In this document: positions 1-64,000 of the stretch, piece after piece
How positions within the stretch are numbered: the first letter of the stretch is position 1
Layout of the letters: each line of letters opens with the position of its first letter
Assembly: GCA_022568135.1 (NCBI GenBank)
Contig: JADFFQ010000013.1
Span: 1-64,000 of the forward strand
Reading direction: 5' to 3'
DNA from: Planctomycetota bacterium
GTDB taxonomy: Bacteria; Planctomycetota; Phycisphaerae; Phycisphaerales; SM1A02
Length of the DNA stretch: 64,000 nt
The notes under the pieces: model-generated
What the model was told of the DNA's origin: nothing
Database searches by the model: none
The model's input: the letters and a program-made list of their open reading frames with translations, nothing else
Translations under genes and position numbers: made by a program

Positions 1-130
1 CGCCCCGATCTGTTTCGTTTGCCGTTTTGTTTGGTCATCACTGGCCTCCTTGCCGCAGACCAGTCATACTCTACATCACCACAAGGCGCAACCCGTACAT
101 GCGCCGAACATCCGATCCGTCAGACAGAAC

Positions 131-187
131 CTAGGCAACTGGTGCTCCGTCGCCGGCGGCAACCCCTGCGGCACTTGCGGCCCGTAA
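131..187 (+). pseudogene. 3' remnant of a dockerin-type secreted protein gene
   Basis: The last codons read LGNWCSVAGGNPCGTCGP and stop. They match the C-terminal end (LAEWCSVAGGNPCGTCGP) of the genes ending at 25613 and 63282 on the other strand. The frame is open back to base 2, but the residues before LGNW do not resemble the EF-hand region (VPDGC.DAFDL) that should lie within 40 codons, so the gene looks deleted or scrambled just upstream. Its stop codon now coincides with the left end of the inverted-repeat element at 185-289. It could instead be the true end of a divergent gene starting left of the window. Confidence 0.5.
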
Positions 188-289
188 GAAACTATCTCGG
201 AACTGGTGGCACGGCCGTCTCGGCCGTGAGAGAAACGCACGGGCGGGACGCCCGTGCCACTGGAACTGAGGTCTTGAGATAGTTTCTTA
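185..289. mobile_element. MITE-like element with perfect 14-bp terminal inverted repeats
   Basis: taagaaactatctc at 185-198 is the exact reverse complement of 276-289. The terminal TA on each side (185-186 and 288-289) fits a TA target duplication, as made by IS630/Tc1-mariner-type elements, leaving a 101-bp element at 187-287. The interior holds a second palindrome, 207-228 against 238-259, with three mismatches in 22; it belongs to the GGCACGGGCGTCCCGCCCGTGCC-like words common between planctomycete genes. There is no coding capacity. The insertion sits exactly on the stop codon of the dockerin remnant: removing it and one TA restores ccg-TAG, the ending seen in the two other copies of that tail. 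Confidence 0.65.
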
Positions 290-377
290 GCCACAGCCAC
301 CCGCCGATACCCCCCGGTCCATCTCCCAAGTGCAGCGGGACAGTGAGCCACACTGACCGCAATTGGAACTCTGTACC

Positions 378-1061
378 ATGCTCGGCGTGTCAAAGACGGT
401 CCGCCGGCAACTGCCCAACGCATTGACGGTTCTTCGCCTCCTGCTGGCCGGGGCGTTCTTTGCCACACTGAACGCCTACCGCTACCCGGACCACAACACG
501 ACCTGGGCGAATGTAGCGGTGGGGGTGTTCATTGTGGCGGCGATCACCGACGCCTTGGACGGGTACCTGGCGCGGAGATGGGGGGTCGTCTCCACCTTCG
601 GGCGGATCATGGACCCCTTCTGCGACAAGGTGCTGGTGATGGGGGCCTTTATTTATCTGGCCGGGCCGCGATTCGTCGTGCGAGAGTGGGTCGAGGCGGG
701 CGACTTCTTCACGATGGCCACCGGCGTGTACCCGTGGATGGTCGCGGTGGTTCTGGCGCGCGAGCTGCTGGTGACGGGCTTCCGCGGCGAGGCGGAGTCC
801 AAGGGAATCTCCTTCGCCGCCAGTTGGTCGGGCAAGGGGAAGATGATCCTTCAGTCGATCACGATCCCCCTGGTTATCTTCCTGGTGGTGAACTTCAAGA
901 CCGGCCGAGACGACAGCGCCTGGGCTCTCTGGGCTCGCTGGATCTGTTATGTGGTGGTCTACGCCACGGTCGTGGTGACGATCTGGTCCGCTTGGCCGTA
1001 CATCCGGCGGCTGCGGCAGGTCCTCGACCAGGGGGACGCAGCCGGAGACGCGGCGACATGA
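378..1061 (+). CDS. pgsA: CDP-diacylglycerol--glycerol-3-phosphate 3-phosphatidyltransferase
   Basis: Makes phosphatidylglycerophosphate from CDP-diacylglycerol and glycerol-3-phosphate in the inner membrane, the committed step to phosphatidylglycerol. The CDP-alcohol phosphotransferase signature D-G-x2-A-R-x8-G-x3-D-x3-D is complete near residues 60-85 (DGYLAR, then GRIMD and CDK). About 227 residues with several hydrophobic segments, slightly longer than the usual 180-200. ATG at 378 is preferred; a TTG at 363 would add five residues. The stop overlaps the next gene's start (ATGA), so pgsA and pgpA form a two-gene operon for successive reactions. Confidence 0.93.
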   Translation: MLGVSKTVRRQLPNALTVLRLLLAGAFFATLNAYRYPDHNTTWANVAVGVFIVAAITDALDGYLARRWGVVSTFGRIMDPFCDKVLVMGAFIYLAGPRFVVREWVEAGDFFTMATGVYPWMVAVVLARELLVTGFRGEAESKGISFAASWSGKGKMILQSITIPLVIFLVVNFKTGRDDSAWALWARWICYVVVYATVVVTIWSAWPYIRRLRQVLDQGDAAGDAAT

Positions 1062-1570
1062 TCCTGCGGCACGCCTTGCTCACGGTGTGCGGATTGGGAT
1101 TGCTCAAGCCGGCCCCGGGAACTTGGGGCTCGGCGCCTCCGCCAATCCTCGTGCTGGTGCTGCTGTGGGCGGGGTCGGCAGCGTGGATGGTGAATGGGGC
1201 GTTGATCCTGGTCGCCGTGGTCTTTGCGGTCTCCTGCGTGATGTTCGGCCGGTGGGCTGAGCGACATTATCACGGCAGGGACCCCCGCCAGGTCGTGGCT
1301 GACGAAACCGTCGGCCAGTGTGTCGCGCTGCTGTTGCTGCCATGGCGTGAAGTGGTAGACGGTGACGGTTGGGCATGGAACATCACTCTGGCCGCAACGG
1401 CGTTGGTCGCCTTTCGCTTCTTCGACATTCTCAAGCCGCCGCCGATCGGCGCCTTGCAAAGGCTACCCGAGGGTTGGGGCATTCTGCTGGACGATGTGCT
1501 CGCGGGCTTGTACGCGCTGGGCGTCACTCACGCGCTGGCGTGGCTCGTCTGGCCGAGCGTCGGGTGCTGA
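1058..1570 (+). CDS. pgpA: Phosphatidylglycerophosphatase A
   Basis: Removes the phosphate of phosphatidylglycerophosphate to give phosphatidylglycerol, directly after PgsA. The 170-residue protein has the PgpA features GLGLLKPAPGTWGS at the N-terminus, VADETVGQ in the middle and FRFFDILKPPPIGALQ near the end, with four hydrophobic segments. ATG at 1058 overlaps the pgsA stop by four bases, which fixes the start and implies translational coupling. Longer upstream readings in this frame are only the shadow of pgsA. Confidence 0.93.
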   Translation: MILRHALLTVCGLGLLKPAPGTWGSAPPPILVLVLLWAGSAAWMVNGALILVAVVFAVSCVMFGRWAERHYHGRDPRQVVADETVGQCVALLLLPWREVVDGDGWAWNITLAATALVAFRFFDILKPPPIGALQRLPEGWGILLDDVLAGLYALGVTHALAWLVWPSVGC

Positions 1571-1584
1571 GGCGGTCGCAACAC

Positions 1585-1956
1585 TTAGCTTGCACCGCCG
1601 CTGCTGACGGACTGCAACATCGACGGCAGCCGCCCGACAAAGCCTGAGCGGGCCAGCACCTCATCGGCGCCGGCTCGACGTGCTGCACCGAGGAGATCAG
1701 TTCGCACGTGCGAGCCAAAGGCGATCGTGCGCGGCTGATGTTCTGATTGCTTGCACAGCTCGATCGCGTGGATTGGGTCGAGGTCGGGCGCTTCCAAGTC
1801 GATCAGCACAAGGGCGTCATGGTTTGAGGACAGCCGCTCGGTGAGTTGATCGAGGGTGCGAACAGTGGCGACCTCCACCCCCAGCGATCGGGCGGTTGAG
1901 GCGATTTTCGTCGCGAAGATCAGGTCTGGGACGAGAGCGACGATTGTTTTATCCAC
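1585..1956 (-). CDS. Degenerate response-regulator receiver protein
   Basis: A single receiver-like domain of about 123 residues without an output domain. Strand 3 carries the likely phospho-acceptor site (ALVLIDLEAPDLD). The N-terminal acidic pair is only PD (VALVPDLIFA), the Thr/Ser strand is IAFGSHV, and the usual Lys in the last loop seems to be Arg or absent (LARSGFVGRLP). This looks like a pseudo-receiver whose phosphorylation is doubtful. The GTG at 1956 is preceded by AGGAG about ten bases upstream, so I prefer it to longer starts, whose extra residues fall in the repeat region. No kinase gene is nearby. Confidence 0.7.
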   Translation of the reverse strand: MDKTIVALVPDLIFATKIASTARSLGVEVATVRTLDQLTERLSSNHDALVLIDLEAPDLDPIHAIELCKQSEHQPRTIAFGSHVRTDLLGAARRAGADEVLARSGFVGRLPSMLQSVSSGGAS

Positions 1957-2025
1957 AGCGAGGGGGCTCCTGTATCGCGCGGCCGAGGTGCAGAGACTGG
2001 AGGATACTGGAATGTGTGAGGGAAT

Positions 2026-2100
2026 ACCCGGACCTTCCTCGTCCCGACACGGTGACCCGGACCTTCCTCGTCCCGACAAGTCGGGACTCGTCAGGTCCGG
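2026..2100. repeat. 24-bp direct repeat and hairpin, possible terminator
   Basis: Bases 2026-2049 recur at 2055-2078. The second copy leads into a hairpin: gtcccgac (2070-2077), aa, gtcgggac (2080-2087), enlarged by ccggacct (2057-2064) pairing with aggtccgg (2093-2100). It lies just downstream of the minus-strand SRPBCC gene, so it may end its transcript, although there is no T run. The repeat words (CCGGACC, CCTCGTCCCGAC) look like a dispersed intergenic palindrome family. Confidence 0.5.
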
Positions 2101-2137
2101 CTTCTGGTTCTACCACGCATCACCATTTGCTTCCTTT

Positions 2138-2599
2138 CTACAGCGGTCTCACCGCGCGCATATCGTGCCCGACCTCGAGCACGCAGCGGAGGTTGCACAG
2201 ATGCCACCGCCAGCTTACCGCCTCTTGGGCCAGGACCAATAGCGATTCAGCATCAGACCTGAACGGTCCCTGTCGCAACTGGATCTGACTTCCCTGCTCC
2301 CGGTCAGGTTGGACGGACCAGTAGACCGGCGCGTGCATTTCGCTGTGGGCCGCCTGCCAGTCCCAGACGATTTTCCCACCCGCGTCGTACTCGAGGATCG
2401 CCACGGTCGTCGTCCTTGTGAAATCCCGGTTCCAACTCAAGACGATCCGGCCTCCCTTGTGCAGCTCAACCCTCGCCGCGACCGGGAACCACCGGCTGAG
2501 CCCTTCCGCGGTGGTCAAGCAGGTGAACACCTCGTCATGATGACAAGCGATCGTCTCCTGCAGAACCACCCAGGACCCGTCGTCTTCTTGCCTGACCAA
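2138..2599 (-). CDS. SRPBCC (AHSA1-like) domain protein
   Basis: 153 residues matching the START/AHSA1-like helix-grip fold: VLQETIACHHDEVFTCLTTAEGLSRWFP at the start (the typical 'A..vwd.lT....l..Wf' pattern), strands around GGRIVLSW and KIVWDWQ, and a long C-terminal helix (AQEAVSWRWHLCNLRCVLEVG). Such domains bind small hydrophobic ligands or act as co-chaperone modules; the ligand cannot be read here. It has no signal peptide, so it is probably cytoplasmic. It sits 21 bases after lysA in the same direction and could be co-transcribed. Confidence 0.75.
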   Translation of the reverse strand: MVRQEDDGSWVVLQETIACHHDEVFTCLTTAEGLSRWFPVAARVELHKGGRIVLSWNRDFTRTTTVAILEYDAGGKIVWDWQAAHSEMHAPVYWSVQPDREQGSQIQLRQGPFRSDAESLLVLAQEAVSWRWHLCNLRCVLEVGHDMRAVRPL

Positions 2600-2620
2600 G
2601 TCAGCACTCCCTGAATCAAC

Positions 2621-3958
2621 TTATGGGCCGGCCTTAGGATTCGACCGCTTGATATCCAGCACGACCTCGGGTTCCTGTTCGTGGGCGGTGAGGTCATCAT
2701 AGCTTTCGCGGCGGCGAACCAGCATGACGGTGTCGCCGGCCACCATCACCTCGGCGGGTAGTGGCATTGAGTTGTACCGGCTGGCCATCACCATTCCGTA
2801 GGCGCCGCTGGAAAATACCGCCAGCAGATCGCCTCGATTGACCGGCGGCAGTAGGCGATCGACGGCGAGAAAGTCGCCCGATTCGCAGATCGGTCCGACC
2901 ACATCAACCGGAGCCAGGCCGGGAAGGTCCATCTGCTGCCGTCGCCGGCGGGGCACATGCTCACGCGCGACGCGACACGGCCAGATGAAATGGAATGCAC
3001 CGTAGTGCGACGGCCGGATGAGCACGTTCATGCCGCCGTCACAGATCGCAAAGGTCTTGGTCCCCGATTTCTTGACATACAACACCCGCAGAAGCAGCAC
3101 GCCGGCGTTGGCGGTAATCGTTCGCCCCGGCTCGAGGATGATTTTCAGGCCATCCTTGACGCGGTCGGCCAGGAGAGGGACAAGCTCCCGGGCGTATTCG
3201 CTGGCCAGGGGCGCCTGGTCGGTAACGTAGTCCGCGCCAAACCCGCCGCCGAGATCCAGCATGTCAATCCTGTAGCCTCGCGCCGCCAGTTCATCGATGA
3301 GCCGAAGCACTTTCGTGGTGCTCTGGACGTATGGCTTGGCGGAATACACGGGGGAGCCGATGTGCAGGTGAATCCCGGTGAGGGCACAATGCCGGTCGCC
3401 GCCATAGGTGTCGAAGAATGCCCTGGCCCGGTCGAGGTCAACGCCGAACTTCGTTTCCTTCTTGCCGGTCGTCGTGTAGCGATGCGTCTGCGGATCGACG
3501 TCGGGGTTGACGCGCAGCGCGGCCTGGCAGCGGCGGTTCATCCGCGCGGCGATGCGGCTGATATTCTCAAACTCCCCCTCGGACTCGATGTTGAACCATC
3601 CCACCGCGGCCTCCAGGGCCAGACTGATCTCGGCATCGGTCTTGCCGACACCGGCATAGACGCAGCGTTTTGGATCGACGCCCGCCAACCGTGCGCGGTG
3701 CAGCTCGCCGCCGCTGACCAGGTCCATGCCGGCCCCGCATTGGGCGAGGGCCCGGCACACCGCCAGGTTGGCGCTGCTCTTGATCGAGTAACAGATCAGG
3801 GGATCCAGCGCAGCGAACGCCTCGGCGAAGCGGGCATAGTGATCGGTAAGCGTCGCCCGCGAATACACGTAGCACGGCGTCCCCACCTGCTGGGCGATGG
3901 CGGCAACGGTCACGGCCTCGCAATACAGGATGCCATCTTGGTAAGAAAAGTGATCCAT
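2621..3958 (-). CDS. lysA: Diaminopimelate decarboxylase
   Basis: Last step of lysine synthesis: PLP-dependent decarboxylation of meso-diaminopimelate. Fold-type III signatures are present: the PLP lysine in CYSIKSSANLAV (about residue 57), HLHIGSPV, LDLGGGFGADY, ILEPGRTITA, CDGGMNVLIRPS, and the active-site ICESGDFLA with the following Tyr region. At 445 residues it is slightly longer than the usual 415-430, mainly from a hydrophilic C-terminal tail (EVVLDIKRSNPKAGP). ATG at 3958 begins just before the typical FxYxxG.LYCE motif. The next gene in this direction is the SRPBCC protein. Confidence 0.95.
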   Translation of the reverse strand: MDHFSYQDGILYCEAVTVAAIAQQVGTPCYVYSRATLTDHYARFAEAFAALDPLICYSIKSSANLAVCRALAQCGAGMDLVSGGELHRARLAGVDPKRCVYAGVGKTDAEISLALEAAVGWFNIESEGEFENISRIAARMNRRCQAALRVNPDVDPQTHRYTTTGKKETKFGVDLDRARAFFDTYGGDRHCALTGIHLHIGSPVYSAKPYVQSTTKVLRLIDELAARGYRIDMLDLGGGFGADYVTDQAPLASEYARELVPLLADRVKDGLKIILEPGRTITANAGVLLLRVLYVKKSGTKTFAICDGGMNVLIRPSHYGAFHFIWPCRVAREHVPRRRRQQMDLPGLAPVDVVGPICESGDFLAVDRLLPPVNRGDLLAVFSSGAYGMVMASRYNSMPLPAEVMVAGDTVMLVRRRESYDDLTAHEQEPEVVLDIKRSNPKAGP

Positions 3959-4005
3959 ACCACCCCGCGGCGCCCAAGCCCGGCTCGATTGTACCGCCAG
4001 TTGGC

Positions 4006-4452
4006 CTACATATGCTCATTGCCTTGGGGCGGAGGTCCGAAAGACCCGTGGTCACCCCGCCCGCTGAGCGCCGTGCGCAGTCCTGCGAACGAGCTATAGC
4101 CGTTCCACGCCGCGAAAACAAAAAGCAGGAACGGATGGACGCCGCTGTTCCAGGGCGATCCAAAATCCCACACCGCGATCCCCACGAACATCGCCGCGGA
4201 GACGATTCCAACCAGCGCGTAGAGCAGGTTGCCCGCAGAAGTGTTCACCATTGTGATGACGGCCGCCGAGAGGAATCCGATCGCCGCGGCGCGCAACGTC
4301 CATTTGAGGGTGATGACAAGCGGGATCAGGCTGCCCGTCTTTGCGTCAAGCTCCGGAAACGCCAACATGAAGCCGAAGTACCCGAAGATCGCGGCGCTGA
4401 GCAGCATGATGCCCGGCCCGGCCAACGGGCTGCGGTACGATGCCCGGCTCAT
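4006..4452 (-). CDS. Small membrane protein, four predicted helices
   Basis: 148 residues that I do not recognise. Hydrophobic segments are about 12-32 (GPGIMLLSAAIFGYFGFMLA), 43-67 (LIPLVITLK...AAAIGFLSAAVI), 74-95 (LLYALVGIVSAAMFVGIAVW) and 103-122 (HPFLLFVFAAWNGYSSFAGL), with a short polar tail. It lies between the oxidoreductase gene upstream and lysA downstream, all on the minus strand with gaps of about 50 bases, so co-transcription is possible but says nothing firm about function. Confidence 0.65.
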   Translation of the reverse strand: MSRASYRSPLAGPGIMLLSAAIFGYFGFMLAFPELDAKTGSLIPLVITLKWTLRAAAIGFLSAAVITMVNTSAGNLLYALVGIVSAAMFVGIAVWDFGSPWNSGVHPFLLFVFAAWNGYSSFAGLRTALSGRGDHGSFGPPPQGNEHM

Positions 4453-4500
4453 CGCTGGGCTACCCAGAATGGGATGCGGATCGGAGACATCGATTCGCGA

Positions 4501-5667
4501 TTAGACCTCACTGATCTTCACTGCTCGGTGCTCCCTTGCGGAAACCAGTGCGGCGTGAAGCACTTTCTGCGTCCGGCAGGCGTCCTCGAAGTCGGGCAGG
4601 GCAACGATGGGCTTGCGGCCGGCGATCGCCTTGATGATATCCGCAGCCTGGCTGATGAATTGGTGGTCGTACCCCAGCGGGTGTCCGGGCGGCCCGTACG
4701 CTTGGGCATAGGGATGATCGCCGGGGTTGGTGCACATGATCCTGCTCCAGCCACGCAGGGATGATTCAAGCGTGTGGTCCCACCACAGCAGCTCGTTCAT
4801 CCGCTCGAAGTCGAACTTGATCGAACCCCTCTCGGCGTTGATCTCCATGCAGTTACGGTTGGAATTGCCCGTGGCCAGACGGGTCGCTTCAAATGAACCG
4901 ACCGCCCCGGATCTGAACCGGGCAAGAAAGAGCGCACAATCATCGACGGTGGATCTGCCATAGCGGGTCTTGCGCCCTGGGCCCGCCTTGGCCAGCGGTC
5001 GCCTGGTGATGAAGGTCTTGGCGATGGCCCCGGCGATCTCGGTGATCTCGTCTGCGGTGATGAAGCGAGCCATATCGACGATGTGGGCGTTCAGATCGCC
5101 ATGCGCGCCGGAGCCGGCTTGGCTGACATCGAAGCGCCACGACAGACTTGTCTGAGGCCCACCCCAATCCTGGAGGTACTGTGCGCGCACGTGATAGATT
5201 CGCCCCAGCCTCCCTTCGCGTACGAGCTGATGCGCGAAAGCCACCGCGGGACAACGCCGGTAATTGAACCACACAAACGTCTCGATCCCCTGTCGCTTCG
5301 CTCGTTGGGCTGCGATGCGCATGGCCTGAGCATCGTCAAGCCTCCCCGCGAGCGGCTTCTCACACGCCACATGCTTGCCCGCCTCCAGCGCCGCCACGGC
5401 CTGGGGGGCATGGAGATGGTTCGGCGTGGCGATATCCACCAGATCGATTGTTGAATTGTCGATCACCCGGCCGAGGTCCGTGGTCGCCTCGGCCCAGCCC
5501 CACTTGCGGGCGAAGCGGCGGGCGTCTTTCGATTCGCGGGCGCAGACGGTGTGCATCACCGCATCTCGCGGCAGGTCGAAGAACTTGTTGACGCTCATCC
5601 AGGCGTTGGAATGGGCTCGGCCCATGAACCCGGTGCCGATCAGGGCGATGTTCAACGGTTTGGGCAT
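4501..5667 (-). CDS. Gfo/Idh/MocA-family oxidoreductase
   Basis: NAD(P)-dependent sugar-type dehydrogenase of 388 residues. The Rossmann start NIALIGTGFMGRAHSNAW has the GxGxxG-like glycines, the family EKP motif appears as HVACEKPLAG near residue 100, and the C-terminal alpha/beta domain includes GAHGDLNAHIVDMARF and EINAERGSIKFDFERMNELLWW. ATG at 5667 is preceded by GGAGGGTTG, a strong ribosome site, so longer readings are rejected. The substrate is unknown; planctomycetes carry many paralogues. There is no signal peptide, so it is cytoplasmic. Confidence 0.88.
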   Translation of the reverse strand: MPKPLNIALIGTGFMGRAHSNAWMSVNKFFDLPRDAVMHTVCARESKDARRFARKWGWAEATTDLGRVIDNSTIDLVDIATPNHLHAPQAVAALEAGKHVACEKPLAGRLDDAQAMRIAAQRAKRQGIETFVWFNYRRCPAVAFAHQLVREGRLGRIYHVRAQYLQDWGGPQTSLSWRFDVSQAGSGAHGDLNAHIVDMARFITADEITEIAGAIAKTFITRRPLAKAGPGRKTRYGRSTVDDCALFLARFRSGAVGSFEATRLATGNSNRNCMEINAERGSIKFDFERMNELLWWDHTLESSLRGWSRIMCTNPGDHPYAQAYGPPGHPLGYDHQFISQAADIIKAIAGRKPIVALPDFEDACRTQKVLHAALVSAREHRAVKISEV

Positions 5668-5809
5668 CCCGCAACCCTCCGTGCAATGATGATGTCCGCC
5701 ACGTCTCCAATCGCGGCCTCGTCCAAAAGCCCGAGGCGACGCTGGGCGGACGCCACACAATCGTTCATAATGCTCGCGATCACGCAACCCCCACAGGGAG
5801 AATAACCTG

Positions 5810-6793
5810 ATGATTACTCGCCGAGACTTCTGTCTGGCCCTGGGGGCCGTGGCCGCCACAGGCTCCCGACCTCGGCGGTCCTGGGGCACGCTGCTGAGGA
5901 CGCAGGCTCCGTTCGATTCTCAAGAGATACGCGGCAAGGGCGCGGTGATTCTCGGCGACGGCGGTCGCGTGCTGGTGATGCCCACCGGCGACGGCCCGGT
6001 GATGATCGATGCGAAGTTTTTCCACACGGCCGATGATCTGTACGAGCAGGTCCTTCAGCACGTACCAACTCCGCCGACGCTATTGATCAACACCCACCAT
6101 CACCGCGACCATACCGGCGGCAACTGGAAATTCTCCCCCCATGGCCAGTTGATCGCGCATAAGAACCTGGCGCCGCGGCTGGCCGGGAATCTGGCCCAAT
6201 ACCGCCGGACTGCCCAGCAGGAGCTTGATCGACTTCGACAATCCGGGGCGGGTGAAACCCGGATCAACTCCGCCATCGCACGACTTGCGCATGCCGAACG
6301 TCTGGCCGTGGACGATTTTGCCCCCGACCGCCTCTGCTCGGCTGAGCTGAACGTCAGCCCCGGCGGGCTGGAGCTGTACATTCGACACTACGGCCCGGGT
6401 CACACCGACAACGACGTCGTCGTGTTCCTCCCCAAACTCAATATCCTGCACATGGGCGATCTGCTGTTCCACCAGCTGCACCCGTTCATCGACAAAGCGG
6501 CAGGGGCCACGACCGTCGGCTGGCAGCGCTCGGTCCGCGAGGCGATGAAGCTGTGCAATGATGAGACGATCATCATCCCCGGCCACGGCAAGGTCACCGA
6601 CCGGACCGCCCTGCCCAAGCAGATCGAGTATTTCGATCAACTGCGCCAGATCGTCTCCAAGGCGATGGGCGAGGGCAAGAGCCGTGACGAGATCACCACA
6701 ATGAAGCCGGACGTGTTCAAGGGCCGCGGCCTTGACCGGCTGCAATCCCACGCGCTGGGGGTGGTGTACGACGAATTGCACGCAGGGAAGTGA
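5810..6793 (+). CDS. Exported metallo-beta-lactamase-fold hydrolase
   Basis: 327 residues. The N-terminus MITRRDFCLALGAVAA fits a twin-arginine signal (TRRDF), suggesting folded export. The metal ligands of the MBL fold are all visible: INTHHHRDHTGG (about residue 100), GPGHTDND, HMGDLLFHQLHP and IIPGHGKVTD. Such exported enzymes include polyketide-cyclase-like, quinoprotein-relay (SoxH-type) and B3-like hydrolases; the substrate cannot be decided. The gene is divergent from the oxidoreductase at 5667 with a 142-base gap that could hold both promoters. Confidence 0.87.
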   Translation: MITRRDFCLALGAVAATGSRPRRSWGTLLRTQAPFDSQEIRGKGAVILGDGGRVLVMPTGDGPVMIDAKFFHTADDLYEQVLQHVPTPPTLLINTHHHRDHTGGNWKFSPHGQLIAHKNLAPRLAGNLAQYRRTAQQELDRLRQSGAGETRINSAIARLAHAERLAVDDFAPDRLCSAELNVSPGGLELYIRHYGPGHTDNDVVVFLPKLNILHMGDLLFHQLHPFIDKAAGATTVGWQRSVREAMKLCNDETIIIPGHGKVTDRTALPKQIEYFDQLRQIVSKAMGEGKSRDEITTMKPDVFKGRGLDRLQSHALGVVYDELHAGK

Positions 6794-6813
6794 TCTCCTT
6801 TGCGCAACGGTTC

Positions 6814-6902
6814 AATAGCCGCGTGGCGGAAGCCCGCGGGACATGTTCGTCAGGGGCGGGCGCGACGCCGCGCACGCCCTCGCCCTTCCGGGCGAGGCTA
6901 TT
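6814..6902. repeat. BIME-like pair of palindromic repeats bounded by AATAGCC/GGCTATT
   Basis: An inverted pair: aatagccgcgtggcggaagc (start 6814) and, at the other end, a palindrome of the form cgcccttccgggcgag followed by ggctatt (6877-6902). Both half elements recur elsewhere: the first, inverted, at 16476-16501 (24 of 26 identical by eye) and the second at 15958-15984 and 16531-16557. It lies between the convergent ends of the MBL hydrolase and gcvPB, where it could also act as a bidirectional transcript end. Confidence 0.6.
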
Positions 6903-6946
6903 TCATATGCAATACGACTGCCCCGCTCACCGCTAACCGCTGACCA

Positions 6947-8482
6947 CTATCCATCCCACACCAGCACCGGGTTGCGGGCGGCGGCGACCTCGTCGGCCCG
7001 GCGGATTGGGGCGTCCGTCGGCGCTTCAGCCAGCGCCTTCGGATCACGCTCGATCTCCTGGGCGATCTGCAACATCACATCCACAAAGTGGTCAAGCGTG
7101 CGCTTGGATTCTGTATCGGTCGGTTCGACCATGAGACAGTCGCGCAGCGGCCAGTGCATCGTCGGCGGATGTATGTCATAGTCAACCATCCGCTTGGCGA
7201 TGTCGTTGAGCGAGACACCTTTCCCCAGCAAGCTCTTGGGCACAGTGACGAACTCGTGAGCACAGAAGCGGCCCTTTTGGGGATCGAAATAGGGCATCTC
7301 GTAGACATTGCACAGTCGGGCAGCCAGGTAATTCGCGCTGAGCACAGCTTTCTCCGCCACGTTGCGCAGCCCATCGGGCCCGCAGGCGGCGATATACGCC
7401 CAGCACCGCACCAGCACGCCGAATTGACTGGAAAAGCTACGCACCTTGCCAATGGATTTTGGACGGTCACGATCGAAGTAGAACGAACCGTCCTCGGCCA
7501 TCATCACCTGGGGCCCCGGCAGATACGGAGCGAGCTTGTCGCCGACGGCGATCGGTCCGGCCCCGGGACCGCCGCAGCCGTGGGGCGTCGAGAAGGTCTT
7601 GTGCGTGTTGAAGTGCATCACATCGGTGCCGAACTCCCCCGGGCGGGTCTTGCCAAGGATCGCGTTCATGTTGGCGCCGTCGAGATAGAGCAGGGCCCCG
7701 GCGTCGTGCATGATGTCGGCCGCCTCGCAGATCTTGGCGTCGAACAACCCGGCGGTGTTGGGGTTGGTGATCATGAACGCCGCAATGGTGTTCGCCCCAT
7801 GCTCATTGACGAGTCGGCGAAGGTCATCCAGGTCGGTGTACCCGTGGGCCGTCTTCACCGTGACCGCGTGGCAGGCGCACATCGTGCAACTTGCCGGGTT
7901 GGTGCCGTGGGCGCTGTCGGGCACGAGCACAATGTGGCGCTGGGGCTGGCCGATATCTTTGAAATACGCCCGGATGACCTTCAGCCCGGTGAACTCGCCA
8001 TGCGCACCCGCGGCCGGCTGGAGCGACACCTCGTCAAGCCCGGCGATCTCCTGGAGGAAGCACCGCGTTTCGTAGAGCAGCCGCAACGCCCCCTGGATCT
8101 GGTCGTCGTCCTGGAGCGGATGGAGTTGCGCAAATCCATCCAATGCCGCCGCCCACTCGTTGATCCGAGGATTGTGCTTCATCGTGCACGACCCGAGCGG
8201 ATAGAAATTGCCATCGACCGAGAAGTTGCGTTGCGAAAGATGCGTGTAGTGGGTCATCACATCGTGCTGGCCGACTTCGGGCAATTCAACAGGCGCACCG
8301 ATCAACTCCGGCGGTAGATCGACCCGCGGCACGTCCAGCGGCGGCAGATCGACCGCGCGCTGCCCCGGCACCGACTTCTCAAAGATCACCGGCTCCACCG
8401 GCCGATCGCCCCGTGCCAGGGGGCGAATCGACCTGGTGCCTGCTCTGGTTTTCTTGGGCCTGGTTTCCATGACGCTGGTCAC
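6947..8482 (-). CDS. gcvPB: Glycine dehydrogenase (decarboxylating) subunit 2
   Basis: C-terminal half of the P-protein of the glycine cleavage system, pairing with GcvPA to decarboxylate glycine on PLP and load H-protein lipoate. The PLP lysine lies in FNTHKTFSTPHGCGGPG; other signatures are NFSVDGNFYPLGSCTMKHNPR, PDSAHGTNPAS and MHWPLRDCLMVEPTDTESK. At 511 residues it is slightly longer than the usual 480-490 because of a basic N-terminal extension (METRPKKTRAGTRSIRP). The GTG at 8482 overlaps the gcvPA stop by four bases (GTGA); an ATG at 8470 is the alternative. gcvT and gcvH are not in the window. Confidence 0.95.
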   Translation of the reverse strand: MTSVMETRPKKTRAGTRSIRPLARGDRPVEPVIFEKSVPGQRAVDLPPLDVPRVDLPPELIGAPVELPEVGQHDVMTHYTHLSQRNFSVDGNFYPLGSCTMKHNPRINEWAAALDGFAQLHPLQDDDQIQGALRLLYETRCFLQEIAGLDEVSLQPAAGAHGEFTGLKVIRAYFKDIGQPQRHIVLVPDSAHGTNPASCTMCACHAVTVKTAHGYTDLDDLRRLVNEHGANTIAAFMITNPNTAGLFDAKICEAADIMHDAGALLYLDGANMNAILGKTRPGEFGTDVMHFNTHKTFSTPHGCGGPGAGPIAVGDKLAPYLPGPQVMMAEDGSFYFDRDRPKSIGKVRSFSSQFGVLVRCWAYIAACGPDGLRNVAEKAVLSANYLAARLCNVYEMPYFDPQKGRFCAHEFVTVPKSLLGKGVSLNDIAKRMVDYDIHPPTMHWPLRDCLMVEPTDTESKRTLDHFVDVMLQIAQEIERDPKALAEAPTDAPIRRADEVAAARNPVLVWDG

Positions 8483-9834
8483 GTGGCGAACTCCTCCAGC
8501 ACCTCGACCAGGGCATCCATTTCGTGCTTGGTACGCTGTTCGGTGACGGCGATGAGGAGGTCATTCTCGTCGCCGATGCGTCCCATTCGCCGGCCGTGGG
8601 GCGCGATCCCGGCCAGGATGCGCCGGCGCTTGGCCGCTTCGATGATCTGGGTGGCCGGCTTCGGGCACGTGACGCAGAACTCGTCGAAGAACGGCCCGTC
8701 GAACTTCAGCGCGTAGCCGTCCAGGGCCGTGATCTGCTCGGCCAGGTAGTGAGCCTTGTGATAGCACTGCTGGGCCATCTCCCGCAGGCCGTGTTTGCCC
8801 ATCACCGTCATGAACATCGTCGCCCGCAGCGCAAGCAGGCCCTGGTTGGTGCAGATGTTGGACGTAGCCTTGGCGCCGCGGATGTGCTGTTCGCGGGTCT
8901 GAAGTGTCAGGCAATAGGCCGCCCGGCCCTCGGCATCGGTCGTTCGTCCAATCAGCCGGCCGGGCATCTTCCGCATGAACTGATCTGCGGCAGCGAACAG
9001 GCCGAGGTAGGGCCCGCCCAGGCTCAGCGGCACGCCGAGCGGCTGGCCTTCACCGGCCGCGATGTCCGCAGAGCACTCGCCGGGCTTGCGGAGCAACGCA
9101 CAGGCAATCGGATTGAAGACCGCGATCGCACAGACGCCGTCTCGCTCATGGGCCGCGCCGAAACAGCCGTCCCAATCCTCGATCAGTCCCCAGACGTTGG
9201 GCGATTGGATCACGACACATGCGGCTTCGTCGTCGAGCTCCCGGCGCACCGTCTGGGCCGCGATGCGACCGCCTTCCGCAGGCAGCTCGACCAAATCCCC
9301 AGGCAGGTCTTGCAGGTATGTTCGCAGTACGGCCCGGTAGTCCGGATGAAGCGTCGAGGCGACGAGGACGCGCCGTTTGCCCGAATGATGCAGCGCCATC
9401 AGCACCGCCTCGGCGACTGCGGTAGCGCCCTCGTAGAGGCTCGCGTTGGCGATGTCCAAACCGGTCAGCCGGGCCACCTGGGTCTGAAACTCAAAGAACG
9501 CCTGGAGACTGCCTTGGGACGCCTCGGCCTGGTAGGGCGTGTAGGCGGTCAGGAACTCGCCGCGACCGGCCAACTGATCGATAAGCACCGGGCAGAAATG
9601 GTCATACGCCCCGCCGCCCATGAAGCAGACCATGTCGTGCGGGCCGTGGTTGTGGGCGGCCATCTCCGCCAGCTCTCGCTTCAGCTGGAGTTCCGACATG
9701 GCCGGGGGCAGATCGAGCGTGTCGTTGAATCGGATCTCTTTGGGAATCGCGGTGAAAAGCTGCTCGATGCCTTCGGCCCCGATCACCTCGAGCATCGCGG
9801 ACTGCTCATCGGGTGTGATCTGTGTGTAATCCAT
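8479..9834 (-). CDS. gcvPA: Glycine dehydrogenase (decarboxylating) subunit 1
   Basis: N-terminal half of the split P-protein, 451 residues as usual for the family. Visible motifs: YTQITPDEQSAMLEVIG at the N-terminus, MVCFMGGGAYDHFCPVLID, YTPYQAEASQGSLQAFFEFQ, the repeat SLYEGATAVAEA, and PLGVPLSLGGPYLGLFAA. The ATG at 9834 immediately precedes the conserved DYTQITPDE start, so the longer reading is rejected. It is translationally coupled to gcvPB. The 273-base upstream gap shared with the divergent peptidase gene shows no convincing glycine riboswitch. Confidence 0.95.
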   Translation of the reverse strand: MDYTQITPDEQSAMLEVIGAEGIEQLFTAIPKEIRFNDTLDLPPAMSELQLKRELAEMAAHNHGPHDMVCFMGGGAYDHFCPVLIDQLAGRGEFLTAYTPYQAEASQGSLQAFFEFQTQVARLTGLDIANASLYEGATAVAEAVLMALHHSGKRRVLVASTLHPDYRAVLRTYLQDLPGDLVELPAEGGRIAAQTVRRELDDEAACVVIQSPNVWGLIEDWDGCFGAAHERDGVCAIAVFNPIACALLRKPGECSADIAAGEGQPLGVPLSLGGPYLGLFAAADQFMRKMPGRLIGRTTDAEGRAAYCLTLQTREQHIRGAKATSNICTNQGLLALRATMFMTVMGKHGLREMAQQCYHKAHYLAEQITALDGYALKFDGPFFDEFCVTCPKPATQIIEAAKRRRILAGIAPHGRRMGRIGDENDLLIAVTEQRTKHEMDALVEVLEEFAT

Positions 9835-10107
9835 AGTGCGTGCGAGATCTGGCAGGGCTGGGGCGAGAGAGGGCGGCAACCGCTTCGGCAGCGCCTAGAC
9901 TCGACGGCCGAACAACATCGCCGCAGACTGCGAAGCGGCAACTATATTCGCTGCCCGCGCCGCGAGCAACGCAGCCGACACGTGATGCCGGCGAAGTGTG
10001 CCCGCACGTCGCTCCTCGGATCGCATATCGGCCGGGTTTCCTGCTACAGTCGTGATCAGGCCGGCAAGCTTCGACCGTTTGTTGCACCTGCGAAAGGACG
10101 GTCTCCC

Positions 10108-12168
10108 ATGGCGGACAATCATCGTCTCGTCCGATTCGTTGCCCTGACGGCGGCCGTGGTCTGGTTCGGTTTGACCGTTCGGGCCCAGGCAGGTCAGCCC
10201 GCCGAGCCGGCCGGCGCGGGCGAAACTGAATCGACGGCTCGGATCGTTGATGGTCCGGCCAATATCCGAAGCTTCGCCCCCGAGGAGTCGGCGGTCACGG
10301 TCAACGCCGCCGAGGTCAACCTGCGGCAGGTGTTTGAGGATCTCGGGCCGGATGCCACCCTTTGGTACCAGCACGTGCAGACGCTGGCCAACCCGTTCTT
10401 CGAGGGTCGGGCGCCGGGCACGCGCGGCGTTGAATTGGCGGCTCAATACATCGAGTTCTACTTCCGCACCTACGGGCTGGAACCTGCGTTCGGGGCCGGC
10501 GGGGAGCAACTCGGCGGCCCATCTGACGCCGCCCGGCAGAGCTATCGCCAGCCGTTTGACTTCAGCGTACGTGGCCGGCGCGTGCAGGTGGAGATCACCG
10601 AGGCGGTGCTGTCGATCGACGGCCCAGAGCTGGCTGATGGCGAGGATTTCATCGTGCTTGGGAATTCCGGCAGCGGCGCGGTCACGGCACCGCTGAGCTT
10701 CGTGGGATATGGCATCGACGAAGGACCCGATGAGTACACCAGCTTCGACGACGACACCGACCTGAGCGGACGCGTTGCGCTGCTGCTTCGCTACGAACCG
10801 CTCGATGAAGACGGCGCCAGCCGGTGGAGCACCGAGCGCTTCAGCCGGCAGGCGGGGATCGCCCGCAAGATGCGAAGTGTGGTTGAGCGCGGCGCCGCGG
10901 GCATCCTGCTGGTCAATCCGCCCGGGGCGATCCACGGCCGTGAGGGATTGGAGCCGATCGGCCGCAGCCGCGGGTTCGGCCCCGGCCTTGACATTCCGGC
11001 GATGCAGATCACGCCCCACGTCGCCGGCCGGCTGCTGCGGGACGCTGACGCGCTCGGCCGGGACCTGATGACGTGGCGGCGACTGGCCGATACCGGCGAG
11101 GTCCAGACCGTCCCTCTCAGTGACCTCGTACAGGTGACGATGGCGACCGCGGTTCAGCGCAAACGCGACCGCCGCGAGTCCGAAGCTGAGAACGTCGGAG
11201 GCATCCTTCCGGGCAAAGGCGATCTCGCCGATCAGTGGATCATCATCGGGGCTCATTTCGATCATGTCGGTGACGGATCACTGGGCGGAGTAAACCCGCG
11301 CAACCGCGGGCGACTTCACCCCGGTGCCGATGACAACGCCTCCGGAACGGCCGGCGTGCTGATTCTGGCCAGGAAGCTCTCCGAGGCCTACGCCGACGCT
11401 CCCGACGATGCAAACTTGCGTTCGGTGCTCTTCCTCACCTTCGGGGCCGAGGAGATGGGCCTGCACGGCTCACGCTATTTCGCAAACAATCCGACGATCC
11501 CCATCGAGAACATCGGCATTCTGCTCAACATGGACATGATCGGGCGGCTGCGCAGCCAGAACCTGTCGGTGATGGGAACGGAGACTGCTGCGGGTCTTCC
11601 AGAAATCCTTCAACCGCACTTTGAGGCCAGCGGATTGACGATCTCGGCCAATCCTGGCGGTAGCGGGCAGTCCGACGATGCGAGCTTCGACCGTGTTGAG
11701 GTGCCCGCGTTGCATTTCTTCACGGGCATGCACCCGGAGTACACTTCGCCGAGCGACCAGGCCTACACGGTCAACCCGGCGGGCGCCAGCGAGGTCCTCG
11801 ATCTGATGTTCGACATCGCCCAGGATCTCGCCACCCGGCCGGACCAGCTGGTCTACCAGGAGCCACCCGCCGGCCGCGGCCGGGATCGCGGCTACGCCTC
11901 CGTCCGGCTGGGCATTCGGCCCGGTATGGGCGAGGAGGCCCAGACCGGAGTGCTGGTCGACGCGGTCTCGCAAGGCACCAGCGCGGCCGATGCGGGAATG
12001 ATCCAAGGCGACATCATCGTGGCCTGGGGCGACCGGCCGATCGAAGGTCTGGGCGATCTGTTCGACCAGCTTCAGGCGCACAAGCCGGGCGACCAGGTGA
12101 AGATCACCGTTCTTCGAGACGCAAAGCGAGTCGTGCTCGACGTCACGTTGAAGTCGAGCGACGGATAG
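10108..12168 (+). CDS. Secreted M28-family peptidase with C-terminal PDZ domain
   Basis: 686 residues. A signal peptide (LVRFVALTAAVVWFGLTVRAQA) is followed by an M28 N-terminal region and a PA-like insertion (about 180-330, ending GILLVNPPGA...IPAMQIT). The di-zinc aminopeptidase core then shows AHFDHVG, HPGADDNASGTAG, FGAEEMGLHGS, NMDMIGR and a late His (LHFFTGMHPEYTSPSDQ). The last 95 residues (LGIRPGMG...DVTLKSSDG) are a PDZ domain, probably for docking peptides or partners. M28-PDZ fusions are common in planctomycetes and acidobacteria. ATG at 10108 opens the signal peptide; the very long open frame before it is antisense shadow of gcvPAB. Confidence 0.9.
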   Translation: MADNHRLVRFVALTAAVVWFGLTVRAQAGQPAEPAGAGETESTARIVDGPANIRSFAPEESAVTVNAAEVNLRQVFEDLGPDATLWYQHVQTLANPFFEGRAPGTRGVELAAQYIEFYFRTYGLEPAFGAGGEQLGGPSDAARQSYRQPFDFSVRGRRVQVEITEAVLSIDGPELADGEDFIVLGNSGSGAVTAPLSFVGYGIDEGPDEYTSFDDDTDLSGRVALLLRYEPLDEDGASRWSTERFSRQAGIARKMRSVVERGAAGILLVNPPGAIHGREGLEPIGRSRGFGPGLDIPAMQITPHVAGRLLRDADALGRDLMTWRRLADTGEVQTVPLSDLVQVTMATAVQRKRDRRESEAENVGGILPGKGDLADQWIIIGAHFDHVGDGSLGGVNPRNRGRLHPGADDNASGTAGVLILARKLSEAYADAPDDANLRSVLFLTFGAEEMGLHGSRYFANNPTIPIENIGILLNMDMIGRLRSQNLSVMGTETAAGLPEILQPHFEASGLTISANPGGSGQSDDASFDRVEVPALHFFTGMHPEYTSPSDQAYTVNPAGASEVLDLMFDIAQDLATRPDQLVYQEPPAGRGRDRGYASVRLGIRPGMGEEAQTGVLVDAVSQGTSAADAGMIQGDIIVAWGDRPIEGLGDLFDQLQAHKPGDQVKITVLRDAKRVVLDVTLKSSDG

Positions 12169-12205
12169 CCCCTGGGCAGCCGGCGAACGAGCGATTCCCC
12201 AAACA

Positions 12206-12233
12206 CACAGCGGGCCCGGTTGGACCCGCTGTG
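12206..12233. terminator. Hairpin between the M28 peptidase gene and rnpB
   Basis: cacagcggg (12206-12214) pairs exactly with cccgctgtg (12225-12233) over a ten-base loop. It lies after the peptidase stop (plus strand) and just past the 3' end of rnpB (minus strand), so it can end both transcripts. On the minus strand it is followed by GTTTGGGG rather than a true T run, so its intrinsic strength is uncertain. Confidence 0.5.
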
Positions 12234-12242
12234 CCCGGTCGT

Positions 12243-12668
12243 GTGTGGACATAAGCCGAATTCTGTTCCCGCCTGCGGCGGGCGGCGATCATTCGTCTAG
12301 GGCCGCCGTTGCCGGCGACCTCAAGCACGCTACCCGTCCTCATGCCACGGACCATGGTTCCCGAAAGCGAACTTCCGGTGGAGGACTGCTTGCGCTTGCA
12401 CCCGGTGGGGTTTGCCGTGCCCCGGCTGTCACCAGCCGAGCGGTGCGCTCTTACCGCACCATTTCACCCTTACCTCCCCGCAATGAGCTGAGGCGCCGCG
12501 AGAAACACGACGACACAGAACTTCCGGGGGTCGGCGGTGTGTTTTCTGTGGCACTTTCCCTAGCTCCGCGACCAAGAGCCGGTGGGCGTTACCCACCACC
12601 GTGTCCTGCGGTGTTCGGACTTTCCTCCGCCGCCGGTTACCCCGCGACGGCGATCGTCTGTCCACGCA
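12243..12668 (-). ncRNA. rnpB: RNase P RNA, bacterial type A
   Basis: Catalytic RNA that matures tRNA 5' ends. Read on the minus strand, the hallmark blocks are in order: GAGGAAAGTCCGAACACC (complement of about 12608-12627), GGGTAACGCCCACC soon after, GGTGCGGTAAGAGCGCACCG (complement of 12441-12460), and at the 3' end ACAGAATTCGGCTTATG (complement of about 12250-12266). The first and last bases pair as helix P1 (GTGGACAG with TGTCCAC), which sets ends near 12668 and 12243 within a few bases. The length of about 426 nt fits type A with extended helices. Confidence 0.96.
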
Positions 12669-12731
12669 GTCATTGTAGCGGTCAGCGATCAACTGTCAGC
12701 CACCAGTGGAAAATCAATGGGGGAGAGTTGG

Positions 12732-12767
12732 AAGCTGAACGCTGATAGCTGAATGCTGATGGCTCCC
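12732..12767. repeat. AGCTGAANGCTGAT-type short tandem repeats
   Basis: Between rnpB and the next gene, words of the form agctgaacgctgat, agctgaatgctgat follow each other, with a related gcggtcagcgatcaactgtcag just before (about 12680-12700). This looks like dispersed low-complexity intergenic repeat material. A similar cgctaaccgctgacc stretch occurs near 6929-6944. No function is evident. Confidence 0.4.
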
Positions 12768-12781
12768 GTACACTACCCGCC

Positions 12782-13738
12782 ATGTCATCCACAGTGCGGC
12801 TTATCGCCTGGATCGAGCCCGGGCAGGAAGAGCTCATTCGAGATGCCGTGAGGTGCGGCGGATTCGAGCTGGCCGCGGTGGGATCATACGACACGGCTGC
12901 GGGGGTCAGCCTCAGCGAATCGCTCGAAACGAATCGAGTCGCCACCTTGCGCGAGGCAGTCCTCCAGGACGATGCGGGCCTGCTGTGGCTGGCGGCGGGC
13001 CGGCGGATCGAACCGGATGAACGGCGACTCATTCGTGAGGCCGGCTTGCTTACCATTACCAGCGAACCAATGCCCGGTTCCGTTGCCGAGGTGCTGTCCG
13101 ATCCCCGTGAGGCCGTCACCGCCCGATTCGTGCCGCTGATGCGACAAAGCCCCGGCTATCGCGCCGCCCGCGAGGTGTTTGAGCAATTCGGTCAACGGCA
13201 GTGCGTCAACATCTTTCTGGGCAGCGCTCCGGGCCAGGGCTCGCTGTTTGGGCGCCTCTTCGACGCGATGGACCTGGCCCAGACCCTGTGCGGATCAATC
13301 GAGATGCTGGATGCAGCACTGTGCGGGGAGATGTCCGGCGTCCCCGAGACGCTTGGCGGGCTTCACGGCCATCTCACCTTGAACATGCGGTTCTCGGACA
13401 ACCGTTGCGCGTGCGCGGCTGTGAGCGATCAGGCCGGCGGATGGTTTCGGGCGATCACGCTCCTGGGCGAAGGCGGCTGCGTCCGGATTGAAGACGATGG
13501 TTTCAACTGGACCGCACCTGATGGCCACACGATCGATTCACACCGGGAGCCGCAGTTGCTCAGTCCCGGTGAGCTGGTTGCGATGCAAGTTCGGCGCCTG
13601 CTGGACCATCTCGATGCGACCGATCCGCCGCCGGACGAGGCCGGCATCTTGACCTTGTGTGAAGCGGCCCGGCTCAGTTGCCGCACCGGCCAGGGCGAAG
13701 TCCCTCGCAAGATGTTGGAGATGCTCAGGCGGCCATAG
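12782..13738 (+). CDS. Divergent Gfo/Idh/MocA-like protein (tentative)
   Basis: 318 residues, weakly recognised. The middle of the N-terminal half (DAGLLWLAAGRRIEPDERRLIREAGLLTITSEPMPG) resembles the end of an oxidoreductase Rossmann domain, where a substrate is 'seen' and then an EKP-like motif follows; here it is SEPMPG. The part from about 195 (LGGLHGHLTLNMRFSDNRCA...GEGGCVRIEDDGFNW) resembles the C-terminal substrate domain. The dinucleotide-binding GxGxxG is missing at the N-terminus, so a catalytically dead or structural paralogue is possible. The start ATG at 12782 is the first in frame. Its last 14 bases overlap the convergent DUF418 gene. Confidence 0.6.
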   Translation: MSSTVRLIAWIEPGQEELIRDAVRCGGFELAAVGSYDTAAGVSLSESLETNRVATLREAVLQDDAGLLWLAAGRRIEPDERRLIREAGLLTITSEPMPGSVAEVLSDPREAVTARFVPLMRQSPGYRAAREVFEQFGQRQCVNIFLGSAPGQGSLFGRLFDAMDLAQTLCGSIEMLDAALCGEMSGVPETLGGLHGHLTLNMRFSDNRCACAAVSDQAGGWFRAITLLGEGGCVRIEDDGFNWTAPDGHTIDSHREPQLLSPGELVAMQVRRLLDHLDATDPPPDEAGILTLCEAARLSCRTGQGEVPRKMLEMLRRP

Positions 13739-15209
13739 GCGAAGTCGTCTCCCTGCGTCGCAGCACCGGCTGCGGCTTGAGGTAGGTCAGCGACCGCCAC
13801 AGCCACTCGAACGGGCCGATCGTGAACACGCGCAGCCACAGGACGCTCAGCACCATCTGCACCGCGTAGATTCCTACGACCAGCGCGAGCTGCTGGGGCC
13901 GTGACACCTCGTTGAACCACCCCAAGCCCCACCAGTACATGAGGTATGTGGCGATGATCGTCTGAAGAAGGTAGTTGCTCAGAGCGGTCCGCCCGACACA
14001 CGAGAACGCGTAGGTGAGCCATCGCAGCAACCCGGCTTGAACAATCAAGGTGAGCGCGCCGACATAGCCGAGGCACAGCGCCAGGCTGGAGATGTTGTGA
14101 ATCACTTCGGCGCCGGCCTGCGTCCAGCCGAGTTCGTAGCCCGAATGGTAGTACGACCACACCAGCCACAGCTCGCCGGGTACGCCGATCGTGAGCCCCA
14201 AGATACAAAACGCCCAATGCCAACGCCGCCGTTCAGCGGCAAAGAAGTTGAGCTTCATCAACGCCATGCCCAGCAGGAACATTCCAGCCACTCGGAAGCC
14301 GAAGCCGCTCAGGATACCCACGAACACAAGCATCACCCCGAACGTGATCGCGCGCATCAGCAGCGTGACCGACATCGGCCCCTCTTTGTAAGCGATGACT
14401 CCCGCTTCGACCCATGCGGGGTCGCCGGGCTGCCATGTTGACGCCTCTAGCGCAGCGACAAACCGATCCCACCGGTCGTCGGCCTCGTCTTCGAGTGAAT
14501 CATCGGCTGCCGCATCCGAGGCGGGTGATTCAACCGCGAGCTCGGTTTCGTCGGATGGCTCCGCAGATTCAACCGCTTCGACCTCCGCCGCATCTTGAGA
14601 CGGTGGCTGGAAGATCACACCGAGCGCCGCAGACCCTCCAGCAAAGAGCACCGAAAGGGCAATCGCTCCGGCCGCCAGCGCCATCAGCGCCGTGGGCGCC
14701 AGCTTTCGCAGCAGCAGCACCAGCAAGGCGACAATTGAATAGATGAACAGAATGTCGCCGTACCACAGCAGCAAGCCGTGGGCCAAGCCGAACAGCATCA
14801 ACAAAACAGTTCGGCGAAGGTAGACCGGCACGAACGGCCGCCCTCGCTGTTCGGCTCGGCCCATCTGGATGACCAGCCCCACGCCAAACAGTAGCGAGAA
14901 CAGCGACACGAACTTGTATTCGAAGATGGCCCGAACGATCGCGTGGCTGATCTGATCGGCTGGCGGCACATCCGCGATGGATCCATGGTCGATTATCTTC
15001 GCCAACGGCATGGCGAAGAAGGCGATGTTGACCATGAAGATGCCGAAGATCGCGAAGCCGCGCAGCACATCGAGTGTGACAATGCGCTCCGGCTCCTGTA
15101 CGGGTCCGAGCGGTCGAGGGCTGACGGCGGGTGGTGGCGGCTCGGTCGGCGGGGTCAAGGCGCCGGCCGTCTGCCCGACTTGGTTATCTGGGTCCAGCTC
15201 GTCGTTCAC
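13725..15209 (-). CDS. DUF418-family polytopic membrane protein
   Basis: 494 residues. The N-terminal part has the family opening VTLDVLRGFAIFGIFMVNI and several helices, with the basic FVPVYLRRTVLLMLFGLAHGLL. The C-terminal DUF418 domain holds AFSCVGRTALSNYLLQT and ends in GPFEWLWRSLTY. Between the two lies an acidic, low-complexity stretch (about residues 215-275, many Glu, Asp, Ala and Ser), unusual for the family and probably an exposed loop. Relatives (YeiB-type) are poorly characterised acyltransferase-3-like membrane proteins. GTG at 15209 has an AGGAGGAG upstream; no close ATG fits. Confidence 0.85.
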   Translation of the reverse strand: MNDELDPDNQVGQTAGALTPPTEPPPPAVSPRPLGPVQEPERIVTLDVLRGFAIFGIFMVNIAFFAMPLAKIIDHGSIADVPPADQISHAIVRAIFEYKFVSLFSLLFGVGLVIQMGRAEQRGRPFVPVYLRRTVLLMLFGLAHGLLLWYGDILFIYSIVALLVLLLRKLAPTALMALAAGAIALSVLFAGGSAALGVIFQPPSQDAAEVEAVESAEPSDETELAVESPASDAAADDSLEDEADDRWDRFVAALEASTWQPGDPAWVEAGVIAYKEGPMSVTLLMRAITFGVMLVFVGILSGFGFRVAGMFLLGMALMKLNFFAAERRRWHWAFCILGLTIGVPGELWLVWSYYHSGYELGWTQAGAEVIHNISSLALCLGYVGALTLIVQAGLLRWLTYAFSCVGRTALSNYLLQTIIATYLMYWWGLGWFNEVSRPQQLALVVGIYAVQMVLSVLWLRVFTIGPFEWLWRSLTYLKPQPVLRRRETTSPMAA

Positions 15210-15265
15210 TTCACACCTGCTCCTCCTGTTGAACGACCGTGTGTCCCATTAGTTGGAAACCGTCT

Positions 15266-15949
15266 CTAACGATTCAACATCCACGCAAGAATCGCTGGCG
15301 TATCTGAGAGATCGTCCACAAGCAGCTCGGGCTCGTGCGCGGCAAGTTCGCTTGCACAACACATCCCCGTCGCGACCGCCAGGCAACGACATCCGCTCGC
15401 CTTGGCGCAATCGATGTCATGGGGTGTATCGCCAACGATCAGAACGTCTCGGGGCTCGATAGAATGGCCGTAGTTCGCTGCGTACTGCGTCATGGCCAGG
15501 CACGGCAGCTCACGCCGATGGGCTCCGTCGATACCCCAGACGGCAATGGCGAACACCTCCGGATCGAGTCCAGCCGCCTTGATCTTCATTCGCCCGGTCT
15601 CGGGATAGTTGCCGGTCAACAGCCCCACCGTCACCTGATCAAGATCAGCCAGGGCGTCCAAGAGTCGCGCCACGCCCGGCAAGAGCGTGACCGTTTGGTC
15701 TGCCCGCAGCCGCGCGGCGAGATGACGAGCATAAGCGGCACGAAAACGATCGTGATGCGCGCCAGGGTCAGCCAGGCCGTTCGCTTTGGCCGCATCGGCC
15801 CAGATCAACGGGTCAATGCGCCCGGCGATCTCTACACCATCGAAGGTGAACGCGTCGCCGAAGAGCTCCCGCGCCGCATCGAGCATAGCTTTGGAGCCCG
15901 CGCGTTGTGTGAGCAGCAGGGTCCCGTCAATGTCGAACAGGATGAGCAC
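15266..15949 (-). CDS. HAD-superfamily phosphatase, phosphoglycolate-phosphatase-like
   Basis: 227 residues with the four HAD motifs: FDIDGTLL (nucleophile Asp), LLTGNYPETG (Thr), a Lys following in the MKIKAAGL region, and VGDTPHDIDCAKASG (acidic pair). The cap domain (residues 18-85) is of the small helical type. Likely a soluble phosphomonoesterase of the Gph/PpaX kind, substrate unknown. The likely start is GTG at 15949, since the nucleophile strand begins directly with it. The BIME-type repeat at 15958 lies right upstream. Confidence 0.83.
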   Translation of the reverse strand: MLILFDIDGTLLLTQRAGSKAMLDAARELFGDAFTFDGVEIAGRIDPLIWADAAKANGLADPGAHHDRFRAAYARHLAARLRADQTVTLLPGVARLLDALADLDQVTVGLLTGNYPETGRMKIKAAGLDPEVFAIAVWGIDGAHRRELPCLAMTQYAANYGHSIEPRDVLIVGDTPHDIDCAKASGCRCLAVATGMCCASELAAHEPELLVDDLSDTPAILAWMLNR

Positions 15950-15957
15950 GGCACGAT

Positions 15958-15984
15958 AATAGCCTCACCCGGAAGGGCGAGGGG
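15958..15984. repeat. AATAGCC palindromic repeat, copy 2
   Basis: aatagcctcacccggaaggg with the palindrome cacccggaagggcg and a G-rich end; differs by one base from the copy at 16531-16557 and is the reverse complement of 6877-6902 with one change. It sits between the divergent HAD and zinc-ribbon genes, in their shared upstream region. Confidence 0.6.
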
Positions 15985-16021
15985 TTGGCCGCTCGCTGCG
16001 TGACAGGTACCCTGATGTTCG

Positions 16022-16519
16022 ATGAGCGAGTACCCGCCTCTGTCTACAGATGAGGACGCGGACCATAACCCACAAGAGGATCCCGCGGCAATACCGGTAT
16101 GCCTGGGCTGTTTGACCCCCTTCGACCGGCTGCAACACTATTGCGGCCACTGCGGAACGGTCGTCGGGCAGTTCACGCCGTACATCCCATACTTGAACAT
16201 TCCCTTCAACTACAGCCTCTACGACAGGATGTGGACAAGGCTGTGGTATCCGCAGGGCGAGTCGGTAGCGCGCCGCATCGTGTACGTGCTCATGCTCATC
16301 GTCCTGGCCTTCATTCACATCCCGTTCTGGGTGCTGCTCCTGGGCATTCCATTATGGTGGCGGTATCGTCGGAAACATCCGCCGCCGGGGTTCTGTGCCG
16401 AGTGCGGTTACGACCTGCGCGGCGGGCCCCACGAGCGCTGCCCGGAATGCGGGGCATCTTTGACACCCGAAGTATCCGCGGGGTTCCGCCGCGCGGCTAT
16501 TGACCACGATGACCCGTAG
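16022..16519 (+). CDS. Membrane protein with two zinc ribbons
   Basis: 165 residues that I do not recognise as a named family. An N-terminal zinc ribbon (CLGC...HYCGHC, residues 27-43) precedes one or two hydrophobic helices (about 85-115, [27 protein letters not shown]). After a basic stretch comes a second ribbon, [11 protein letters not shown]...CPECG, a motif widespread in planctomycete proteins. The last 14 codons ([13 protein letters not shown]) are encoded by the palindromic repeat at 16476-16501 and following bases, so the natural C-terminus may have been altered by repeat insertion. Start ATG at 16022. Confidence 0.72.
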
Positions 16520-16557
16520 CGCCGCTGGGCAATAGCCTCGCCCGGAAGGGCGAGGGG
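16476..16557. repeat. BIME-like repeat pair overlapping a gene end
   Basis: Half element at 16476-16501 (ends gcgcggctatt) and half element at 16531-16557 (begins aatagcctcgcccggaaggg) in the opposite order to the pair at 6814-6902. The first lies inside the zinc-ribbon gene's final codons, the second in the gap before sucC. The pairs of oppositely oriented palindromes resemble REP/BIME units, which in other bacteria are moved by RAYT transposases; no RAYT gene is visible here. Confidence 0.6.
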
Positions 16558-16568
16558 TTGGCGCTGAA

Positions 16569-17774
16569 CTACGCCGTGACGCTCACCGCAGCGCAGACCT
16601 TCTTCGCCGCGTCGGTGAGGTCGATCGCTGCGACCATCGAGGGGATTTCGTTGCGCGCCTCGTCAAGAATCCGCCGTGCTTCCTCGACATTGGTTCCCTC
16701 GAGGCGCACCACCAACGGCACCGTAAAGCCGACTTCCTTGGCGGCGGTGACGATGGCTCGAGCAATCATGTCGCACTGCATGATCCCGCCGAAGATATTG
16801 ACCAACACGCCCTGGACCTTCTCATCGGAGAGGATGATCCGAAAGGCCTCGGTGACGGCCTCATCGGTGGCGCTCCCGCCCACATCGAGGAAATTGGCCG
16901 GGTCGCCCCCGTGCAGCTTGATAATGTCCATGGTGCTCATGGCCAGCCCGGCCCCGTTGACCAGGCAGCCGATGTTGCCTCCCAGAGCCACGTAGCTCAG
17001 CCCGAACGTGTTGGCTCGCAGCTCCGCGGGGTTCTCCTCAGCCGGGTCGAACATCTCGGCGATGCGCTTGCGGCGGAACAGCGCGTTGTCATCGATGGTG
17101 ACCTTGGCGTCGATGGCGATGACCTGGCCGTCGGGATGTTCGCCGCTGGGCGATGTCACCACCAGCGGGTTGATCTCGACCAGGCTGGCATCGGTGTCGA
17201 GCAAGAGCTTCGCGAGCTTGAGCATGATGCTGACTGCCTGGGAGACCTGCTTGCCCCCAAGGCCGAGCCGAAAGGCCAGCTCCCGGGCTTGATACGGCTG
17301 AAGCCCGAGCAATGGGTGCAGTTTCATCTTGTGAATCGCCTCGGGGCTGCGCTCGGCCACGGCCTCGATCTCCACCCCGCCCTCGGCCGAGGCGATCATC
17401 GTGTTGGTGTCGTGGGCGCGATCGACGGTAATCGCCAGGTAGTATTCCTTGGCGATGTCCACGCCTGCGACAACCAGCAATCGCTTGACCTCGAGCCCTT
17501 CAGTCGGGGTCTGAGGCGACACCATTCGGTTGGAGAGCATGAACTTCGCGGCGTCGCGGGCTTGCTCGGCGGTGGTGACGAGCTTGACGAACCCGGCCTT
17601 GCCCCGCCCTCCGGCGTGGACCTGTGCCTTGATCACGACGCTGGTCGCGCCGGAGTCAAGAAGCTCCTTCGCCTGGGCCTCCGCTTCGTCAACCGTCTGG
17701 ACCATGGCCCCGCGAGGAACCGGGATCCCCGACTCGGCAAGCAACTCGCGGGCCTGATACTCGTGGATCTTCAT
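16569..17774 (-). CDS. sucC: Succinate--CoA ligase, beta subunit
   Basis: TCA-cycle enzyme making succinate and ATP/GTP from succinyl-CoA together with SucD. The 401-residue protein starts with the conserved [12 protein letters not shown] and has the ATP-grasp fold: [41 protein letters not shown], the glycine-rich [23 protein letters not shown] and [12 protein letters not shown], ending with [15 protein letters not shown]. Slightly longer than the usual 388. sucD is not adjacent, as often seen in planctomycetes where the pair may be split. ATG at 17774. Confidence 0.95.
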
Positions 17775-17807
17775 AAGAGCAGGGGTCAGGGGGCCAGGAT
17801 TCAGGAT

Positions 17808-17879
17808 TCAGGGGTCAGGAGTTAGGAAGAAGATAGCAGGAAGCGAGCAGGCCTGTCCTTGCTGACTCCTGACCCCTGA
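17808..17879. terminator. Hairpin of 15-bp inverted repeats downstream of the PH-domain gene
   Basis: tcaggggtcaggagt (17808-17822) is the exact reverse complement of 17865-17879, with about 42 bases between. Neighbouring words (caggattcaggattcagg, agcaggggtcagg) are degenerate copies of the same unit. It lies just past the stop of the minus-strand gene at 17891 and upstream of sucC. It may end the upstream transcript or only be intergenic repeat debris. Confidence 0.45.
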
Positions 17880-17890
17880 TCCCTTCCTCC

Positions 17891-18495
17891 TCACATCTCT
17901 CGATATTCGTCGATCAAGGCCTTGACCTCGTAGGGCTTGGGAATGTCCCACACTTCGATCTCGATATCGTCCTGGCCGGCGCTGGAGTTGCCGATGTATC
18001 CAACCTTCAAAAGCCGCTGAAGCAATGACTGCTTGATCTCCACGTTGCGGACATGGTCGTGCAGCACTTCAGAGGTGTATCGGCGGATGATGCCCTCGCG
18101 GCGGATGATCCGCTTGTTGGAGATTGTCAGCTTCACCCACAGACGCGCCGTGATATACCAGATGACCCACCACATCGCCGCGGCCAGAATCATCAGCAGG
18201 CCCACCCACAGCAACCAGCTCCAGAGGCGGTCGTTGAGAGGGGTCGCCACCGCCAGGACCGCTCCCCCCGCCAACAGCCCGGTCATCAAGAGGTATCGAA
18301 ACGGATGGGCCCGAAACATCGCCGGGCGAATGACGCAGATGTCCTGCTCCGGGGCGGCAGCTCCTTCTGTTGCGAGGCCTCGGCCGGCGGCACGCGATTA
18401 ACGTCGCCGCAATGTGGGCACGGCACCTTGCCCCCGGCTTGCTTGGGGGAGACCTCGAACACCCGCTCGCAGTTGTCGCACTCGATTTCTATCAC
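17891..18495 (-). pseudogene. Zinc-ribbon plus PH-domain (bPH2) membrane protein, frameshifted
   Basis: Two overlapping frames form one gene. From the GTG at 18495 the reading gives IECDNCERVFEVSP...GGKVPCPHCGDVNRVPPAEAS, a zinc ribbon, then turns to low-quality residues and stops at 18286. The next frame supplies AAAPEQDICVIRPAMFRAHPF and then two helices and a PH-like (DUF304) domain: LTISNKRIIRREGIIRRYTSEVLHD, NVEIKQSLLQRLLKVGYI. The second frame is closed by a TAA just upstream of the linker, so one indel between about 18345 and 18405 explains the break. The PH part alone (17891-18319) could be translated from an internal ATG at 18319. Sequencing error, true decay or two genes are all possible. 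Confidence 0.7.
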
Positions 18496-18738
18496 GCACC
18501 CGACCCTCGGGCGGCACCACCGGCCGACCACATCACTGTACCAACTCCCCGGCAGCAGCGGTCTATCGTGAGAGGTGCTGACCTCCCATGGCCGGTGGCA
18601 TGAGCGTGTCCTCAATCCGCCCCCAGCCCAATCAGCGCGGCTCATTATTCATATGGGCAGCATGCACCCCAATCGGCGAGAAGGATAGCTAGATCACATC
18701 AAGAGAGCGACAACCAAGTGACCGTCAAGATCGCCGGG

Positions 18739-19530
18739 TCATGGACCTACACCGACTTTCACGATACTCAAAGTAGCAGCCCATGCATCGCCACCTGTCA
18801 AGCTGTCGCTGTCCGACTCGGGGCACCCGGTGACACTCGCGATCACGCTGAGGCCCTGTGTACTGTAGACGACCTGCCAGAGGTAGTCGCCCTTGGGAGC
18901 ATTGAACGTGTATACTGGGCCAGCGTCCTCGCCAATGCCGTTCACGTTCAATAAGCACTTTTCGATTTGACTTCCTTCGTGGAAAAGGCGCCACTCAAAT
19001 GTCGACGAGCCCTCTGCGACGTTCCGACTGAGCCCGCAAATAGCAACCTTGATCCGCGTGTCTTGCTCCAGGGTGAAGTTCACGTCGATCAGGAGGTCCG
19101 ACTCCGCATCGGCCGATGCGTCAGCGCTCGTGCACACAGATGGGGGCTGGCACACGCCGCTGTCCCCTCTCGTCCACACAGTGTGAACTGCGAGGCTTTC
19201 ACCCCCGATGCCAAGCTGACCTGGGTCGGTCGTGAGTACGTACGCCGTCGTCAGGGTGGCGGTGGAGCTCATCCTGAAACGGCATGTGCCATCGTCGTAG
19301 TCAAGGGCGGCGTTGGCAGCGGCGAAGCCGGAACCGTTGCTGATGGGAACGCACAACGTCTCCTCGTCAATCACGCCATTGATAGTTAATTGGACCACGG
19401 CCGTCGCGCACACCGTTCCTGCTTCGCTGATCGGGCCGTATTGGAACTCCCCGGAGCCGAAGCCGGTTTGGGCCAGCATCCCCGCGGCGGCGATCGCAAT
19501 CGAAAGTGATTCTCGTGACAACAATACCAT
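18739..19530 (-). CDS. Secreted protein of unknown function
   Basis: 263 residues with a signal peptide (LLSRESLSIAIAAAGMLAQTGFG). The body is polar, Ser/Thr/Asp rich and has six or more cysteines (VCATAV, TLCVPIS, GTCRFRM, GVCQPPSVCTS, VAICGLS, KCLLNV, TGCPES), suggesting disulfides and an extracytoplasmic, probably beta-rich fold. I recognise no domain. ATG at 19530 lies seven bases after AGGAGG; an ATG at 19554, also with GAGGAG before it, would add MSQRRRNT. The upstream membrane protein's frame runs over this start, see the entry at 19367. Confidence 0.7.
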   Translation of the reverse strand: MVLLSRESLSIAIAAAGMLAQTGFGSGEFQYGPISEAGTVCATAVVQLTINGVIDEETLCVPISNGSGFAAANAALDYDDGTCRFRMSSTATLTTAYVLTTDPGQLGIGGESLAVHTVWTRGDSGVCQPPSVCTSADASADAESDLLIDVNFTLEQDTRIKVAICGLSRNVAEGSSTFEWRLFHEGSQIEKCLLNVNGIGEDAGPVYTFNAPKGDYLWQVVYSTQGLSVIASVTGCPESDSDSLTGGDAWAATLSIVKVGVGP

Positions 19531-20437
19531 GGTGTTCCTCCTTCTTTGTGACATCGTGTTTCTCCTCGTCAGAATGGCGCCGCCCCAGCCGCAAGCCAAC
19601 AAGGCTACAGCCGGGGCTGCCAAGTTGTGTGTATTCAGCCCAACTCAATACTCCACAACAAGAGGCGATCGGCGGGGCGACAGTGTGACCAGGGAATGTC
19701 GATTTCGCAAAGAGTCTCGGGCGCGTGTGAGAATGGGAAATGGCGGCCCAGCTTGGTCGAACGCAAGCGGCATACCCAGCCCAAATGAACAGCAGCCCAA
19801 CAAACTCGCCGACATAAAGGGCCTCGACCATATCCGCTTTGGCCATCACACCGCCGACGCCCGGCAACATCGCCCCAAACGCGATCAGGCCGTTGCCCAC
19901 CGCCCGCGCCCCCCCTCCGGTCTTACCCGCAAATCGAACTGCGCTGAGGATCGCCCCGCCGATGAGAAACAGTGCTGCGTACCCGTTGATCAACGGCGTC
20001 ATTGCCCGCACCCACTGCCAGGCAAGAATCCGTCCGCTCGGACGGTAGGTTTCAAGAGCCTCGATGTTGACCGGCGAGAGCAAGACCAGGACAGCCATCA
20101 GGACGATGTAAGGAACCGTCAGCGCGGTGAGGATATGGGCGGTCCTGCGCCGCAGAAGCAGATAGACGGTCCCTTGAGCCAACGGATACCCGCCAAGGAG
20201 CGCTCCTGCGATGTACCACGCCTTGGTCAGCGCGATGCTGTTGCCGGCAAGCGTGATCGCGCCTTCCAGGCCGGTGCCAAGGCCGTAGGTGAAGATGCCC
20301 CCGGCCCACCACAGCAGATGCGGGCCGCTTCGCCGCAGCGCATACCGGCGCACGAGCACCACGAAGAACACCGCCGACAGCACGGTGGTCGCGATCGGCA
20401 GGTAGTGAACCGGCTCGGGTTGGGCGACCGCCAGCAT
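19367..20437 (-). CDS. Polytopic membrane protein with doubtful C-terminus
   Basis: The first 230 or so residues are hydrophobic, with about seven helices (HYLPIATTVLSAVFFVVLV, HLLWWAGGIFTYGLG, IALTKAWYIAGALLGG, ILTALTVPYIVLMAVLVLL, PLINGYAALFLIGGAIL, NGLIAFGAMLPGVGGVMA, VGEFVGLLFIWAGYAA). After AACVRPSW the frame carries on for about 120 polar, low-quality residues and overlaps the start of the next gene by some 160 bases in another frame. A lost stop or a frameshift near 19750 is likely. The ATG at 20437 is used; a TTG at 20455 is possible. Function unknown. Confidence 0.55.
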   Translation of the reverse strand: MLAVAQPEPVHYLPIATTVLSAVFFVVLVRRYALRRSGPHLLWWAGGIFTYGLGTGLEGAITLAGNSIALTKAWYIAGALLGGYPLAQGTVYLLLRRRTAHILTALTVPYIVLMAVLVLLSPVNIEALETYRPSGRILAWQWVRAMTPLINGYAALFLIGGAILSAVRFAGKTGGGARAVGNGLIAFGAMLPGVGGVMAKADMVEALYVGEFVGLLFIWAGYAACVRPSWAAISHSHTRPRLFAKSTFPGHTVAPPIASCCGVLSWAEYTQLGSPGCSLVGLRLGRRHSDEEKHDVTKKEEHHGIVVTRITFDCDRRRGDAGPNRLRLRGVPIRPDQRSRNGVRDGRGPINYQWRD

Positions 20438-20508
20438 CAGCGTTTCACTCGCCAAAACGTAGCATCAGTGCGCTGGCGCCGTGACCGAAGCGCACAGAGT
20501 AAATCGTT

Positions 20509-21384
20509 TCATTGCGGCTCCAGGACCCAATCCGGGCGCGTCGCCTGATCGGCCCAGTACCGCATGTCTTTGAGCTGCCGCTTGGTGAGCATGTCCACGT
20601 GGCTGTCCAGGAACGCGCTGACCACGCTTCCGCCATAGCGTGGCGACAGATTCCCGTAGTTGCCGGGTGGCTCGCCGGCGTCGAACTCCTCTGACGGCCA
20701 GCGATAGCTCGTGAAGTAGGGTGAACGGATGTAGAAGTATCCTTCGACCACTCCGCCTCCCAGTGTTCCGGTTGAATCGATCCCTCGGGCTGACGCGAAC
20801 ACGATGAGCCACTGAGGCCTCCGCGCTTCGCTCATCTTCGTGATGTAGAACCGACCGAACAGCTCCATAAATGTCGGGTGGAAGCCTCCCTCGTTCTGGT
20901 CGCCGCCGATCCACGTGGTGTTCAGTCCAAGTGATGGGAACAGGCTGACCGCGTAGCGATACAGCCACGGCTCTTCGTATTCCAATCGCTCGAGCAACAC
21001 TTCGTTCTCATTGGTGTACAGCCCCCGGAAGTTGTAATCGAGGTACGGCGCGAGCCGCCAGGGATACCTCGCCGACGGGGGGTACTCAATGGGGTCTCCC
21101 GAGGCGTCCCACGCTTGCATCTGCTGCCAGTACCCCGGCATCACCGCCCCGTTGTGGACGTTGGCGTAGCCGTTGTACGCCACCATCAACTGGCGGGCGG
21201 CGGACATCTCGACCATCCGTTCGCCGGACTTCTTGACTGCGTGCAGCGTCGGCAACAGCAGACCGAGCAACAGGGCGATGACGCCGATCACCACCAGCGT
21301 CTCGATGAGCGTGAAGGCCCTGAAAGCTGTCACCGGCCGCTGAGCGTTCACGGCCGGCACCTCGCAAGTCTTGTCCTGGCTCAT
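20509..21384 (-). CDS. Prepilin-type N-terminal cleavage/methylation protein
   Basis: About 291 residues with a classic type IV/T2SS pseudopilin signal, FRAFTLIETLVVIGVIALLL, with Glu at position +5 of the mature protein, followed by a long hydrophobic helix. The large C-terminal part (GYWQQMQAW...SPRYGGSVVSAFLDSHVDML) ends like the planctomycete prepilin-type families that finish with a 'G.v..ga.fa.fDGHV' motif (here GSVVSAFLDSHVDM). Likely processed by a prepilin peptidase and assembled or exposed at the surface. The start is uncertain: ATG at 21384 gives a 30-residue leader; 21483 is the longest option. Confidence 0.78.
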   Translation of the reverse strand: MSQDKTCEVPAVNAQRPVTAFRAFTLIETLVVIGVIALLLGLLLPTLHAVKKSGERMVEMSAARQLMVAYNGYANVHNGAVMPGYWQQMQAWDASGDPIEYPPSARYPWRLAPYLDYNFRGLYTNENEVLLERLEYEEPWLYRYAVSLFPSLGLNTTWIGGDQNEGGFHPTFMELFGRFYITKMSEARRPQWLIVFASARGIDSTGTLGGGVVEGYFYIRSPYFTSYRWPSEEFDAGEPPGNYGNLSPRYGGSVVSAFLDSHVDMLTKRQLKDMRYWADQATRPDWVLEPQ

Positions 21385-21571
21385 CGGGCTCATCGGGCAC
21401 CATACCGTGGTGGCTGCGGAGTTGACAGCACCCAGCAGAGCGCTACTGTATCCCATAGGCAACTGAGCCTCAAGTGCTGGCACGGCCCGTGAGAGGAGAA
21501 GAGTGGTCCTTGCCGGAAACCAGTTTCATACCCGCCAACTGGCGACCCGTAGGCACGCCAAGGAGTCAGCC

Positions 21572-22657
21572 GTGCGGCTGATCCGCAGCCACCACAGCCC
21601 CCGACTCGGCGCCGCCTGTCTCGCCGTGATCAGCCTTTCTTTTCCGGCCGGCGCTGATGTAAACGACGTGAGCTTCGACGAGCCGACGCTCGATCGTTGG
21701 ATGTACCCGTTCAACGCCAATCCGGGGTTCCAGTGGTTCGCGTCGGTCTTCGGGGCGCTGACGAATGAGGGGTTCGACCCAAACTTTGATAACCGCGACG
21801 GGCAGATGCTCATCGGGTTCGACACCTCACCGTTCGTTGGGCCAGGCCTTGGACCGGACGCCTACACGATCACCTCAGCGCACGTCACCCTCACCGTCAT
21901 GACCGATGAGTCCTTTGCGTACGACCCGACGGTTGACCCGTACACCAGTTGGCTGCCGACGGGCGATCCGGATTTCGAGGCTGACCGCGACGCCGGCCGT
22001 CCGGTCGAACTCTTCGGCGCCGGCTTCCGGTACGGCTGGTCCGCCCCCACCTTCCCGGAGGATGGTCCCTACTGTGATGGGTGCAGTTGCTTCCCTCCCA
22101 ATTCCTGCAAATACCAACGCAGCGTCTACCCCACCGATTCCAACCCGACCTGCGAGGATCGCGACATCTCGAACAACATCGACGAGCGGTTCGACCCCCT
22201 GCCCTTCGGCATCGGCTCCAACGACCAGTTGATGCAAGGCGACCCGGTGCCGCTCGACACCGAGCTGACGTTCGAGATCGATGTCACTGATCCCTGCGTG
22301 CAGGCGTATTTGCAGCAGGCGTTGGATGAAGGGATGCTCGACTTCGTCGTGGCCTCGATCTTCCCCGCCGTAAAGCAGCAGGAAGGGACGTTCCCGAAGT
22401 TCTACACCAAGGAGAACCCGCTGGTGAAGTTCGACTTCGTCAGCGCCGGGCGACTCGACATGACCGTCGAGGTCGATGACAGGCCTGGTCCGCTGGGCGA
22501 CCTCGACGGCGATGGAACCGTCGGCATCATCGACCTGCTCATTCTCCTAAGCCAGTGGGGACCCTGTCCGCCCAAGGGGCAATGCCCGGCCGATCTGAAC
22601 GAGGACGGCAGTGTCGGCATCATCGACCTGCTCATTCTTCTGGCCAACTGGGGGTAA
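21572..22657 (+). CDS. Secreted protein with C-terminal dockerin type I repeats
   Basis: 361 residues. GTG at 21572 lies six bases after AGGAG and opens a signal peptide (LGAACLAVISLSFPAGADV). The body has Cys-rich CDGCSCFPPNSCKY and ends with two EF-hand-like dockerin repeats: DLDGDGTVGIIDLLILLSQWG and DLNEDGSVGIIDLLILLANWG (20 or so residues each, DxDxDGxxx-D calcium ligands). In clostridia dockerins bind cohesins; in planctomycetes they sit at the ends of many secreted proteins and their partner is unknown. The gene is followed 79 bases later by another secreted protein. Confidence 0.85.
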   Translation: MRLIRSHHSPRLGAACLAVISLSFPAGADVNDVSFDEPTLDRWMYPFNANPGFQWFASVFGALTNEGFDPNFDNRDGQMLIGFDTSPFVGPGLGPDAYTITSAHVTLTVMTDESFAYDPTVDPYTSWLPTGDPDFEADRDAGRPVELFGAGFRYGWSAPTFPEDGPYCDGCSCFPPNSCKYQRSVYPTDSNPTCEDRDISNNIDERFDPLPFGIGSNDQLMQGDPVPLDTELTFEIDVTDPCVQAYLQQALDEGMLDFVVASIFPAVKQQEGTFPKFYTKENPLVKFDFVSAGRLDMTVEVDDRPGPLGDLDGDGTVGIIDLLILLSQWGPCPPKGQCPADLNEDGSVGIIDLLILLANWG

Positions 22658-22736
22658 CACCGCCTGGGGGATACCAAGCGAACCACGTACCGTCACGACC
22701 GCCCACATCCCACCAAGAGAAGAGAGGAGAGCCGAC

Positions 22737-23459
22737 ATGTCGCTTGATCACCTAAACGTCCGGTTCTGTGCTGTGCTTGCGCTGCTCGGCGTGCTGAGTA
22801 GCAACAGTTCAGCCGCTATCGTTCCCTTCACCGAAGATTTCGACAACGACGCCGCCAACTGGTTCGATTCCACAGGCATGAACCTGCTTGATTGGATCCC
22901 GGCGGGCGGTCCCGACGGCGGCAGCTACGTTTCGAGCATCTTCAACTTTGTCAACTCCGTGCCCGACGACCCGGCCATCCTCTTCCGGGGCCATGACGCA
23001 TTCGACAGCAGCGGCGATGCATTCGTCGGCAACTGGATTACGGACGGCGTCAGCGAGTTCAGCTTTTTCATCCGCCACCACGCGCCCCTGCCGTTGACCG
23101 TGTTCACGCGTTTCGCTAGCCCGATGAATTTCCCCGGCGCAGTTGCTTTGGAATTCGTTCCGCTGCTGCCCAACGTCTGGACGGAGATCTTGATCGCGAT
23201 CGACCCCGGCAACCCGCAGTTTATCACGTTTGAAGGCAGCGACTTTGACACGGTGTTCAGCAACATCGGGAACCTGCAGCTCGGCGTGATTGTGCCGAGA
23301 GACCTAGCCGGCGTGGACGCCGATTTCACCTTCGACCTGGACAAGGTCACGATCATTCCGGCTCCCGCCGGCTTTGCCGTCGTGGTCATCGGCGCACTTG
23401 TGAACCGTCGCCGACGCCGCAGCCGGTCCGCGTGGCGATCGGTGCCCAACGCAGCGTGA
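22737..23459 (+). CDS. Secreted protein with PEP-CTERM-like C-terminal anchor
   Basis: 240 residues. A signal peptide (FCAVLALLGVLSSNSSAA) leads to a beta-rich body (FTEDFDNDAANWFDSTGMN..., laminin-G-like in appearance but not assignable). The end is PAPAGFAVVVIGALVNRRRRRSR: Pro-Ala-Pro, a short hydrophobic helix and an Arg cluster, the tripartite sorting tag of the PEP-CTERM/exosortase type as seen in planctomycetes, followed by a 12-residue tail. ATG at 22737 with GAGAGGAGA before it. The window holds no exosortase gene. Confidence 0.78.
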   Translation: MSLDHLNVRFCAVLALLGVLSSNSSAAIVPFTEDFDNDAANWFDSTGMNLLDWIPAGGPDGGSYVSSIFNFVNSVPDDPAILFRGHDAFDSSGDAFVGNWITDGVSEFSFFIRHHAPLPLTVFTRFASPMNFPGAVALEFVPLLPNVWTEILIAIDPGNPQFITFEGSDFDTVFSNIGNLQLGVIVPRDLAGVDADFTFDLDKVTIIPAPAGFAVVVIGALVNRRRRRSRSAWRSVPNAA

Positions 23460-23509
23460 GTATTCGAGGCATCGGCCACAGGGTATGATCCGCGACCGAG
23501 TCATTTGCC

Positions 23510-24577
23510 TTGGCTGCGGCGGAACCATCTATTGAGCAGCAATCAGCTGCGCAACAACCAACCCGCGGTAGGCGGGCTGAGCTCGCCGATCACCCCCGGC
23601 GTCGCTGGCCGGCCACCTTGTGGCTGGGGGTCGGGCTGATCGTTGTCTGTGAGCTCCTGCTTCTCATCGACGTGCAGCAGCGCGGCGTGGCGGTGTTGCC
23701 GCCGCTGCCGGGCCAGGATGTCGCTTCCCCCAGCAACGTGCTGGGTCATCTGGCCCGATGGGTGGCCCTGAACATGACGCCGCTGTGCTGGGTCGGCTAT
23801 CTGCTGGTCATGGACGGGGTTCTGACCTGCCTTGCCCGCCGCCGCGAGGGCGAGATCAGCCGGCCGGAATCGCCCGCCCGCAGCCGCCCCCGACGATTCA
23901 TCATCGCCGTTGTGGTCAGTGTTGGGGTGTGGGTGTTCTTTGATTGGGTCAACTTCTCCTACATCCACGCATGGCAATACCACGGGGTCGAAGCGCTCAG
24001 CCGATCGCACCAGTACATCGCCAAGTTCATTGCTTTCGGGGCCATCTGCCCGGCGATGTTCCTCGCAGCCCAACTCTACCAGCAACTCGGCCTGCGGCGA
24101 TGTCGCACCGCGGGCATCCGCCTCGGCCGGCCGTGGCAGATCATCATGGTGCTCCTGGGCGTTCCCGCGTTTGTGTTTCCCTTTCTTGTGCGCGATCCGA
24201 TCGGGTGCGTGACGCTGTGGGTGAGCGTGGTGCTTCTGCTGGACCCGGTGAACCATTGGCTGGGGGCCCCCAGCCTGATCGGCGACTGGCAGGCCGGCCG
24301 ATGGGGCCGCACCGCTTCGCTCATGCTCGGCGGTCTGACCTGCGGTGTCCTTTGGGAGTTCTGGAACTACTGGGCCGCCGCGAAGTGGACCTACACCCTG
24401 CCCTTTCTCGGCCCGTTTGAGCAGTACAAAGCCTTTGAGATGCCCCTGCTGGGGTTCCTCGGATTTCTGCCGTTCGCACTCGAATGCTGGGTGGTCCTGC
24501 AGACGATCCTGCTGCTGATGCAGAGGATGAGATTGCCACTGGCTGAGCCGCTTCCCGATGCCGACACGCTGCTCTGA
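23510..24577 (+). CDS. Polytopic membrane protein of unknown function
   Basis: 355 residues, about seven helices: 30-55 (LWLGVGLIVVCELLLLI), 85-105, 125-150 (FIIAVVVSVGVWVFFDWVNF), 165-185, 205-250, 275-300 (SLMLGGLTCGVLWEFWNYWA) and 325-345. WEFWNYW and WQYHGVEA-type aromatic motifs suggest a conserved intramembrane site, but I do not recognise the family. The only start in frame after an upstream TGA is the TTG at 23510. The thioredoxin-fold gene follows about 100 bases later. Confidence 0.7.
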   Translation: MAAAEPSIEQQSAAQQPTRGRRAELADHPRRRWPATLWLGVGLIVVCELLLLIDVQQRGVAVLPPLPGQDVASPSNVLGHLARWVALNMTPLCWVGYLLVMDGVLTCLARRREGEISRPESPARSRPRRFIIAVVVSVGVWVFFDWVNFSYIHAWQYHGVEALSRSHQYIAKFIAFGAICPAMFLAAQLYQQLGLRRCRTAGIRLGRPWQIIMVLLGVPAFVFPFLVRDPIGCVTLWVSVVLLLDPVNHWLGAPSLIGDWQAGRWGRTASLMLGGLTCGVLWEFWNYWAAAKWTYTLPFLGPFEQYKAFEMPLLGFLGFLPFALECWVVLQTILLLMQRMRLPLAEPLPDADTLL

Positions 24578-24680
24578 CCGCAGCTACCCATCGCTCGCAG
24601 CCCATCGATGTGCAGGGCCCCGGCGGCGCGGGTATCATGGCCCCGGCCAACCATCAATACCCCCTATGGGAGATCGTGTC

Positions 24681-25262
24681 ATGGTCGAGACGCTTTCCAC
24701 GATGAACCCCCTCGGCACGCAGGCCCCGGACTTCAGCCTGCCCGACACGCAGGGCAAAACCGTTTCACTTTCCCACTTCACCGATGCGCCGGCCCTGGTG
24801 GTGATCTTCATGTGCAACCACTGCCCGTTCGTCAAGCACATCGCCGACGGCCTGGCGGACCTCGCCCGCGATTACCTGTCCGAAGGCGTCGCCGTGGTTG
24901 GCATCAACGCCAATGATGTCGAGAATTACCCGGATGACAGCCCCCAGAAGATGGCCGAAGAGGTGAAGGCTCGCCGATACCCGTTCCCCTACCTGTTCGA
25001 CGAAACGCAGGCCGTCGCCAAGGCCTATCGCGCCTCCTGCACGCCGGACTTCTTCGTCTTCGATCTTGATCGACGATTGGTCTATCGCGGGCAGATGGAC
25101 GACAGCCGGCCGGGCAACGGCGAGCCGGTCACCGGATCGGACCTGCGGGCTGCACTGGATGCCGTGCTGCAAGGCCGCCCGGCGCTGCCGGAGCAAAAAC
25201 CCAGCATCGGCTGCAACATCAAGTGGAAGCCGGGCCACGAGCCGGACTACCTCACCGCGTAA
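24681..25262 (+). CDS. Thioredoxin-fold AhpC/TSA-like protein
   Basis: 193 residues. PLGTQAPDFSLPDTQGKTVSL opens a peroxiredoxin-like fold and the redox site is FMCNHCPFVKHI (C-x-x-C), typical of a thioredoxin-family group often annotated as 'redoxin' or peroxiredoxin-like. The cis-Pro loop appears as ASCTPDFFVFD, a further match. The C-terminal GCNIKWKPGHEPDYL is the usual ending of this group. No signal peptide, so it is probably cytoplasmic. ATG at 24681; an ATG at 24666 would add five residues. Confidence 0.87.
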   Translation: MVETLSTMNPLGTQAPDFSLPDTQGKTVSLSHFTDAPALVVIFMCNHCPFVKHIADGLADLARDYLSEGVAVVGINANDVENYPDDSPQKMAEEVKARRYPFPYLFDETQAVAKAYRASCTPDFFVFDLDRRLVYRGQMDDSRPGNGEPVTGSDLRAALDAVLQGRPALPEQKPSIGCNIKWKPGHEPDYLTA

Positions 25263-25612
25263 CCGCCCCAGGCGACAGCCCCCGGCGCGCACAAACGGGG
25301 CAAGTGATTCACCGACTTCGTTGCGCGCGCAGCGTTCGGCGGGGCACCTTTTGCGCGTATGGGGGGCTCGTTGCTGACCTGCAATTGAGGTTGGTACACC
25401 CCGTGCGCGCGCCGGAGTGACCGTCCGGCGACCTCGGCGCGCGCCAGCCATGCCGCGTGCGCAGTAACTTCGGCTAACCGAGGCTTATCTCCGCGCAACT
25501 CGCGCTAAGTCGGCGCTTCGCAGGCGCATCGAGCCTTTATCTTCGACCAACTCGTGCGCGCCGGCGCGACCTCAACCCGCCGTGCGCGCAGAGACGTGGC
25601 TGCGCCGCCCAC
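25263..25612. other. Gene-free stretch rich in GCGCGC words
   Basis: 350 bases without a credible gene. TGCGCG, GCGCGC or GTGCGCGC words recur at about 25286, 25323, 25352, 25404, 25437, 25457, 25492, 25556, 25563 and 25582, far denser than in neighbouring gaps, many followed by a G+C-poorer spacer. The stretch lies between the convergent ends of the thioredoxin-fold gene and the beta-helix gene. No clear hairpin with T run, no tRNA and no CRISPR-like regular spacing is seen. Confidence 0.5.
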
Positions 25613-25882
25613 CTACGGGCCGCATGTGCCGCAGGGGTTGCCGCCGGCGACCGAGCACCACTCGGCCAGCAGCTTCGCCAGATCGAACGCATCCACGCAC
25701 CCATCCGGCACATTGGCCGAACCGGAGATGTCCGCGACGGCGAGATTCGCCGGCGTGCAGTTCTCGCAGGGCGGGCTCGGCGGGTTCGGATCGTTCACGG
25801 CGGAGCACCACGCCCCGAGCATGGCCCCGAGGTCAAACGCGTCAACGCATCCATCAGGCACACCGCCCGGCCCGGTGATGTC
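25613..25882 (-). repeat. Dockerin-type 3' cassette, copy A
   Basis: About 270 bases coding for two EF-hand-like units (GVPDGCVDAFDLGAMLGAWC and NVPDGCVDAFDLAKLLAEWC) joined by NDPNPPSPPCENCTPANL. The DNA is nearly the same as 63282-63552, including silent positions, while the genes' bodies are unrelated. A short 3' piece is also present at 131-187. Confidence 0.75.
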
Positions 25883-26846
25883 CGCCGGGGGAGCTCGTGC
25901 CCTGGAACTCGTATGCGCCCATGTCCACGATCGGGTTGATGCCGTCGCGGTTGCCGGTGTCGGGCGTGTCGGGATCATCGACGAACCGCGGGTTGCCATC
26001 CAGGTCTTCGGTGATGCCGGCGGGTAGGGCGGTATTGTCCGCCGCGTCGATGCAGGGCGAGCCGGGTGACAGGCGCAGATCGTCGTCGTCGGTGCCGGGG
26101 ATGTTGTCCGGGCCGTCGGCATCGACGAACAGCGGATCGGCGTTGATGTTGCCGGTGCCGGCGAAGCCGCCCTGGACAGCGCTGTAGGTGACGGTGGGCG
26201 TGGAGGCGATGGCGACGATCTCATTCGGGCTGTCACCCCACAGGACGCAGTTGGTCACCGTCGGGTTGCTGCCCTTGAAGTTGAACATCCCGCCGCCGCG
26301 ATTGGCCGTGTTGTCACTGAACGTGCAGTTGGTCAGGGTCGGGCTGCTGATGATGAGATTGTTCATCCCGCCGCCGGCGACAGCGGCCGTGTTGCCGCTG
26401 AAGGTGCAGTTGGTCACCGTCGGACTGCTGCTGGAGTTGAACATTCCGCCGCCGGTGGGGACGCTGCCGTTGGTGAGGGTCAGGCCGTCGATGACGGTGC
26501 CCGCGCCTTCCCCAGAGTCGCAGGTGATGATGCTGGTCCCGAGGGCGGTGCCGTCGAGGATCGTCGCGGCCACAACCGCCGGGTTGTTCGGGGCCGTGCT
26601 CCGCAACGTGACCGCCTTGCCCAGCAGGTTGATGCTTTCGTTATAGATGCCGGTTTCGACGATGATCTCATCGCCAGACGCCGCAGCGGCGACGATCGCA
26701 TCCTGAATCGAGCAGTACGGATCGCCGAGGGTGCCCGAACCCGGGCCTGGACAGACGGCCGCATCCACGTACCAGGTGGTTTGGGCCTCAGCTGCCCCAC
26801 CCAGGGCAGCAAGCCCCAACGCAAGAGTGCAACACAGTTTGAACAT
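25613..26846 (-). pseudogene. Secreted right-handed beta-helix protein with dockerin tail, frameshifted
   Basis: From the ATG at 26846 (AAGGAG six bases before) comes a signal peptide (CTLALGLAALGGAAEAQ), WYVDAAVCPGPGSGTLGDPYCSIQDAI, then parallel beta-helix repeats (TVTNCTFSGNTA, TLTNCTFSDNTA, TVTNCVLWGDSP) and the choice-of-anchor-Q-like end (DPLFVDADG, LSPGSPCIDAAD, VDMGAYEFQG). At a G5 run (25887-25891, C5 in sense) the frame breaks; one base fewer gives SSPADITGPGGVPDGCVDAFDL and the dockerin-like tail ending CGTCGP at 25613. The unshifted frame stops at 25854. A homopolymer error or a real, phase-variable-like change are both possible. Confidence 0.78.
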
Positions 26847-27209
26847 GACCATCTCCTTCCACACAAGTGCCGGCGGTTGTCCGACGGCATCCCGCCAATG
26901 AGTCATTGGAACACGGATCGTCCGCCCAGTCAACGAAAAAATGCGCGGATTGCGGGCGAGGTGACATAAGGCATGGCGGCGGGTGTGGCCTGCGTTTGGA
27001 GGGACACCGGGCTGGGGACAGGGCATCTCGGTGGGCGGGGGGTGAGGGCATTGGCAGTTTGTGAATCCTGGCACGCAGTCGGTTGCGGGAACCTGGGTGT
27101 GGGCCTATCTTGGCCGTCGCTTGGGCCGGCCGGTCCCGATTCGATCGGGATCGCCGCCTTGGGGCGTCGTTTTCGGGCACCGGCCGGGCTATGAGTAGCG
27201 AGGGCATGG
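26847..27209. promoter_or_regulatory. Divergent upstream region of the beta-helix gene and nuoJ
   Basis: 363 bases between two divergent starts, so it must hold both promoters, but no sigma-70-like pair stands out. tcccgat (27134-27140) and atcggga (27144-27150) form a small perfect hairpin about 60 bases before nuoJ. The central part is G-rich. No gene is seen. Confidence 0.4.
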
Positions 27210-28220
27210 ATGGGCCCCACGGTTCTCTACACCGCCAGCGTTTTCGGGGCCGTCGCTGTGTACCTGCTGCTGCGACCCGGACCGGTGCCGATCAAGGTTG
27301 TCGGGACGCTGCTGGGCTTGGGGGCCGGGGCCTGGATCCTCAAGGAGTCCGCGGTTGTGCTGTCGGCGGATGAGGCCGGCGGGGCGGGAACCTTCTTCGT
27401 GCTCTTTAGCCTCATTGCCATCGCGTCGGCGGTGCGGATGATCACCCATCACCGGCCGCTGTATTCGGCGTTGTACTTCGTCATGGTGGTGCTGAGCTCG
27501 GCGGGGTTGTTTCTGCTGCTTGAAGCAGAGTTCATGGCGTTTGCGCTGGTTATCGTGTACGCGGGGGCGATCCTGGTCACCTACCTGTTCGTGCTGATGC
27601 TCGCCCAGCAGACGCCGGAGACGGATGATCAGAGCGGCCAGCCGGAGTATGACCGTGTGCCGCGCGAGCCGGCGGCGGCAGTGGTGGTCGGGTTTGTGTT
27701 GTTCGCGTTGCTGGGCGACATGTTTTTTTCACCCGAGGGGATCGCCGATCTGCCGGCGCCGCCTTCGGAGCAACAGGCCCGAGTGGCGGCGTGGCAGCAG
27801 CTTGACGCCTTGCCGGATCGGTTGGCCTCAGCTGTTCGCCGGGAGATTGGCCGATCCACTGACATCGAGATTGTCGCCGATCGGTTTGGAAGTGCGGTGC
27901 GGATCGAGGAGGGCGACGCCTATGTGCTGGTGCGCACCGCCGAGTCAACCGAGCCGCAGACGGTTTGGCTTCCCGACGACGCGATGCCGCAGAACATCGA
28001 GCAAGTCGGCCTGGCGCTGATCGCCAAGTTCCCGGTCAGTCTGGAGTTGGCCGGGGTGATCCTGCTGATGGCGATGTTCGGAGCGGTGGTGCTGGCCCAG
28101 CGGCAGATCGAGCTATCGGAGCAGGAGAAGCGGGCGGCGGCGGCCGGCGACGGGCACCGGCGAGGCGGCGGTATCAGCGATGCGCCACCGGCTGCGGGCA
28201 CCGGCGGGGGTGGCCGATGA
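27210..28220 (+). CDS. nuoJ: NADH-quinone oxidoreductase subunit J, with large insertion
   Basis: Membrane subunit of complex I. The NuoJ core is clear: FFVLFSLIAIASAVRMITHHRPLYSALYFVM, LLLEAEFMAFALVIVYAGAILVTYLFVLML, and the last helix LELAGVILLMAMFGAVVLAQRQ. At 336 residues it is far longer than the usual 165-200. Two extra helices precede the core (residues 1-50) and about 95 polar residues (180-275, SPEGIADLPAPP...DDAMPQNIEQVG) are inserted before the final helix, probably outside the membrane. First gene of nuoJKLMN; its stop overlaps nuoK (ATGA). ATG at 27210; another at 27206 is out of frame. Confidence 0.9.
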   Translation: MGPTVLYTASVFGAVAVYLLLRPGPVPIKVVGTLLGLGAGAWILKESAVVLSADEAGGAGTFFVLFSLIAIASAVRMITHHRPLYSALYFVMVVLSSAGLFLLLEAEFMAFALVIVYAGAILVTYLFVLMLAQQTPETDDQSGQPEYDRVPREPAAAVVVGFVLFALLGDMFFSPEGIADLPAPPSEQQARVAAWQQLDALPDRLASAVRREIGRSTDIEIVADRFGSAVRIEEGDAYVLVRTAESTEPQTVWLPDDAMPQNIEQVGLALIAKFPVSLELAGVILLMAMFGAVVLAQRQIELSEQEKRAAAAGDGHRRGGGISDAPPAAGTGGGGR

Positions 28221-28552
28221 TCCTGGCCTCCATAGAGCCGATCAACGGGCTGACGCTGAGCCACTACATGCTCACCAGCGCCTTGCTGTTAGTGATCGGC
28301 CTGATCGGTTTTCTCACCCGGCGCAACATGATCGTGATGTTCCTGTGCACCGAGCTGATGCTCCTGGCGGCGGCCATCGCGATGATTGCGTTCGGCCGAT
28401 ACCACCTCGACGTCTCAGGCCAGGTGTTCGTGATCTTTATCCTCACGATCGCTGCGGCTGAGGCGGCGCTGGCGCTGGCTTTGGTGGTGCTGTTGTATCG
28501 GCATAAGGCGACGCTGAGCGCTGAGGCGTGGTCGGAGCTGAGAGAGCCGTGA
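28217..28552 (+). CDS. nuoK: NADH-quinone oxidoreductase subunit K
   Basis: 111 residues with the three helices typical of NuoK (ND4L): YMLTSALLLVIGLIGFLTRRNMIVMFLCTELML (carrying the conserved Glu of the proton path), AAAIAMIAF, and VFVIFILTIAAAEAALALALVVLLYRH with the second conserved Glu. ATG overlaps the nuoJ stop and the stop (TGATG) overlaps the nuoL start, so the three genes are translationally coupled. Confidence 0.95.
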   Translation: MILASIEPINGLTLSHYMLTSALLLVIGLIGFLTRRNMIVMFLCTELMLLAAAIAMIAFGRYHLDVSGQVFVIFILTIAAAEAALALALVVLLYRHKATLSAEAWSELREP

Positions 28553-30669
28553 TGGCATCGGCGGACATCTTCAGCGTGCTGGCGGGCAACCTGACGCTTG
28601 CCTTGCAAGACTCGGCGCCGATACCGATCGCTGAGACCGCAGTCGGCATGGGATGGGCGGGCTGGATTCTTTGGCTGCCTGCGATATCGACGGTGATGTG
28701 CGGGCTATGCGCGGCGTTGCGCGTGAAGAACAAGCTGCCCGCGTGGATCACCGTGGGCTTGCTGGGCACATCGTTCTTGATGACCCTTGCGCTGTGGTTG
28801 CGGTACGACCATCCGGTGGTGATTCACCTGCTGGATTGGATCGTGCTAGGCGGCGACCGCTGGACGTTCATTGCGAACTTCTCGCTGTACGTCGATTCGC
28901 TGACCCTGCTGTGGATGCTGTTCGTGACGGGGCTGGGCACGCTGATCGCCCTGTACGCGAGCGAGTATATGGAGGCGGATGTCCGGGGCGGCTACGCGCG
29001 GTTCTTCGCGGGCATCAGTGTGTTCCTGTTCGCGATGACCGCCCTGGTGATGGCCGACAACCTGCTGATGCTGTATCTGGGTTGGGAGGGCGTGGGCTTC
29101 GCGTCGTATTGGCTGATCGGCTACTACTACCGCAAACCGTCGGCGGTGGCGGCGGCGAAGAAAGCGTTCATCGTCAACCGCATCGGCGACCTCGGGCTGG
29201 CGCTGGCGATCTATTTGATCTGGCATACCTTCGGGACGGTCGAATACCGCGCGCTGTTTGAGGCGCTTGACAGCGGAAGTTACACCGCCGAAGCCGGCGG
29301 CTGGTCGATCAAGGCGATTCCTTACCTGCTGATGCTCGGGGCGTTCGGAAAGAGCGCGCAGATCCCGTTGTACGTGTGGCTGCCCGATGCGATGGAAGGT
29401 CCCACACCGGTGTCGGCCCTGATCCATGCGGCGACGATGGTCACGGCCGGCGTCTTTCTGGTGGCCAGAATGTACCCGGTGTTCCTGTTGGAACCGGCAT
29501 CGCTGACGGTGGTCGCGTGGATCGGCGGATTGACGGCCCTGCTGGCGGCGACCATCGCCATGGCCCAGCACGACATCAAGCGCATCTTCGCCTATTCGAC
29601 GATCTCGCAACTCGGCTACATGTTCATGGGCCTCGGCATGTTGTCGAGCGTCGGGGCGGCCTATCACGTGTTTACCCACGCGTTCTTCAAGGCGGTGCTG
29701 TTCCTGACCGCCGGGGTGGTGATGCACGGTTTCGCCGGGCAAGTGGACTTGCGGAAGGTCTCGGGTCTGCGGCATCTGCCGGGGTTTCGGATCACCAGCT
29801 TCACGATGCTCTATGCCTGTGCGTGCCTGGCCGGGGTGCCGTTGATCACCAACGGCTTCTGGTCCAAAGACGCGATCATGGCCCAGGCGTTCATCTCGAC
29901 GGGTCCGGGGTTTAGGGCGCTGGGTGTCATCGCCATCATCACCGCCTTCCTGACCGCCTATTACGCGTTCCGTGTGTGGTTCCGCGTTTGTGCCGGGCCG
30001 GTTCATTTCGAGCCCGGCGAGGAGCAACACGACGATAATCATGCCGCCCAGCACGGCGAGTTTCGCCCGCATGCGCCGCGGTTGGCGGTCAACCTCGTGC
30101 TGATCGTCATCACGATCGGCGCGGTGGGGTCGATCTTCTTGAAAGGATGGGCGGGTGAGCGGATTGAAGATTCCACCGCCGCGTACCTCAGCCCGCATGC
30201 CCAGGGCGTCGGCTTCTGGGGAGACCCTCACGCCTGGATGCCGTGGGTGGCAAGCGCCGTTGGACTGCTGGGAATTGCCGTTGCGGGATATTTCCACCTG
30301 GTGAATCGCAAAGCCGCGGACGGCCTGAAGAATGCGATGCTGGCCAACCCGGCCACGCGATGGTTGCCCACGGCGATGGAGAACAAGTGGTACGTGGACG
30401 AGCTGTACCACCTGATGTTCCGCGGGCCGCTGTGGCTGGGCGGTCATATCCTCAATCTCTTCGACCGTTACATCATTGACATGGCGATCGTTGACGGCGT
30501 GGCACGGATTCCCCGGTTGCTGGGTCGAGGGTTTCAGCCGCTTTCCAACGGCATCTTGCAGTCATACGCGGTGTCGATGGCCGGAGGCGTCGCGCTGCTG
30601 GCGATTCTTGTCTTCCTCATGCCTCAGCTGGTCGATTGGCTGAGCCATTGGATGGGAGGGGCGGGCTGA
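28552..30669 (+). CDS. nuoL: NADH-quinone oxidoreductase subunit L
   Basis: Antiporter-like proton-pumping subunit with the long lateral helix, 705 residues. Conserved patches include YLGWEGVGFASYWLIGYYY, KAFIVNRIGDLGLALAIYLIW, GAFGKSAQIPLYVWLPDAMEGPTPVSALIHAATMVTAG (spread over residues 262-302) and QHDIKRIFAYSTISQLGYMFMG. A His/Asp-rich loop (EEQHDDNHAAQHGE, about residue 490) is a species-level insertion. The C-terminal end has the amphipathic and final helices. Start ATG at 28552. Confidence 0.96.
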   Translation: MASADIFSVLAGNLTLALQDSAPIPIAETAVGMGWAGWILWLPAISTVMCGLCAALRVKNKLPAWITVGLLGTSFLMTLALWLRYDHPVVIHLLDWIVLGGDRWTFIANFSLYVDSLTLLWMLFVTGLGTLIALYASEYMEADVRGGYARFFAGISVFLFAMTALVMADNLLMLYLGWEGVGFASYWLIGYYYRKPSAVAAAKKAFIVNRIGDLGLALAIYLIWHTFGTVEYRALFEALDSGSYTAEAGGWSIKAIPYLLMLGAFGKSAQIPLYVWLPDAMEGPTPVSALIHAATMVTAGVFLVARMYPVFLLEPASLTVVAWIGGLTALLAATIAMAQHDIKRIFAYSTISQLGYMFMGLGMLSSVGAAYHVFTHAFFKAVLFLTAGVVMHGFAGQVDLRKVSGLRHLPGFRITSFTMLYACACLAGVPLITNGFWSKDAIMAQAFISTGPGFRALGVIAIITAFLTAYYAFRVWFRVCAGPVHFEPGEEQHDDNHAAQHGEFRPHAPRLAVNLVLIVITIGAVGSIFLKGWAGERIEDSTAAYLSPHAQGVGFWGDPHAWMPWVASAVGLLGIAVAGYFHLVNRKAADGLKNAMLANPATRWLPTAMENKWYVDELYHLMFRGPLWLGGHILNLFDRYIIDMAIVDGVARIPRLLGRGFQPLSNGILQSYAVSMAGGVALLAILVFLMPQLVDWLSHWMGGAG

Positions 30670-32318
30670 TGTGGGTCTGGCCGGCGCTGCTGCTTGGGGT
30701 TCCGTTGTTCGGGGCGATCGTCATCGCGATTGCGCCGTCGCGGCAGGCGAAGTGGATTGCGCTTGGGGTGTCCGCGGCGACGTTTGTCTACAGCGTGATG
30801 CTTGCACTGGTGTTTAGGCACTGGGGCGACGGCGGCTTCGGGTTCGAGGCGTCGATCCCCTGGCTGGGCCTGGAGAAGCTCGGCATCACGCTGAGCCTGG
30901 GGGCTGATTCGGTCTCGATGTTGCTGGTCCTGCTGACCACGCTGCTCATGCCGCTGTGCGTGGCTGGGTCGTTCACCGCAATCAACGAGCGGCTCAAGGA
31001 ATACTACGGCTGGCTGCTGGCGATCGAGGCGGCGATGATCGGGGTGTTCATCGCCCGCGATCTGATTTTCTTCTACGTCTGCTTCGAGTTCACGCTTGTG
31101 CCGATGTACTTCCTCATTGCGATCTGGGGAAGCGAGGGCCGGGCTAGGGCTTGCACCAAGTTCTTTCTGTACACGTTCACGGGATCGCTGATTGCGCTGG
31201 CGGGGTTGCTCTACATCGCATGGCAGTACCAGATCGGGTACGGGCAATGGTCGTTTAGCATCGAAGCGCTGACCGTCTTCGCCGCCACCGAACTTACCGC
31301 GTCGCAACAGGCATGGGTGCTGTTGGCGCTGCTGGCGGGATTTGCGGTGAAGGTTCCGTTGTTCCCGTTGCATACCTGGCTGCCGCTGGCTCACACCGAA
31401 GCGCCGACGGCCGCATCGGTTGTTCTGGCCTCCATTCTGTTGAAGCTGGGGACGTATGGGCTGTACCGGTTCGTGCTGCCGATGCTCCCGGAGGCGGTGG
31501 TCGCGTATGCGCCGGCCATCGCGGTGGTGTCGATCATCGGCATTCTGTACACCGCGCTGATCTGCTGGGTGCAGGATGACATCAAGCGGTTGATTGCGTA
31601 CTCATCGGTCAGCCACCTCGGCTTCTGCGTGCTGGGGCTGTTCGCCCTGAACCCGCTGGGTGTTCAGGGGTCGGTGTTGTACATGCTCAATCACGGCCTC
31701 TCGACCGGGGCCTTGTTCTTCCTGGTGGGGATGATCTACGAGCGCTACCACACTCGCGACATGACCAAGCTGGGCGGGCTTTCCAAGCGGATGCCGGTGT
31801 GGGCGTTCTTCATGGTGTTCTTCGTGCTTTCATCGGTTGGCCTGCCGGGACTCAATGGGTTTGTCGGTGAGTTTCTCTGTCTCATCGGTGCGTTTACGGC
31901 CAGTGCCGACAACGCGATCTATCCGGGGGTGCTGGGGCCGTGGTACGCGGCGGTGGCGGGCGTGGGGATGATCTTCGCCGCGATGTACTTGCTCATCATG
32001 GTGGGCAAGGTGGTGTTCGGGCCGCTCATTGAGCCGGCTCGCGCCGCGGCCGCCCACGCGATTCGCCTCCCCGCCGATCTGACCATACGGGAGATCGCGG
32101 TGCTTGCCCCGCTAGCCGTTCTGTGCCTGTACATCGGCCTCCAGCCCAAACCGTTGACCGACGCCATGGAAGGCTCGATTGAGGGAGTTCTCGCCGCCTA
32201 CCCGGCGACGGTTGAACGCCATCTGGCGGCGTCGCACGAATCGCCCTCCGATCCCGCGGTTGGCTTGGGCGTCGTCGTGCAGCAGCCCCGCGAGCATGAG
32301 GAGCGCATCGATGGTTGA
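30669..32318 (+). CDS. nuoM: NADH-quinone oxidoreductase subunit M
   Basis: Second antiporter-like subunit, 549 residues. Characteristic segments: FFYVCFEFTLVPMYFLIAIWG with the key Glu, KFFLYTFTGSLIALAGLLYI, AGFAVKVPLFPLHTWLPLAHTEAPTAASVVLA (positions about 225-260) and QDDIKRLIAYSSVSHLGFCVLGL. About 50 polar residues follow the last helix, ending EHEERIDG. ATG overlaps the nuoL stop by one base; the stop overlaps nuoN by eight bases. Confidence 0.96.
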   Translation: MWVWPALLLGVPLFGAIVIAIAPSRQAKWIALGVSAATFVYSVMLALVFRHWGDGGFGFEASIPWLGLEKLGITLSLGADSVSMLLVLLTTLLMPLCVAGSFTAINERLKEYYGWLLAIEAAMIGVFIARDLIFFYVCFEFTLVPMYFLIAIWGSEGRARACTKFFLYTFTGSLIALAGLLYIAWQYQIGYGQWSFSIEALTVFAATELTASQQAWVLLALLAGFAVKVPLFPLHTWLPLAHTEAPTAASVVLASILLKLGTYGLYRFVLPMLPEAVVAYAPAIAVVSIIGILYTALICWVQDDIKRLIAYSSVSHLGFCVLGLFALNPLGVQGSVLYMLNHGLSTGALFFLVGMIYERYHTRDMTKLGGLSKRMPVWAFFMVFFVLSSVGLPGLNGFVGEFLCLIGAFTASADNAIYPGVLGPWYAAVAGVGMIFAAMYLLIMVGKVVFGPLIEPARAAAAHAIRLPADLTIREIAVLAPLAVLCLYIGLQPKPLTDAMEGSIEGVLAAYPATVERHLAASHESPSDPAVGLGVVVQQPREHEERIDG

Positions 32319-33906
32319 CAAGTTGTGGTTCCTCATCCCGGAGATGTGGCTGTTCGTTGGGGTCGTGGTGATTTCGGTCATGGGTCTGTGCAAGGCCAGA
32401 GGCCTCCGCAATGCGGTCCCGCTGGTGGTGATCGGGTTCCTCGCCGTCGCATTCATCATCACGCCTTTGCTCTACACCGACGACCGGCTTGCGAAGGTTG
32501 CCGACGGTCTGCTCATCCCCATGCTGGGCCGGTACGTGAAGATGGTCGTCTGCGCGATCGGCATTGTGTTGACGATGCTGAGCGTCGGCTTGATCGACCG
32601 GCCCTTGGAGCAGGCGGTGGCGACCGGTCGGGCACGATTTGATCCCATCCGGGTCAGCCGCGGCGAGTACTTCGTGTTCTTCCTGCTCAGCCTGATCGGG
32701 GTGATGTTGGTGTGCAATGCCAACGACCTGATCTGGCTGTTTCTGGCTCTGGAGCTCACGTCGCTGCCCACCTACGTCATGGTCGCCATCAGCCGGCCCT
32801 CGCGCCGAGCCCAGGAAGCGGCGGTGAAGTATTTCTTCCTGGGAGCGATGGCCGCAGCGATATTCCTCTACGGGCTCGCGCTGCTATACGGCTCGACCGG
32901 AACCATCGTGCTGACCGAGATGCGCGACGCGTTTGCTGAGCAGGCGGCGACCGGCGGGCTGAATCGACTCGCCCTGGTGGGCATGGTCCTCGCGCTGCTG
33001 GGGGTGTCCTACAAGATCGTGGCCGTGCCGATGCACTTCTACGCCGCCGATGTCTACGAAGGCGCGGCCTCTGCGGTGACCGCGTTCTTGGCCTTCGTAC
33101 CCAAGACGGCGGGGATGCTCGCGATCATCCTGTTGTTGATGACCGTCGGCTGGAGCGGTCATCTCGGCCCGGGCGTGGAGGGCTTGCCCCAACCGATCCT
33201 CATTACCTTGTGGATGATCTGCGTGCTGACGATGACGCTGGGCAACATCGGGGCGATGCTCCAGCGGTCCGCCAAGCGGTTGCTGGCCTACAGCTCCATT
33301 GCCCACAGCGGCTACATGCTCATCGGCGTGATCGCCGGGCCCGCTCTTGGCATCAACGCCGTGTTGCTCTATCTGCTGGCCTACGGGGTGATGAACACGG
33401 CCGCGTTCGCCGTGCTGGCCGCGCTTGAGCGCAAGGGCGAGGAGATCGAGTCCCTGGACGATCTGGCCGGTCTGCGCCACCGCCACCCGGCGCTTGCGAT
33501 CGTGATGGCGATCACGGCGCTGTCGCTCGTCGGGTTCCCCCCGCTGCTGGGTTTCTTGGGCAAGTTGTATTTGTTCATGGCCGGTGTCGAAGCCGGCCAC
33601 GTCGCCCTGGTGGTGATTGCGCTGATCAACAGTGCGATCAGCGCGTGGTACTACCTGCGGTTGTTGGGCCTGCCGATGCTGGCCATGCCTACGCCGACCA
33701 GCGAAACGATCGTGTCACGACCTGTTGTCTGGCCGCGGGTGGCGGCGCTGGTAACGGCGATCGGCGTGGTGGGTCTGCCGCTGTTCGCGGGCCGTCTGCT
33801 ATCGGCTTCCGAAGCGGTCATCCAGACCGATGAGGTTCCGCCGATGGTCGATCAATTCGATGCACTGATGGTCGATCAGCCGCCGGAGGATCAGTCCGTT
33901 CCCTGA
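32311..33906 (+). CDS. nuoN: NADH-quinone oxidoreductase subunit N
   Basis: Third antiporter-like subunit, 531 residues. NuoN hallmarks: LIWLFLALELTSLPTYVMVA, AAVKYFFLGAMAAAIFLYGLALLYG, YKIVAVPMHFYAADVYEGAASAVTAFL, KRLLAYSSIAHSGYMLIG and ALSLVGFPPLLGFLGKLYLF. The acidic tail (DEVPPMVDQFDALMVDQPPEDQ) is unusual but short. Last gene of the nuo run; nuoA-I are not in the window, so complex I genes are split over at least two loci or lie far upstream. Confidence 0.96.
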   Translation: MVDKLWFLIPEMWLFVGVVVISVMGLCKARGLRNAVPLVVIGFLAVAFIITPLLYTDDRLAKVADGLLIPMLGRYVKMVVCAIGIVLTMLSVGLIDRPLEQAVATGRARFDPIRVSRGEYFVFFLLSLIGVMLVCNANDLIWLFLALELTSLPTYVMVAISRPSRRAQEAAVKYFFLGAMAAAIFLYGLALLYGSTGTIVLTEMRDAFAEQAATGGLNRLALVGMVLALLGVSYKIVAVPMHFYAADVYEGAASAVTAFLAFVPKTAGMLAIILLLMTVGWSGHLGPGVEGLPQPILITLWMICVLTMTLGNIGAMLQRSAKRLLAYSSIAHSGYMLIGVIAGPALGINAVLLYLLAYGVMNTAAFAVLAALERKGEEIESLDDLAGLRHRHPALAIVMAITALSLVGFPPLLGFLGKLYLFMAGVEAGHVALVVIALINSAISAWYYLRLLGLPMLAMPTPTSETIVSRPVVWPRVAALVTAIGVVGLPLFAGRLLSASEAVIQTDEVPPMVDQFDALMVDQPPEDQSVP

Positions 33907-33931
33907 TGATGGCCGGACGCCGTTTGAACGC

Positions 33932-33947
33932 CCCCGGAAGGCCGGGG
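33932..33947 (+). terminator. Short GC hairpin after nuoN
   Basis: ccccgg, aagg, ccgggg, 26 bases past the nuoN stop. There is no T run, so it is a weak candidate for the end of the nuo transcript. It also marks the left border of the accessory island. Confidence 0.3.
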
Positions 33948-34005
33948 ACGTTGTAGGATGAGTACTTGACCCACTCGATGATGGCGCGGGTGCCGGTGAC
34001 CAGCT

Positions 34006-34863
34006 ATGAAGAAGACTCCCGTCCCTCTTTCCGTCCCCATAACGAACCGATCAACTCGCATCATGCCATTGCTGCGTTGGATAGGCGGCAAGCAGCACCT
34101 CGTCCGGAGGTTGTTGCCCTTCGTTCCGGCTGACTACAAGAAGCGCTGCTACCGAGAGCCGTTTCTTGGCGCGGCATCCATGTTCCTTGCTCTGCGGCCA
34201 GAGCGTGCATACCTGGCAGACGCCAATCAACATCTGATCCAATGCTACGAGGCTGTCCGCGACACTCACGACCGTGTTTCTGCGTACCTCCGCGGTCACG
34301 CCGCCAAGGATTGCTCGGACCACTACTATGCGGTGCGCGAGGCCTACAATCGGCGGTCTCCGTCGGCCGCCCAAGCTGCCCGGTTCCTTTACTTGAACAG
34401 GACCTGCTTCAACGGGGTTTTTCGGGTCAACACTCGCGGGCAGTTCAACGTTCCCTACGGCTACAAAGACCATCCGATCTTTCCTGATCGGGATGTCCTT
34501 GCGACGGTAAGCCAAGCTCTCACCAATGCAGAGCTGGCTGCTGTCGATTATCAGGATTCGCTAGCAGCCGGCGAACCGGGAGACTTTTTCTACCTCGATC
34601 CTCCGTACCCCCCGCTGAACGGGACGTCCTATTTCACTCACTATACCAAGGACAGGTTTGATGCTGACGATCAGAGAGCTCTGGCTGAATGGGTGTGGGA
34701 GTTGGACGACCGGGGATGTTTGTTCATGATGTCCAATGCTGACACTCGCATGATTCGGAGGCTATACCGCAACTTTCACGTCACGCGGTTACCAGTGATC
34801 CGCTACGTTACCTGCAAAGCCACTAAGCATCGCGTCGGCGAACTTGTGATCACCAATTACTGA
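34006..34863 (+). CDS. D12-class N6-adenine DNA methyltransferase (Dam-like)
   Basis: 285 residues that would methylate adenine using S-adenosylmethionine. Motif I follows LLRWIGGKQHLVRRLLPFVP and reads EPFLGAASMFLAL; motif IV is YLDPPYPPL (DPPY); LNRTCFNGVFRVNTRGQFNVPYG is the D12-class substrate block. Most family members start near MPLLRWIGGK, so the ATG at 34063 is as likely as the one at 34006. The gene is the first of three with 8- and 5-base gaps. No cognate classical restriction enzyme is adjacent, but a PD-(D/E)XK protein lies at 37915. Confidence 0.9.
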   Translation: MKKTPVPLSVPITNRSTRIMPLLRWIGGKQHLVRRLLPFVPADYKKRCYREPFLGAASMFLALRPERAYLADANQHLIQCYEAVRDTHDRVSAYLRGHAAKDCSDHYYAVREAYNRRSPSAAQAARFLYLNRTCFNGVFRVNTRGQFNVPYGYKDHPIFPDRDVLATVSQALTNAELAAVDYQDSLAAGEPGDFFYLDPPYPPLNGTSYFTHYTKDRFDADDQRALAEWVWELDDRGCLFMMSNADTRMIRRLYRNFHVTRLPVIRYVTCKATKHRVGELVITNY

Positions 34864-34871
34864 GGTAGCTG

Positions 34872-35411
34872 ATGACTGCTCTCGACACCACCGAACCGGC
34901 TCTGCGATGGCGTTACAAACACGAGCTGCACAGAACAGCGGCGTGGCTGTTCACGCATCTCATTTGCGCTCTGATGCCACTCTGGGGAAGCTGGCTACTG
35001 CTCAAGCTTGGCAAGCACAGCACCGGCCTGTCCGACTATGTAAGCCATGGCGAGTTCTGCCTCTATGCGGCGGCGCTGGCGGGGACAACTCTTTTTGTGA
35101 TCCTGCGCGAGGAACGTCACCCACTTCGCGGCCGGTTGTGGACGGGTCTAATAGCTGCGGCTCTGCTTATGTCCTCCGCGCTTGTCTTCGCCGGCGCGTT
35201 TACGCTGAATTACACGAGTGGGGCCAGCATCCCGCTAGAACTGGACATTGCGTTTCTCACGACAATATCGATCGTTCTTTATTTCGCCGCACTCGTGACG
35301 GCTGTGATAACGCTCTTTCTTGAGGGGCTAAGCCAGTCATACGATCCGCGCAAGGCCCAGATGAGGGAGCAGGGAGCTTTGACGCAGGCGTTTCGCTCCA
35401 TTAAAGACTGA
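34872..35411 (+). CDS. Four-helix membrane protein in the methylase/DGQHR cassette
   Basis: 179 residues, not recognised. Helices at about 22-46 (RTAAWLFTHLICALMPLWGSWLLL), 57-77 (GEFCLYAAALAGTTLFVIL), 86-110 (LWTGLIAAALLMSSALVFAGAF) and 122-148 (LDIAFLTTISIVLYFAALVTAVITLFL); both termini are polar and by the positive-inside pattern probably cytoplasmic. GAGGTAGCTG precedes the ATG. Its position, eight bases after the methylase and five before the DGQHR gene, suggests a joint function; a membrane effector or signal partner would be usual in defence cassettes, but this is inference. Confidence 0.75.
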   Translation: MTALDTTEPALRWRYKHELHRTAAWLFTHLICALMPLWGSWLLLKLGKHSTGLSDYVSHGEFCLYAAALAGTTLFVILREERHPLRGRLWTGLIAAALLMSSALVFAGAFTLNYTSGASIPLELDIAFLTTISIVLYFAALVTAVITLFLEGLSQSYDPRKAQMREQGALTQAFRSIKD

Positions 35412-35416
35412 GTCAC

Positions 35417-36508
35417 ATGGCACAAGACTTGATCAGATTCCGGTGCATTCCGGTCCAGCAACCGCTCGGGACGTTCTATATTGGGGCAATCGCGGCGCGC
35501 GACGTACTCGCCATCGCATACGCCGATATTCGGCGCATAAAGGAACGCGATATCGAGAAGATTGTCGGGATCCAGCGCGAATTGGTGCTCCGACGCGTGC
35601 GCGAACTCAAGCAGTACGTCCAGAACATAGACGCGACGTTCCCGACAAGTGTAATCCTTGCAGTATCGGGCGAACATGCCGAGTACGTGGAAGAGCGTAA
35701 GGAGATGAGAATAACACGACAAGAGGATATCGCCAAGATCATCGACGGTCAACACCGTATCGCTGGCCTGGAGGACTTCGATGAAACATTCGAGCTCAAC
35801 GTAACGATCTTCATAGACATGGACATTCAAGACCAGGCTATGACCTTCGCGACGATCAACCTAGCGCAGACAAAAGTCAGCAAGTCCCTGGTTTATGACC
35901 TCTACGCGTTTCAGAAGGCACGCAGCCCGCAGAAGACGTGCCACAACATCGCACGTCTCCTCAATAGTGAATCAGCTAGCCCACTCAAATCGAGAATCAA
36001 GATCCTCGGAAAGGCAACGGGAGAACCCTTCGAGTTCATCACGCAGGCGACCTTCGTGACGGCGCTCCTGAAGTACATCTCCAGCGACGCAATGAGGGAC
36101 CGCGACCTGTTGAAGCGCGGGAAGCGGGTGCCTCCGGCGTTGGGTGCTGATGCCACCAAATTTGTATTCCGGGACCTCTTCATAGACAAGAGGGATGCCG
36201 AGATCGCCAAAATCATCTGGAATTACTTCGACGCGGTGGCACAACGCTGGCCGACGGCATGGAACTCGCGAGAGCAGGGCGACATGCTGAATCGAACACA
36301 GGGTTTCTCAGCACTCATGAGATTCTTGGGTCCGGTGTATCGCGGCAGCGCGGACTCGCGAGGGCGGCTTTCGAGTAAGAGCGTCCTTGGCGTGCTGAAG
36401 AAGGTCAAGCTTCGCGATTCAGACTTCACGAAGGAGAACTACCTGCCGGGCACAACTGGTGAGACTAAGTTGTTTCGCCACTTGCGCGAGCAATCGGGCC
36501 TGGAATGA
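35417..36508 (+). CDS. DGQHR-domain protein (DndB/DpdB-related)
   Basis: 363 residues. The defining motif is KIIDGQHRIAGLEDF near residue 113, preceded by TSVILAVSGEH and followed by LNVTIFIDMDIQDQAMTFATINLAQTKVSKSLVYDLY, the pattern of DGQHR proteins such as DndB (regulator of DNA phosphorothioation) and DpdB (7-deazaguanine DNA modification), whose fold relates to the ParB/Srx superfamily. The C-terminal half is alpha-helical and unassigned. No dndCDE or dpd genes are visible, so the partner here seems to be the methylase and membrane protein. Base use is visibly AT-richer than in nuo. Confidence 0.85.
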   Translation: MAQDLIRFRCIPVQQPLGTFYIGAIAARDVLAIAYADIRRIKERDIEKIVGIQRELVLRRVRELKQYVQNIDATFPTSVILAVSGEHAEYVEERKEMRITRQEDIAKIIDGQHRIAGLEDFDETFELNVTIFIDMDIQDQAMTFATINLAQTKVSKSLVYDLYAFQKARSPQKTCHNIARLLNSESASPLKSRIKILGKATGEPFEFITQATFVTALLKYISSDAMRDRDLLKRGKRVPPALGADATKFVFRDLFIDKRDAEIAKIIWNYFDAVAQRWPTAWNSREQGDMLNRTQGFSALMRFLGPVYRGSADSRGRLSSKSVLGVLKKVKLRDSDFTKENYLPGTTGETKLFRHLREQSGLE

Positions 36509-36794
36509 TGCTACAAACCGGCGGTCAGAGTGCACACGTCACAATTCTCGAGGGCGGGCAGTGCCCACCAATCGATTCAGGCGCCCCCGCAACCTATGCC
36601 CCAATGGTCGGGCTGCCGACGGCGCCGTGGCACTCATCTCGCAAGGGTCGTGACCTCAAGATTGGCCACGAAAGACCCGACATCCGAAGAGGGGTCGTCT
36701 GTGGTGGCCGGGCCCGGCTTTCTCTCGAATTGGGCGGGCGGGCGAGTTGCACCAGCCACGGTTGGAGCGAGGGCTCCGCGTCGTAGGAGTGACC
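36509..36794. other. Gene-free gap between cassette and PilZ gene
   Basis: 286 bases. Open frames here have no protein-like composition. gggcgggcagtgcccacc (about 36553-36570) is a palindrome-like word of the dispersed intergenic type. The PilZ ribosome site (AGGAG at 36785) ends the gap. No tRNA or attachment site is seen. Confidence 0.4.
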
Positions 36795-37508
36795 ATGCAA
36801 GGGCGAGCCTGGACCAGTATCGGACTCGAAAAGAGCAACGCTCTACTCGTGAGCCTGCTGTTGGCCGACGAACCGGACGTGTCGGGATTGCTCCTGGATC
36901 TCAGCGCCGACGAAGCGAGCGTGCGCTTCTCTTTGACTCGCTGCCCGGATCTCGCGATCCGTCAAGAGGTGGAGCTTCGGCTTACCTCCGACCGGCTTGA
37001 CAGGCCGCTTCTGGCGCGCGCCAGGGTGACGCGCCGGACCGAGGAGCCCGACTCCCGCAGCTATGGATTTCGGTTCACGGATTACAGCGACTTCCAGCAT
37101 CTTTCTCCGGATATCCGCCGGCTCTTGAACCGGCGCGGGTCGAATCGGGTCCAGCCGAATCCTGAAATGCCCGTCGAGGTCACCCTGGGCGCGGGTCGGG
37201 ACGGCCAGCGATATCCAGTTCGGCTGGTTGACATCTCGGCGACCGGGGCAAAGTTCCGTGTCTCGGGGGAGGTGGAGTCAGCGCTCCTCAAGACCAGGCG
37301 CATCGCCATCTCGATGTCGTTTCCAGATTGCGGGCATCCCGTAGATTTGTACGGGATCATCTGCCACCGCGGCATCGCCGGCACGGAGATAGATTACGGC
37401 ATCGCCTTCGAGTCGGAATCTGAGTCCGGGCCTCGCCACCAGGACGCCATCACTGCCTACGTGACAAAGCGCCGCGGGGAGATCATGCAGCGATCAACGG
37501 CCGCGTAG
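36795..37508 (+). CDS. PilZ-domain protein
   Basis: 237 residues. The second half carries the c-di-GMP-binding PilZ pattern: NRRGSNRVQPN (an RxxxR-like element, here divergent) and then VRLVDISATGAKFRVSG (the D/NxSxxG box reads DISATG). The N-terminal half has a similar layout (LLLDLSADEASVRFSL), perhaps a second, degenerate PilZ or YcgR-N-like domain. If it binds c-di-GMP it could steer surface or secretion behaviour. ATG at 36795 is six bases after AGGAG. It lies between the two accessory modules and may be a resident gene that they bracket. Confidence 0.7.
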   Translation: MQGRAWTSIGLEKSNALLVSLLLADEPDVSGLLLDLSADEASVRFSLTRCPDLAIRQEVELRLTSDRLDRPLLARARVTRRTEEPDSRSYGFRFTDYSDFQHLSPDIRRLLNRRGSNRVQPNPEMPVEVTLGAGRDGQRYPVRLVDISATGAKFRVSGEVESALLKTRRIAISMSFPDCGHPVDLYGIICHRGIAGTEIDYGIAFESESESGPRHQDAITAYVTKRRGEIMQRSTAA

Positions 37509-37550
37509 GAGCCGGGCCCGTTCTACACGTGACCTCGATGAGGCGGCGCA

Positions 37551-37642
37551 GCTGACCAAGCGGCCCGACTGGGCCTCCAGGCCGCCGTCTTGGGGCAGGA
37601 CTCGGCCTGTCACCCCCGGACCTCCGGCACCGTTGATTCCGG
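37551..37642. repeat. Direct repeat DR1 flanking the nuclease-like gene
   Basis: About 92 bases, repeated at 39541-39632 in the same orientation, with only about ten differences; the core ttggggcaggactcggcctg is identical. The copies are 1990 bases apart and enclose 37915-39351. See the second copy. Confidence 0.75.
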
Positions 37643-37914
37643 TCGCGATCTGGCCACGACGAGGCGGAATCCGCTTGATCCGCTTGATTTTCAGCCAGCC
37701 CCGAGGGATGATCGCTATCCGGTGGGGGGCCGTCCTCGGCCCGCCGGAATGCCGAGCGCGTCGTTAGCTCTTTCGATTGAGCGTGGCGATATCCCCGCTA
37801 TGTAGTATTCCGCAGAGCATGGCCGACGACCCATAGTCAACGGAAACCTGTTCGATCAACTGTTGGGCGAGAGAAGAGAAACCGCTTTCATCTTCGACGA
37901 CGAAGGGCGCACAC
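37643..37914. other. Gene-free leader of the nuclease-like gene
   Basis: Together with DR1 this forms a gap of 406 bases after the PilZ gene. Just before the start the DNA becomes AT-richer (gagaagagaaaccgctttca). No clear promoter pair, but GAAGGGCGC sits close to the ATG. Nothing else is supported. Confidence 0.35.
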
Positions 37915-39351
37915 ATGACGAATGAACTCGACACCTCTTCATGGGAATCAGCACGGTTGATTCCTGTTTCTGGCATTCGTGACGCCAAGGAACAAGAACG
38001 CCGAGCCACCTCTGCCCTTCTCGCGGTATTGTCATCTGTTGATGAGTTTGGTTTAGCGTTCGCAAAACCATTTGGCGCCATGAAGGGCCAATTTGAAACG
38101 TATATTGAGATCCCGTTTGAACTGGGCGATGGACGCAGTGTTCGGCCAGATGGACTCATCCATACCATCCGCGGCAAACGCACATGGACCGCTCTAGTTG
38201 AAGTAAAGACGGGAAGCAATGAACTCAATCGCGAGCAGATCGAGGTGTACTTGGACCTGGCGAAAGAGCAAGGTTTCGATTGTGTCATCACGGTCTCAAA
38301 TCAGATCGCCAGAATACCCGGTGAACATCCGGTTGACGTAGACAAGCGTAAACTGAGAAAAGTAGCCCTCCACCATTTGTCATGGTCACGAGTCTTGACA
38401 GAAGCCGTTCTACAGAAGACCCACCGCGGGGTAGCAGATCCAGATCAAGCGTGGATTCTCGGCGAGTTGATTCGGTACTTGGAGCACCCCAATGCCGGTG
38501 CCGTGGATTTCGGCGACATGGGCGAGCATTGGGTTGGAGTACGCGATGCAGTGAAGCACGGCACTCTTCGTCATTCAGACAAAAAGGCCGTCGAAATAGC
38601 GGGAAAATGGGAGGAACTCGTGTCGTTTGTGGCTTTGCGCATGGGGCGGCAATTGGGCACGGATGTTCAAGAAGTGCTCTCCGCAAAGGAAAGAAAAGAC
38701 ATTTCCGTTCGCATAGCGAACATCGTTGATGCGATGGCGACGCGAGGCCTGATGCTTGGAGCAATCCGCATACCCAACACCGTGGGTGACATCGCTCTCA
38801 CGGCAGATCTGCGTGCCCAACAGATTGTCGTGTCGCTCTCATTAGATGCACCCAAAGCAGGAAGAACCACGACGAGAATCAACTGGCTCTTGCGACAGTT
38901 GAAGCCAAGTGCACCCGACGTCCGACTTGACAGCTGGGGAATGCGATCCAGGTCATCTATGTCCGACCTGCTTGCTAATGTCCGGAACAAGCCATCACTT
39001 CTGGTTCCGCTCGACAATCGCGAACTCGTCTCATTTACAGTGTCGCTCACACGGCCAATGGGCCTGAAACGTTCTGTCGGCAAACGTTCGTTCATTGATT
39101 CAATTCTTGATACGTTGGATGAATTCTACGGGGACGTTGTTCAGCATTTGCAAGAGTGGCAACCCGATGCACCGAAGCTACAAAAGAGCGCAGTAGAGGA
39201 GACAGATCCTCCAGCAGGAAAGCAGGCAGAACCCACCGTCTTTCCAGACGCGCAATCAAAGCCGAACCAGACGAACGAGGAAGATCGAGGAGGAACGAGG
39301 GTCAGTAACGATGATCAGCCGGCTATTGCGAGTGCCACGCGCACTGCTTGA
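37915..39351 (+). CDS. PD-(D/E)XK nuclease-like protein
   Basis: 478 residues. The region 75-130 has the restriction-endonuclease-like pattern: RPDGLIHTIRGKRTWTALVEVK, that is an Asp after a Pro-less RPD turn and E-V-K (the E/DxK half), then an acidic helix (NREQIEVYLDLAKEQGFDCVITVSNQ). The large C-terminal part is unassigned and the last 60 residues are disordered (PPAGKQAEPTVFPDAQSKP). Known relatives are uncharacterised. Base use is AT-richer than neighbours, and the gene is bracketed by a 92-base direct repeat, so acquisition by transfer is likely. A role as a solitary nuclease, with or without the methylase cassette, is inference. ATG at 37915. Confidence 0.72.
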   Translation: MTNELDTSSWESARLIPVSGIRDAKEQERRATSALLAVLSSVDEFGLAFAKPFGAMKGQFETYIEIPFELGDGRSVRPDGLIHTIRGKRTWTALVEVKTGSNELNREQIEVYLDLAKEQGFDCVITVSNQIARIPGEHPVDVDKRKLRKVALHHLSWSRVLTEAVLQKTHRGVADPDQAWILGELIRYLEHPNAGAVDFGDMGEHWVGVRDAVKHGTLRHSDKKAVEIAGKWEELVSFVALRMGRQLGTDVQEVLSAKERKDISVRIANIVDAMATRGLMLGAIRIPNTVGDIALTADLRAQQIVVSLSLDAPKAGRTTTRINWLLRQLKPSAPDVRLDSWGMRSRSSMSDLLANVRNKPSLLVPLDNRELVSFTVSLTRPMGLKRSVGKRSFIDSILDTLDEFYGDVVQHLQEWQPDAPKLQKSAVEETDPPAGKQAEPTVFPDAQSKPNQTNEEDRGGTRVSNDDQPAIASATRTA

Positions 39352-39865
39352 AGCAAGTAATCAGCGATGCGCCATTGGCGCGACAGCAACCGGTAGCTGT
39401 GGCCCCGTTGAAAAAGCGGCCACCTCGCCGGGATTGTGATCGTGCGATGTCGAATGCGGCTCTCCAGGCTGGTTGGCTGGCAGTGTTCGGCGGCGTCGCA
39501 GTAGTCTTTCAACAGCCCCGCTGTCCCTAGATTTCCCACCCTTACCCAAGCGGTCCGACAGGGTCTCCAGGCCGCCATCTTGGGGCAGGACTCGGCCTGT
39601 CACCCCCGGACCGCCGGCGCCGTCGATTCCGGCCAGAAGCAAGCGATTGGAACTTCGGTTTCCGGGGGGGTGTTACACTCGTGCTCGGAACGCTCGGCGG
39701 TGGAGCCGGGCCAAGGTCAAATGGGAAATGTGGGATAAGAATGATTCGCGCGCGTTGTTGGATTCACCCCCCGCGAGTGCATCCGTGTGGGAACCGCGCA
39801 CTGCCTTGCGAGGTTGTTTGAAGCGATGCGCTTAGAGCGATGCCCCAGGATTCTCTTGGGCGATA
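39352..39865. other. Gene-free region right of the nuclease-like gene
   Basis: 514 bases including DR2 (39541-39632). No frame has credible protein character. A homopolymer gggggggtg lies at about 39664. The stretch after 39700 (gatgcccc aggattctcttggg) has a small inverted repeat near 39841-39860 next to the convergent end of the following gene, a possible transcript end. Confidence 0.4.
39541..39632. repeat. Direct repeat DR2 flanking the nuclease-like gene
   Basis: Second copy of the repeat at 37551-37642: the words ctccaggccgcc, ttggggcaggactcggcctg, tcacccccggacc and gattccgg occur in the same order and spacing in both. Either a duplication made on insertion of the intervening 1.9 kb, or two members of a dispersed family that framed its entry by recombination. 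Confidence 0.75.
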
Positions 39866-40603
39866 CTACCCAGAGCCGGCCGCTTCGCCGTCACCATCGG
39901 CGGCGGTCCTGCGTATGGCGCTGTGCTGAAGGACGAAGCCGGTCACCGCGGCCACGCCCACCAACAGCGGCAGAAGCAGTTGGTTTGTCGAGAGGCTGGT
40001 CCGCACGGTGCCCTCCCATGCCGGCACGTGCAGCAGCAGGGTGATCGCGCCCAGGACCGCCATCGCCGCTCCGCCGATCGAGGTGAACAGGACGATGACC
40101 GCCCGGAACATGATGAAGGCGGCGAGCCCCACAGTAATGAAGCCCATGATCGCGCCCACCATGTGGGAATCGGGCGTGCTGCTGAAGGCGGACCAGGCGT
40201 TGGCCCCGATGAACGCGCCGGTCAGGCCGCCGAAGACGGCCACCGCCAGTCGCAGTAGGGGGGTGGCGATGACTGCGCACAGCAGGCCAAGCGCAGCCAT
40301 GACGATGCGGGATTCGCCCATCTGGCTGCTCAACAGTTGCCCAAGCCCCAGCCCACCCAAGAATGCGCAGATGACGATCACCCATTTGTGCCAGCGATAG
40401 CCGTTGAGCACACACAATGCTCCGACGATGACCAGGGCCGACGCCCATACGATGTGCATATTTGCCAGTGCTGCCAGCAACTCGTCGGGGCGGTTGAGGA
40501 TGTCCATCCGCGGTATAAGGGAGGTGATCACCTCATAGGGGCTGGCATCGGTTGGAGTGACGGCGGATGTTTCTTGGGCAAGAAGCAGAGCGTGGCTGGT
40601 CAT
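39866..40603 (-). CDS. Gly/Ala-rich polytopic membrane protein
   Basis: 245 residues. After a polar N-terminus (about 60 residues, possibly outside) come seven hydrophobic segments: VWASALVIVGALCVLNGY, WVIVICAFLGGLGLGQLL, IVMAALGLLCAVIATPLLRLAVAVFGGLTGAFIGANAW (two), MVGAIMGFITVGLAAFIMF, VIVLFTSIGGAAMAVLGAITLLL and LLPLLVGVAAVTGFVL. This resembles the TMEM198/DUF4203-like fold. ATG at 40603. It forms a likely pair with the similar gene upstream at 41626. Confidence 0.68.
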   Translation of the reverse strand: MTSHALLLAQETSAVTPTDASPYEVITSLIPRMDILNRPDELLAALANMHIVWASALVIVGALCVLNGYRWHKWVIVICAFLGGLGLGQLLSSQMGESRIVMAALGLLCAVIATPLLRLAVAVFGGLTGAFIGANAWSAFSSTPDSHMVGAIMGFITVGLAAFIMFRAVIVLFTSIGGAAMAVLGAITLLLHVPAWEGTVRTSLSTNQLLLPLLVGVAAVTGFVLQHSAIRRTAADGDGEAAGSG

Positions 40604-40717
40604 TGGAAGCCCTCGATATGCTGGGGGTCGAGAAATAGACGAAGTTGCCTTGCCGGCCGGCGGCCGGGGCGGCGACAACCATGGCGGACGATGGTGGCTG
40701 GGCCGGCCGCAGGTTGT

Positions 40718-41626
40718 CTAGCCAGCCGACTTATCGGCACGCTTCGGCGGACTCGTCCACTGCCATTGAATGCAAAGACCGATAACTGACGCGAACATCC
40801 ACAGCGTCAGCCAGCTCGCCGACGTACCGGGCAGCCACGGGCCATCCGGCAGGCTCAACCGTGTGGCCAGCATCCAGGCGCAGGTCAGCCACACCAGCGA
40901 CCCGCCGAAGGCCGTGACCACAGCGGCGCTGAAGGCCCGGGCCAGGGCGCCCAGCAGCGCACCCGCCAGCACGCCGAACAACGCCGAGGCGATCATCGTC
41001 GGGCGAAGCTTCGGCGGCGTGCCTTCCCACTGCTGCTTCAGGCCCCCGACGATCTGCTGGGCGACGCGGTCGATTCGCTCGAGGCGCTGTTCTGTGTCTT
41101 GATCGAGCCCCAATGTTTCGGTCAGCACCTGCGGCGCCGCATCGAGCGGCCTCCACGGAATCGGCTGCGTTGCACCCTGGTCCTGAGGCTCCTCGGCCTG
41201 TTCCAGCCACGTTGTGTACTCGTCGAGCGGGTCGGGCGAAGGCTCGGAATCTTCGATTGGCTGTTGGGCTTCCTGATCAAGGAAACTGTTGCTGATTTGG
41301 ACAGCAGTCAGGACCACAAGCGGAGCCGCAATCCCCAGCACGACCGCCAGGGCAGCCGCGACCATGATGCGCGTGGCCAGGGCCGCGAAGGTGCCCAGAA
41401 GCCCAGCGCCGACCACCGCGATCACCCATGGCGAAACCGCAAGGTTGACCCACTCGCCAACGATCCACCCGGCCACGCCCCCCAGCAGGATTCCGATCGT
41501 CGCGAACGCGGCGACGATGATCCTTTGTCCGGCAATCCACAGCAGAACGCCGGTCAGGAACCCCAATCCGATCGGGACCATGCTTGCGACGGGCAGATCG
41601 CCCAGTGCCTGCGCTATGTCGTTCAC
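40718..41626 (-). CDS. Gly/Ala-rich polytopic membrane protein with cytoplasmic loop
   Basis: 302 residues. Four hydrophobic segments in the first 110 (VPIGLGFLTGVLLWIAG, IIVAAFATIGILLGGVAGWIVG, WVIAVVGAGLLGTFAAL, VAAALAVVLGIAAPLVVLTAV) have the same glycine-rich style as the next gene. An acidic loop of about 90 residues follows (EAQQPIEDSEPSPDPLDEYTTWLEQAEEPQDQG), then more helices (MIASALFGVLAGALLGALARAF, VVTAFGGSLVWLTCAWML, WLTLWMFASVIGLCIQW). Function unknown. ATG at 41626; pheA lies divergent 117 bases away. Confidence 0.68.
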   Translation of the reverse strand: MNDIAQALGDLPVASMVPIGLGFLTGVLLWIAGQRIIVAAFATIGILLGGVAGWIVGEWVNLAVSPWVIAVVGAGLLGTFAALATRIMVAAALAVVLGIAAPLVVLTAVQISNSFLDQEAQQPIEDSEPSPDPLDEYTTWLEQAEEPQDQGATQPIPWRPLDAAPQVLTETLGLDQDTEQRLERIDRVAQQIVGGLKQQWEGTPPKLRPTMIASALFGVLAGALLGALARAFSAAVVTAFGGSLVWLTCAWMLATRLSLPDGPWLPGTSASWLTLWMFASVIGLCIQWQWTSPPKRADKSAG

Positions 41627-41743
41627 CGTCTATGCTCCCGTACGGCCGCTCCCGCCTCATTTCTGGGATTCCACGGGCCGACATTCGATTCAGCCGACCG
41701 CTGTGCCGATCTGAAATCCTATACCAACCCCCCATCTGGCAAA

Positions 41744-42880
41744 ATGATGCACCACGAGCAGCCCCATGAGAGCAGATCGGCTGAATCGGGCCAAGATCAG
41801 TCATCGACTATTGATCTGCGGACGCTGCGCGAAAAGATCGATGAAATCGACGGGCGGCTGGTGCGGATACTCAACGAGCGGGCAGACATCGTGGTTCAGA
41901 TCGGCAAGGCCAAGCGCGACCTCGGCAGCCCGATCTACGCTCCGCATCGCGAGCAGGAGGTGCTCGCCAGGGCCCTGGCCGAGAATCCCGGGCCGCTGTC
42001 GGACCGCACCATCGAGGCGATCTATCGCGAGCTGATGTCCGGAAGCTTCAGCCTGGAGCTTCCACTGCGGGTGGGCTACCTCGGCCCGCCGGGATCGTTC
42101 AGCCACATCGCCTCGGTGCGGCACTTCGGCTCGTCGGTGCAGTGTGCGGACCTGCACACGATCGACGGCGTCTTTGAGGAGGTTGCAGCCGGCCGGTGTC
42201 ATTACGGCCTGGTTCCCTACGAGAACTCGATCGGCGGCAGCGTTACGGACACGCTTGATGCGTTGAGTGAGCGTGCGGTCATTATCTACAGCGAGGCGCT
42301 GATCGAGATCAGCCAGAGTGTCCTGGCTAATTGCGCCCCCGGCGAGATCAAGCGGATCTATTCCAAGCGGCAAGTATTCGATCAGTGCCGTCGATGGCTG
42401 AGCCGGCAATACCCCCAGGCGGAGCTGGTGGCGATGGAGAGCTCCGCCGCGGCTGTTCAGCGCGCCGCCACCGAGCCGCAGGCCGCGGCCATCGGCTCCA
42501 CCCTCGCCGGCGAGATCTACGGCGCAAAGCCGCTGTTCGCCGACGTCCAGGATAAGCCGAACAACATCACCCGGTTCCTGGTGATCGGCCGCGAGGAGGC
42601 CCTACCCAGCGGTGATGACAAGACGACCATCATGTTCGTCACCGCTGACAAGCCGGGGGCGCTCGTCGATGTTCTGGCGATATTCCGCGACGCGAACATC
42701 AACCTCAGCCACATCGATAAGCGCCCCAGCGGCCGCTCGAACTGGGAATACACGTTTTTCATCGACTGTGAAGGGCACCGCAATGATCCGGCGATGGCCG
42801 CGGCGCTGGACGCCGCCCGCAGCCATTGCGTCTCGATGAAGGTGCTGGGCTCATACCCCCGGGCCCGGCGAGTCCTGTAG
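41744..42880 (+). CDS. pheA: Bifunctional chorismate mutase/prephenate dehydratase
   Basis: Phenylalanine synthesis from chorismate through prephenate to phenylpyruvate. The 378-residue protein has the AroQ chorismate-mutase helix set ([33 protein letters not shown] and [11 protein letters not shown]; residues 20-105), the dehydratase domain ([50 protein letters not shown]), and an ACT domain ([21 protein letters not shown]-like block, [22 protein letters not shown]) for Phe feedback. GALV and the ESRP-like site (here [10 protein letters not shown]) fit allosteric control. ATG at 41744, or the next codon 41747. Confidence 0.95.
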
Positions 42881-42969
42881 GGACCGCCTCGGTGAGACAT
42901 CGGGGCGGTGGGTTCAATCCGGTGCGACAACGCTTGGTGTGGCTGGTGCGGTGGGTATACCATGAGGCG

Positions 42970-45513
42970 ATGTATGCCAGGGTCTTCATGCGTTTGGCGG
43001 TGGTGATTCCCGCTGCGCTGCTGCTGGTGCTCGCTGCGGGCGGATGCGAGCAATCCGGCGGTGAAGTACAAACTGCCGTGGTGTCGACGGACACGGAGGC
43101 GACTGAGGTGATGGATCAAGAACAACGAGCATCGGTAAGCGGCCAGACCATACGTGCTTCGAGCGACGTGTCCCAACAGCCCGCTTCGCTCCATGGAACC
43201 GCCAACGACGCGGATCCGCACAAATTCACCAATCGTCTGATCAACGAGACGAGTCCCTATCTGCTTCAACACGCCCACAACCCGGTCGACTGGTATGCGT
43301 GGGGGCCGGAGGCGTTCGAAGCGGCGCGCTCCCAAGACAAGCCCATCTTCCTCAGCATCGGCTATTCCACCTGCTACTGGTGCCACGTGATGGAGCGCGA
43401 GAGCTTTGAGGATGAAGAGACCGCGGCCATCATGAACGAGCATTTCATTTCGATCAAGGTTGACCGCGAGGAGCGCCCCGACGTCGATGACATCTACATG
43501 GCTGCGGTGCAAACGCTGACGGGTAGCGGCGGCTGGCCGATGACCACCTTCCTCGAACCCCATTCGCTCAAGCCCTTCTTCGGCGGCACGTACTTCCCGC
43601 CGGATGACCGGTACGGCCGGCCGGGGTTCAAGTCGCTGCTCAACCAGATCGCCGAGCGTTGGGCAACTCAGCGCGAGGCCACCAAGCAGCAGGCCGATCA
43701 GGTTGCCCAGGCGGTCATTCGGCAACTGTCATTGGCCTCGCTGCCCCAGCCGTTGGGGGCGAAAAATGTCGATCGGGCCGTGTCGTTGATGATGTCGATC
43801 TACGACCGCACGGACGCCGGCTTCGGCGGAGGACGCAGAAGCAACAAGTTTCCGATGCCGGTCTATATCGAGTTGCTCATGGGCGTCGCGTGGGACCGCA
43901 GTGACGTGCGAGCCGCCGTGTTGCACACCCTCGATCGCATGGCGATGGGCGGGATGTACGATCAGGTCGGCGGCGGCTTTCATCGCTACAGCACCGATGG
44001 CCAGTGGCTGGTGCCGCACTTCGAGAAGATGGTCTATGACAACGGCCAGCTCGCATCGGTCTATGCCGATGCGTACGAGCGGACCGGCGATCCCTATTAC
44101 GCCGAAATCGTCCGTGAAACGCTGGACTATGTGCTGCGAGAGATGACCGATTCGGCGGGCGGCTTCTACAGCGCGCAGGACGCCGAGGTGAACGCTCGTG
44201 AGGGCGAAAGCTACCTGTGGCTGCCTGATCAGATTCGCGAGGCGCTTTCTGCGGCCCAGCTCGGCGACGATGTGGAGTTCACCCTGCGCGTTTACGGGAT
44301 GGACCGCGGCAGGAATTTCCTTGATCCGCACCATCCCGAGGATGGCCGCAAGAATGTGTTGTTCCTCATCGACAAGCCGGAATCACAAGCCGGCGCGATG
44401 GGTATCGGCCTCGAGGATTTCAACGCACGGCTGAAGCGAGTCAACGCGGCGCTGTTAGCCGTTCGAGACCGCCGCGATCAACCCGGCACGGATGACAAGA
44501 TTCTGGCCGGCTGGAACGGGCTGATGATCGGGGGTATGGCCGACGGGGCCCGCGTGCTTAACGAGCCGCGGTACATCGACGCGGCCCGGCGAGCGGCGGC
44601 CTTTGTCCTTTCCACCATGCGCACAGACGACGGCGGGCTGCTGCGCACCTATCGGTCCGGCCAGGCCAAGATCAACGCATTCTTCGAGGACTACGCCTTC
44701 ATGATCCGCGGGCTGATCGCGCTGCACCGAGCCACGGGCGAGTCGGGGTTCCTTGATGAAGCCGTGCAGCTCGCCCATGCTGCGAAACAGCGGTTCAGGG
44801 ATGACTCGTCGGGAAGCTACTTCGATACGCTTCCGCAGCAAGCCGATTTGTTTGTTCGCACCAGGTCCACCTATGACGGGGCAGTTCCCTGCGGCAACTC
44901 CGTGATGCTGATAAACCTGCTGGACCTGCACGAGCTGAGCGGGGACGAGGCGTTTCTTGACGACGCGTTGGCGGCGCTGCAAGGGATCAGCAGCAGCATC
45001 GCACGTAGTCCGGTGTCCGCAGCATTGGCGACCGTCGCCTTGAATCGCCTCGTCGATCAGCACCCGCAACGCCTGGTTCGCTGGCCGACGGCGACACCAA
45101 GTGCCCCAGACGCGGTGAAGATTGATCTGAGCGTTGATCGACTGACGATCACACCCCACGAGCCGGCGACGTTTGAGATTACGCTGGACATCGCCAAGAA
45201 ATACCACATCAACGCTCACGAGCCCGGCCCGTCGTTCCTGATCCCGTTGAATCTGCGGAGCGTTGGGGGTGATGGGCTGGAGATCCACGTCGATTACCCC
45301 CCGGGTGAGCGCTACGAGAGTGCGCTGGCCAAGGACGAGATGCGCATCCACCGGGGCACGGTCACGCTGCCCGTTCGGATTGAGCAGGTCGGCCGGGTCT
45401 CGCGCAAGCCGCAGCTGATGCTGGTCTACCAGGTCTGCACGGATCGGGCGTGCCTGGCGCCGACGCGGACGATTCTGCCGATTGAGATCGTCACGCAGTC
45501 GTCCTCCGAATAG
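42970..45513 (+). CDS. DUF255 thioredoxin-domain lipoprotein with DsbD-like tail
   Basis: 847 residues. A lipoprotein signal ([18 protein letters not shown], lipobox AGGC) and a linker lead to the YyaL/SPATA20-type core: [25 protein letters not shown], the thioredoxin site [39 protein letters not shown] and GGTYFPP, then the (alpha/alpha)6 barrel ([61 protein letters not shown]). The last 130 residues ([20 protein letters not shown]...LPIEIV) resemble the DsbD alpha domain, with [11 protein letters not shown] as its Cys pair. Bacterial relatives usually lack the lipobox and the DsbD part, so it may be an extracytoplasmic redox protein. ATG at 42970; 42988 is possible. Confidence 0.88.
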
Positions 45514-45697
45514 CCGCCGCGAGAGCAGTTCCTTATCCATTTTGTGGCTTCGGCTTGACGCGGCGCTGGATCGCCGCACAATCGCGGGCTCCCCTCGCGT
45601 CGCCCCTGCTGTTCTGGTCGAAGCGCCGAGCGGGCAGGTTCTTGCCGGTGAGCTGTGGGCGGATTGTCCGACGATTGCAGAAAGAGGCTGCGGCAAC

Positions 45698-47050
45698 ATG
45701 GCAAAAGCGAAATACCTGACCGGTCCGATCCCGTCGAGCAAGATGCCCGGCGGCATTCCGTACATCATCGGCAATGAGTTCGCCGAGCGCTTCAGCTTCT
45801 ACGGCATGAAGGGCATCCTCGTGATTTTCATGACAACCTATCTGATTGGCCGCCAAGGCGAGTCGGATTTCATGGGTGAGATCGAGGCGACGAAAAACTA
45901 CCACCTGTTCACCTCGGCGGTCTATTTCACACCGCTGCTCGGGGCGCTCATCTCAGATATCTTCCTCGGAAAGTTTCGGACCATCATCGCCCTGTCGCTG
46001 GTGTACTGCCTGGGGCATTTTGTCCTGGCGATCGACGACACGCGGTTCGGCCTGGCCATCGGGCTGGGGCTGATTGCCATTGGGGCCGGGGGAATCAAGC
46101 CGTGCGTGTCCGCCCACGTGGGCGATCAGTTCGGCAAGACCAACGAGCATCTCCTCTCGCGGATCTTCGGCTGGTTTTACATGTCGATCAACCTGGGTGC
46201 GTTCATCTCGATTCTTCTCACCCCGTGGCTCCTGAAGCACCACGGCTCCAGCTGGGCATTCGGCGTGCCGGGCGTGCTGATGCTGCTGGCCACGCTCTGT
46301 TTCTGGATGGGGCGGAACAAGTTCGTCCACATCCCGCCCGGCGGAATCAGGTGGGTGAAGGAGACCTTGGGCCGCGAAGGGCTCAAGGCCATAGGGAAGC
46401 TCTCCATCATCTTCATGTTCGTGGCCATGTTCTGGGCGCTCTTCGATCAGACTGGCTCCACGTGGGTGTTTCAAGCGCTGGACATGGATCGCAGCTTCTT
46501 CGGCTATGAAGTGCTGCCATCGCAGATTCAGGCGGCCAACCCGCTGCTGATCGTGCTTATGATCCCCCTGTTCTTTAAGGTCATCTATCCAGCGATCAAT
46601 CGGGTGTACCGGCTGACGGCGCTGCGAAAGGTTGCCATCGGCTTCTTCGTAACGATTCCGGCGTTTGCCATACCTGCGTGGATCGAATTGCGGATCGGCA
46701 ATGGCGAGACGCCTCATATCAGTTGGCAGCTTCTGGCTTATGTGCTCATAACTGCGGCTGAGGTCATGATCTCGATCACGTGCCTCGAATTCGCATATAC
46801 CCAGGCTCCGAAGACGATGAAATCGTTCATCATGTCGTTTTATCTTGTCTCCGTTTCGATCGGCAATCTCTTTACCGCCGCGGTGAACTTCTTCATTGAG
46901 AACGAAGACGGCACGAGCAAGCTCGAAGGCGCAAGCTATTACTGGTTCTTCACGGCGCTGATCGCGGCCACGGCCGTTGCCTTTCTGATCGTCGCCAAGC
47001 TCTACCGCGAAAAGACTTACATCCAGGACGAGACCGCGCGCATCGTTTGA
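45698..47050 (+). CDS. POT-family proton-dependent oligopeptide transporter
   Basis: 450 residues, inner membrane, di/tripeptide uptake with protons. The family signature appears as [20 protein letters not shown] (ExxERFxxYG; residues about 22-40), then [37 protein letters not shown] and [12 protein letters not shown]-like [18 protein letters not shown]. Twelve or so helices. It is shorter than the usual 480-500 because the loop between helices 6 and 8 is compact. ATG at 45698 with AAAGAGG nine bases before. It follows the lipoprotein without an obvious operon link. Confidence 0.92.
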
Positions 47051-47122
47051 TTCATAGCCTCAGACGCAAATCCGCGGGTGCAAAGGCGATGCGCGACGCG
47101 GAGTTGAAGTTTGCATGAGTTG

Positions 47123-48319
47123 TTACCGAGCCCGGCCGTCGTCTCCGGGCATCAGGCGCAGGGCGATCAGGCCGATGCGGCCCTCGGCCGGGGCCAGCAG
47201 CAGGTACGGCCAGTCGGGTGAGGCGACCTGCCGCGGCACCTGCAACCCGGCAATCACTTCCGTTTGATCGCTCAAGTCCTCAAGGTTCTGCAACATCAGG
47301 TGGTCTTCGGTGGCCACCAGGGCGAAGCCCGTCCCAACGGCCGCGGCAGCGGAAGAGTGCTCTCCCAGCAGGATCGGCGTCGTCTGATGCCGCGAAATCG
47401 GTCTCCACAACGCCATTCGCAGTCGGACCGGATGGAAGAACATCAACTGCTCTGGGCCTGGGCGCTGAGCTTCGGTCACGACCGCCTGGCTGGCCATCGC
47501 TTGGTAGGCGTGGTGGATCGTCGCCTGTGATGCCAGCGGCAGTCGCCGCAGCGTTTGATGGATCGCGGTCGGGCTGGCGGCGATCATGTGGGTCGCTTCG
47601 AGCATGCCCTGGGTCAGGCGCAGGGCAAACAGTCCGTCGCCGTGGCCGCTCCACGCTGGAAAGAGCCAGTCGCCGCCTTGGGAGCCGATGGTCCATTCCT
47701 CGCCGCTTGAGCGTACGACAAGATCAAAGTGATCCGCATCCCTGGCGCGGCGAGACCAGGCCAATCTCCCCTTTGGGCCGAGGCAGCCGTTGGCGTTGGT
47801 CTGCTCATCGGCCACCAGCCACTCGATCTCGCCGTCGAGCCACGCCACCCGGCCGATCCAGCGGGCACCATTGGGTCTGACCGATTCGACCAGGAAACCT
47901 CGCGCGTCGCAGGATCGCCCAAGCAACAGGGGCTCGTCGATGGTGCTGCGATGCACGGCCCGGCGAAGCTCGCGATCGAGCTGGTAGATCTCGATGCGAG
48001 TCGCTCTGGGAACCGTGGCGTTGGGTGCGGCCATCAACGCCGCCCATGTGGGTGGCACACCGGTCTGGGTAGCGACGAATCGACCGTCGGGACTGACGAT
48101 CGGCAGCGAGAGATTGTCATAGGGCACAGACCCCAGCGGCAGGATCCCGACCTGCACGTGGCTGGTGCGGGTGATCCCTGCGGGCTTAGCCAGAGCCTCG
48201 ATTGAAACCCGCGGTCGTGCACGGGGTTCTTGGAGGGACGCCGTGGGCCCCGCAGCGCAACCGGCCGCCGCCACCGCGCTGAGGACGGCCAACCACGTGA
48301 TCGATCGTTGGTGGATCAC
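47123..48319 (-). CDS. Lipoprotein at the end of the T2SS operon
   Basis: 398 residues. Signal and lipobox: WLAVLSAVAAAGC. The body has repeated strands with SPDGRFVATQTG, GRVAWLDGEIEWLVAD, LAWSRRARDADHFDLVV and WLFPAWSGHGDGLFALRL, suggesting a WD40-like or beta-propeller fold. Its start (ATG at 48319) overlaps the gspD stop by four bases, so it is the last gene of the operon. A role as a pilotin-like or secretin-associated outer-membrane lipoprotein is possible, but the size is large for a pilotin; this is inference. Confidence 0.72.
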   Translation of the reverse strand: MIHQRSITWLAVLSAVAAAGCAAGPTASLQEPRARPRVSIEALAKPAGITRTSHVQVGILPLGSVPYDNLSLPIVSPDGRFVATQTGVPPTWAALMAAPNATVPRATRIEIYQLDRELRRAVHRSTIDEPLLLGRSCDARGFLVESVRPNGARWIGRVAWLDGEIEWLVADEQTNANGCLGPKGRLAWSRRARDADHFDLVVRSSGEEWTIGSQGGDWLFPAWSGHGDGLFALRLTQGMLEATHMIAASPTAIHQTLRRLPLASQATIHHAYQAMASQAVVTEAQRPGPEQLMFFHPVRLRMALWRPISRHQTTPILLGEHSSAAAAVGTGFALVATEDHLMLQNLEDLSDQTEVIAGLQVPRQVASPDWPYLLLAPAEGRIGLIALRLMPGDDGRAR

Positions 48320-51042
48320 TCCTCGCTGGGCTCATCGGCATCGACGTCGGTCGCTTGGGGCGAGGTCTGCTGAGTCCGCGCAAACTGCTTATGCAGCAAG
48401 TGCGTCCCGATCGGCTCGCCCCCACGCCGTCGGCTGCGAGCCTGCTCCTTGAGCGGGCGGGTGAGTTCCTCCAGCCGTTGGAGCTCGCCCACATTGAAGT
48501 TGGTGTTGTTCTCCGAAGGATTGTCCACCACCACCGGCGTGATAAAGACGAGCAACTCTGTCTTTTTCTTCGCGGTTTCCCTGGAGGTGAACAACTCACC
48601 GATCAGCGGAATGTCGCCCAGCAGTGGAATCTTGCGCGTGATCTGCGATTCCGTGTCACGCAGGATGCCGGAGAGAACAATCGTCTGGCCGTTCTTGACA
48701 ATGACCTGGGTGGTGATTTCGCGGCGATCGACGATGAACCCGCCGAAGAGGGTTTGCCCGGGCACGATGCTGGACAGCTCGAGATTGATCTCCAGGTCCA
48801 CGTCTTTCTCAACGGTGATCTGCGGCCTCACATTGAGCATGATGCCGACGGCCTTGTACTCGAACGACTCGTTGACGGTGCCGAAGTTCGTGATCTGGCT
48901 GGTCGTAATGAAGGGGATGTCCTGGCCGTCGAAGAACGTGGCCTCCTGGTTGTCGGCGGTGAAGATCCTCGGCTCGTGGAGAATGCGAACGTTCGTCTTC
49001 TGAGCGAGGGCCTGTATTATAAGGTTGACGTTCACACCGACGTTGAGAATCGACATATCGAACAGATTGCCCAAGATCCCATCCTTGCTGCCTTCGGCGC
49101 TCAAGGTTGCCCCGATGCGATTGTCGGCGAGCCCGCCGCTGAGGATGGTGTCACTGTTGCTGACTCGAAGGCCGAGGGCCAGCTCATCGGTGAGCTCCAC
49201 CTCGGCGATGATGGCGGAGATCATGACCTGCCGGCCGGGCTTGTCCAGCGTTGCGATGACGTCGAGCACGGAGTGCTGGAGCTCCGGCACGGCGAGGATA
49301 AGGAGTGCGTTTTGGCGGGCAATGGGCACAATGCGGACTTTTCCGATGAGCGGAGATTCGGGGGTTTGGTCGTCGCGGGCCCGGCCTCGCTGCCAGGGGA
49401 ACGAGATCGTCTGTCCGGAGGCGGAGTCGCGCCCGCCGCCGCCGCCGGCGCCGGCGCCGCCGCCGGCGAAGGGAGAATCGCCGACGCCTTCGCCGCCGCT
49501 GAGCCCGGTTGCAGGCGCCCGAATGGTGCCCCCCGCGCCGGCTTCCGCGAACACCACGTTGAGCTGTTCAGAGAGCTCAACCGCATTGGCGTGCTTCAAC
49601 TCCACCACGATCGGCAGGCCGGCGTTCAGCGGCTGATCGAGCTGCTCGATGATTGAATCGAGGAAAGCAAAGCTCTCCTCGGTCTTGCAGAGAACCACCA
49701 GGGTGTTGGAATCCGGATAGGCTTGGAACGTGTAGATTCCGCTGATGGCCTGTTGGACGTTTGAGCGAGCGGCTGCGGCCCCGGCACGACCGCCCCGACC
49801 GCCCCGACCCGTCGGCCGAGCCCCGCCGCCCGACTGCCCGCTCAACAAGTCCTGGAGCATGTCTCGCATCTTGATGGGGTCGGTGTACTTGAGGTAATAC
49901 ACCTTGGCGGTTCCTTCCGGCCGGGGCAGGTCCCACTGGTTGTCGATCAGGTCGGCGATCTCGTCAACCACGTCCGGCTCACCGCTGACCGTGACGGAGT
50001 TCTGCTGGATGTTGACGGTGATGCGGAGCTCCGCGGTCGGCCCCACGGTGCCGTCGCCCGTCCCCGGCATCCTCTGCTGGACCTGGCGCGCGGCTCCCCG
50101 TTGGGCGGGTTGCCTACGCTGCTGCGCAGCCCGTTGCTGGGCGCGCGACACGGGGCTGGTCGTTCGAGCTCCTTCAAAGAGGTCGAGGATGTTCTGGGCG
50201 ATCTCCGCGGCGTCGGCGTAGGCGAGGCGGAACGTCTCCGTCTTGACTCTCAGGTACCGGTGATCCAGCTCGCTGATGAGCTTCCCCATTCGCTGGCACA
50301 GCCCGATATCGCCCATCAGAATGATCGAATTGGAGTTCTCATCCACTCCCAGGGTCGCGTGGGTGGGCAGCGTGCCCTGCAGTTGGTTGGAGATGTCGGC
50401 CGCGTTGGTGTTCTCGATACGGAAGATCTTGGTGATGACCGTTCCGCGATCGGTTCGGTCCGTGATGTCGTCGTCCGGGCCGAAAACGGGCGTAGGGTGC
50501 TGCGGCATCTCGCTGATCAGCGCGATGATGATGCGATCCTCCTCCTCGATGACCCCCACGCCGTTGACGCGAAACGCCTGGAACAGCAGGTCCAGCGCCT
50601 CCATCTGATCCATGGGTTCGTCGTTGATCAGCGTCACCTTCTTGGCCTTGAGGATGTTGATGTTCACCGGCATGACCACCTTGCCGGTGGTTTCGACGAT
50701 GAAGGGAATAATTTCCGCCACGCTGACGTCATCGAACACGAGCACGACCAGTTCGTCGCTGACAGGCCGTCGGCCGTTGTTGTTCTTGGAGGCTGCGGGA
50801 GCGTTCTCTTGGTTGGCCGGTTGTGGCGGCTCAGGCCCGGGACGCCCGTCCTGAGCGGCAGCGGGTGAGGCCAGCAGCAATACGGCCAATAACACGACCG
50901 CGTATCTCGGATTCCACAAGACAAGGCGTCGGCGCGTCACCGGATCATTCTCACGGTCAGATTGCTTGGGCTGCGGGTTCAATTCCGTTTTACTCTGATT
51001 GGGCAACGATTCAGCGGCCAAGTTATTGCCTTCGGGATTCAT
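48316..51042 (-). CDS. gspD: Type II secretion system secretin GspD
   Basis: Outer-membrane pore of the T2SS, about 908 residues. A signal-like helix (YAVVLLAVLLLASPAAAQ, about 65) follows a long polar leader. N-domains: N0 (LVVLVFDDVSVAEIIPFIVETTGK), three KH-like N1-N3 (LPTHATLGVDENSNSIILMGD, TVNIQQNSVTVSGEPDVVDEIAD, FQAYPDSNTLVVLCKTEESF). Gly-rich loops (GGGGAGAGGGGGRDS, about 610) precede the secretin core (VMISAIIAEVELTDELALGLRV, REITTQVIVKNGQTIVLSGI and VPLLGDIPLIGELFTSR-like KIPLLGDIPLIGELFTSR, ELLVFITPVVV). The N-terminus is long and ATG at 51042 overlaps the upstream gene by 20 bases, fixing the order. Confidence 0.94.
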   Translation of the reverse strand: MNPEGNNLAAESLPNQSKTELNPQPKQSDRENDPVTRRRLVLWNPRYAVVLLAVLLLASPAAAQDGRPGPEPPQPANQENAPAASKNNNGRRPVSDELVVLVFDDVSVAEIIPFIVETTGKVVMPVNINILKAKKVTLINDEPMDQMEALDLLFQAFRVNGVGVIEEEDRIIIALISEMPQHPTPVFGPDDDITDRTDRGTVITKIFRIENTNAADISNQLQGTLPTHATLGVDENSNSIILMGDIGLCQRMGKLISELDHRYLRVKTETFRLAYADAAEIAQNILDLFEGARTTSPVSRAQQRAAQQRRQPAQRGAARQVQQRMPGTGDGTVGPTAELRITVNIQQNSVTVSGEPDVVDEIADLIDNQWDLPRPEGTAKVYYLKYTDPIKMRDMLQDLLSGQSGGGARPTGRGGRGGRAGAAAARSNVQQAISGIYTFQAYPDSNTLVVLCKTEESFAFLDSIIEQLDQPLNAGLPIVVELKHANAVELSEQLNVVFAEAGAGGTIRAPATGLSGGEGVGDSPFAGGGAGAGGGGGRDSASGQTISFPWQRGRARDDQTPESPLIGKVRIVPIARQNALLILAVPELQHSVLDVIATLDKPGRQVMISAIIAEVELTDELALGLRVSNSDTILSGGLADNRIGATLSAEGSKDGILGNLFDMSILNVGVNVNLIIQALAQKTNVRILHEPRIFTADNQEATFFDGQDIPFITTSQITNFGTVNESFEYKAVGIMLNVRPQITVEKDVDLEINLELSSIVPGQTLFGGFIVDRREITTQVIVKNGQTIVLSGILRDTESQITRKIPLLGDIPLIGELFTSRETAKKKTELLVFITPVVVDNPSENNTNFNVGELQRLEELTRPLKEQARSRRRGGEPIGTHLLHKQFARTQQTSPQATDVDADEPSEE

Positions 51043-51661
51043 TGGGCTCAGGCCGCGAGGATGATGCGGGAGACTCCAGGGGCTTGTGGTCGGGGTCCGG
51101 CACTCGCACGATTCCCGGCGTGGGTTGAGGTTCGCGCGAAGCGGTTTCGAAGCCCGGGACGCTCCGCTCAAAGAGCACGACGTCGTATTCGCCGCCCGCG
51201 TGCGCCAGCCTGACCGTCCAGGGGGGATCGCATGACAGAACCCTGACCCCCTGGTCTTCCTCGCCGACGCTCAGCGTCAGTCCGTCGGTGAACCACACCT
51301 CGTTGCCCAGCACGAAGACGATGCTTGGGCCGGTGTACTGTTCAGGGATCGATGGCGGCGGGTCCGGCTCCGGTGGCGCCACAACGATTTCCACGGGGGC
51401 AGGCCGGGGAGGGGAGGGACGCCGTGGCGGGATGGGCTTGAAGAACACGGAGCGCCCATTGAATCGTTCCTGATACTGCACCAGGTCGGTGTCGTGAACG
51501 GCCAGGTACTGCGACAGCAATGAAACGGTCTTATCGTCGCCCAATCGCGGGGAAAGGACTGCTCCCAGCAGCGTTGGCAGGTTCGCCGCAAAGACCACTG
51601 TCGCCACCACAATGGCGGCGATATTGACGAGAAGCGTTGTGTTCAGCCCCAAGCGATGCAC
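51023..51661 (-). CDS. gspC: GspC/PulC-like inner-membrane T2SS protein
   Basis: 212 residues. One N-terminal membrane helix (LLVNIAAIVVATVVFAANLPTLL), a Pro-rich linker (RRPSPPRPAPVEIVVAPPEPDPPP) and a small periplasmic domain (IVFVLGNEVWFTDGLTLSVGEEDQGVRVLSCDPPWTVRL). This is the topology of GspC, which joins the secretin to the inner-membrane platform; the placement just before gspD also fits. The sequence is divergent and lacks a PDZ or coiled-coil end. Its start abuts the gspM stop (51664). The assignment rests mainly on topology and position. Confidence 0.6.
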   Translation of the reverse strand: MHRLGLNTTLLVNIAAIVVATVVFAANLPTLLGAVLSPRLGDDKTVSLLSQYLAVHDTDLVQYQERFNGRSVFFKPIPPRRPSPPRPAPVEIVVAPPEPDPPPSIPEQYTGPSIVFVLGNEVWFTDGLTLSVGEEDQGVRVLSCDPPWTVRLAHAGGEYDVVLFERSVPGFETASREPQPTPGIVRVPDPDHKPLESPASSSRPEPNESRRQ

Positions 51662-51663
51662 GA

Positions 51664-52278
51664 TTACACGCCTCCCATCCGCCTGCGCGGCTCGGCGGAC
51701 ACAATCCAGGCCTCGACCGTCAGGTCTACGGTCACCTTCCTTGTGCCGGAGACTCGGGTGATCCGCACGCTGCTGATGGCCTCGATCACCGGACTGCTCT
51801 CCAATTCAGCGATGATGGCGACGGCCTCATCTGGTGGTGCGTCGAACCGGAGGTCTCCAGTGATCCGCTTCACCAGTTGGTTGGTTCGGATGATCTGGGA
51901 TAGCGTGCTGCGCGGCAGCCTGGTTGCGCCCCTGAGGTTGAAGCTGTCCCTGGTGACGCTATGCCGCTTCAGCACTTCGTTGATGGTGTCGTTGAGCGCG
52001 TTGCTGCCTTGGGCTTCGTTGCCCGGCGTCTCGACGGCGCCGAGACCCAGGATTGGCTCGCGCATGGCTCGCAGCTGCCTCGATCGGTTCTCGCTCCTGG
52101 CTGCTTCGCCCACCTCTTGGAGCATTTCGTTGGCATGGTCATGCCAGGTCGTCGTGATCGGGCGCACGTGCTGGTCATACAGCAAGAAGAGGCCGATACC
52201 GATCGCGGCCAGGCCGGCCCATTGCATGGCCCGAGGAAGCTGCCTGAATCGATTCCAGATTGTCTGGGTCTTGGTCAT
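51664..52278 (-). CDS. gspM: GspM-like T2SS inner-membrane protein
   Basis: 204 residues. Short cytoplasmic start, one helix (AMQWAGLAAIGIGLFLLYDQ, about 18-38), a coiled-coil stretch and a ferredoxin-like domain (LVKRITGDLRFDAPPDEAVAIIAELESSPVIEAISSVRIT) as in GspM/PilO. Works with GspL and GspE in the platform. It follows gspL after a ten-base gap and precedes the gspC-like gene. Confidence 0.72.
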   Translation of the reverse strand: MTKTQTIWNRFRQLPRAMQWAGLAAIGIGLFLLYDQHVRPITTTWHDHANEMLQEVGEAARSENRSRQLRAMREPILGLGAVETPGNEAQGSNALNDTINEVLKRHSVTRDSFNLRGATRLPRSTLSQIIRTNQLVKRITGDLRFDAPPDEAVAIIAELESSPVIEAISSVRITRVSGTRKVTVDLTVEAWIVSAEPRRRMGGV

Positions 52279-52288
52279 GGAGGGGGGC

Positions 52289-54214
52289 TCATGGGGCCTT
52301 CAGCGTCCTCATATGATCTCGAAGAACACGGAACTCCTCTTGGAGCCGGAGGCGCGTATCCATATCGAGGCTGCCGCGGCGCAACGCGTGGGCAACACGG
52401 GCCCAGGCTTCTTGCGCCTCCGGTAAGGCCATGATTTCGATCTGCTGGGGCGACAGGGGTTCGGGGATGTTCTGGGACGGAGGAAGTGATGCCCCGCCCC
52501 CCGAGCGATCGCCACGGCCACGGCGGGCCGCCGTTGGCCCCGGAAAGCCTGAGCGTTCTGAAGGCGGGGGTACCAGCCGAGTGAGATCAACGGCCTCGGC
52601 CAGATCATCAGGGATCTCGTCCGTGGCCGTCTCTGGCTGGCCGGGGGCCTCGCCGGATGCCGGTGAGTCGTCAGGCAGCTCGTCAGCCGATGCAAGCTCT
52701 TCTGGCGCAGAAACTTCCGCGTTCTCGGGCTGCTGTGATGCCGGCGGATACAGGCGGTCACCTAGCGTCCACTGACCGTAATCGAGCTCGGCAGGATACT
52801 CATAGCGGTGATACGCCCCAGCAACCTTCGCCGAGAGGGTGAACTCGTAAGCGCCGAAGTTGTCGCGGTCGCCCCAGTTCAGGTGGATCTCTTTGACGAT
52901 GCCCGAGTTACGGAGGTTTTCCTGCATCAGCGCGACGACTTCCTGAGCGGAATGATCATCGTGAGGTTTGACCCGGCCGCTGAGCGACATGCGGTCGCCG
53001 AACCTGATTCGAATCTGATCCAGGTCGATGCCCTGGGGCGTATTGCACGCGATGTCCGCCAGCAGCTTGGTCATCGGCCACGCTCTGTCCTGCAACTCGC
53101 CGTACATGGCCAGCCGCGTTTGGATTTCCCGCGTCTGGGTCAGGTGCGATTGCAGACTGGAATGCTTGGCCTTGAGGATCCCGAGGCGCAGTCCGCCGAC
53201 CAGGAACGGGAACAGAATCGCGATGAGCAGGCAAATGGTGACGGTCTTGACTGCGGCCCTCGGATTTGACAGAGCGTCGAGAAGTCTGCGGGCGGGCGAC
53301 GGCGATTCGACCGGCGCCGAGAGGCGCAGCTGTGTGAGCGGTGCAAGTTGATTGGTGCTCGCCAGCACCGCGCCGAGGGCGATGCCGTAGTCCCGCCACC
53401 AGGCCGGATCACTCCCGACCCAATCGGGGCCGCCTTTGACCCGCGCGCAGGCGCTGTCGATGATCTGGGGCGCCACGATCAGGGCTGCCGCGTTGTCGTC
53501 CAGGCCGGCGGTTGTGGCGCCGACGGCGTCAACGAGCGATTTGATAAACGCAGGGGTGTGCCCGACGCTCAGCGCGGTTTCGGCGATCACGCGGGCCACA
53601 TTCTCTTGCCACTGCCGCGGACTCTCGGCGTTGGCGCGCGCGGCTCGAAGGATCGCGCCGTTGGCATGACTGATTGCCAGCGCCACTGATCCATCGTTGC
53701 GGTCGATCCATAGCAGCGGCTCGGTTGGGCGCTTGCCGTTGAGCAGAGCCGCCAAGGCCGCGACGTCCGGGGCAAAGGTGATCCGACGGCGGGTTGGGGG
53801 AAGCGGCGCGCGGGCTGCCTCAGGCCAGGCGACCATGATGCCGCTGCGGCTCGTCTCGCCCTCGGCGACAGGAAGTATGGCCGTGGCCTGCCGATGAGGG
53901 GGGATGGTACCGCCCATGTGTGCTTCGGCCTGCAGGCGCAAAGCCTGTGTCAGTTGCTCGGGTTGAGTATCGGGCAGAGGGCACGTTCGGCAGATGACCG
54001 CCGCCGCCGGAAGCACGCCCATAACCCGACCTACCTGGTGCTTATCGAGCCATTGATCGATCTGTTCGTGCTGGTCGGCGTCGAATCTCCGCCAGGCGAG
54101 GATGGTCGGTCGGTCGTCGGAGGTTGCAGCGATCACCCCCCGCCACTTGCCGGCCGCGCAGTGCAGCACGGCCACGGCGCTTGCGGCGGATTGTCTCTTG
54201 GGTGCCTTGGTCAT
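52289..54214 (-). CDS. gspL: GspL-like T2SS protein (PilM/PilN-type fusion)
   Basis: 641 residues. The cytoplasmic part (1-270) has a PilM/actin-like layout: AVAVLHCAAGKWRGVIAA, GVLPAAAVICRTCPLP, LLWIDRNDGSVALAISHANG, and DNAAALIVAPQ. A helix (TVTICLLIAILFPFLVGGLRLGI, about 328-350) and a coiled coil (HSSLQSHLTQTREIQTRLAMYGEL) lead to a PilN-like domain (LLADIACNTPQGIDLDQIRIRFGDRMSLSGRV). A Pro/Ser/Glu-rich tail (about 510-600) is unusual for GspL. Links GspE to the inner membrane. Overlaps gspK by four bases. Confidence 0.8.
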   Translation of the reverse strand: MTKAPKRQSAASAVAVLHCAAGKWRGVIAATSDDRPTILAWRRFDADQHEQIDQWLDKHQVGRVMGVLPAAAVICRTCPLPDTQPEQLTQALRLQAEAHMGGTIPPHRQATAILPVAEGETSRSGIMVAWPEAARAPLPPTRRRITFAPDVAALAALLNGKRPTEPLLWIDRNDGSVALAISHANGAILRAARANAESPRQWQENVARVIAETALSVGHTPAFIKSLVDAVGATTAGLDDNAAALIVAPQIIDSACARVKGGPDWVGSDPAWWRDYGIALGAVLASTNQLAPLTQLRLSAPVESPSPARRLLDALSNPRAAVKTVTICLLIAILFPFLVGGLRLGILKAKHSSLQSHLTQTREIQTRLAMYGELQDRAWPMTKLLADIACNTPQGIDLDQIRIRFGDRMSLSGRVKPHDDHSAQEVVALMQENLRNSGIVKEIHLNWGDRDNFGAYEFTLSAKVAGAYHRYEYPAELDYGQWTLGDRLYPPASQQPENAEVSAPEELASADELPDDSPASGEAPGQPETATDEIPDDLAEAVDLTRLVPPPSERSGFPGPTAARRGRGDRSGGGASLPPSQNIPEPLSPQQIEIMALPEAQEAWARVAHALRRGSLDMDTRLRLQEEFRVLRDHMRTLKAP

Positions 54215-55572
54215 AGTTCTCGGTACTCGAGAATGCGAATCGGCAGGGTAGAACGATCGACCACGACGATAATTTCAACTTCCACGTTGCCGGACTGGGA
54301 TCGACCTTGCGAGCAGATGCTGTATACATTGCTGCGGGTGTCCATGATGCGGCCGAGGTACTCCAGGGAGCCCGTTTCTTCCCGGAAAGCGGGAATGTCC
54401 AGCAGATCGACGAGGCTCGCGATCCCCTGCGGCCGGGTGTTGCGCATATACACAATCTCGTCGGCGAGGTACTCTCTGGTAAACAGCAGTTGCCGAAGCA
54501 GTTGCTCTGAAACGGTGTTGATATTCAATTTGCCCGGCGCGCGTGTAGTCACGATTTGGAGCGTGGTCTCAGCGAGTACGGCTCGAAGCTGGTCGCGCGT
54601 GAGCGAAAGTGTCGGTGATCCCGGCGTTGGAGCGGTGGAGCCGCGGCGATTGGCGGGCGCCTCGGAGGCCAGCTCCTGCCGGACCTGCATGGTCAACAGC
54701 TGCTCGAGCCCGGTCGTGGTGTTCGCAGTTGCGAAGTTGATCAATGCCCCGGCCTGCTCTTCATCTATGTTCAGACGGTCTTGGAGCTCTAGGGGATCGG
54801 CTCTTGCGAGATAGATTCGCGGCAGCCCCGATGCGCCCAGCGGGCCTTGGACCGAGTAGGCCGTCAGGATGGCGGACCATCCGGCCTCGAGCTGGTGGTT
54901 CGGTTCGTCGACTGGCCAGGTTCGGTCGCCGTCATCCTCGTTGGGATCGACCTGATTATTGAGGTTCCAGTCCTCGCCGCGCAGGTGCTCCGGCCAGATG
55001 CCGGCGACGAGTTCGAGCTCAGCAATCGTGCGCATCGGCCCGTTTCGGGGTAGGTAGGGCGCGTCCAGGCTGAGGTAGTAGTCGCGCTCCGCACCTTGCT
55101 CTCGCACCTCGTCGTCCTCGTCGATCCAGTCCAGAATCGCGTCGACCACGTCCGGCGTGATGTCTGTAAGCAGTAGGAGCATGCTGGCATTGGTGATGCT
55201 CGAGTTGATGTTGATCTTCGAATGCTCATCCATCGGGCCGGCCCAATCCTGACCGTCGGCGTGGTGATGGATGGTATAGGTGGCGTTGAGCAGACTGCCG
55301 ACGGAGATGTCTCCCATCTCGCGGACCATCGCGAACGCATCGTCGGGGACGGGCTCTTGGGTGTGCGCGGCCATCACGGCAATGGTGTATTCCACCCCCC
55401 CTCGCGCGGCCCACCGCGCCTGGACTCGAGCCAGCGCTTCGCGCCCCAGCATGGCCTGTCGATACCCGAACAGTTGAACCGAGCTCACGAGAAGCGCGGC
55501 AATGGCGAGTGCCCACATCACGATGAGCACCACGGAGCCCCGGCGACGCGATGATGTGGTCCGGCGCATCAT
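54211..55572 (-). CDS. gspK: T2SS minor pseudopilin GspK
   Basis: 453 residues. The N-terminal helix follows a basic leader (RRRGSVVLIVMWALAIAALLV) and has no Glu at +5, as is usual for GspK. The SAM-like alpha insertions of the family appear in the body: SITNASMLLLLTDITPDVVDAILDWIDEDDEVREQGAERDYYL, and a second helical repeat near EQLLRQLLFTREYLADEIVYMRNTRPQGIASLVDLLDIPAF. It forms the tip complex with GspI and GspJ. Its ATG lies on the gspJ stop (ATGA-type overlap). Confidence 0.9.
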   Translation of the reverse strand: MMRRTTSSRRRGSVVLIVMWALAIAALLVSSVQLFGYRQAMLGREALARVQARWAARGGVEYTIAVMAAHTQEPVPDDAFAMVREMGDISVGSLLNATYTIHHHADGQDWAGPMDEHSKININSSITNASMLLLLTDITPDVVDAILDWIDEDDEVREQGAERDYYLSLDAPYLPRNGPMRTIAELELVAGIWPEHLRGEDWNLNNQVDPNEDDGDRTWPVDEPNHQLEAGWSAILTAYSVQGPLGASGLPRIYLARADPLELQDRLNIDEEQAGALINFATANTTTGLEQLLTMQVRQELASEAPANRRGSTAPTPGSPTLSLTRDQLRAVLAETTLQIVTTRAPGKLNINTVSEQLLRQLLFTREYLADEIVYMRNTRPQGIASLVDLLDIPAFREETGSLEYLGRIMDTRSNVYSICSQGRSQSGNVEVEIIVVVDRSTLPIRILEYREL

Positions 55573-56429
55573 CGATCCTTCACGGTTGTGGCGCCTTGTG
55601 TGGCCCCAGGGCTACCGCCGCGGCTTCGGCCGCCGCCGCCAAGACCGCCCGGCGAGCCGCCGCGGTCATCGCCCGGCGAACCAACCCCCTCGCCTGTGGA
55701 GTCCTGCCCTTGGTCAAGGTCCGCGCCCTCGCCGGAATCATCGAGGAGCGGGCTGGGTGGCGGCAGAACCCGATCGATGGGGATCACAGTTCGCAGTACC
55801 GCGGCAGGTGTGGTGTGGAGGTCATCGCCGTTGCGGCGATCGCTGTGGGCGGTCACCGTGACCCGAATCGCCAGCGGAAGGCCGTCGATGTCTGAGTCCC
55901 ACTGCTCATACCACAGGTCACCGTCGTAGGCTTCGATGGCCAGCGCGACCATCCCATCGACCAATGGAACAGCCAGGCCGCCGCCACGCGGATATTCGTC
56001 GGGCATCGCGGACCGGCGTTGCCAGAGCACAGCCCCATCATCATCCTCCTCGATGCGGAACTGGGTTTCATACTCCATGCCTTCGCCGATGAAGTCGAGG
56101 TCGCGTATGGGATGGAATCGAGTGTTGAAGAGAAGGATCTCATCGCGGTCCACGTGACCGATACTGGTCTGCGCAGAGCCATCTTCCACCAGCAGCCGGG
56201 TCAGAAATAAGTCATCGTCGCGCAGCACCGACGCGATCTCGCGACGAAGGGCGTTCAGGGCCGTATCGGCTCGCAGGTACGCCTCCAGCCGCGTCTTGCC
56301 GCTCGCCTTCGCCTGGTTGAACTGGGACAGACTGATGGTTACCGCACCCCACACCAATGCGGTGACCAGCCCGGCCAGCAGCAGCTCCAATAGCGTGAAC
56401 CCTCGGCGATGAATGGTCGGTCTACTCAT
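55569..56429 (-). CDS. gspJ: T2SS minor pseudopilin GspJ
   Basis: 286 residues from the ATG at 56429. Prepilin signal HRRGFTLLELLLAGLVTALVWG, with Glu +5, then LRADTALNALRREIASVLRDDDLFLTR and a beta-rich core (HPIRDLDFIGEGMEYETQFRIEEDDDGAVLW, VDGMVALAIEAYDGDLWYEQWDSD). The last 75 residues are a Gly/Asp/Ser-rich tail (DDSGEGADLDQGQD...GGLGGGGRSRGG), longer than normal. The start overlaps gspI by eight bases; longer readings run through gspI and are rejected. Confidence 0.87.
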   Translation of the reverse strand: MSRPTIHRRGFTLLELLLAGLVTALVWGAVTISLSQFNQAKASGKTRLEAYLRADTALNALRREIASVLRDDDLFLTRLLVEDGSAQTSIGHVDRDEILLFNTRFHPIRDLDFIGEGMEYETQFRIEEDDDGAVLWQRRSAMPDEYPRGGGLAVPLVDGMVALAIEAYDGDLWYEQWDSDIDGLPLAIRVTVTAHSDRRNGDDLHTTPAAVLRTVIPIDRVLPPPSPLLDDSGEGADLDQGQDSTGEGVGSPGDDRGGSPGGLGGGGRSRGGSPGATQGATTVKDR

Positions 56430-56892
56430 CGTCGTAGTACCTCGAAAGGCGGTCGATCGGCTCAAAGGGGGCCCGAACCTGTACGGGATCACCCAGGCGC
56501 TGGGCGATGTAGGTTTGCGCCTGCACTTGCTGGTAGCCGCGTCCGCGCGGCCAGCGGACCGTCGCCGTGACCAGCAGCGGTTTGCCCAGGCCGATGTCTT
56601 GGATATCGACGTCGAACTCGAAGTCGTCGAACGGCGGCGACTCGTATCGTCCTTGGGTGGCGTACATCTGCGGGTAGGCAACGGGGCCTTCAACCAGCAC
56701 CATGGCCAGCAGTTCATCCACGATCCATGAAGCGACGACCAGCCTTTGTCCCTGGGTTTGCATCGCCAGCGATCGTTGGGTGACTGACAGGAGGACCGCC
56801 AGGCCGATGCCGAGCATCATCCCTCCCAGGATCGCGTCCATCAAAGCGATTCCCCGCCGGGTGCGGACATGTCGGCGATGGCCAACCATCAC
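56422..56892 (-). CDS. gspI: T2SS minor pseudopilin GspI, atypical signal
   Basis: 156 residues. The prepilin-like leader RRGIALMDAILGGMMLGIGL has Gly before the cut, but Asp where Glu +5 is normal, and IALMD instead of FTLIE. The body (FDDFEFDVDIQDIGLGKPLLVTATVRW, YQQVQAQTYIA) fits the small GspI family, and the position between gspH and gspJ agrees. The start ATG at 56892 overlaps the gspH stop by four bases. Confidence 0.78.
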   Translation of the reverse strand: MMVGHRRHVRTRRGIALMDAILGGMMLGIGLAVLLSVTQRSLAMQTQGQRLVVASWIVDELLAMVLVEGPVAYPQMYATQGRYESPPFDDFEFDVDIQDIGLGKPLLVTATVRWPRGRGYQQVQAQTYIAQRLGDPVQVRAPFEPIDRLSRYYDDE

Positions 56893-57476
56893 CAGTCCTC
56901 CTGATGCCGGCCGGCCTCATCCAGGTCAATTGGACTGCGCACGTTGGCCGAGTCACCAAAGTTCTCGAGCTGATGCGGTGCGATCGCATAAGAAGGAAGC
57001 ACAAGCCGTCTGACAGTCCCGTCAACGGCCAGTAGCGCGATCTCGATGCTGGGGCGCTGCTTGCCGGGAGCGGTGTCGATCGGCCACAGTTGAAAATCCA
57101 CCGGCTCGCCGTTCTCACGGGCGGATACATTGGCCGCAGGAATGTTCGCCGGGAGCTTGACCGGAGCCACGTGCGGGTCGAGACGCCAGTCGGCCGGCTC
57201 ATCCGGTCGGTCGGGATCGAGTTCCAGGATCATGAGCATGATCCAGTTGCGCTCGGCGTCGTGCCAGACTCCGACCGGCTTTTGCGACAGCATTTCGCGC
57301 TGCGCGTACATGGTCAGCAGGTCAGCGACCTCGTCCGCCGCGACCTGGACTGCCCGCCGATTTTGTCCGAGAAGGCGGGGAATGGTCATCGCCGCCATGA
57401 TCGCGAGAATGCAGATAACCACGATGACCTCCATCAACGTGAAGGCGGTTCGTGATGTTCGCGCGGCGCAGCTCAT
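56889..57476 (-). CDS. gspH: T2SS minor pseudopilin GspH
   Basis: 195 residues. Prepilin signal SRTAFTLMEVIVVICILAIMAAMTIPRLLGQ with Glu +5. The short body (QVAADEVADLLTMYAQREMLSQKPVGVWHD...) is of the GspH/FimT kind, with a long hydrophilic second half. It lies between gspG (14-base gap) and gspI. ATG at 57476. Confidence 0.83.
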   Translation of the reverse strand: MSCAARTSRTAFTLMEVIVVICILAIMAAMTIPRLLGQNRRAVQVAADEVADLLTMYAQREMLSQKPVGVWHDAERNWIMLMILELDPDRPDEPADWRLDPHVAPVKLPANIPAANVSARENGEPVDFQLWPIDTAPGKQRPSIEIALLAVDGTVRRLVLPSYAIAPHQLENFGDSANVRSPIDLDEAGRHQEDW

Positions 57477-57490
57477 GGGGATCAGATTCG

Positions 57491-57973
57491 TCAGTTGGTG
57501 ATGTCGTCCTCGGAGCCTTCCTGACCGTCCGGACCATACGAGATGATGTCAAAATCGGGATTCACGTCGCCCGGCACGCGAACCACAAACGGGGTTTCCC
57601 AGGGATCAATGAGGTCCTCCTGCTTGTAGAGATAGGGGCCCAGTAGTCCGCCTCCGTCCTCCGGAGTTAACAACAACACGTCAAGGTCAAAGTCGTCGCG
57701 AAGTATCCCGCCGGTGTCGGTGATATACATTTCCACAGCCGTTGCGATCGCTTTGACTTCGGTCTTGGCTGCGTTCACCTTCGCCCAGGTCAGTCGGCCG
57801 AAGAGTCGTGGCGCGATCAGCGCCGCCAGCAGCGCGATGATGGTGACCACGACGATGATCTCGATGAGCGTGAACGCTCGTCGAACGTGATGAACATGGC
57901 GTACAGCGCGTCTCCGTCGCATGGCGGTGCCTCCAGATGAATCAGCGAGTTTACGAGTCAGTTCAGTCGTCAT
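57491..57973 (-). CDS. gspG: T2SS major pseudopilin GspG
   Basis: 160 residues, main subunit of the pseudopilus. Signal HHVRRAFTLIEIIVVVTIIALLAALIAPRLFGR (Phe +1, Glu +5), then the GspG body AKTEVKAIATAVEMYITDTG, GPYLYKQEDLIDPWETPFVVRVPGDVNPDFDIISYGPDGQEGSEDDI; the Asp-rich end is the calcium site typical of GspG. The leader before the signal is long (33 residues) if ATG 57973 is used, which overlaps the gspF stop (ATGA); an ATG at 57922 would give a 16-residue leader. Confidence 0.93.
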   Translation of the reverse strand: MTTELTRKLADSSGGTAMRRRRAVRHVHHVRRAFTLIEIIVVVTIIALLAALIAPRLFGRLTWAKVNAAKTEVKAIATAVEMYITDTGGILRDDFDLDVLLLTPEDGGGLLGPYLYKQEDLIDPWETPFVVRVPGDVNPDFDIISYGPDGQEGSEDDITN

Positions 57974-59268
57974 CGGACCATTGATTGAAGTTCGAGCAAG
58001 GGAAGCAGGATTGCCGCCAGGACGAACCCGGCAAGCGTCGCCATAATCATGATGAGCACCGGCGGGAGAGCCCTGGTGAAGAGTTTGACCGAGCTGTTGA
58101 CCTGGCGGTCAAACGCGCCGGCCGCGTGCATCAACATGCTTTCCAATCGTCCGGACCGCTCGCCCAGGTTCACGACCTGCACGAGCAACGGCGGGAAACG
58201 CCCGGACTTTTCAAGCGGCTCGGCCAGGGCCTTCCCGGCGGTCACACTTTCCTGCACGTCGTCGATCGCCTGTGCCAGCGCGGTGTTGCCGAGCGTATCG
58301 CGCGTGATCTGAAGCGCGTCGAGTATCGGTATGCCCGCTGATATCAGTGTGCCTAGCGTTCGGGTGAACCTGGCCACGGCGACGTCGCGAAGCAATCGTC
58401 CGAACAGCGGCGCCCGCAGCTTGAGCCGGTCGATGCGCAGCCGGTTGGCAGTGATGCCTGCCCACGCCCGCCAACCGAACCACACCAGGGCGATGCCGAT
58501 GAGGCAGTAGATCCAGTAGCCGGAGAGAAACGCAGCAACCGCGATGAGGATGCGTGTCGGCAGCGGCATTGTGAACTCCCCGGCGAGCGGCTCGATCAGC
58601 CGGGGAACCAGCACGGTCACCAGCAGGATCGAGCTGATCAATACCATCGCCGCCACAATCATCGGGTAGAGCGTGGCTCCGAGCACTTCACGGCGCAGTT
58701 CAAGCGATCGTTCCAGCAGATCGGCCAGCTGATGAAGCACCTCGGCCACCTTCCCCGAGGCGTCGGCGGCGCGCAACATACCCACGATCAGATCATCGAA
58801 CGGCAGGCCGTACTCCTTGGCGGCCTGATGCAAGGGCGTGCCGGCCTCGACCCGCTCGATGAGATGGTCAAGGATCACCGGCATCGCTCGACCTGAACTT
58901 TGACGCCGAACGGTGCGCAAGCTCTGCATGACCGGGAGTCCGGCTTCGAGCGCAGTCGCCAGCTCGCGCATGAGGTTGGCCATCTCGGTGCGGGTGGCGA
59001 CGGGCCTTGCGGACCGCCGGCGAAGAGGCGCGGAGAAGGCGGCGCGGAGGATGGCGCCAACGCCTTGAGTCCCGGGCGTGGCGTGGACCGCAATCGCCGA
59101 CGATGGCCCAGCCGAGACCCGCTGGGCCGTGCCAATTGATTCAATGCTCGTCGCCGTCTCCCCCCGGTCCAGCAGCAGTCGAATCGCTGCCGGCCGGTCC
59201 GCTGCAACGATCACGCCCTGGCGGGGCTCGCCGCTGACGGTCAGGCTATGGTATCCAAAGGAAGGCAT
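57970..59268 (-). CDS. gspF: T2SS inner-membrane platform protein GspF
   Basis: 432 residues. Two T2SF domains, residues about 95-215 (TRTEMANLMRELATALEAGLPVMQSLRTV...) and 305-425 (VAVARFTRTLGTLISAGIPILDALQITRDTLGN), with three membrane segments (LYPMIVAAMVLISSILLVTVLV, ILIAVAAFLSGYWIYCLIGIALVWF, VLIMIMATLAGFVLAAILLPLLEL). The N-terminal 60 residues have the usual F-domain start (SFGYHSLTVSGEPRQGVIVAADR). Start ATG at 59268, seven bases after the gspE stop. Confidence 0.94.
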   Translation of the reverse strand: MPSFGYHSLTVSGEPRQGVIVAADRPAAIRLLLDRGETATSIESIGTAQRVSAGPSSAIAVHATPGTQGVGAILRAAFSAPLRRRSARPVATRTEMANLMRELATALEAGLPVMQSLRTVRRQSSGRAMPVILDHLIERVEAGTPLHQAAKEYGLPFDDLIVGMLRAADASGKVAEVLHQLADLLERSLELRREVLGATLYPMIVAAMVLISSILLVTVLVPRLIEPLAGEFTMPLPTRILIAVAAFLSGYWIYCLIGIALVWFGWRAWAGITANRLRIDRLKLRAPLFGRLLRDVAVARFTRTLGTLISAGIPILDALQITRDTLGNTALAQAIDDVQESVTAGKALAEPLEKSGRFPPLLVQVVNLGERSGRLESMLMHAAGAFDRQVNSSVKLFTRALPPVLIMIMATLAGFVLAAILLPLLELQSMVR

Positions 59269-59275
59269 CCCTCGG

Positions 59276-61300
59276 TCAAACGACGGAATCTTCCGTATCT
59301 TGCGTTGCTCGCAGCACTTCTTCGATGGTGGTCTGGCCCGCCGCGGCCTTCTCCAGGCCGTCCATGCGCATGGTCATGTAGGACTCATCGACCGCCGATT
59401 GCGGCCCAAGGGTAGGGCGGTCCTCAGCCATTGTCTTGGTCGGTGCCGATGGCGAATCGACGTTCGGCGGTTGACCGGCGACGGCTTCTCTCGCGGCGGA
59501 TTGTGCTCGTATTTGGGGTGTGAGCGGTGCACGAGCCGGGCGGGGGCTGCTTGGCGGCTCTTCTGTTCGATCGCGAGGCGATGACGGACGCACCCATGCC
59601 GAAAGGCTCTGCGAAACTCTGCTGACCAGGCCCTTGAGTCTCTCCGCAGCCGTGGCGGGCTCGTCCGCGCGTATGGTCACGCAAGACTTATCGTCACCAC
59701 CCATCGTCGCGGGGGTCTCGCCACTTGTATGCGTGGTCCTGGATGGCTCATTCACGAGCGCCAGCAGCTCCGCGGTCGGGCGGTTCTCGGAAATGGCCTT
59801 GCGCAATGCGGCGTTGATCTTCACAAACTCAAAGAACCCAACTCGGCCGAAGTATCCTGAGCCGTTGCATTTCGAGCAGCCGGCGCCCCGCCACACCTGC
59901 CCGTCAAACAGCGCCAGCTCCGAGGCTGACAGCCGGTGGCTGATATCTTCGGGCATCGGAATCTGCTCGGCACAATGGGGGCATACTCGCCGGCCGAGGC
60001 GCTGGGCCAGTGCGCCCTCGAGCACGGACGCCACCAAGTACGGCTCGGCGCCCATGTCGATCAGCCGACTTATGGAGCTGATCGCATCGTTGGTATGAAG
60101 GGTGGAGAAGATGAGATGCCCGGTGAGGGCGGAGCGAATAGCGATCTCCGCAGTCTCCGCGTCGCGGATCTCCCCGACAAACACGATGTCGGGGTCTTGG
60201 CGGAGAATGTGTCGCAGGCCGGTGGCGAAGGTCAACCCGCGCTTGGGGTTCACAGGAATCTGGTTGATCCCTGAAAGCTCGTACTCGACCGGATCCTCGA
60301 TCGTGATGATTTTCTTGCCCGGATCATAAAGCCTGGTCAACGCCGCATAGAGGGTGGTGGTCTTGCCGGAGCCGGTGGGTCCGGTGACGAGCACGAGTCC
60401 GTGCGGTTTGGCGATCAGCTTGTCCATCGCCTGCCTCAGGCTCTCGCGCATGCCCAGCGACTCGAAATCCAGACGCAACGCGGTTTTATCTAAGATCCGC
60501 ATGACAACGGATTCACCGTAGAGCGTGGGGACGGTCGAAACGCGCAAATCCACCTTTCGGCCTTCGAACCGCAGCGTGATGTGGCCGTCCTGCGGAACAT
60601 AGCGCTCGGCGATGTTCATCCCGGCCATGATCTTGACTCGCCCGATCAGCGCCGGCTGGAGATGCTTGGGCGGCGGCGGTTGCTCGACCAACATGCCGTC
60701 GATGCGGAACTTGACCTTCAGCTCATTCTCAAATGGTTCAATGTGGACGTCCGACGACCGCGACTGAATGGCCTCCAGCAGCAGTAAGTTGACCAGATTG
60801 ATCAACGTGGGCTGCTCGGCCATGCGGTGAATGTCGTCGGCTTCTATGGTGTCGAGGTTGTGCTCCGTCTCGACGCCGACCCCTTCCGGATTCTCGCTGG
60901 CCAGGCTTTCGGCCATCCGGGCGGCCGTGGTGCCATAGTGTGCCCGCATCAGCTCGGCAAAGCTCTTATGCTCAACGCCCACGCGCGTGACCGGATAACC
61001 GGTGAGCGTGGACACTTCATCGACCGACGAAATGTCCAACGGGTCGAACATCGCTACGAGGAGCCGATCGTGCTCAATCCGCAGGGGCACCACACGCAGA
61101 CGAACCGCCACCTCCGCGCTGATCAGCTTTACCGCTTCGGGGGATGCCGCCGGCGCTTCGTCGAGCCAGTCGATGCCCAAGGCGGCGCATCGCTTGCGGG
61201 CCCAACCTTCCTCGCCGGTGTCGGACACACTGAGACTGCTCAGCAACTCTCCGTTGAACCGGAATCCGGTGGTCGTAGAAGATTCAACGTGATCAGTCAT
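59276..61300 (-). CDS. gspE: T2SS assembly ATPase GspE, with insertion near the C-terminus
   Basis: 674 residues. N1E domain (LRVVPLRIEHDRLLVAMFDPLDISSVDEV), then the ATPase core: Walker A GPTGSGKTTTLYAAL, Asp box IEDPVEYELSG, Walker B VFVGEIRDAETAEIAIRSALTGH, His box STLHTNDAI, and the zinc site CPHCAEQIP...CSKCNGSGYFG. After ALRKAISENRPTAELLALVNE an insert of about 130 polar residues comes before the usual ending YMTMRMDGLEKAAAGQTTIEEVLRAT. The insert is Ser/Pro/Ala-rich and holds a faint repeat of the ending (CVTIRADEPATAAERLKGL). ATG at 61300; the longer frame before it is not protein-like. First gene of the operon. Confidence 0.93.
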   Translation of the reverse strand: MTDHVESSTTTGFRFNGELLSSLSVSDTGEEGWARKRCAALGIDWLDEAPAASPEAVKLISAEVAVRLRVVPLRIEHDRLLVAMFDPLDISSVDEVSTLTGYPVTRVGVEHKSFAELMRAHYGTTAARMAESLASENPEGVGVETEHNLDTIEADDIHRMAEQPTLINLVNLLLLEAIQSRSSDVHIEPFENELKVKFRIDGMLVEQPPPPKHLQPALIGRVKIMAGMNIAERYVPQDGHITLRFEGRKVDLRVSTVPTLYGESVVMRILDKTALRLDFESLGMRESLRQAMDKLIAKPHGLVLVTGPTGSGKTTTLYAALTRLYDPGKKIITIEDPVEYELSGINQIPVNPKRGLTFATGLRHILRQDPDIVFVGEIRDAETAEIAIRSALTGHLIFSTLHTNDAISSISRLIDMGAEPYLVASVLEGALAQRLGRRVCPHCAEQIPMPEDISHRLSASELALFDGQVWRGAGCSKCNGSGYFGRVGFFEFVKINAALRKAISENRPTAELLALVNEPSRTTHTSGETPATMGGDDKSCVTIRADEPATAAERLKGLVSRVSQSLSAWVRPSSPRDRTEEPPSSPRPARAPLTPQIRAQSAAREAVAGQPPNVDSPSAPTKTMAEDRPTLGPQSAVDESYMTMRMDGLEKAAAGQTTIEEVLRATQDTEDSVV

Positions 61301-61601
61301 AACGGCAACGGCTCCAAGGCTGTGTCTGTTTGGCCGGGCGCTCCTGAGATTCGCACGCAGCCTGCCGAGCAGGGATTGATCCGTCCGTCGTCTCGGCGCG
61401 GGTGCGAATGGGCCGGCGCACCGAGCCTGATTCCGCCGCCGCAGAGATCTCGATTCCACGGCCGCAGAAATCTCTTTGCACCCCTCCCGGAACGATCCTC
61501 GCGGTTGCCATGCGGCCCGGGCGGCTCGCCGGCGGAGCTATGGCTGGCTGTCCTTACCGTTCTTGTCGCCCTGTTTTCCTTCTGTCTCGTATTTGCGGGG
61601 C
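61301..61601. promoter_or_regulatory. Leader of the T2SS operon
   Basis: 301 bases between the stop of the helical protein gene (61602) and gspE (61300), both on the minus strand, so the T2SS promoter should lie here unless the genes are co-transcribed. On the minus strand a T/A-rich stretch (about 61595-61620) lies near the upstream gene's end. No clear promoter, hairpin terminator or gene stands out. Confidence 0.35.
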
Positions 61602-62972
61602 CTATTCTTTATCATTCCCTTGGCCTGTTGGCGACTTGCCGCCGGCGGCATAGCCAGCGACGCTGTCAGCTTTGCCTCCTGCCTTTTCCTTCTTCTTCTC
61701 GCGCTCGAGGCGCAGCTTGCGGCGGGCGTCATCGGCAGTGCCGCCGTCCTTGCCCGCTGCTCCCTTTGCACGAGAACGTCGAGCGGGCTCAACCCACCTT
61801 GCGGACCCTGGGAGCGACGCAAACTGTTCGGGCGTGAGCAGGTCCCGCAGTTGATTGACGTATCGGTCGCTCATTGCCCGGCGCTTGCGAAACTCCTCGC
61901 GCACCGCGTCACCAGTTGGCTTGGACTGTGCCCCTCGAGCCGCCACCTGCTCAAGCTTGCTCTTCAGTTCGCTGGGCTGTTGTTCCTTGATCAGTCCCAC
62001 CAGGCGTTCGTTGAACGAACCGAGCTCGCTGAGGAACAACTCCTCGAGGCTTTCGATTGCCTCGAAGATCTCTTCGGAGAGGCCGTCGAGTTTCTTGACG
62101 GCCTTGAATACCCGCTGGGCGGGCGTCAGACGGTAGATGCGGGGGTACATCCTCTCCCGTATTGACGCCACAAGGCGCTGTCCGGTTTCTTCGGGCAATG
62201 CACCGGCGATGATGACCGAATACTGTTCGTTGACATCCCGCACCGCCGTGCGCAGCTGGACTTCCCTCGCCGCCACGACAACGCTCATCGCAGGCTTACG
62301 ATTCTGGATTGCCTTGATTCGATCAGATTCTGCGGCGTTGAGGTAGTCCTCGCGGGCCCGCAACGCCTCGTGTAGCGTCCGCCCATACTCATCGAGCAGC
62401 GGCTGGATCGTCTGCATCAGCGTCTCATCGAGATTCAGGCGCCGCACCGCGCTAAACAGGTCAAGACTCTCGCCCGACAACCTGCCCTTGTTGAGGAACT
62501 TCAGGCGGAACACGCGTCGCTCGAAGGGCGGCCAGAACTCCTGTTGCTCCTCGCTGAGCAGTCCTTTCAGATCCTCGACCAGCCGGTCGGCCAATTGCTG
62601 GCTTTCTACCTGCCACTGGTCCATCGAGCCGAAGACGATCCGCATGGCCTGTGCAGGGTCGGGATTCGTGGGGTCGATCTCGCTGCGCAAGTCGGTGATG
62701 CGCTGGCGGAATCCTTCCACGCCGGTGCGAAAATCAGCCTGATAGTCCGCAAAGAGAGTCTCCAGGATGAACCGCTGGTTTTCGTCCAGTTGCAGGTCTG
62801 CAACCGCCAGTTGGATGTCACGGGTGGTAATGGCCTGGCGAAACGCGCTGCTGATGCTCGGACTGAGGCCGAACTGCGCCGATGCCGATGCGGTCAGCCC
62901 CAGCGCGACGACCACGGCCGGCGCCCATCGCATGCGGTTGCCCCGGCCGGAACAAGCGTTCAAACCATTCAT
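61602..62972 (-). CDS. Exported helical protein with LTXXQ-like motifs
   Basis: 456 residues. Signal peptide (MRWAPAVVVALGLTASASAQ). Most of the rest is alpha-helical, with several Spy/CpxP-like 'L-x-x-x-Q' turns: LQLDENQRFILE, LLSEEQQEFWPPFERR, YRLTPAQRVFKAV and LLTPEQFASL. Such proteins are periplasmic, often chaperone-like or metal-stress related; function here is unknown. The end is a Lys/Gly-rich tail (RLEREKKKEKAGGKADS). AAGGAGACC lies eight bases before ATG 62972. Upstream of the T2SS in the same direction. Confidence 0.75.
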   Translation of the reverse strand: MNGLNACSGRGNRMRWAPAVVVALGLTASASAQFGLSPSISSAFRQAITTRDIQLAVADLQLDENQRFILETLFADYQADFRTGVEGFRQRITDLRSEIDPTNPDPAQAMRIVFGSMDQWQVESQQLADRLVEDLKGLLSEEQQEFWPPFERRVFRLKFLNKGRLSGESLDLFSAVRRLNLDETLMQTIQPLLDEYGRTLHEALRAREDYLNAAESDRIKAIQNRKPAMSVVVAAREVQLRTAVRDVNEQYSVIIAGALPEETGQRLVASIRERMYPRIYRLTPAQRVFKAVKKLDGLSEEIFEAIESLEELFLSELGSFNERLVGLIKEQQPSELKSKLEQVAARGAQSKPTGDAVREEFRKRRAMSDRYVNQLRDLLTPEQFASLPGSARWVEPARRSRAKGAAGKDGGTADDARRKLRLEREKKKEKAGGKADSVAGYAAGGKSPTGQGNDKE

Positions 62973-63281
62973 CTACAGGTCTCCTTCCAAAATAAACCCA
63001 CCGCAGGGGTGCCCCGCCAGTCTGGGTGCACCACGTCTACGCCGTTCAACGACGCACTCTGCCAATTATGGCAGAAAATCCACAATTCGCCTCCATCGGG
63101 ACTGGCTGTAGGACCCGGATGAGAGCGGTTGCGGCTCAAGTGTAGCGAGTTGACGAGCGGCGCACACTCAGGAAGCGGCCGAGCCGCCCGTGGCGGAAGT
63201 CATTCCGGCCAGGTCTCACGGCTCCTGATGAGGTGCACAACGCGGCCTGTACAACGTCGAAACCGCTTTCACAACGGACAC
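62973..63281. other. Gene-free gap with palindromic words
   Basis: 309 bases. It contains ggccgagccgcccgtggcgg (start about 63177) and gtcattccggcc words of the dispersed palindrome kind downstream of the dockerin-type gene, which could act as its transcript end. Bases near 63070-63110 are AT-richer and may hold the promoter of the helical protein gene. No gene is supported. Confidence 0.35.
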
Positions 63282-63552
63282 CTACGGGCCGCAGGTGCCG
63301 CAGGGGTTGCCGCCGGCGACGGAGCACCACTCGGCCAGCAGCTTCGCCAGATCAAACGCATCGATGCAACCATCCGGCACATCGCCCGCACCGGAGATGT
63401 CCGCGACGGCGAGATTCGCCGGCGTGCAGTTCTCGCACGGCGGGCTGGGCGGGTTCGGGTCGTTGACGGCGGAGCACCACGCCCCAAGCATCGCGCCGAG
63501 GTCAAACGCGTCAACGCATCCATCAGGTACGCCGCCCGGCCCGGTGAGGTCG
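63282..63552 (-). repeat. Dockerin-type 3' cassette, copy B
   Basis: DNA nearly identical to 25613-25882, with most differences silent (for example agatcaaacgca against agatcgaacgca). The identity begins close to the join with the unrelated gene body (LTGPGGVPDG against ITGPGGVPDG) and ends at the stop codon TAG. Confidence 0.75.
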
Positions 63553-64000
63553 GCTGCGCTAGGGGGCACGTTGATCGTTCCGCCGATCTCGATCAGCGTT
63601 GCCGTTTCCCCCGACCCGACCGGGCTTGACACCCCTCCGCTCACCCAGATGGTCCCTGCCCCCGACGCCCCTTGCCGGAACAGCCGCAGATTGTCGCTCA
63701 ACGTGTCGAGCACCACGGCCTCGTCCCGCTGGCGGCTGTAGACCCCCGCAGTCTGCCCAGCCACCCCGAAGTAGCCGCACGTCGCGTAGGTGGAGATCGC
63801 CAATGTCGCGGGATCTACCGTCAAGAGCCGCGGCAGCGTGCTATTGGTGTTGTCGTCCACCGCGATCAGGATCAGCCCGGCCGGGCCGCGGCTGATGCCC
63901 TTGGGATACTCGAACGAGCCGGGCGAGACGTCGATCGACACCTCGTCCACCGGCCCGGCGACCTGCGCGCCGTCGGGGCTGAGCGGGATGCGGCGCACTC
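63282..64000 (-). CDS. Secreted dockerin-type protein, 5' end outside the window
   Basis: C-terminal 238 or more residues; the frame stays open to the right edge, so the start is missing. The first part (RRIPLSPDGAQVAGPVDEVSIDVSPGSFEYPKGISRGPAGLILIAVDD...LLTVDPATLAISTYATCGYFGVAGQTAGVYSRQRDEAVVLDTLSDNL, in pieces) looks like beta-propeller or NHL-type repeats. The last 95 residues are the dockerin-like tail shared with the gene at 25613: GVPDGCVDAFDLGAMLGAWC, NDPNPPSPPCENC, DVPDGCIDAFDLAKLLAEWC, CGTCGP. Probably exported by Sec and then by the T2SS; inference. Confidence 0.78.
   Translation of the reverse strand, partial: VRRIPLSPDGAQVAGPVDEVSIDVSPGSFEYPKGISRGPAGLILIAVDDNTNSTLPRLLTVDPATLAISTYATCGYFGVAGQTAGVYSRQRDEAVVLDTLSDNLRLFRQGASGAGTIWVSGGVSSPVGSGETATLIEIGGTINVPPSAADLTGPGGVPDGCVDAFDLGAMLGAWCSAVNDPNPPSPPCENCTPANLAVADISGAGDVPDGCIDAFDLAKLLAEWCSVAGGNPCGTCGP

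Follow-up and report, generated by a model that had tools for sequence, protein, structure and literature searches.

A mobile cassette of three neighbouring genes was identified that codes for a Dam-type D12 adenine methylase, a predicted four-helix membrane protein of no known family and a DGQHR protein with a predicted ParB/Srx-like fold. The three genes travel together between very different bacteria and prophages. They look like an undescribed defence unit linked to DNA modification, and the pair of membrane and DGQHR proteins is also found with other marking systems. The cassette is located at positions 34006-36508 of a 64,000-nucleotide stretch from a Planctomycetota bacterium (GenBank assembly GCA_022568135.1, contig JADFFQ010000013.1, positions 1 to 64,000; hereafter the window). 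The initial annotation had described three tightly spaced genes on one strand, AT-richer than the preceding nuo operon, and this description was correct. All three open reading frames are on the forward strand with gaps of 8 and 5 bases. G+C is 56.1% compared with 62.8% for the window and 63.7% for positions 20000-33906, and no other 2.5-kb stretch of the window is as low. The annotation had also stated that dnd, dpd, BREX and DISARM core genes are absent. A PADLOC search at 1e-5 gave no hit among 50 other ORFs of the window, so the statement holds at that sensitivity: dndC, dndD and dndE, dpd neighbours, PglX/PglZ/BrxC and DrmA/DrmB were not detected.

The first gene (34006-34863, 285 aa) is a member of the D12-class, Dam-family adenine-N6 methyltransferases (Pfam MethyltransfD12, E 7e-53; TIGR00571, 242 bits against a cut-off of 115). 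In the PDB it matched DpnM (2dpm, E 3e-50) and EcoDam (about 1e-40), and it aligns with both over nearly its whole length. The start may be the ATG at 34063 rather than 34006, because the first residues are not conserved in the closest copy, the locus L007 of a Phycisphaerae MAG. The catalytic DPPY motif (34597-34608, residues 198-201) was invariant in 73 of 73 cassette methylases. The N-G-x-x-R and F-N-V-P elements shared with EcoDam and DpnM are conserved; GATC specificity is probable from the family, yet no methylation data were examined. GATC counts in the window (590 seen, 621 expected) were uninformative with respect to avoidance. The host genome (3.35 Mb, 93% complete) has no other D12 gene and no DpnII-family REase; a search for a BglII-type enzyme lacked a positive control and was uninformative.

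The second gene (34872-35411, 179 aa) codes for a protein with four hydrophobic segments and an all-helical AlphaFold2 model (pLDDT 86.5). It belongs to a rapidly evolving, unnamed family without a match in Pfam, PADLOC or NCBIfam. We examined whether it belongs to a known effector family. A Pfam search with 96 members gave only scattered weak hits, and fold searches against PDB and viral structures gave nothing at E≤1e-3. Conserved residues are Pro36, Gly60, Glu61, Tyr65 and Ser133; Gly60-Glu61 (35049-35054) is at the start of the second hydrophobic helix (weighted frequencies of 0.74 for G and 0.61 for E in 96 homologues). The third gene (35417-36508, 363 aa) codes for the DGQHR protein, which is related to DndB (TIGR03187, 205 bits against a cut-off of 58.9; Pfam DndB, 42.2 against 29.1). 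In the DGQHR motif (35744-35758, residues 110-114) D, G, H and R were invariant and Q was present in 94 of 95 aligned homologues. A sequence search of the PDB gave nothing convincing. The AlphaFold2 model (pLDDT 88) matched best Noc (7ol9, E 4.6e-3, probability 0.95), followed by PadC, ParB and ATP-bound sulfiredoxin. None of these matches was below E 1e-3 and NTP binding was not assayed, thus assignment to the ParB/Srx NTPase fold is suggested by the model but not settled.

Next we asked whether the three genes are a chance array. The initial annotation had conceded that its reading would fail if homologues were rarely adjacent in other genomes. The species-level prokaryote genome collection and IMG/VR were searched with an alignment of DGQHR proteins only; neither the membrane gene nor the methylase was selected for. 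This gave 106 loci, 80 in 13 bacterial phyla and 26 on viral contigs. Four loci are cut just upstream of the gene. In the other 102 of 102 loci a membrane protein is encoded directly upstream, most often with an overlap of 4 bases. All belong to one family by HMM although mean pairwise identity is only 17%, compared with 44-45% for the other two proteins. Addition of three plasmid loci resulted in 109 loci, of which 85 carry a D12-class methylase (82 of the close subfamily of the cassette) and 96 a methylase of the D12, MT-A70 or N6_N4 class within the flanks considered (up to 6 kb; a few are 4-5 kb away). Of the 13 loci without a methylase eight are truncated nearby, one (L085) is in a Dnd locus, and four (L047, L048, L050 and L079) have full flanks and no modification gene in view. 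Protein distances correlated between DGQHR and membrane proteins (r=0.75) and between DGQHR proteins and methylases (r=0.51), and 0 of 2000 permutations were as high. The condition was thus clearly not fulfilled. In the phylum of the window only its own genome and one remote homologue were found among 392 genomes; an order-level survey was not carried out in other lineages. Apart from L007 the nearest relatives are in other phyla. The family is nearly absent from 50,697 records of isolated phages: one query gave no match and another two weak partial ones.

The cassette is mobile as a unit. L007 shares 89.3% DNA identity with the window over 34051-36508, and nothing else of its 13-kb locus matches the window. 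In a genome of the same genus the nuo operon (95% identical) is followed directly by the PilZ gene. The alignment ends on the nuoN side at 33916 and resumes on the PilZ side at 36608, with about 19 bp in between; the interval 33917-36607 is absent. So the window carries an insertion that consists of exactly this cassette. An independent second copy and the empty site argue against an assembly artefact. Repeats that mark the insertion were not found at the two flanks. A dispersed repeat of about 129 bp is present at 25622-25750 and 63291-63419, about 91-94% identical to a copy on another contig (C24) of the same genome. A second AT-rich ORF (37915-39351, 478 aa, 52.9% G+C) was considered as a fourth member and rejected. 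It has a weak VRR_NUC-like stretch, and its tblastn relatives lie under Rhodococcus/Streptomyces plasmid genes annotated as TerD family. It is also absent from the same-genus genome (37596 to 39546 missing) and constitutes a separate insertion with its own relatives.

The conserved core is the membrane and DGQHR pair, whereas the modification partner is exchangeable (D12, MT-A70, N6_N4, DpnII or BglII-type R-M, Dnd). The methylase is D12 in most loci and MT-A70 in others; supported branches force at least seven changes for the MT-A70 label. In several Bacteroidota loci the order is Dam, DpnII, membrane protein, DGQHR protein and a second methylase, i.e. the pair is inside DpnII operons. MT-A70 is usually accompanied by a BglII/BstYI-type REase. 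GATC is common to the DpnII and BglII/BstYI sites; the specificity of the MT-A70 enzymes is unknown. In prophage contigs a CI-like repressor precedes the pair on the same strand in 8 loci and the Dam gene points toward it from the other side. This fits expression in the lysogen, although expression was not measured. In five loci (L016, L017, L038, L045 and L078) a large protein is encoded beside the cassette. It has a central DndB domain, a nuclease-like N-terminus (weak NERD/Hjc hits in L017) and a weak Swt1-like HEPN C-terminus, possibly a nuclease-armed DGQHR protein. Two more distant DGQHR genes on plasmids have different neighbours. In Zymomonas pZZM405 (3614-7276 of locus L118) the gene is followed by a 440-aa protein without predicted membrane helices and a Dam methylase, possibly a soluble variant. 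In Lactiplantibacillus pCD033 (2861-4813 of locus L117) it is preceded by a 273-aa protein with two predicted membrane helices after a soluble domain.

A link to phosphorothioation was examined next. The DGQHR protein of Dnd loci is also preceded by a small membrane protein in 9 of 9 loci inspected. In E. coli 55989 (12001-13680 of locus L123) the pair lies between dptH and dndE; the DGQHR gene is annotated as two pieces and the membrane gene as 'accessory gene regulator B family'. Similar DNA is present in 126 of 5426 complete E. coli genomes. The Dnd membrane profile matched the Dam-cassette membrane profile with a score of 33.5, better than its reversal (17.9), 18 unrelated membrane proteins (12-23) and 19 of 20 block shuffles (19-26); the exception, 34.9, may have nearly kept the order. 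This is suggestive, not proof. The stronger case is L085 (5076-12478), in which a Dam-clade pair is embedded in a Dnd locus. Its dndD and dndC are 54% and 66% identical to those of an Aliivibrio Dnd locus, yet its DGQHR protein is 46% identical to a Dam-cassette DGQHR and 29% to the Aliivibrio one. Its membrane protein scores 87 bits with the Dam-cassette model; an N-terminal extension resembles a winged helix, HARE-HTH-like by eye, which Pfam did not confirm. The pair has therefore moved between systems with different marks.

The initial annotation had proposed that the methylase marks self DNA, that the DGQHR protein senses or regulates it, that the membrane protein acts as effector, and that the three-gene unit is a distinct system. 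This interpretation is supported in part. The genes are a recurrent, co-inherited unit distinct from Dnd, Dpd, BREX and DISARM, yet the pair is not confined to the three-gene form, and relatives of the pair do reside inside Dnd loci, so it is related to dnd companions. The explanation we favour, with about even confidence, is a mobile, self-contained, modification-linked defence unit. In this view Dam-type methylation marks the cell's own DNA, and the DGQHR protein is an NTP-binding DNA protein of the ParB/Srx fold that loads on DNA lacking the mark in an NTP-dependent way. The membrane protein, encoded immediately upstream and co-evolving with it, would hold it at the inner membrane and/or be switched on by it to damage the membrane. 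A DndB-like protein binds ATP and GTP (PMC12704722), and the histidine and arginine of DGQHR are invariant in 95 homologues, so nucleotide binding is likely retained. What the analysis demonstrates is association, co-inheritance, mobility, exchange of the methylase half, occurrence in R-M and Dnd loci and beside prophage repressors, and a ParB-like predicted fold. GATC specificity, NTP and DNA binding by this protein, reading of the mark, direct contact within the pair, effector action and an anti-phage outcome are inferred, the last from context; that the DGQHR protein senses or regulates and that the membrane protein is an effector was not tested, no functional data were found, and no experiment shows defence or toxicity. 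Against this explanation, most cassettes lack a nuclease, the membrane protein has no fold match to a known effector, and four loci with full flanks show no modification gene in view. Further, the characterised relatives DndB and DpdB are reported as a regulator and as an ATPase aiding modification, not as sensors of foreign DNA.

The main alternative, which we consider unlikely but not negligible, is that the pair regulates or assists DNA modification, i.e. that it tunes or localises the modification enzyme with the membrane protein as an anchor. DndB is reported as an ATP-dependent negative regulator and DpdB as a ParB-like ATPase used in base insertion (PMC10853773, PMC12839542), and the pair accompanies very different modification enzymes. 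However, D12 methylases need no ATP helper, canonical DndB already exists beside the pair in Dnd loci, and the rapid evolution of the membrane partner is unusual for a regulator. Somewhat less likely is a maintenance module of mobile elements, for addiction or superinfection exclusion: loss of the methylase would expose unmarked DNA and the pair would harm the cell, or the membrane protein would block entry of related phages or plasmids. The cassette is found on plasmids and in prophages beside the repressor, it is mobile as a unit, and near absence from isolated phages is expected of a lysogeny gene. On the other hand, many copies are on contigs without an evident mobile element. Type II R-M systems can behave as both, thus this reading overlaps with the favoured one. 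It is improbable that the pair is only an accessory to a separate restriction enzyme (DpnII, BglII-type, Dpt or a DndB-nuclease fusion), with methylase-only cassettes as remnants or as antirestriction devices against host GATC-cutting enzymes. REases or nuclease-like DndB fusions are present in a minority of loci, and an orphan Dam alone could protect an element from DpnII-type enzymes; yet most loci lack such a nuclease and keep all three genes intact, and no DpnII-family REase is present in this genome, although the search for a BglII-type enzyme had no positive control. A chance array of an orphan methylase and unrelated genes, for which only the close spacing speaks, is refuted by the adjacency, the distance correlation, the precise mobile unit and the empty site.

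Modification-based defence is normally understood as a mark plus a nuclease. Here a widespread unit keeps the mark but in most cases shows no nuclease; instead it is paired with a membrane protein and a DNA protein of predicted NTP-binding fold, and the same kind of pair is seen with unrelated marks. Possibly, though less likely than not, the pair is a general-purpose readout module that plugs into chemically different self marks, N6-methyladenine from Dam or MT-A70 and backbone phosphorothioate, and turns absence of the mark into a membrane-level response, which would make restriction possible without a nuclease. If the unit works as proposed it would be a nuclease-free way to act on unmarked DNA, and it would give a role to unassigned genes beside many dnd loci. 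With 2.5 kb it is small enough to be tested directly. The term DGQHR does occur in the literature searched, yet targeted searches, which did not cover most subscription papers and bioRxiv, found no description of this cassette or of the membrane partner, nor did term searches of the main text of the 2024 Dnd reappraisal. The parts belong to known families or lie near them; the combination and the exchangeable pair appear to be undescribed.

Among known systems, Dnd phosphorothioation loci with the 'DNA phosphorothioation-associated DGQHR protein 1' (TIGR04172) share a small membrane protein of similar length and topology directly upstream of a DGQHR gene. There, the self mark is phosphorothioate made by the dnd genes, and the DGQHR proteins form a separate clade (support 100) at about 25-29% identity; the window protein scores 206 bits, below the family cut-off of 450. 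Similarly, it scores 82.8 against the DpdB model NF041060, for which 300 is required. Type II R-M systems with GATC-containing sites (DpnII; BglII/BstYI family) have a DNA methylase beside the pair and, in several loci, a DpnII or BglII-type REase in the same cluster. No REase was detected in the window, and most cassettes have none. PD-lambda-5, the prophage 'compacted RM+Abi' system (PMC9519451), is likewise a prophage-borne, methylase-containing defence, and the window methylase hits PD-Lambda-5_B at 46.9 bits. Neither the membrane nor the DGQHR protein hits a PD-Lambda-5 model, and the partner PD-lambda-5_A was not detected. Finally, Noc and ParB are NTP-switched DNA clamps, and Noc binds the membrane. 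They are the best structural matches of the DGQHR model, although with weak full-length scores, and no ParA partner or binding site is known for the cassette protein. The proposed analogy is a DNA-membrane link, which here would be provided by a separate membrane protein.

Follow-up and report, generated by a model that had tools for sequence, protein, structure and literature searches.

A gene for a predicted PD-(D/E)XK nuclease probably came to lie between a conserved PilZ-domain gene and a membrane-protein gene through recombination at a resident copy of R1, a dispersed repeat of which one copy is located on each side of the nuclease gene. The stretch analysed, called the window, is 64,000 nucleotides long and belongs to a draft genome (G000, 3.35 Mb in 87 contigs). 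The following features make up the locus.

36747–37508, plus strand: PilZ-domain gene (PF07238), the conserved left flank, with 92–95% identity in the same genus
37556–37642, plus strand: left repeat copy, an internal R1 fragment without the R1 right end
37725–37862, plus strand: R2, another dispersed repeat, located immediately ahead of the nuclease gene
37915–39351, plus strand: gene for the predicted PD-(D/E)XK nuclease (478 aa, no TerD domain), the sole large ORF between the repeats
39399–39519, plus strand: non-coding stretch, 75–77% alike to G003:C16 and G001:C45
39535–39739, plus strand: right repeat copy, R1 including its conserved right end; 39546–39632 is the part common with the left copy
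39866–40678, minus strand: right-flank gene, conserved in the genus, for a membrane protein that is TM7S3/TM198-like with a score below threshold

The two repeat copies are real and direct, with the spacing of 1990 given in the original prediction, and their ungapped match (37556–37642 versus 39546–39632) covers 87 nt and not 92, the first five bases matching poorly. Within this match 80 of the 87 bases are identical (92%, seven differences). The pair is beyond chance, the two copies scoring E-values of 1e-46 and 4e-30 in a search of the whole G000 genome. A 17-nt insert is present in both of them and absent from the other R1 matches in G000, as well as from all the other R1 loci compared across genomes. 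Because of this shared insert, the two copies appear to be sisters and not two old independent copies. The left copy is mosaic, resembling G001 in its left part and the right copy in its right part: the left flank and a ACTGGGCC variant are in common with the single R1 copy of the same-genus genome G001, and the remainder, including the insert, is in common with the right copy. Recombination together with gene conversion at R1 would fit such a mosaic. The presence of the insert in both copies is not explained by one simple crossover. There were no terminal inverted repeats at the two copies and no transposase ORF was recognised among the ORFs within the bracket; the view that the repeats are not a target-site duplication was supported. 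An island at a tRNA site was rejected, as the gene search detected neither a tRNA nor a tmRNA anywhere in the window. No Rfam RNA was found near the bracketed site; elsewhere in the window, an RNase P RNA class A gene is located at 12238–12668 on the minus strand.

R1 is a dispersed family which includes both window copies. A 100-base query detected 14 places in G000 (the two window copies and 12 others). With a longer member as the query, at least 30 matches were obtained in this genome, corresponding to at least about 25 distinct places counted by hand; this is a lower bound since 40 of the 65 candidates were scored. In the four genomes of the genus, the longer query produced 30 (G000), 33, 13 and 18 matches. 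Outside the genus, copies were fewer in the family and order, where 15 of the 61 genomes searched have a match. Traces elsewhere in the class were weaker, a 71-base core being present in 30 genomes of a sample of 298. Several contigs of these class genomes start approximately 95 bases ahead of the core, as expected for a multi-copy repeat. The exact core was absent from viral contigs, and R1 was absent from plasmids. Five pairs of R1 copies, all in the same orientation, lie within 2.5 kb of each other in G000, where about 0.5 pairs were expected from a hand estimate, and the bracket in the window is one instance of this wider pattern. R1 occurs dozens of times across the genus and is not peculiar to the insertion in the window, which matches the wording under which the original prediction would give up a link between the bracket and insertion.

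R1 is intergenic and is often situated directly ahead of genes. On the right, R1 stops sharply at a conserved end (...AAATGGGAAATGTCGG, in the fuller form ...GCTCGGCGGTGGAGCCGGGCGAAGGTCAAATGGGAAATGTCGG), with divergence beyond, and its left end is variable. The right ends read ATGTCGG. The codon that follows ATG-GGA-AAT-GTC-GGN is a stop in 19 of 45 copies, compared to 0–3 at most other offsets and nine at the next base. This excess could correspond to a tiny leader ORF, or to the repeat running on for a few bases. Of 40 copies examined, 29 have their longest downstream ORF in the direction of the repeat and 27 have upstream ORFs in that direction too, indicating co-directional neighbourhoods and not, by itself, a leader function. 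A structured RNA was rejected as the identity of R1, with no relevant Rfam match even at E 5. RNAalifold returned one weak stem only, and the pairing of a hairpin with a 7-bp stem motif equalled that of column shuffles (0.932 versus 0.932), with no covariation support. A scan for consensus (sigma-70) promoters from 37400 to 39950 found none in R1 or R2; a promoter role of either repeat was an impression by eye, and we make no claim of one. REPIN/RAYT elements, MITEs and mobile promoters are present in tens of non-coding intergenic copies per genome, and R1 is alike in this respect. It differs from them in that no terminal inverted repeats and no hairpin covariation were seen, and in its right end, which is fixed and includes a short start-codon stretch. 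In one R1 copy (L093, G000:C2), a palindromic MITE-like element of 74 bases, bounded by GGGTGGCTG...CAGCCACCC, is inserted at 2974–3047, and related sequence interrupts further R1 copies. No paper on an R1-like repeat was found in an open-access literature search of partial coverage.

The same-genus genomes G001, G002 and G003 have the PilZ gene in the same position, and it is collinear with a nuoN-like gene in relatives. In G003, the PilZ and right-flank membrane-protein genes are on one contig around the interval. No nuclease gene was seen in the interval to the right of PilZ in these three genomes, the intervals of G001 and G002 being cut by contig ends. On contig G001:C222, PilZ is followed by the same 47-base flank and then by one R1 copy. 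The left part of this copy matches the window left copy (flank and ACTGGGCC), and its right half continues like the window right copy, sharing CAGAAGCAAGCG...GTTACACTCG. A hydrolase ORF comes next, then the contig end, with no membrane-protein gene there. A relative with a single repeat and no nuclease gene, which had been suggested as a check, thus exists in G001, but another gene follows the repeat and the allele is not a clean empty site. The gene in the interval is different in each genome: a hydrolase ORF in G001, an ankyrin-like ORF in G002 and a glyoxalase-like ORF in G003, each near R1 and each named by eye from its translation. In G000, the hydrolase gene of G001 and its R1 leader occupy a different locus (C70), and G003 has the gene in yet another arrangement. 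Single genes beside R1 have thus moved within the genus. On the other side of PilZ, a lower-GC block at 33925–36611 comprises a Dam-family adenine methyltransferase gene, a small membrane-type ORF and a DGQHR (DndB/DpdB-like) gene. This block is absent at the same place in G001, G002 and G003, in which the nuoN-like and PilZ genes are adjacent, and neither R1 nor a target duplication was seen at its ends.

The second repeat, R2 (approximately 130–140 nt), precedes unrelated genes at G000:C48, G000:C2 and G003:C10, and also at G015:C27. Its homology stops abruptly at ...CAATCAACTGTT; the end reads GTT followed by variable bases, and by eye no matching RYYYAAC is present at the left end. R2 together with a gene for a protein starting MGNIS recurs in G000:C2, G003:C10 and G015:C27 (three genomes, two genera). 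The region 3301–14478 of G015:C27 (L117), in another genus of the family, consists mostly of co-directional unrelated genes, most of them preceded by R1 or R2.

In the nuclease protein, residues E65, P78-D79, E96-x-K98 and Q108xxxY112 are invariant among eight aligned proteins, down to about 29–37% identity. The order E...PD...ExK...QxxxY is the same as in the PD-(D/E)XK superfamily (VRR-Nuc, TnsA-N or Mrr-like), from which the protein differs by about 300 further residues with no fold assigned. The VRR_NUC profile (PF08774) matched at 16 bits, below the Pfam cut-off of 23.8. Weak similarity to VRR_NUC was present in all seven homologues scanned (best E 0.003), and TnsA, Tox-REase-7 and Mrr gave weak profile matches in some homologues; all four are PD-(D/E)XK families. 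Because of the invariant motif residues and the convergent weak matches, the protein is likely a nuclease, in agreement with the call made earlier, and it would be expected to cleave DNA. Two AlphaFold2 runs (the protein alone, and with four sequences) yielded models of low confidence (pLDDT 35 and 36) with the secondary structure order alpha-beta-beta-beta-alpha-beta. A fold search with these models, which are too poor for it to carry meaning, gave no match at E ≤ 0.001, and a profile search of the PDB gave no nuclease match.

The gene has spread horizontally and is sporadic in relatives. Homologues were found in 4 of 101 genomes (its own included). Identities of 71–88% were reached by homologues in a Phycisphaerales MAG, a Planctomycetota MAG, a Blastopirellula MAG and a verrucomicrobial MAG. 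The GC content is 53% at 38001–39000, compared to about 60–65% over most of the window. The foreign origin assigned to the gene was supported. Proteins encoded on Rhodococcus and Streptomyces plasmids share 36–43% identity over 85–91% of the window protein and have the same catalytic residues. Actinobacterial forms, annotated "TerD family protein", are TerD–nuclease fusions with an N-terminal TerD domain (PF02342), whereas the planctomycete forms are without TerD. No such fusion was recognised from the titles and abstracts returned by a literature search of partial coverage. On the Rhodococcus plasmid pRZP3 (L108, 4245–11142), the fusion gene is followed by a 1-kb gap and then by hypothetical, ThiF-family, Mov34/JAB-family and DUF6602 genes. 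The closest homologue (L028, G062:C83, 4166–6562) is split into two overlapping frames and adjoins a REP-associated-type transposase gene, named by eye, on the opposite strand. Carriage of the gene by viruses was rejected, no copy being present in phage or viral-contig collections. There was no positive evidence for the proposed mobile defence cargo: the protein had no match among the PADLOC defence models at E ≤ 0.1, and the homologues sit alone in varied contexts. Any defence or stress role would be putative.

We propose that a horizontally spread single gene entered a site carrying a resident R1. An R1 copy on the incoming DNA, or on other chromosomal DNA, would have recombined with the R1 at the site, leaving the gene inserted with R1 on each side. 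Such an insertion would be possible because R1 copies are many and mostly in the same direction as genes, and recombination between the two flanking copies could delete the gene again. The single-R1 allele of G001 and the presence of a different single gene in each genome of the genus support insertion or swapping at R1; the crossover itself, its direction and its timing are what we infer from these arrangements. The R1 copies look like recombination sites for gene swapping and not like the ends of a classical transposon, and homologous recombination at the repeat, as put forward in the original prediction, is supported as the best mechanism. Several points weigh on the other side. R1 is common, and bracketing alone is a weak indication. 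The G001 allele is not cleanly empty, and loss of the gene in the other genomes is possible. For the 17-nt insert to be in both copies, a simple single crossover would have to be accompanied by gene conversion, or the incoming DNA would have had to carry two copies of R1. R1 is not beside the nuclease homologues in G062 or G003, so it did not accompany the gene over long distances. MAG contigs also break at repeats, which makes some of the adjacencies uncertain.

The same arrangement would arise if two R1 copies had pre-existed and the gene had come between them by another route, such as illegitimate recombination, a decayed insertion element or the R2 leader. R1 is indeed both dispersed and clustered; R2, or the DNA around it, may be a mobile boundary, located directly ahead of the nuclease gene here and of other genes elsewhere. 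The long-range homology to G062 covers 37840–39271 only. We nevertheless consider this route rather unlikely, since the private insert and the flanks, reciprocal relative to G001, favour a duplication at the locus. An assembly artefact at a multi-copy repeat might be suspected in a draft of 87 contigs when contigs of other genomes end at R1, but the two copies are not identical (7 differences in 87 positions), their flanks differ, and PilZ and the membrane-protein gene flank the interval on one G003 contig too, making an artefact highly improbable. A composite transposon or an IS-borne unit, with the repeats as its ends, would explain why a foreign gene has a long direct repeat on either side. 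It is scarcely credible for repeats that are non-coding and dispersed, with no terminal inverted repeat and no recognised transposase ORF in the bracket.

An integron-like cassette array, in which R1 and R2 would be recombination sites and the nuclease gene a cassette moved by a site-specific recombinase, is very unlikely. The likeness lies in co-directional single genes parted by related repeats (mostly preceded by R1 or R2, for example in G015:C27), in the same gene recurring in different arrays, as the R2–MGNIS unit does, and in the sharp right ends of both repeats. However, no integron integrase above the cut-off of 265 bits was found in the drafts G000, G001, G002, G003, G015, G032 and G062, in a search whose controls contained no integron. 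The attC ends RYYYAAC...GTTRRRY are not matched by R1 or R2; R1 ends in ATGTCGG and not GTTRRRY, its left ends vary, and its copies are scattered over many contigs. A broader reading, which we regard as speculative and unlikely, would make R1 and R2 parts of a so far undescribed gene-cassette system in this bacterial class, one that works without an integrase and in which unrelated single genes, the nuclease gene among them, swap loci and genera with a leader. The repeats would then be expression leaders whose fixed 3' end marks the insertion points, possibly with a five-codon M-G-N-V-G mini-ORF. This reading rests on draft genomes.

The predicted nuclease family is widely transferred and has no assigned function; its relatives on actinobacterial plasmids are fused to TerD. 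If R1 copies do serve as shared recombination sites, as we propose for the nuclease gene, they would provide a testable route by which single genes are gained and swapped in this little-studied group of bacteria without a recognised integrase or transposase.
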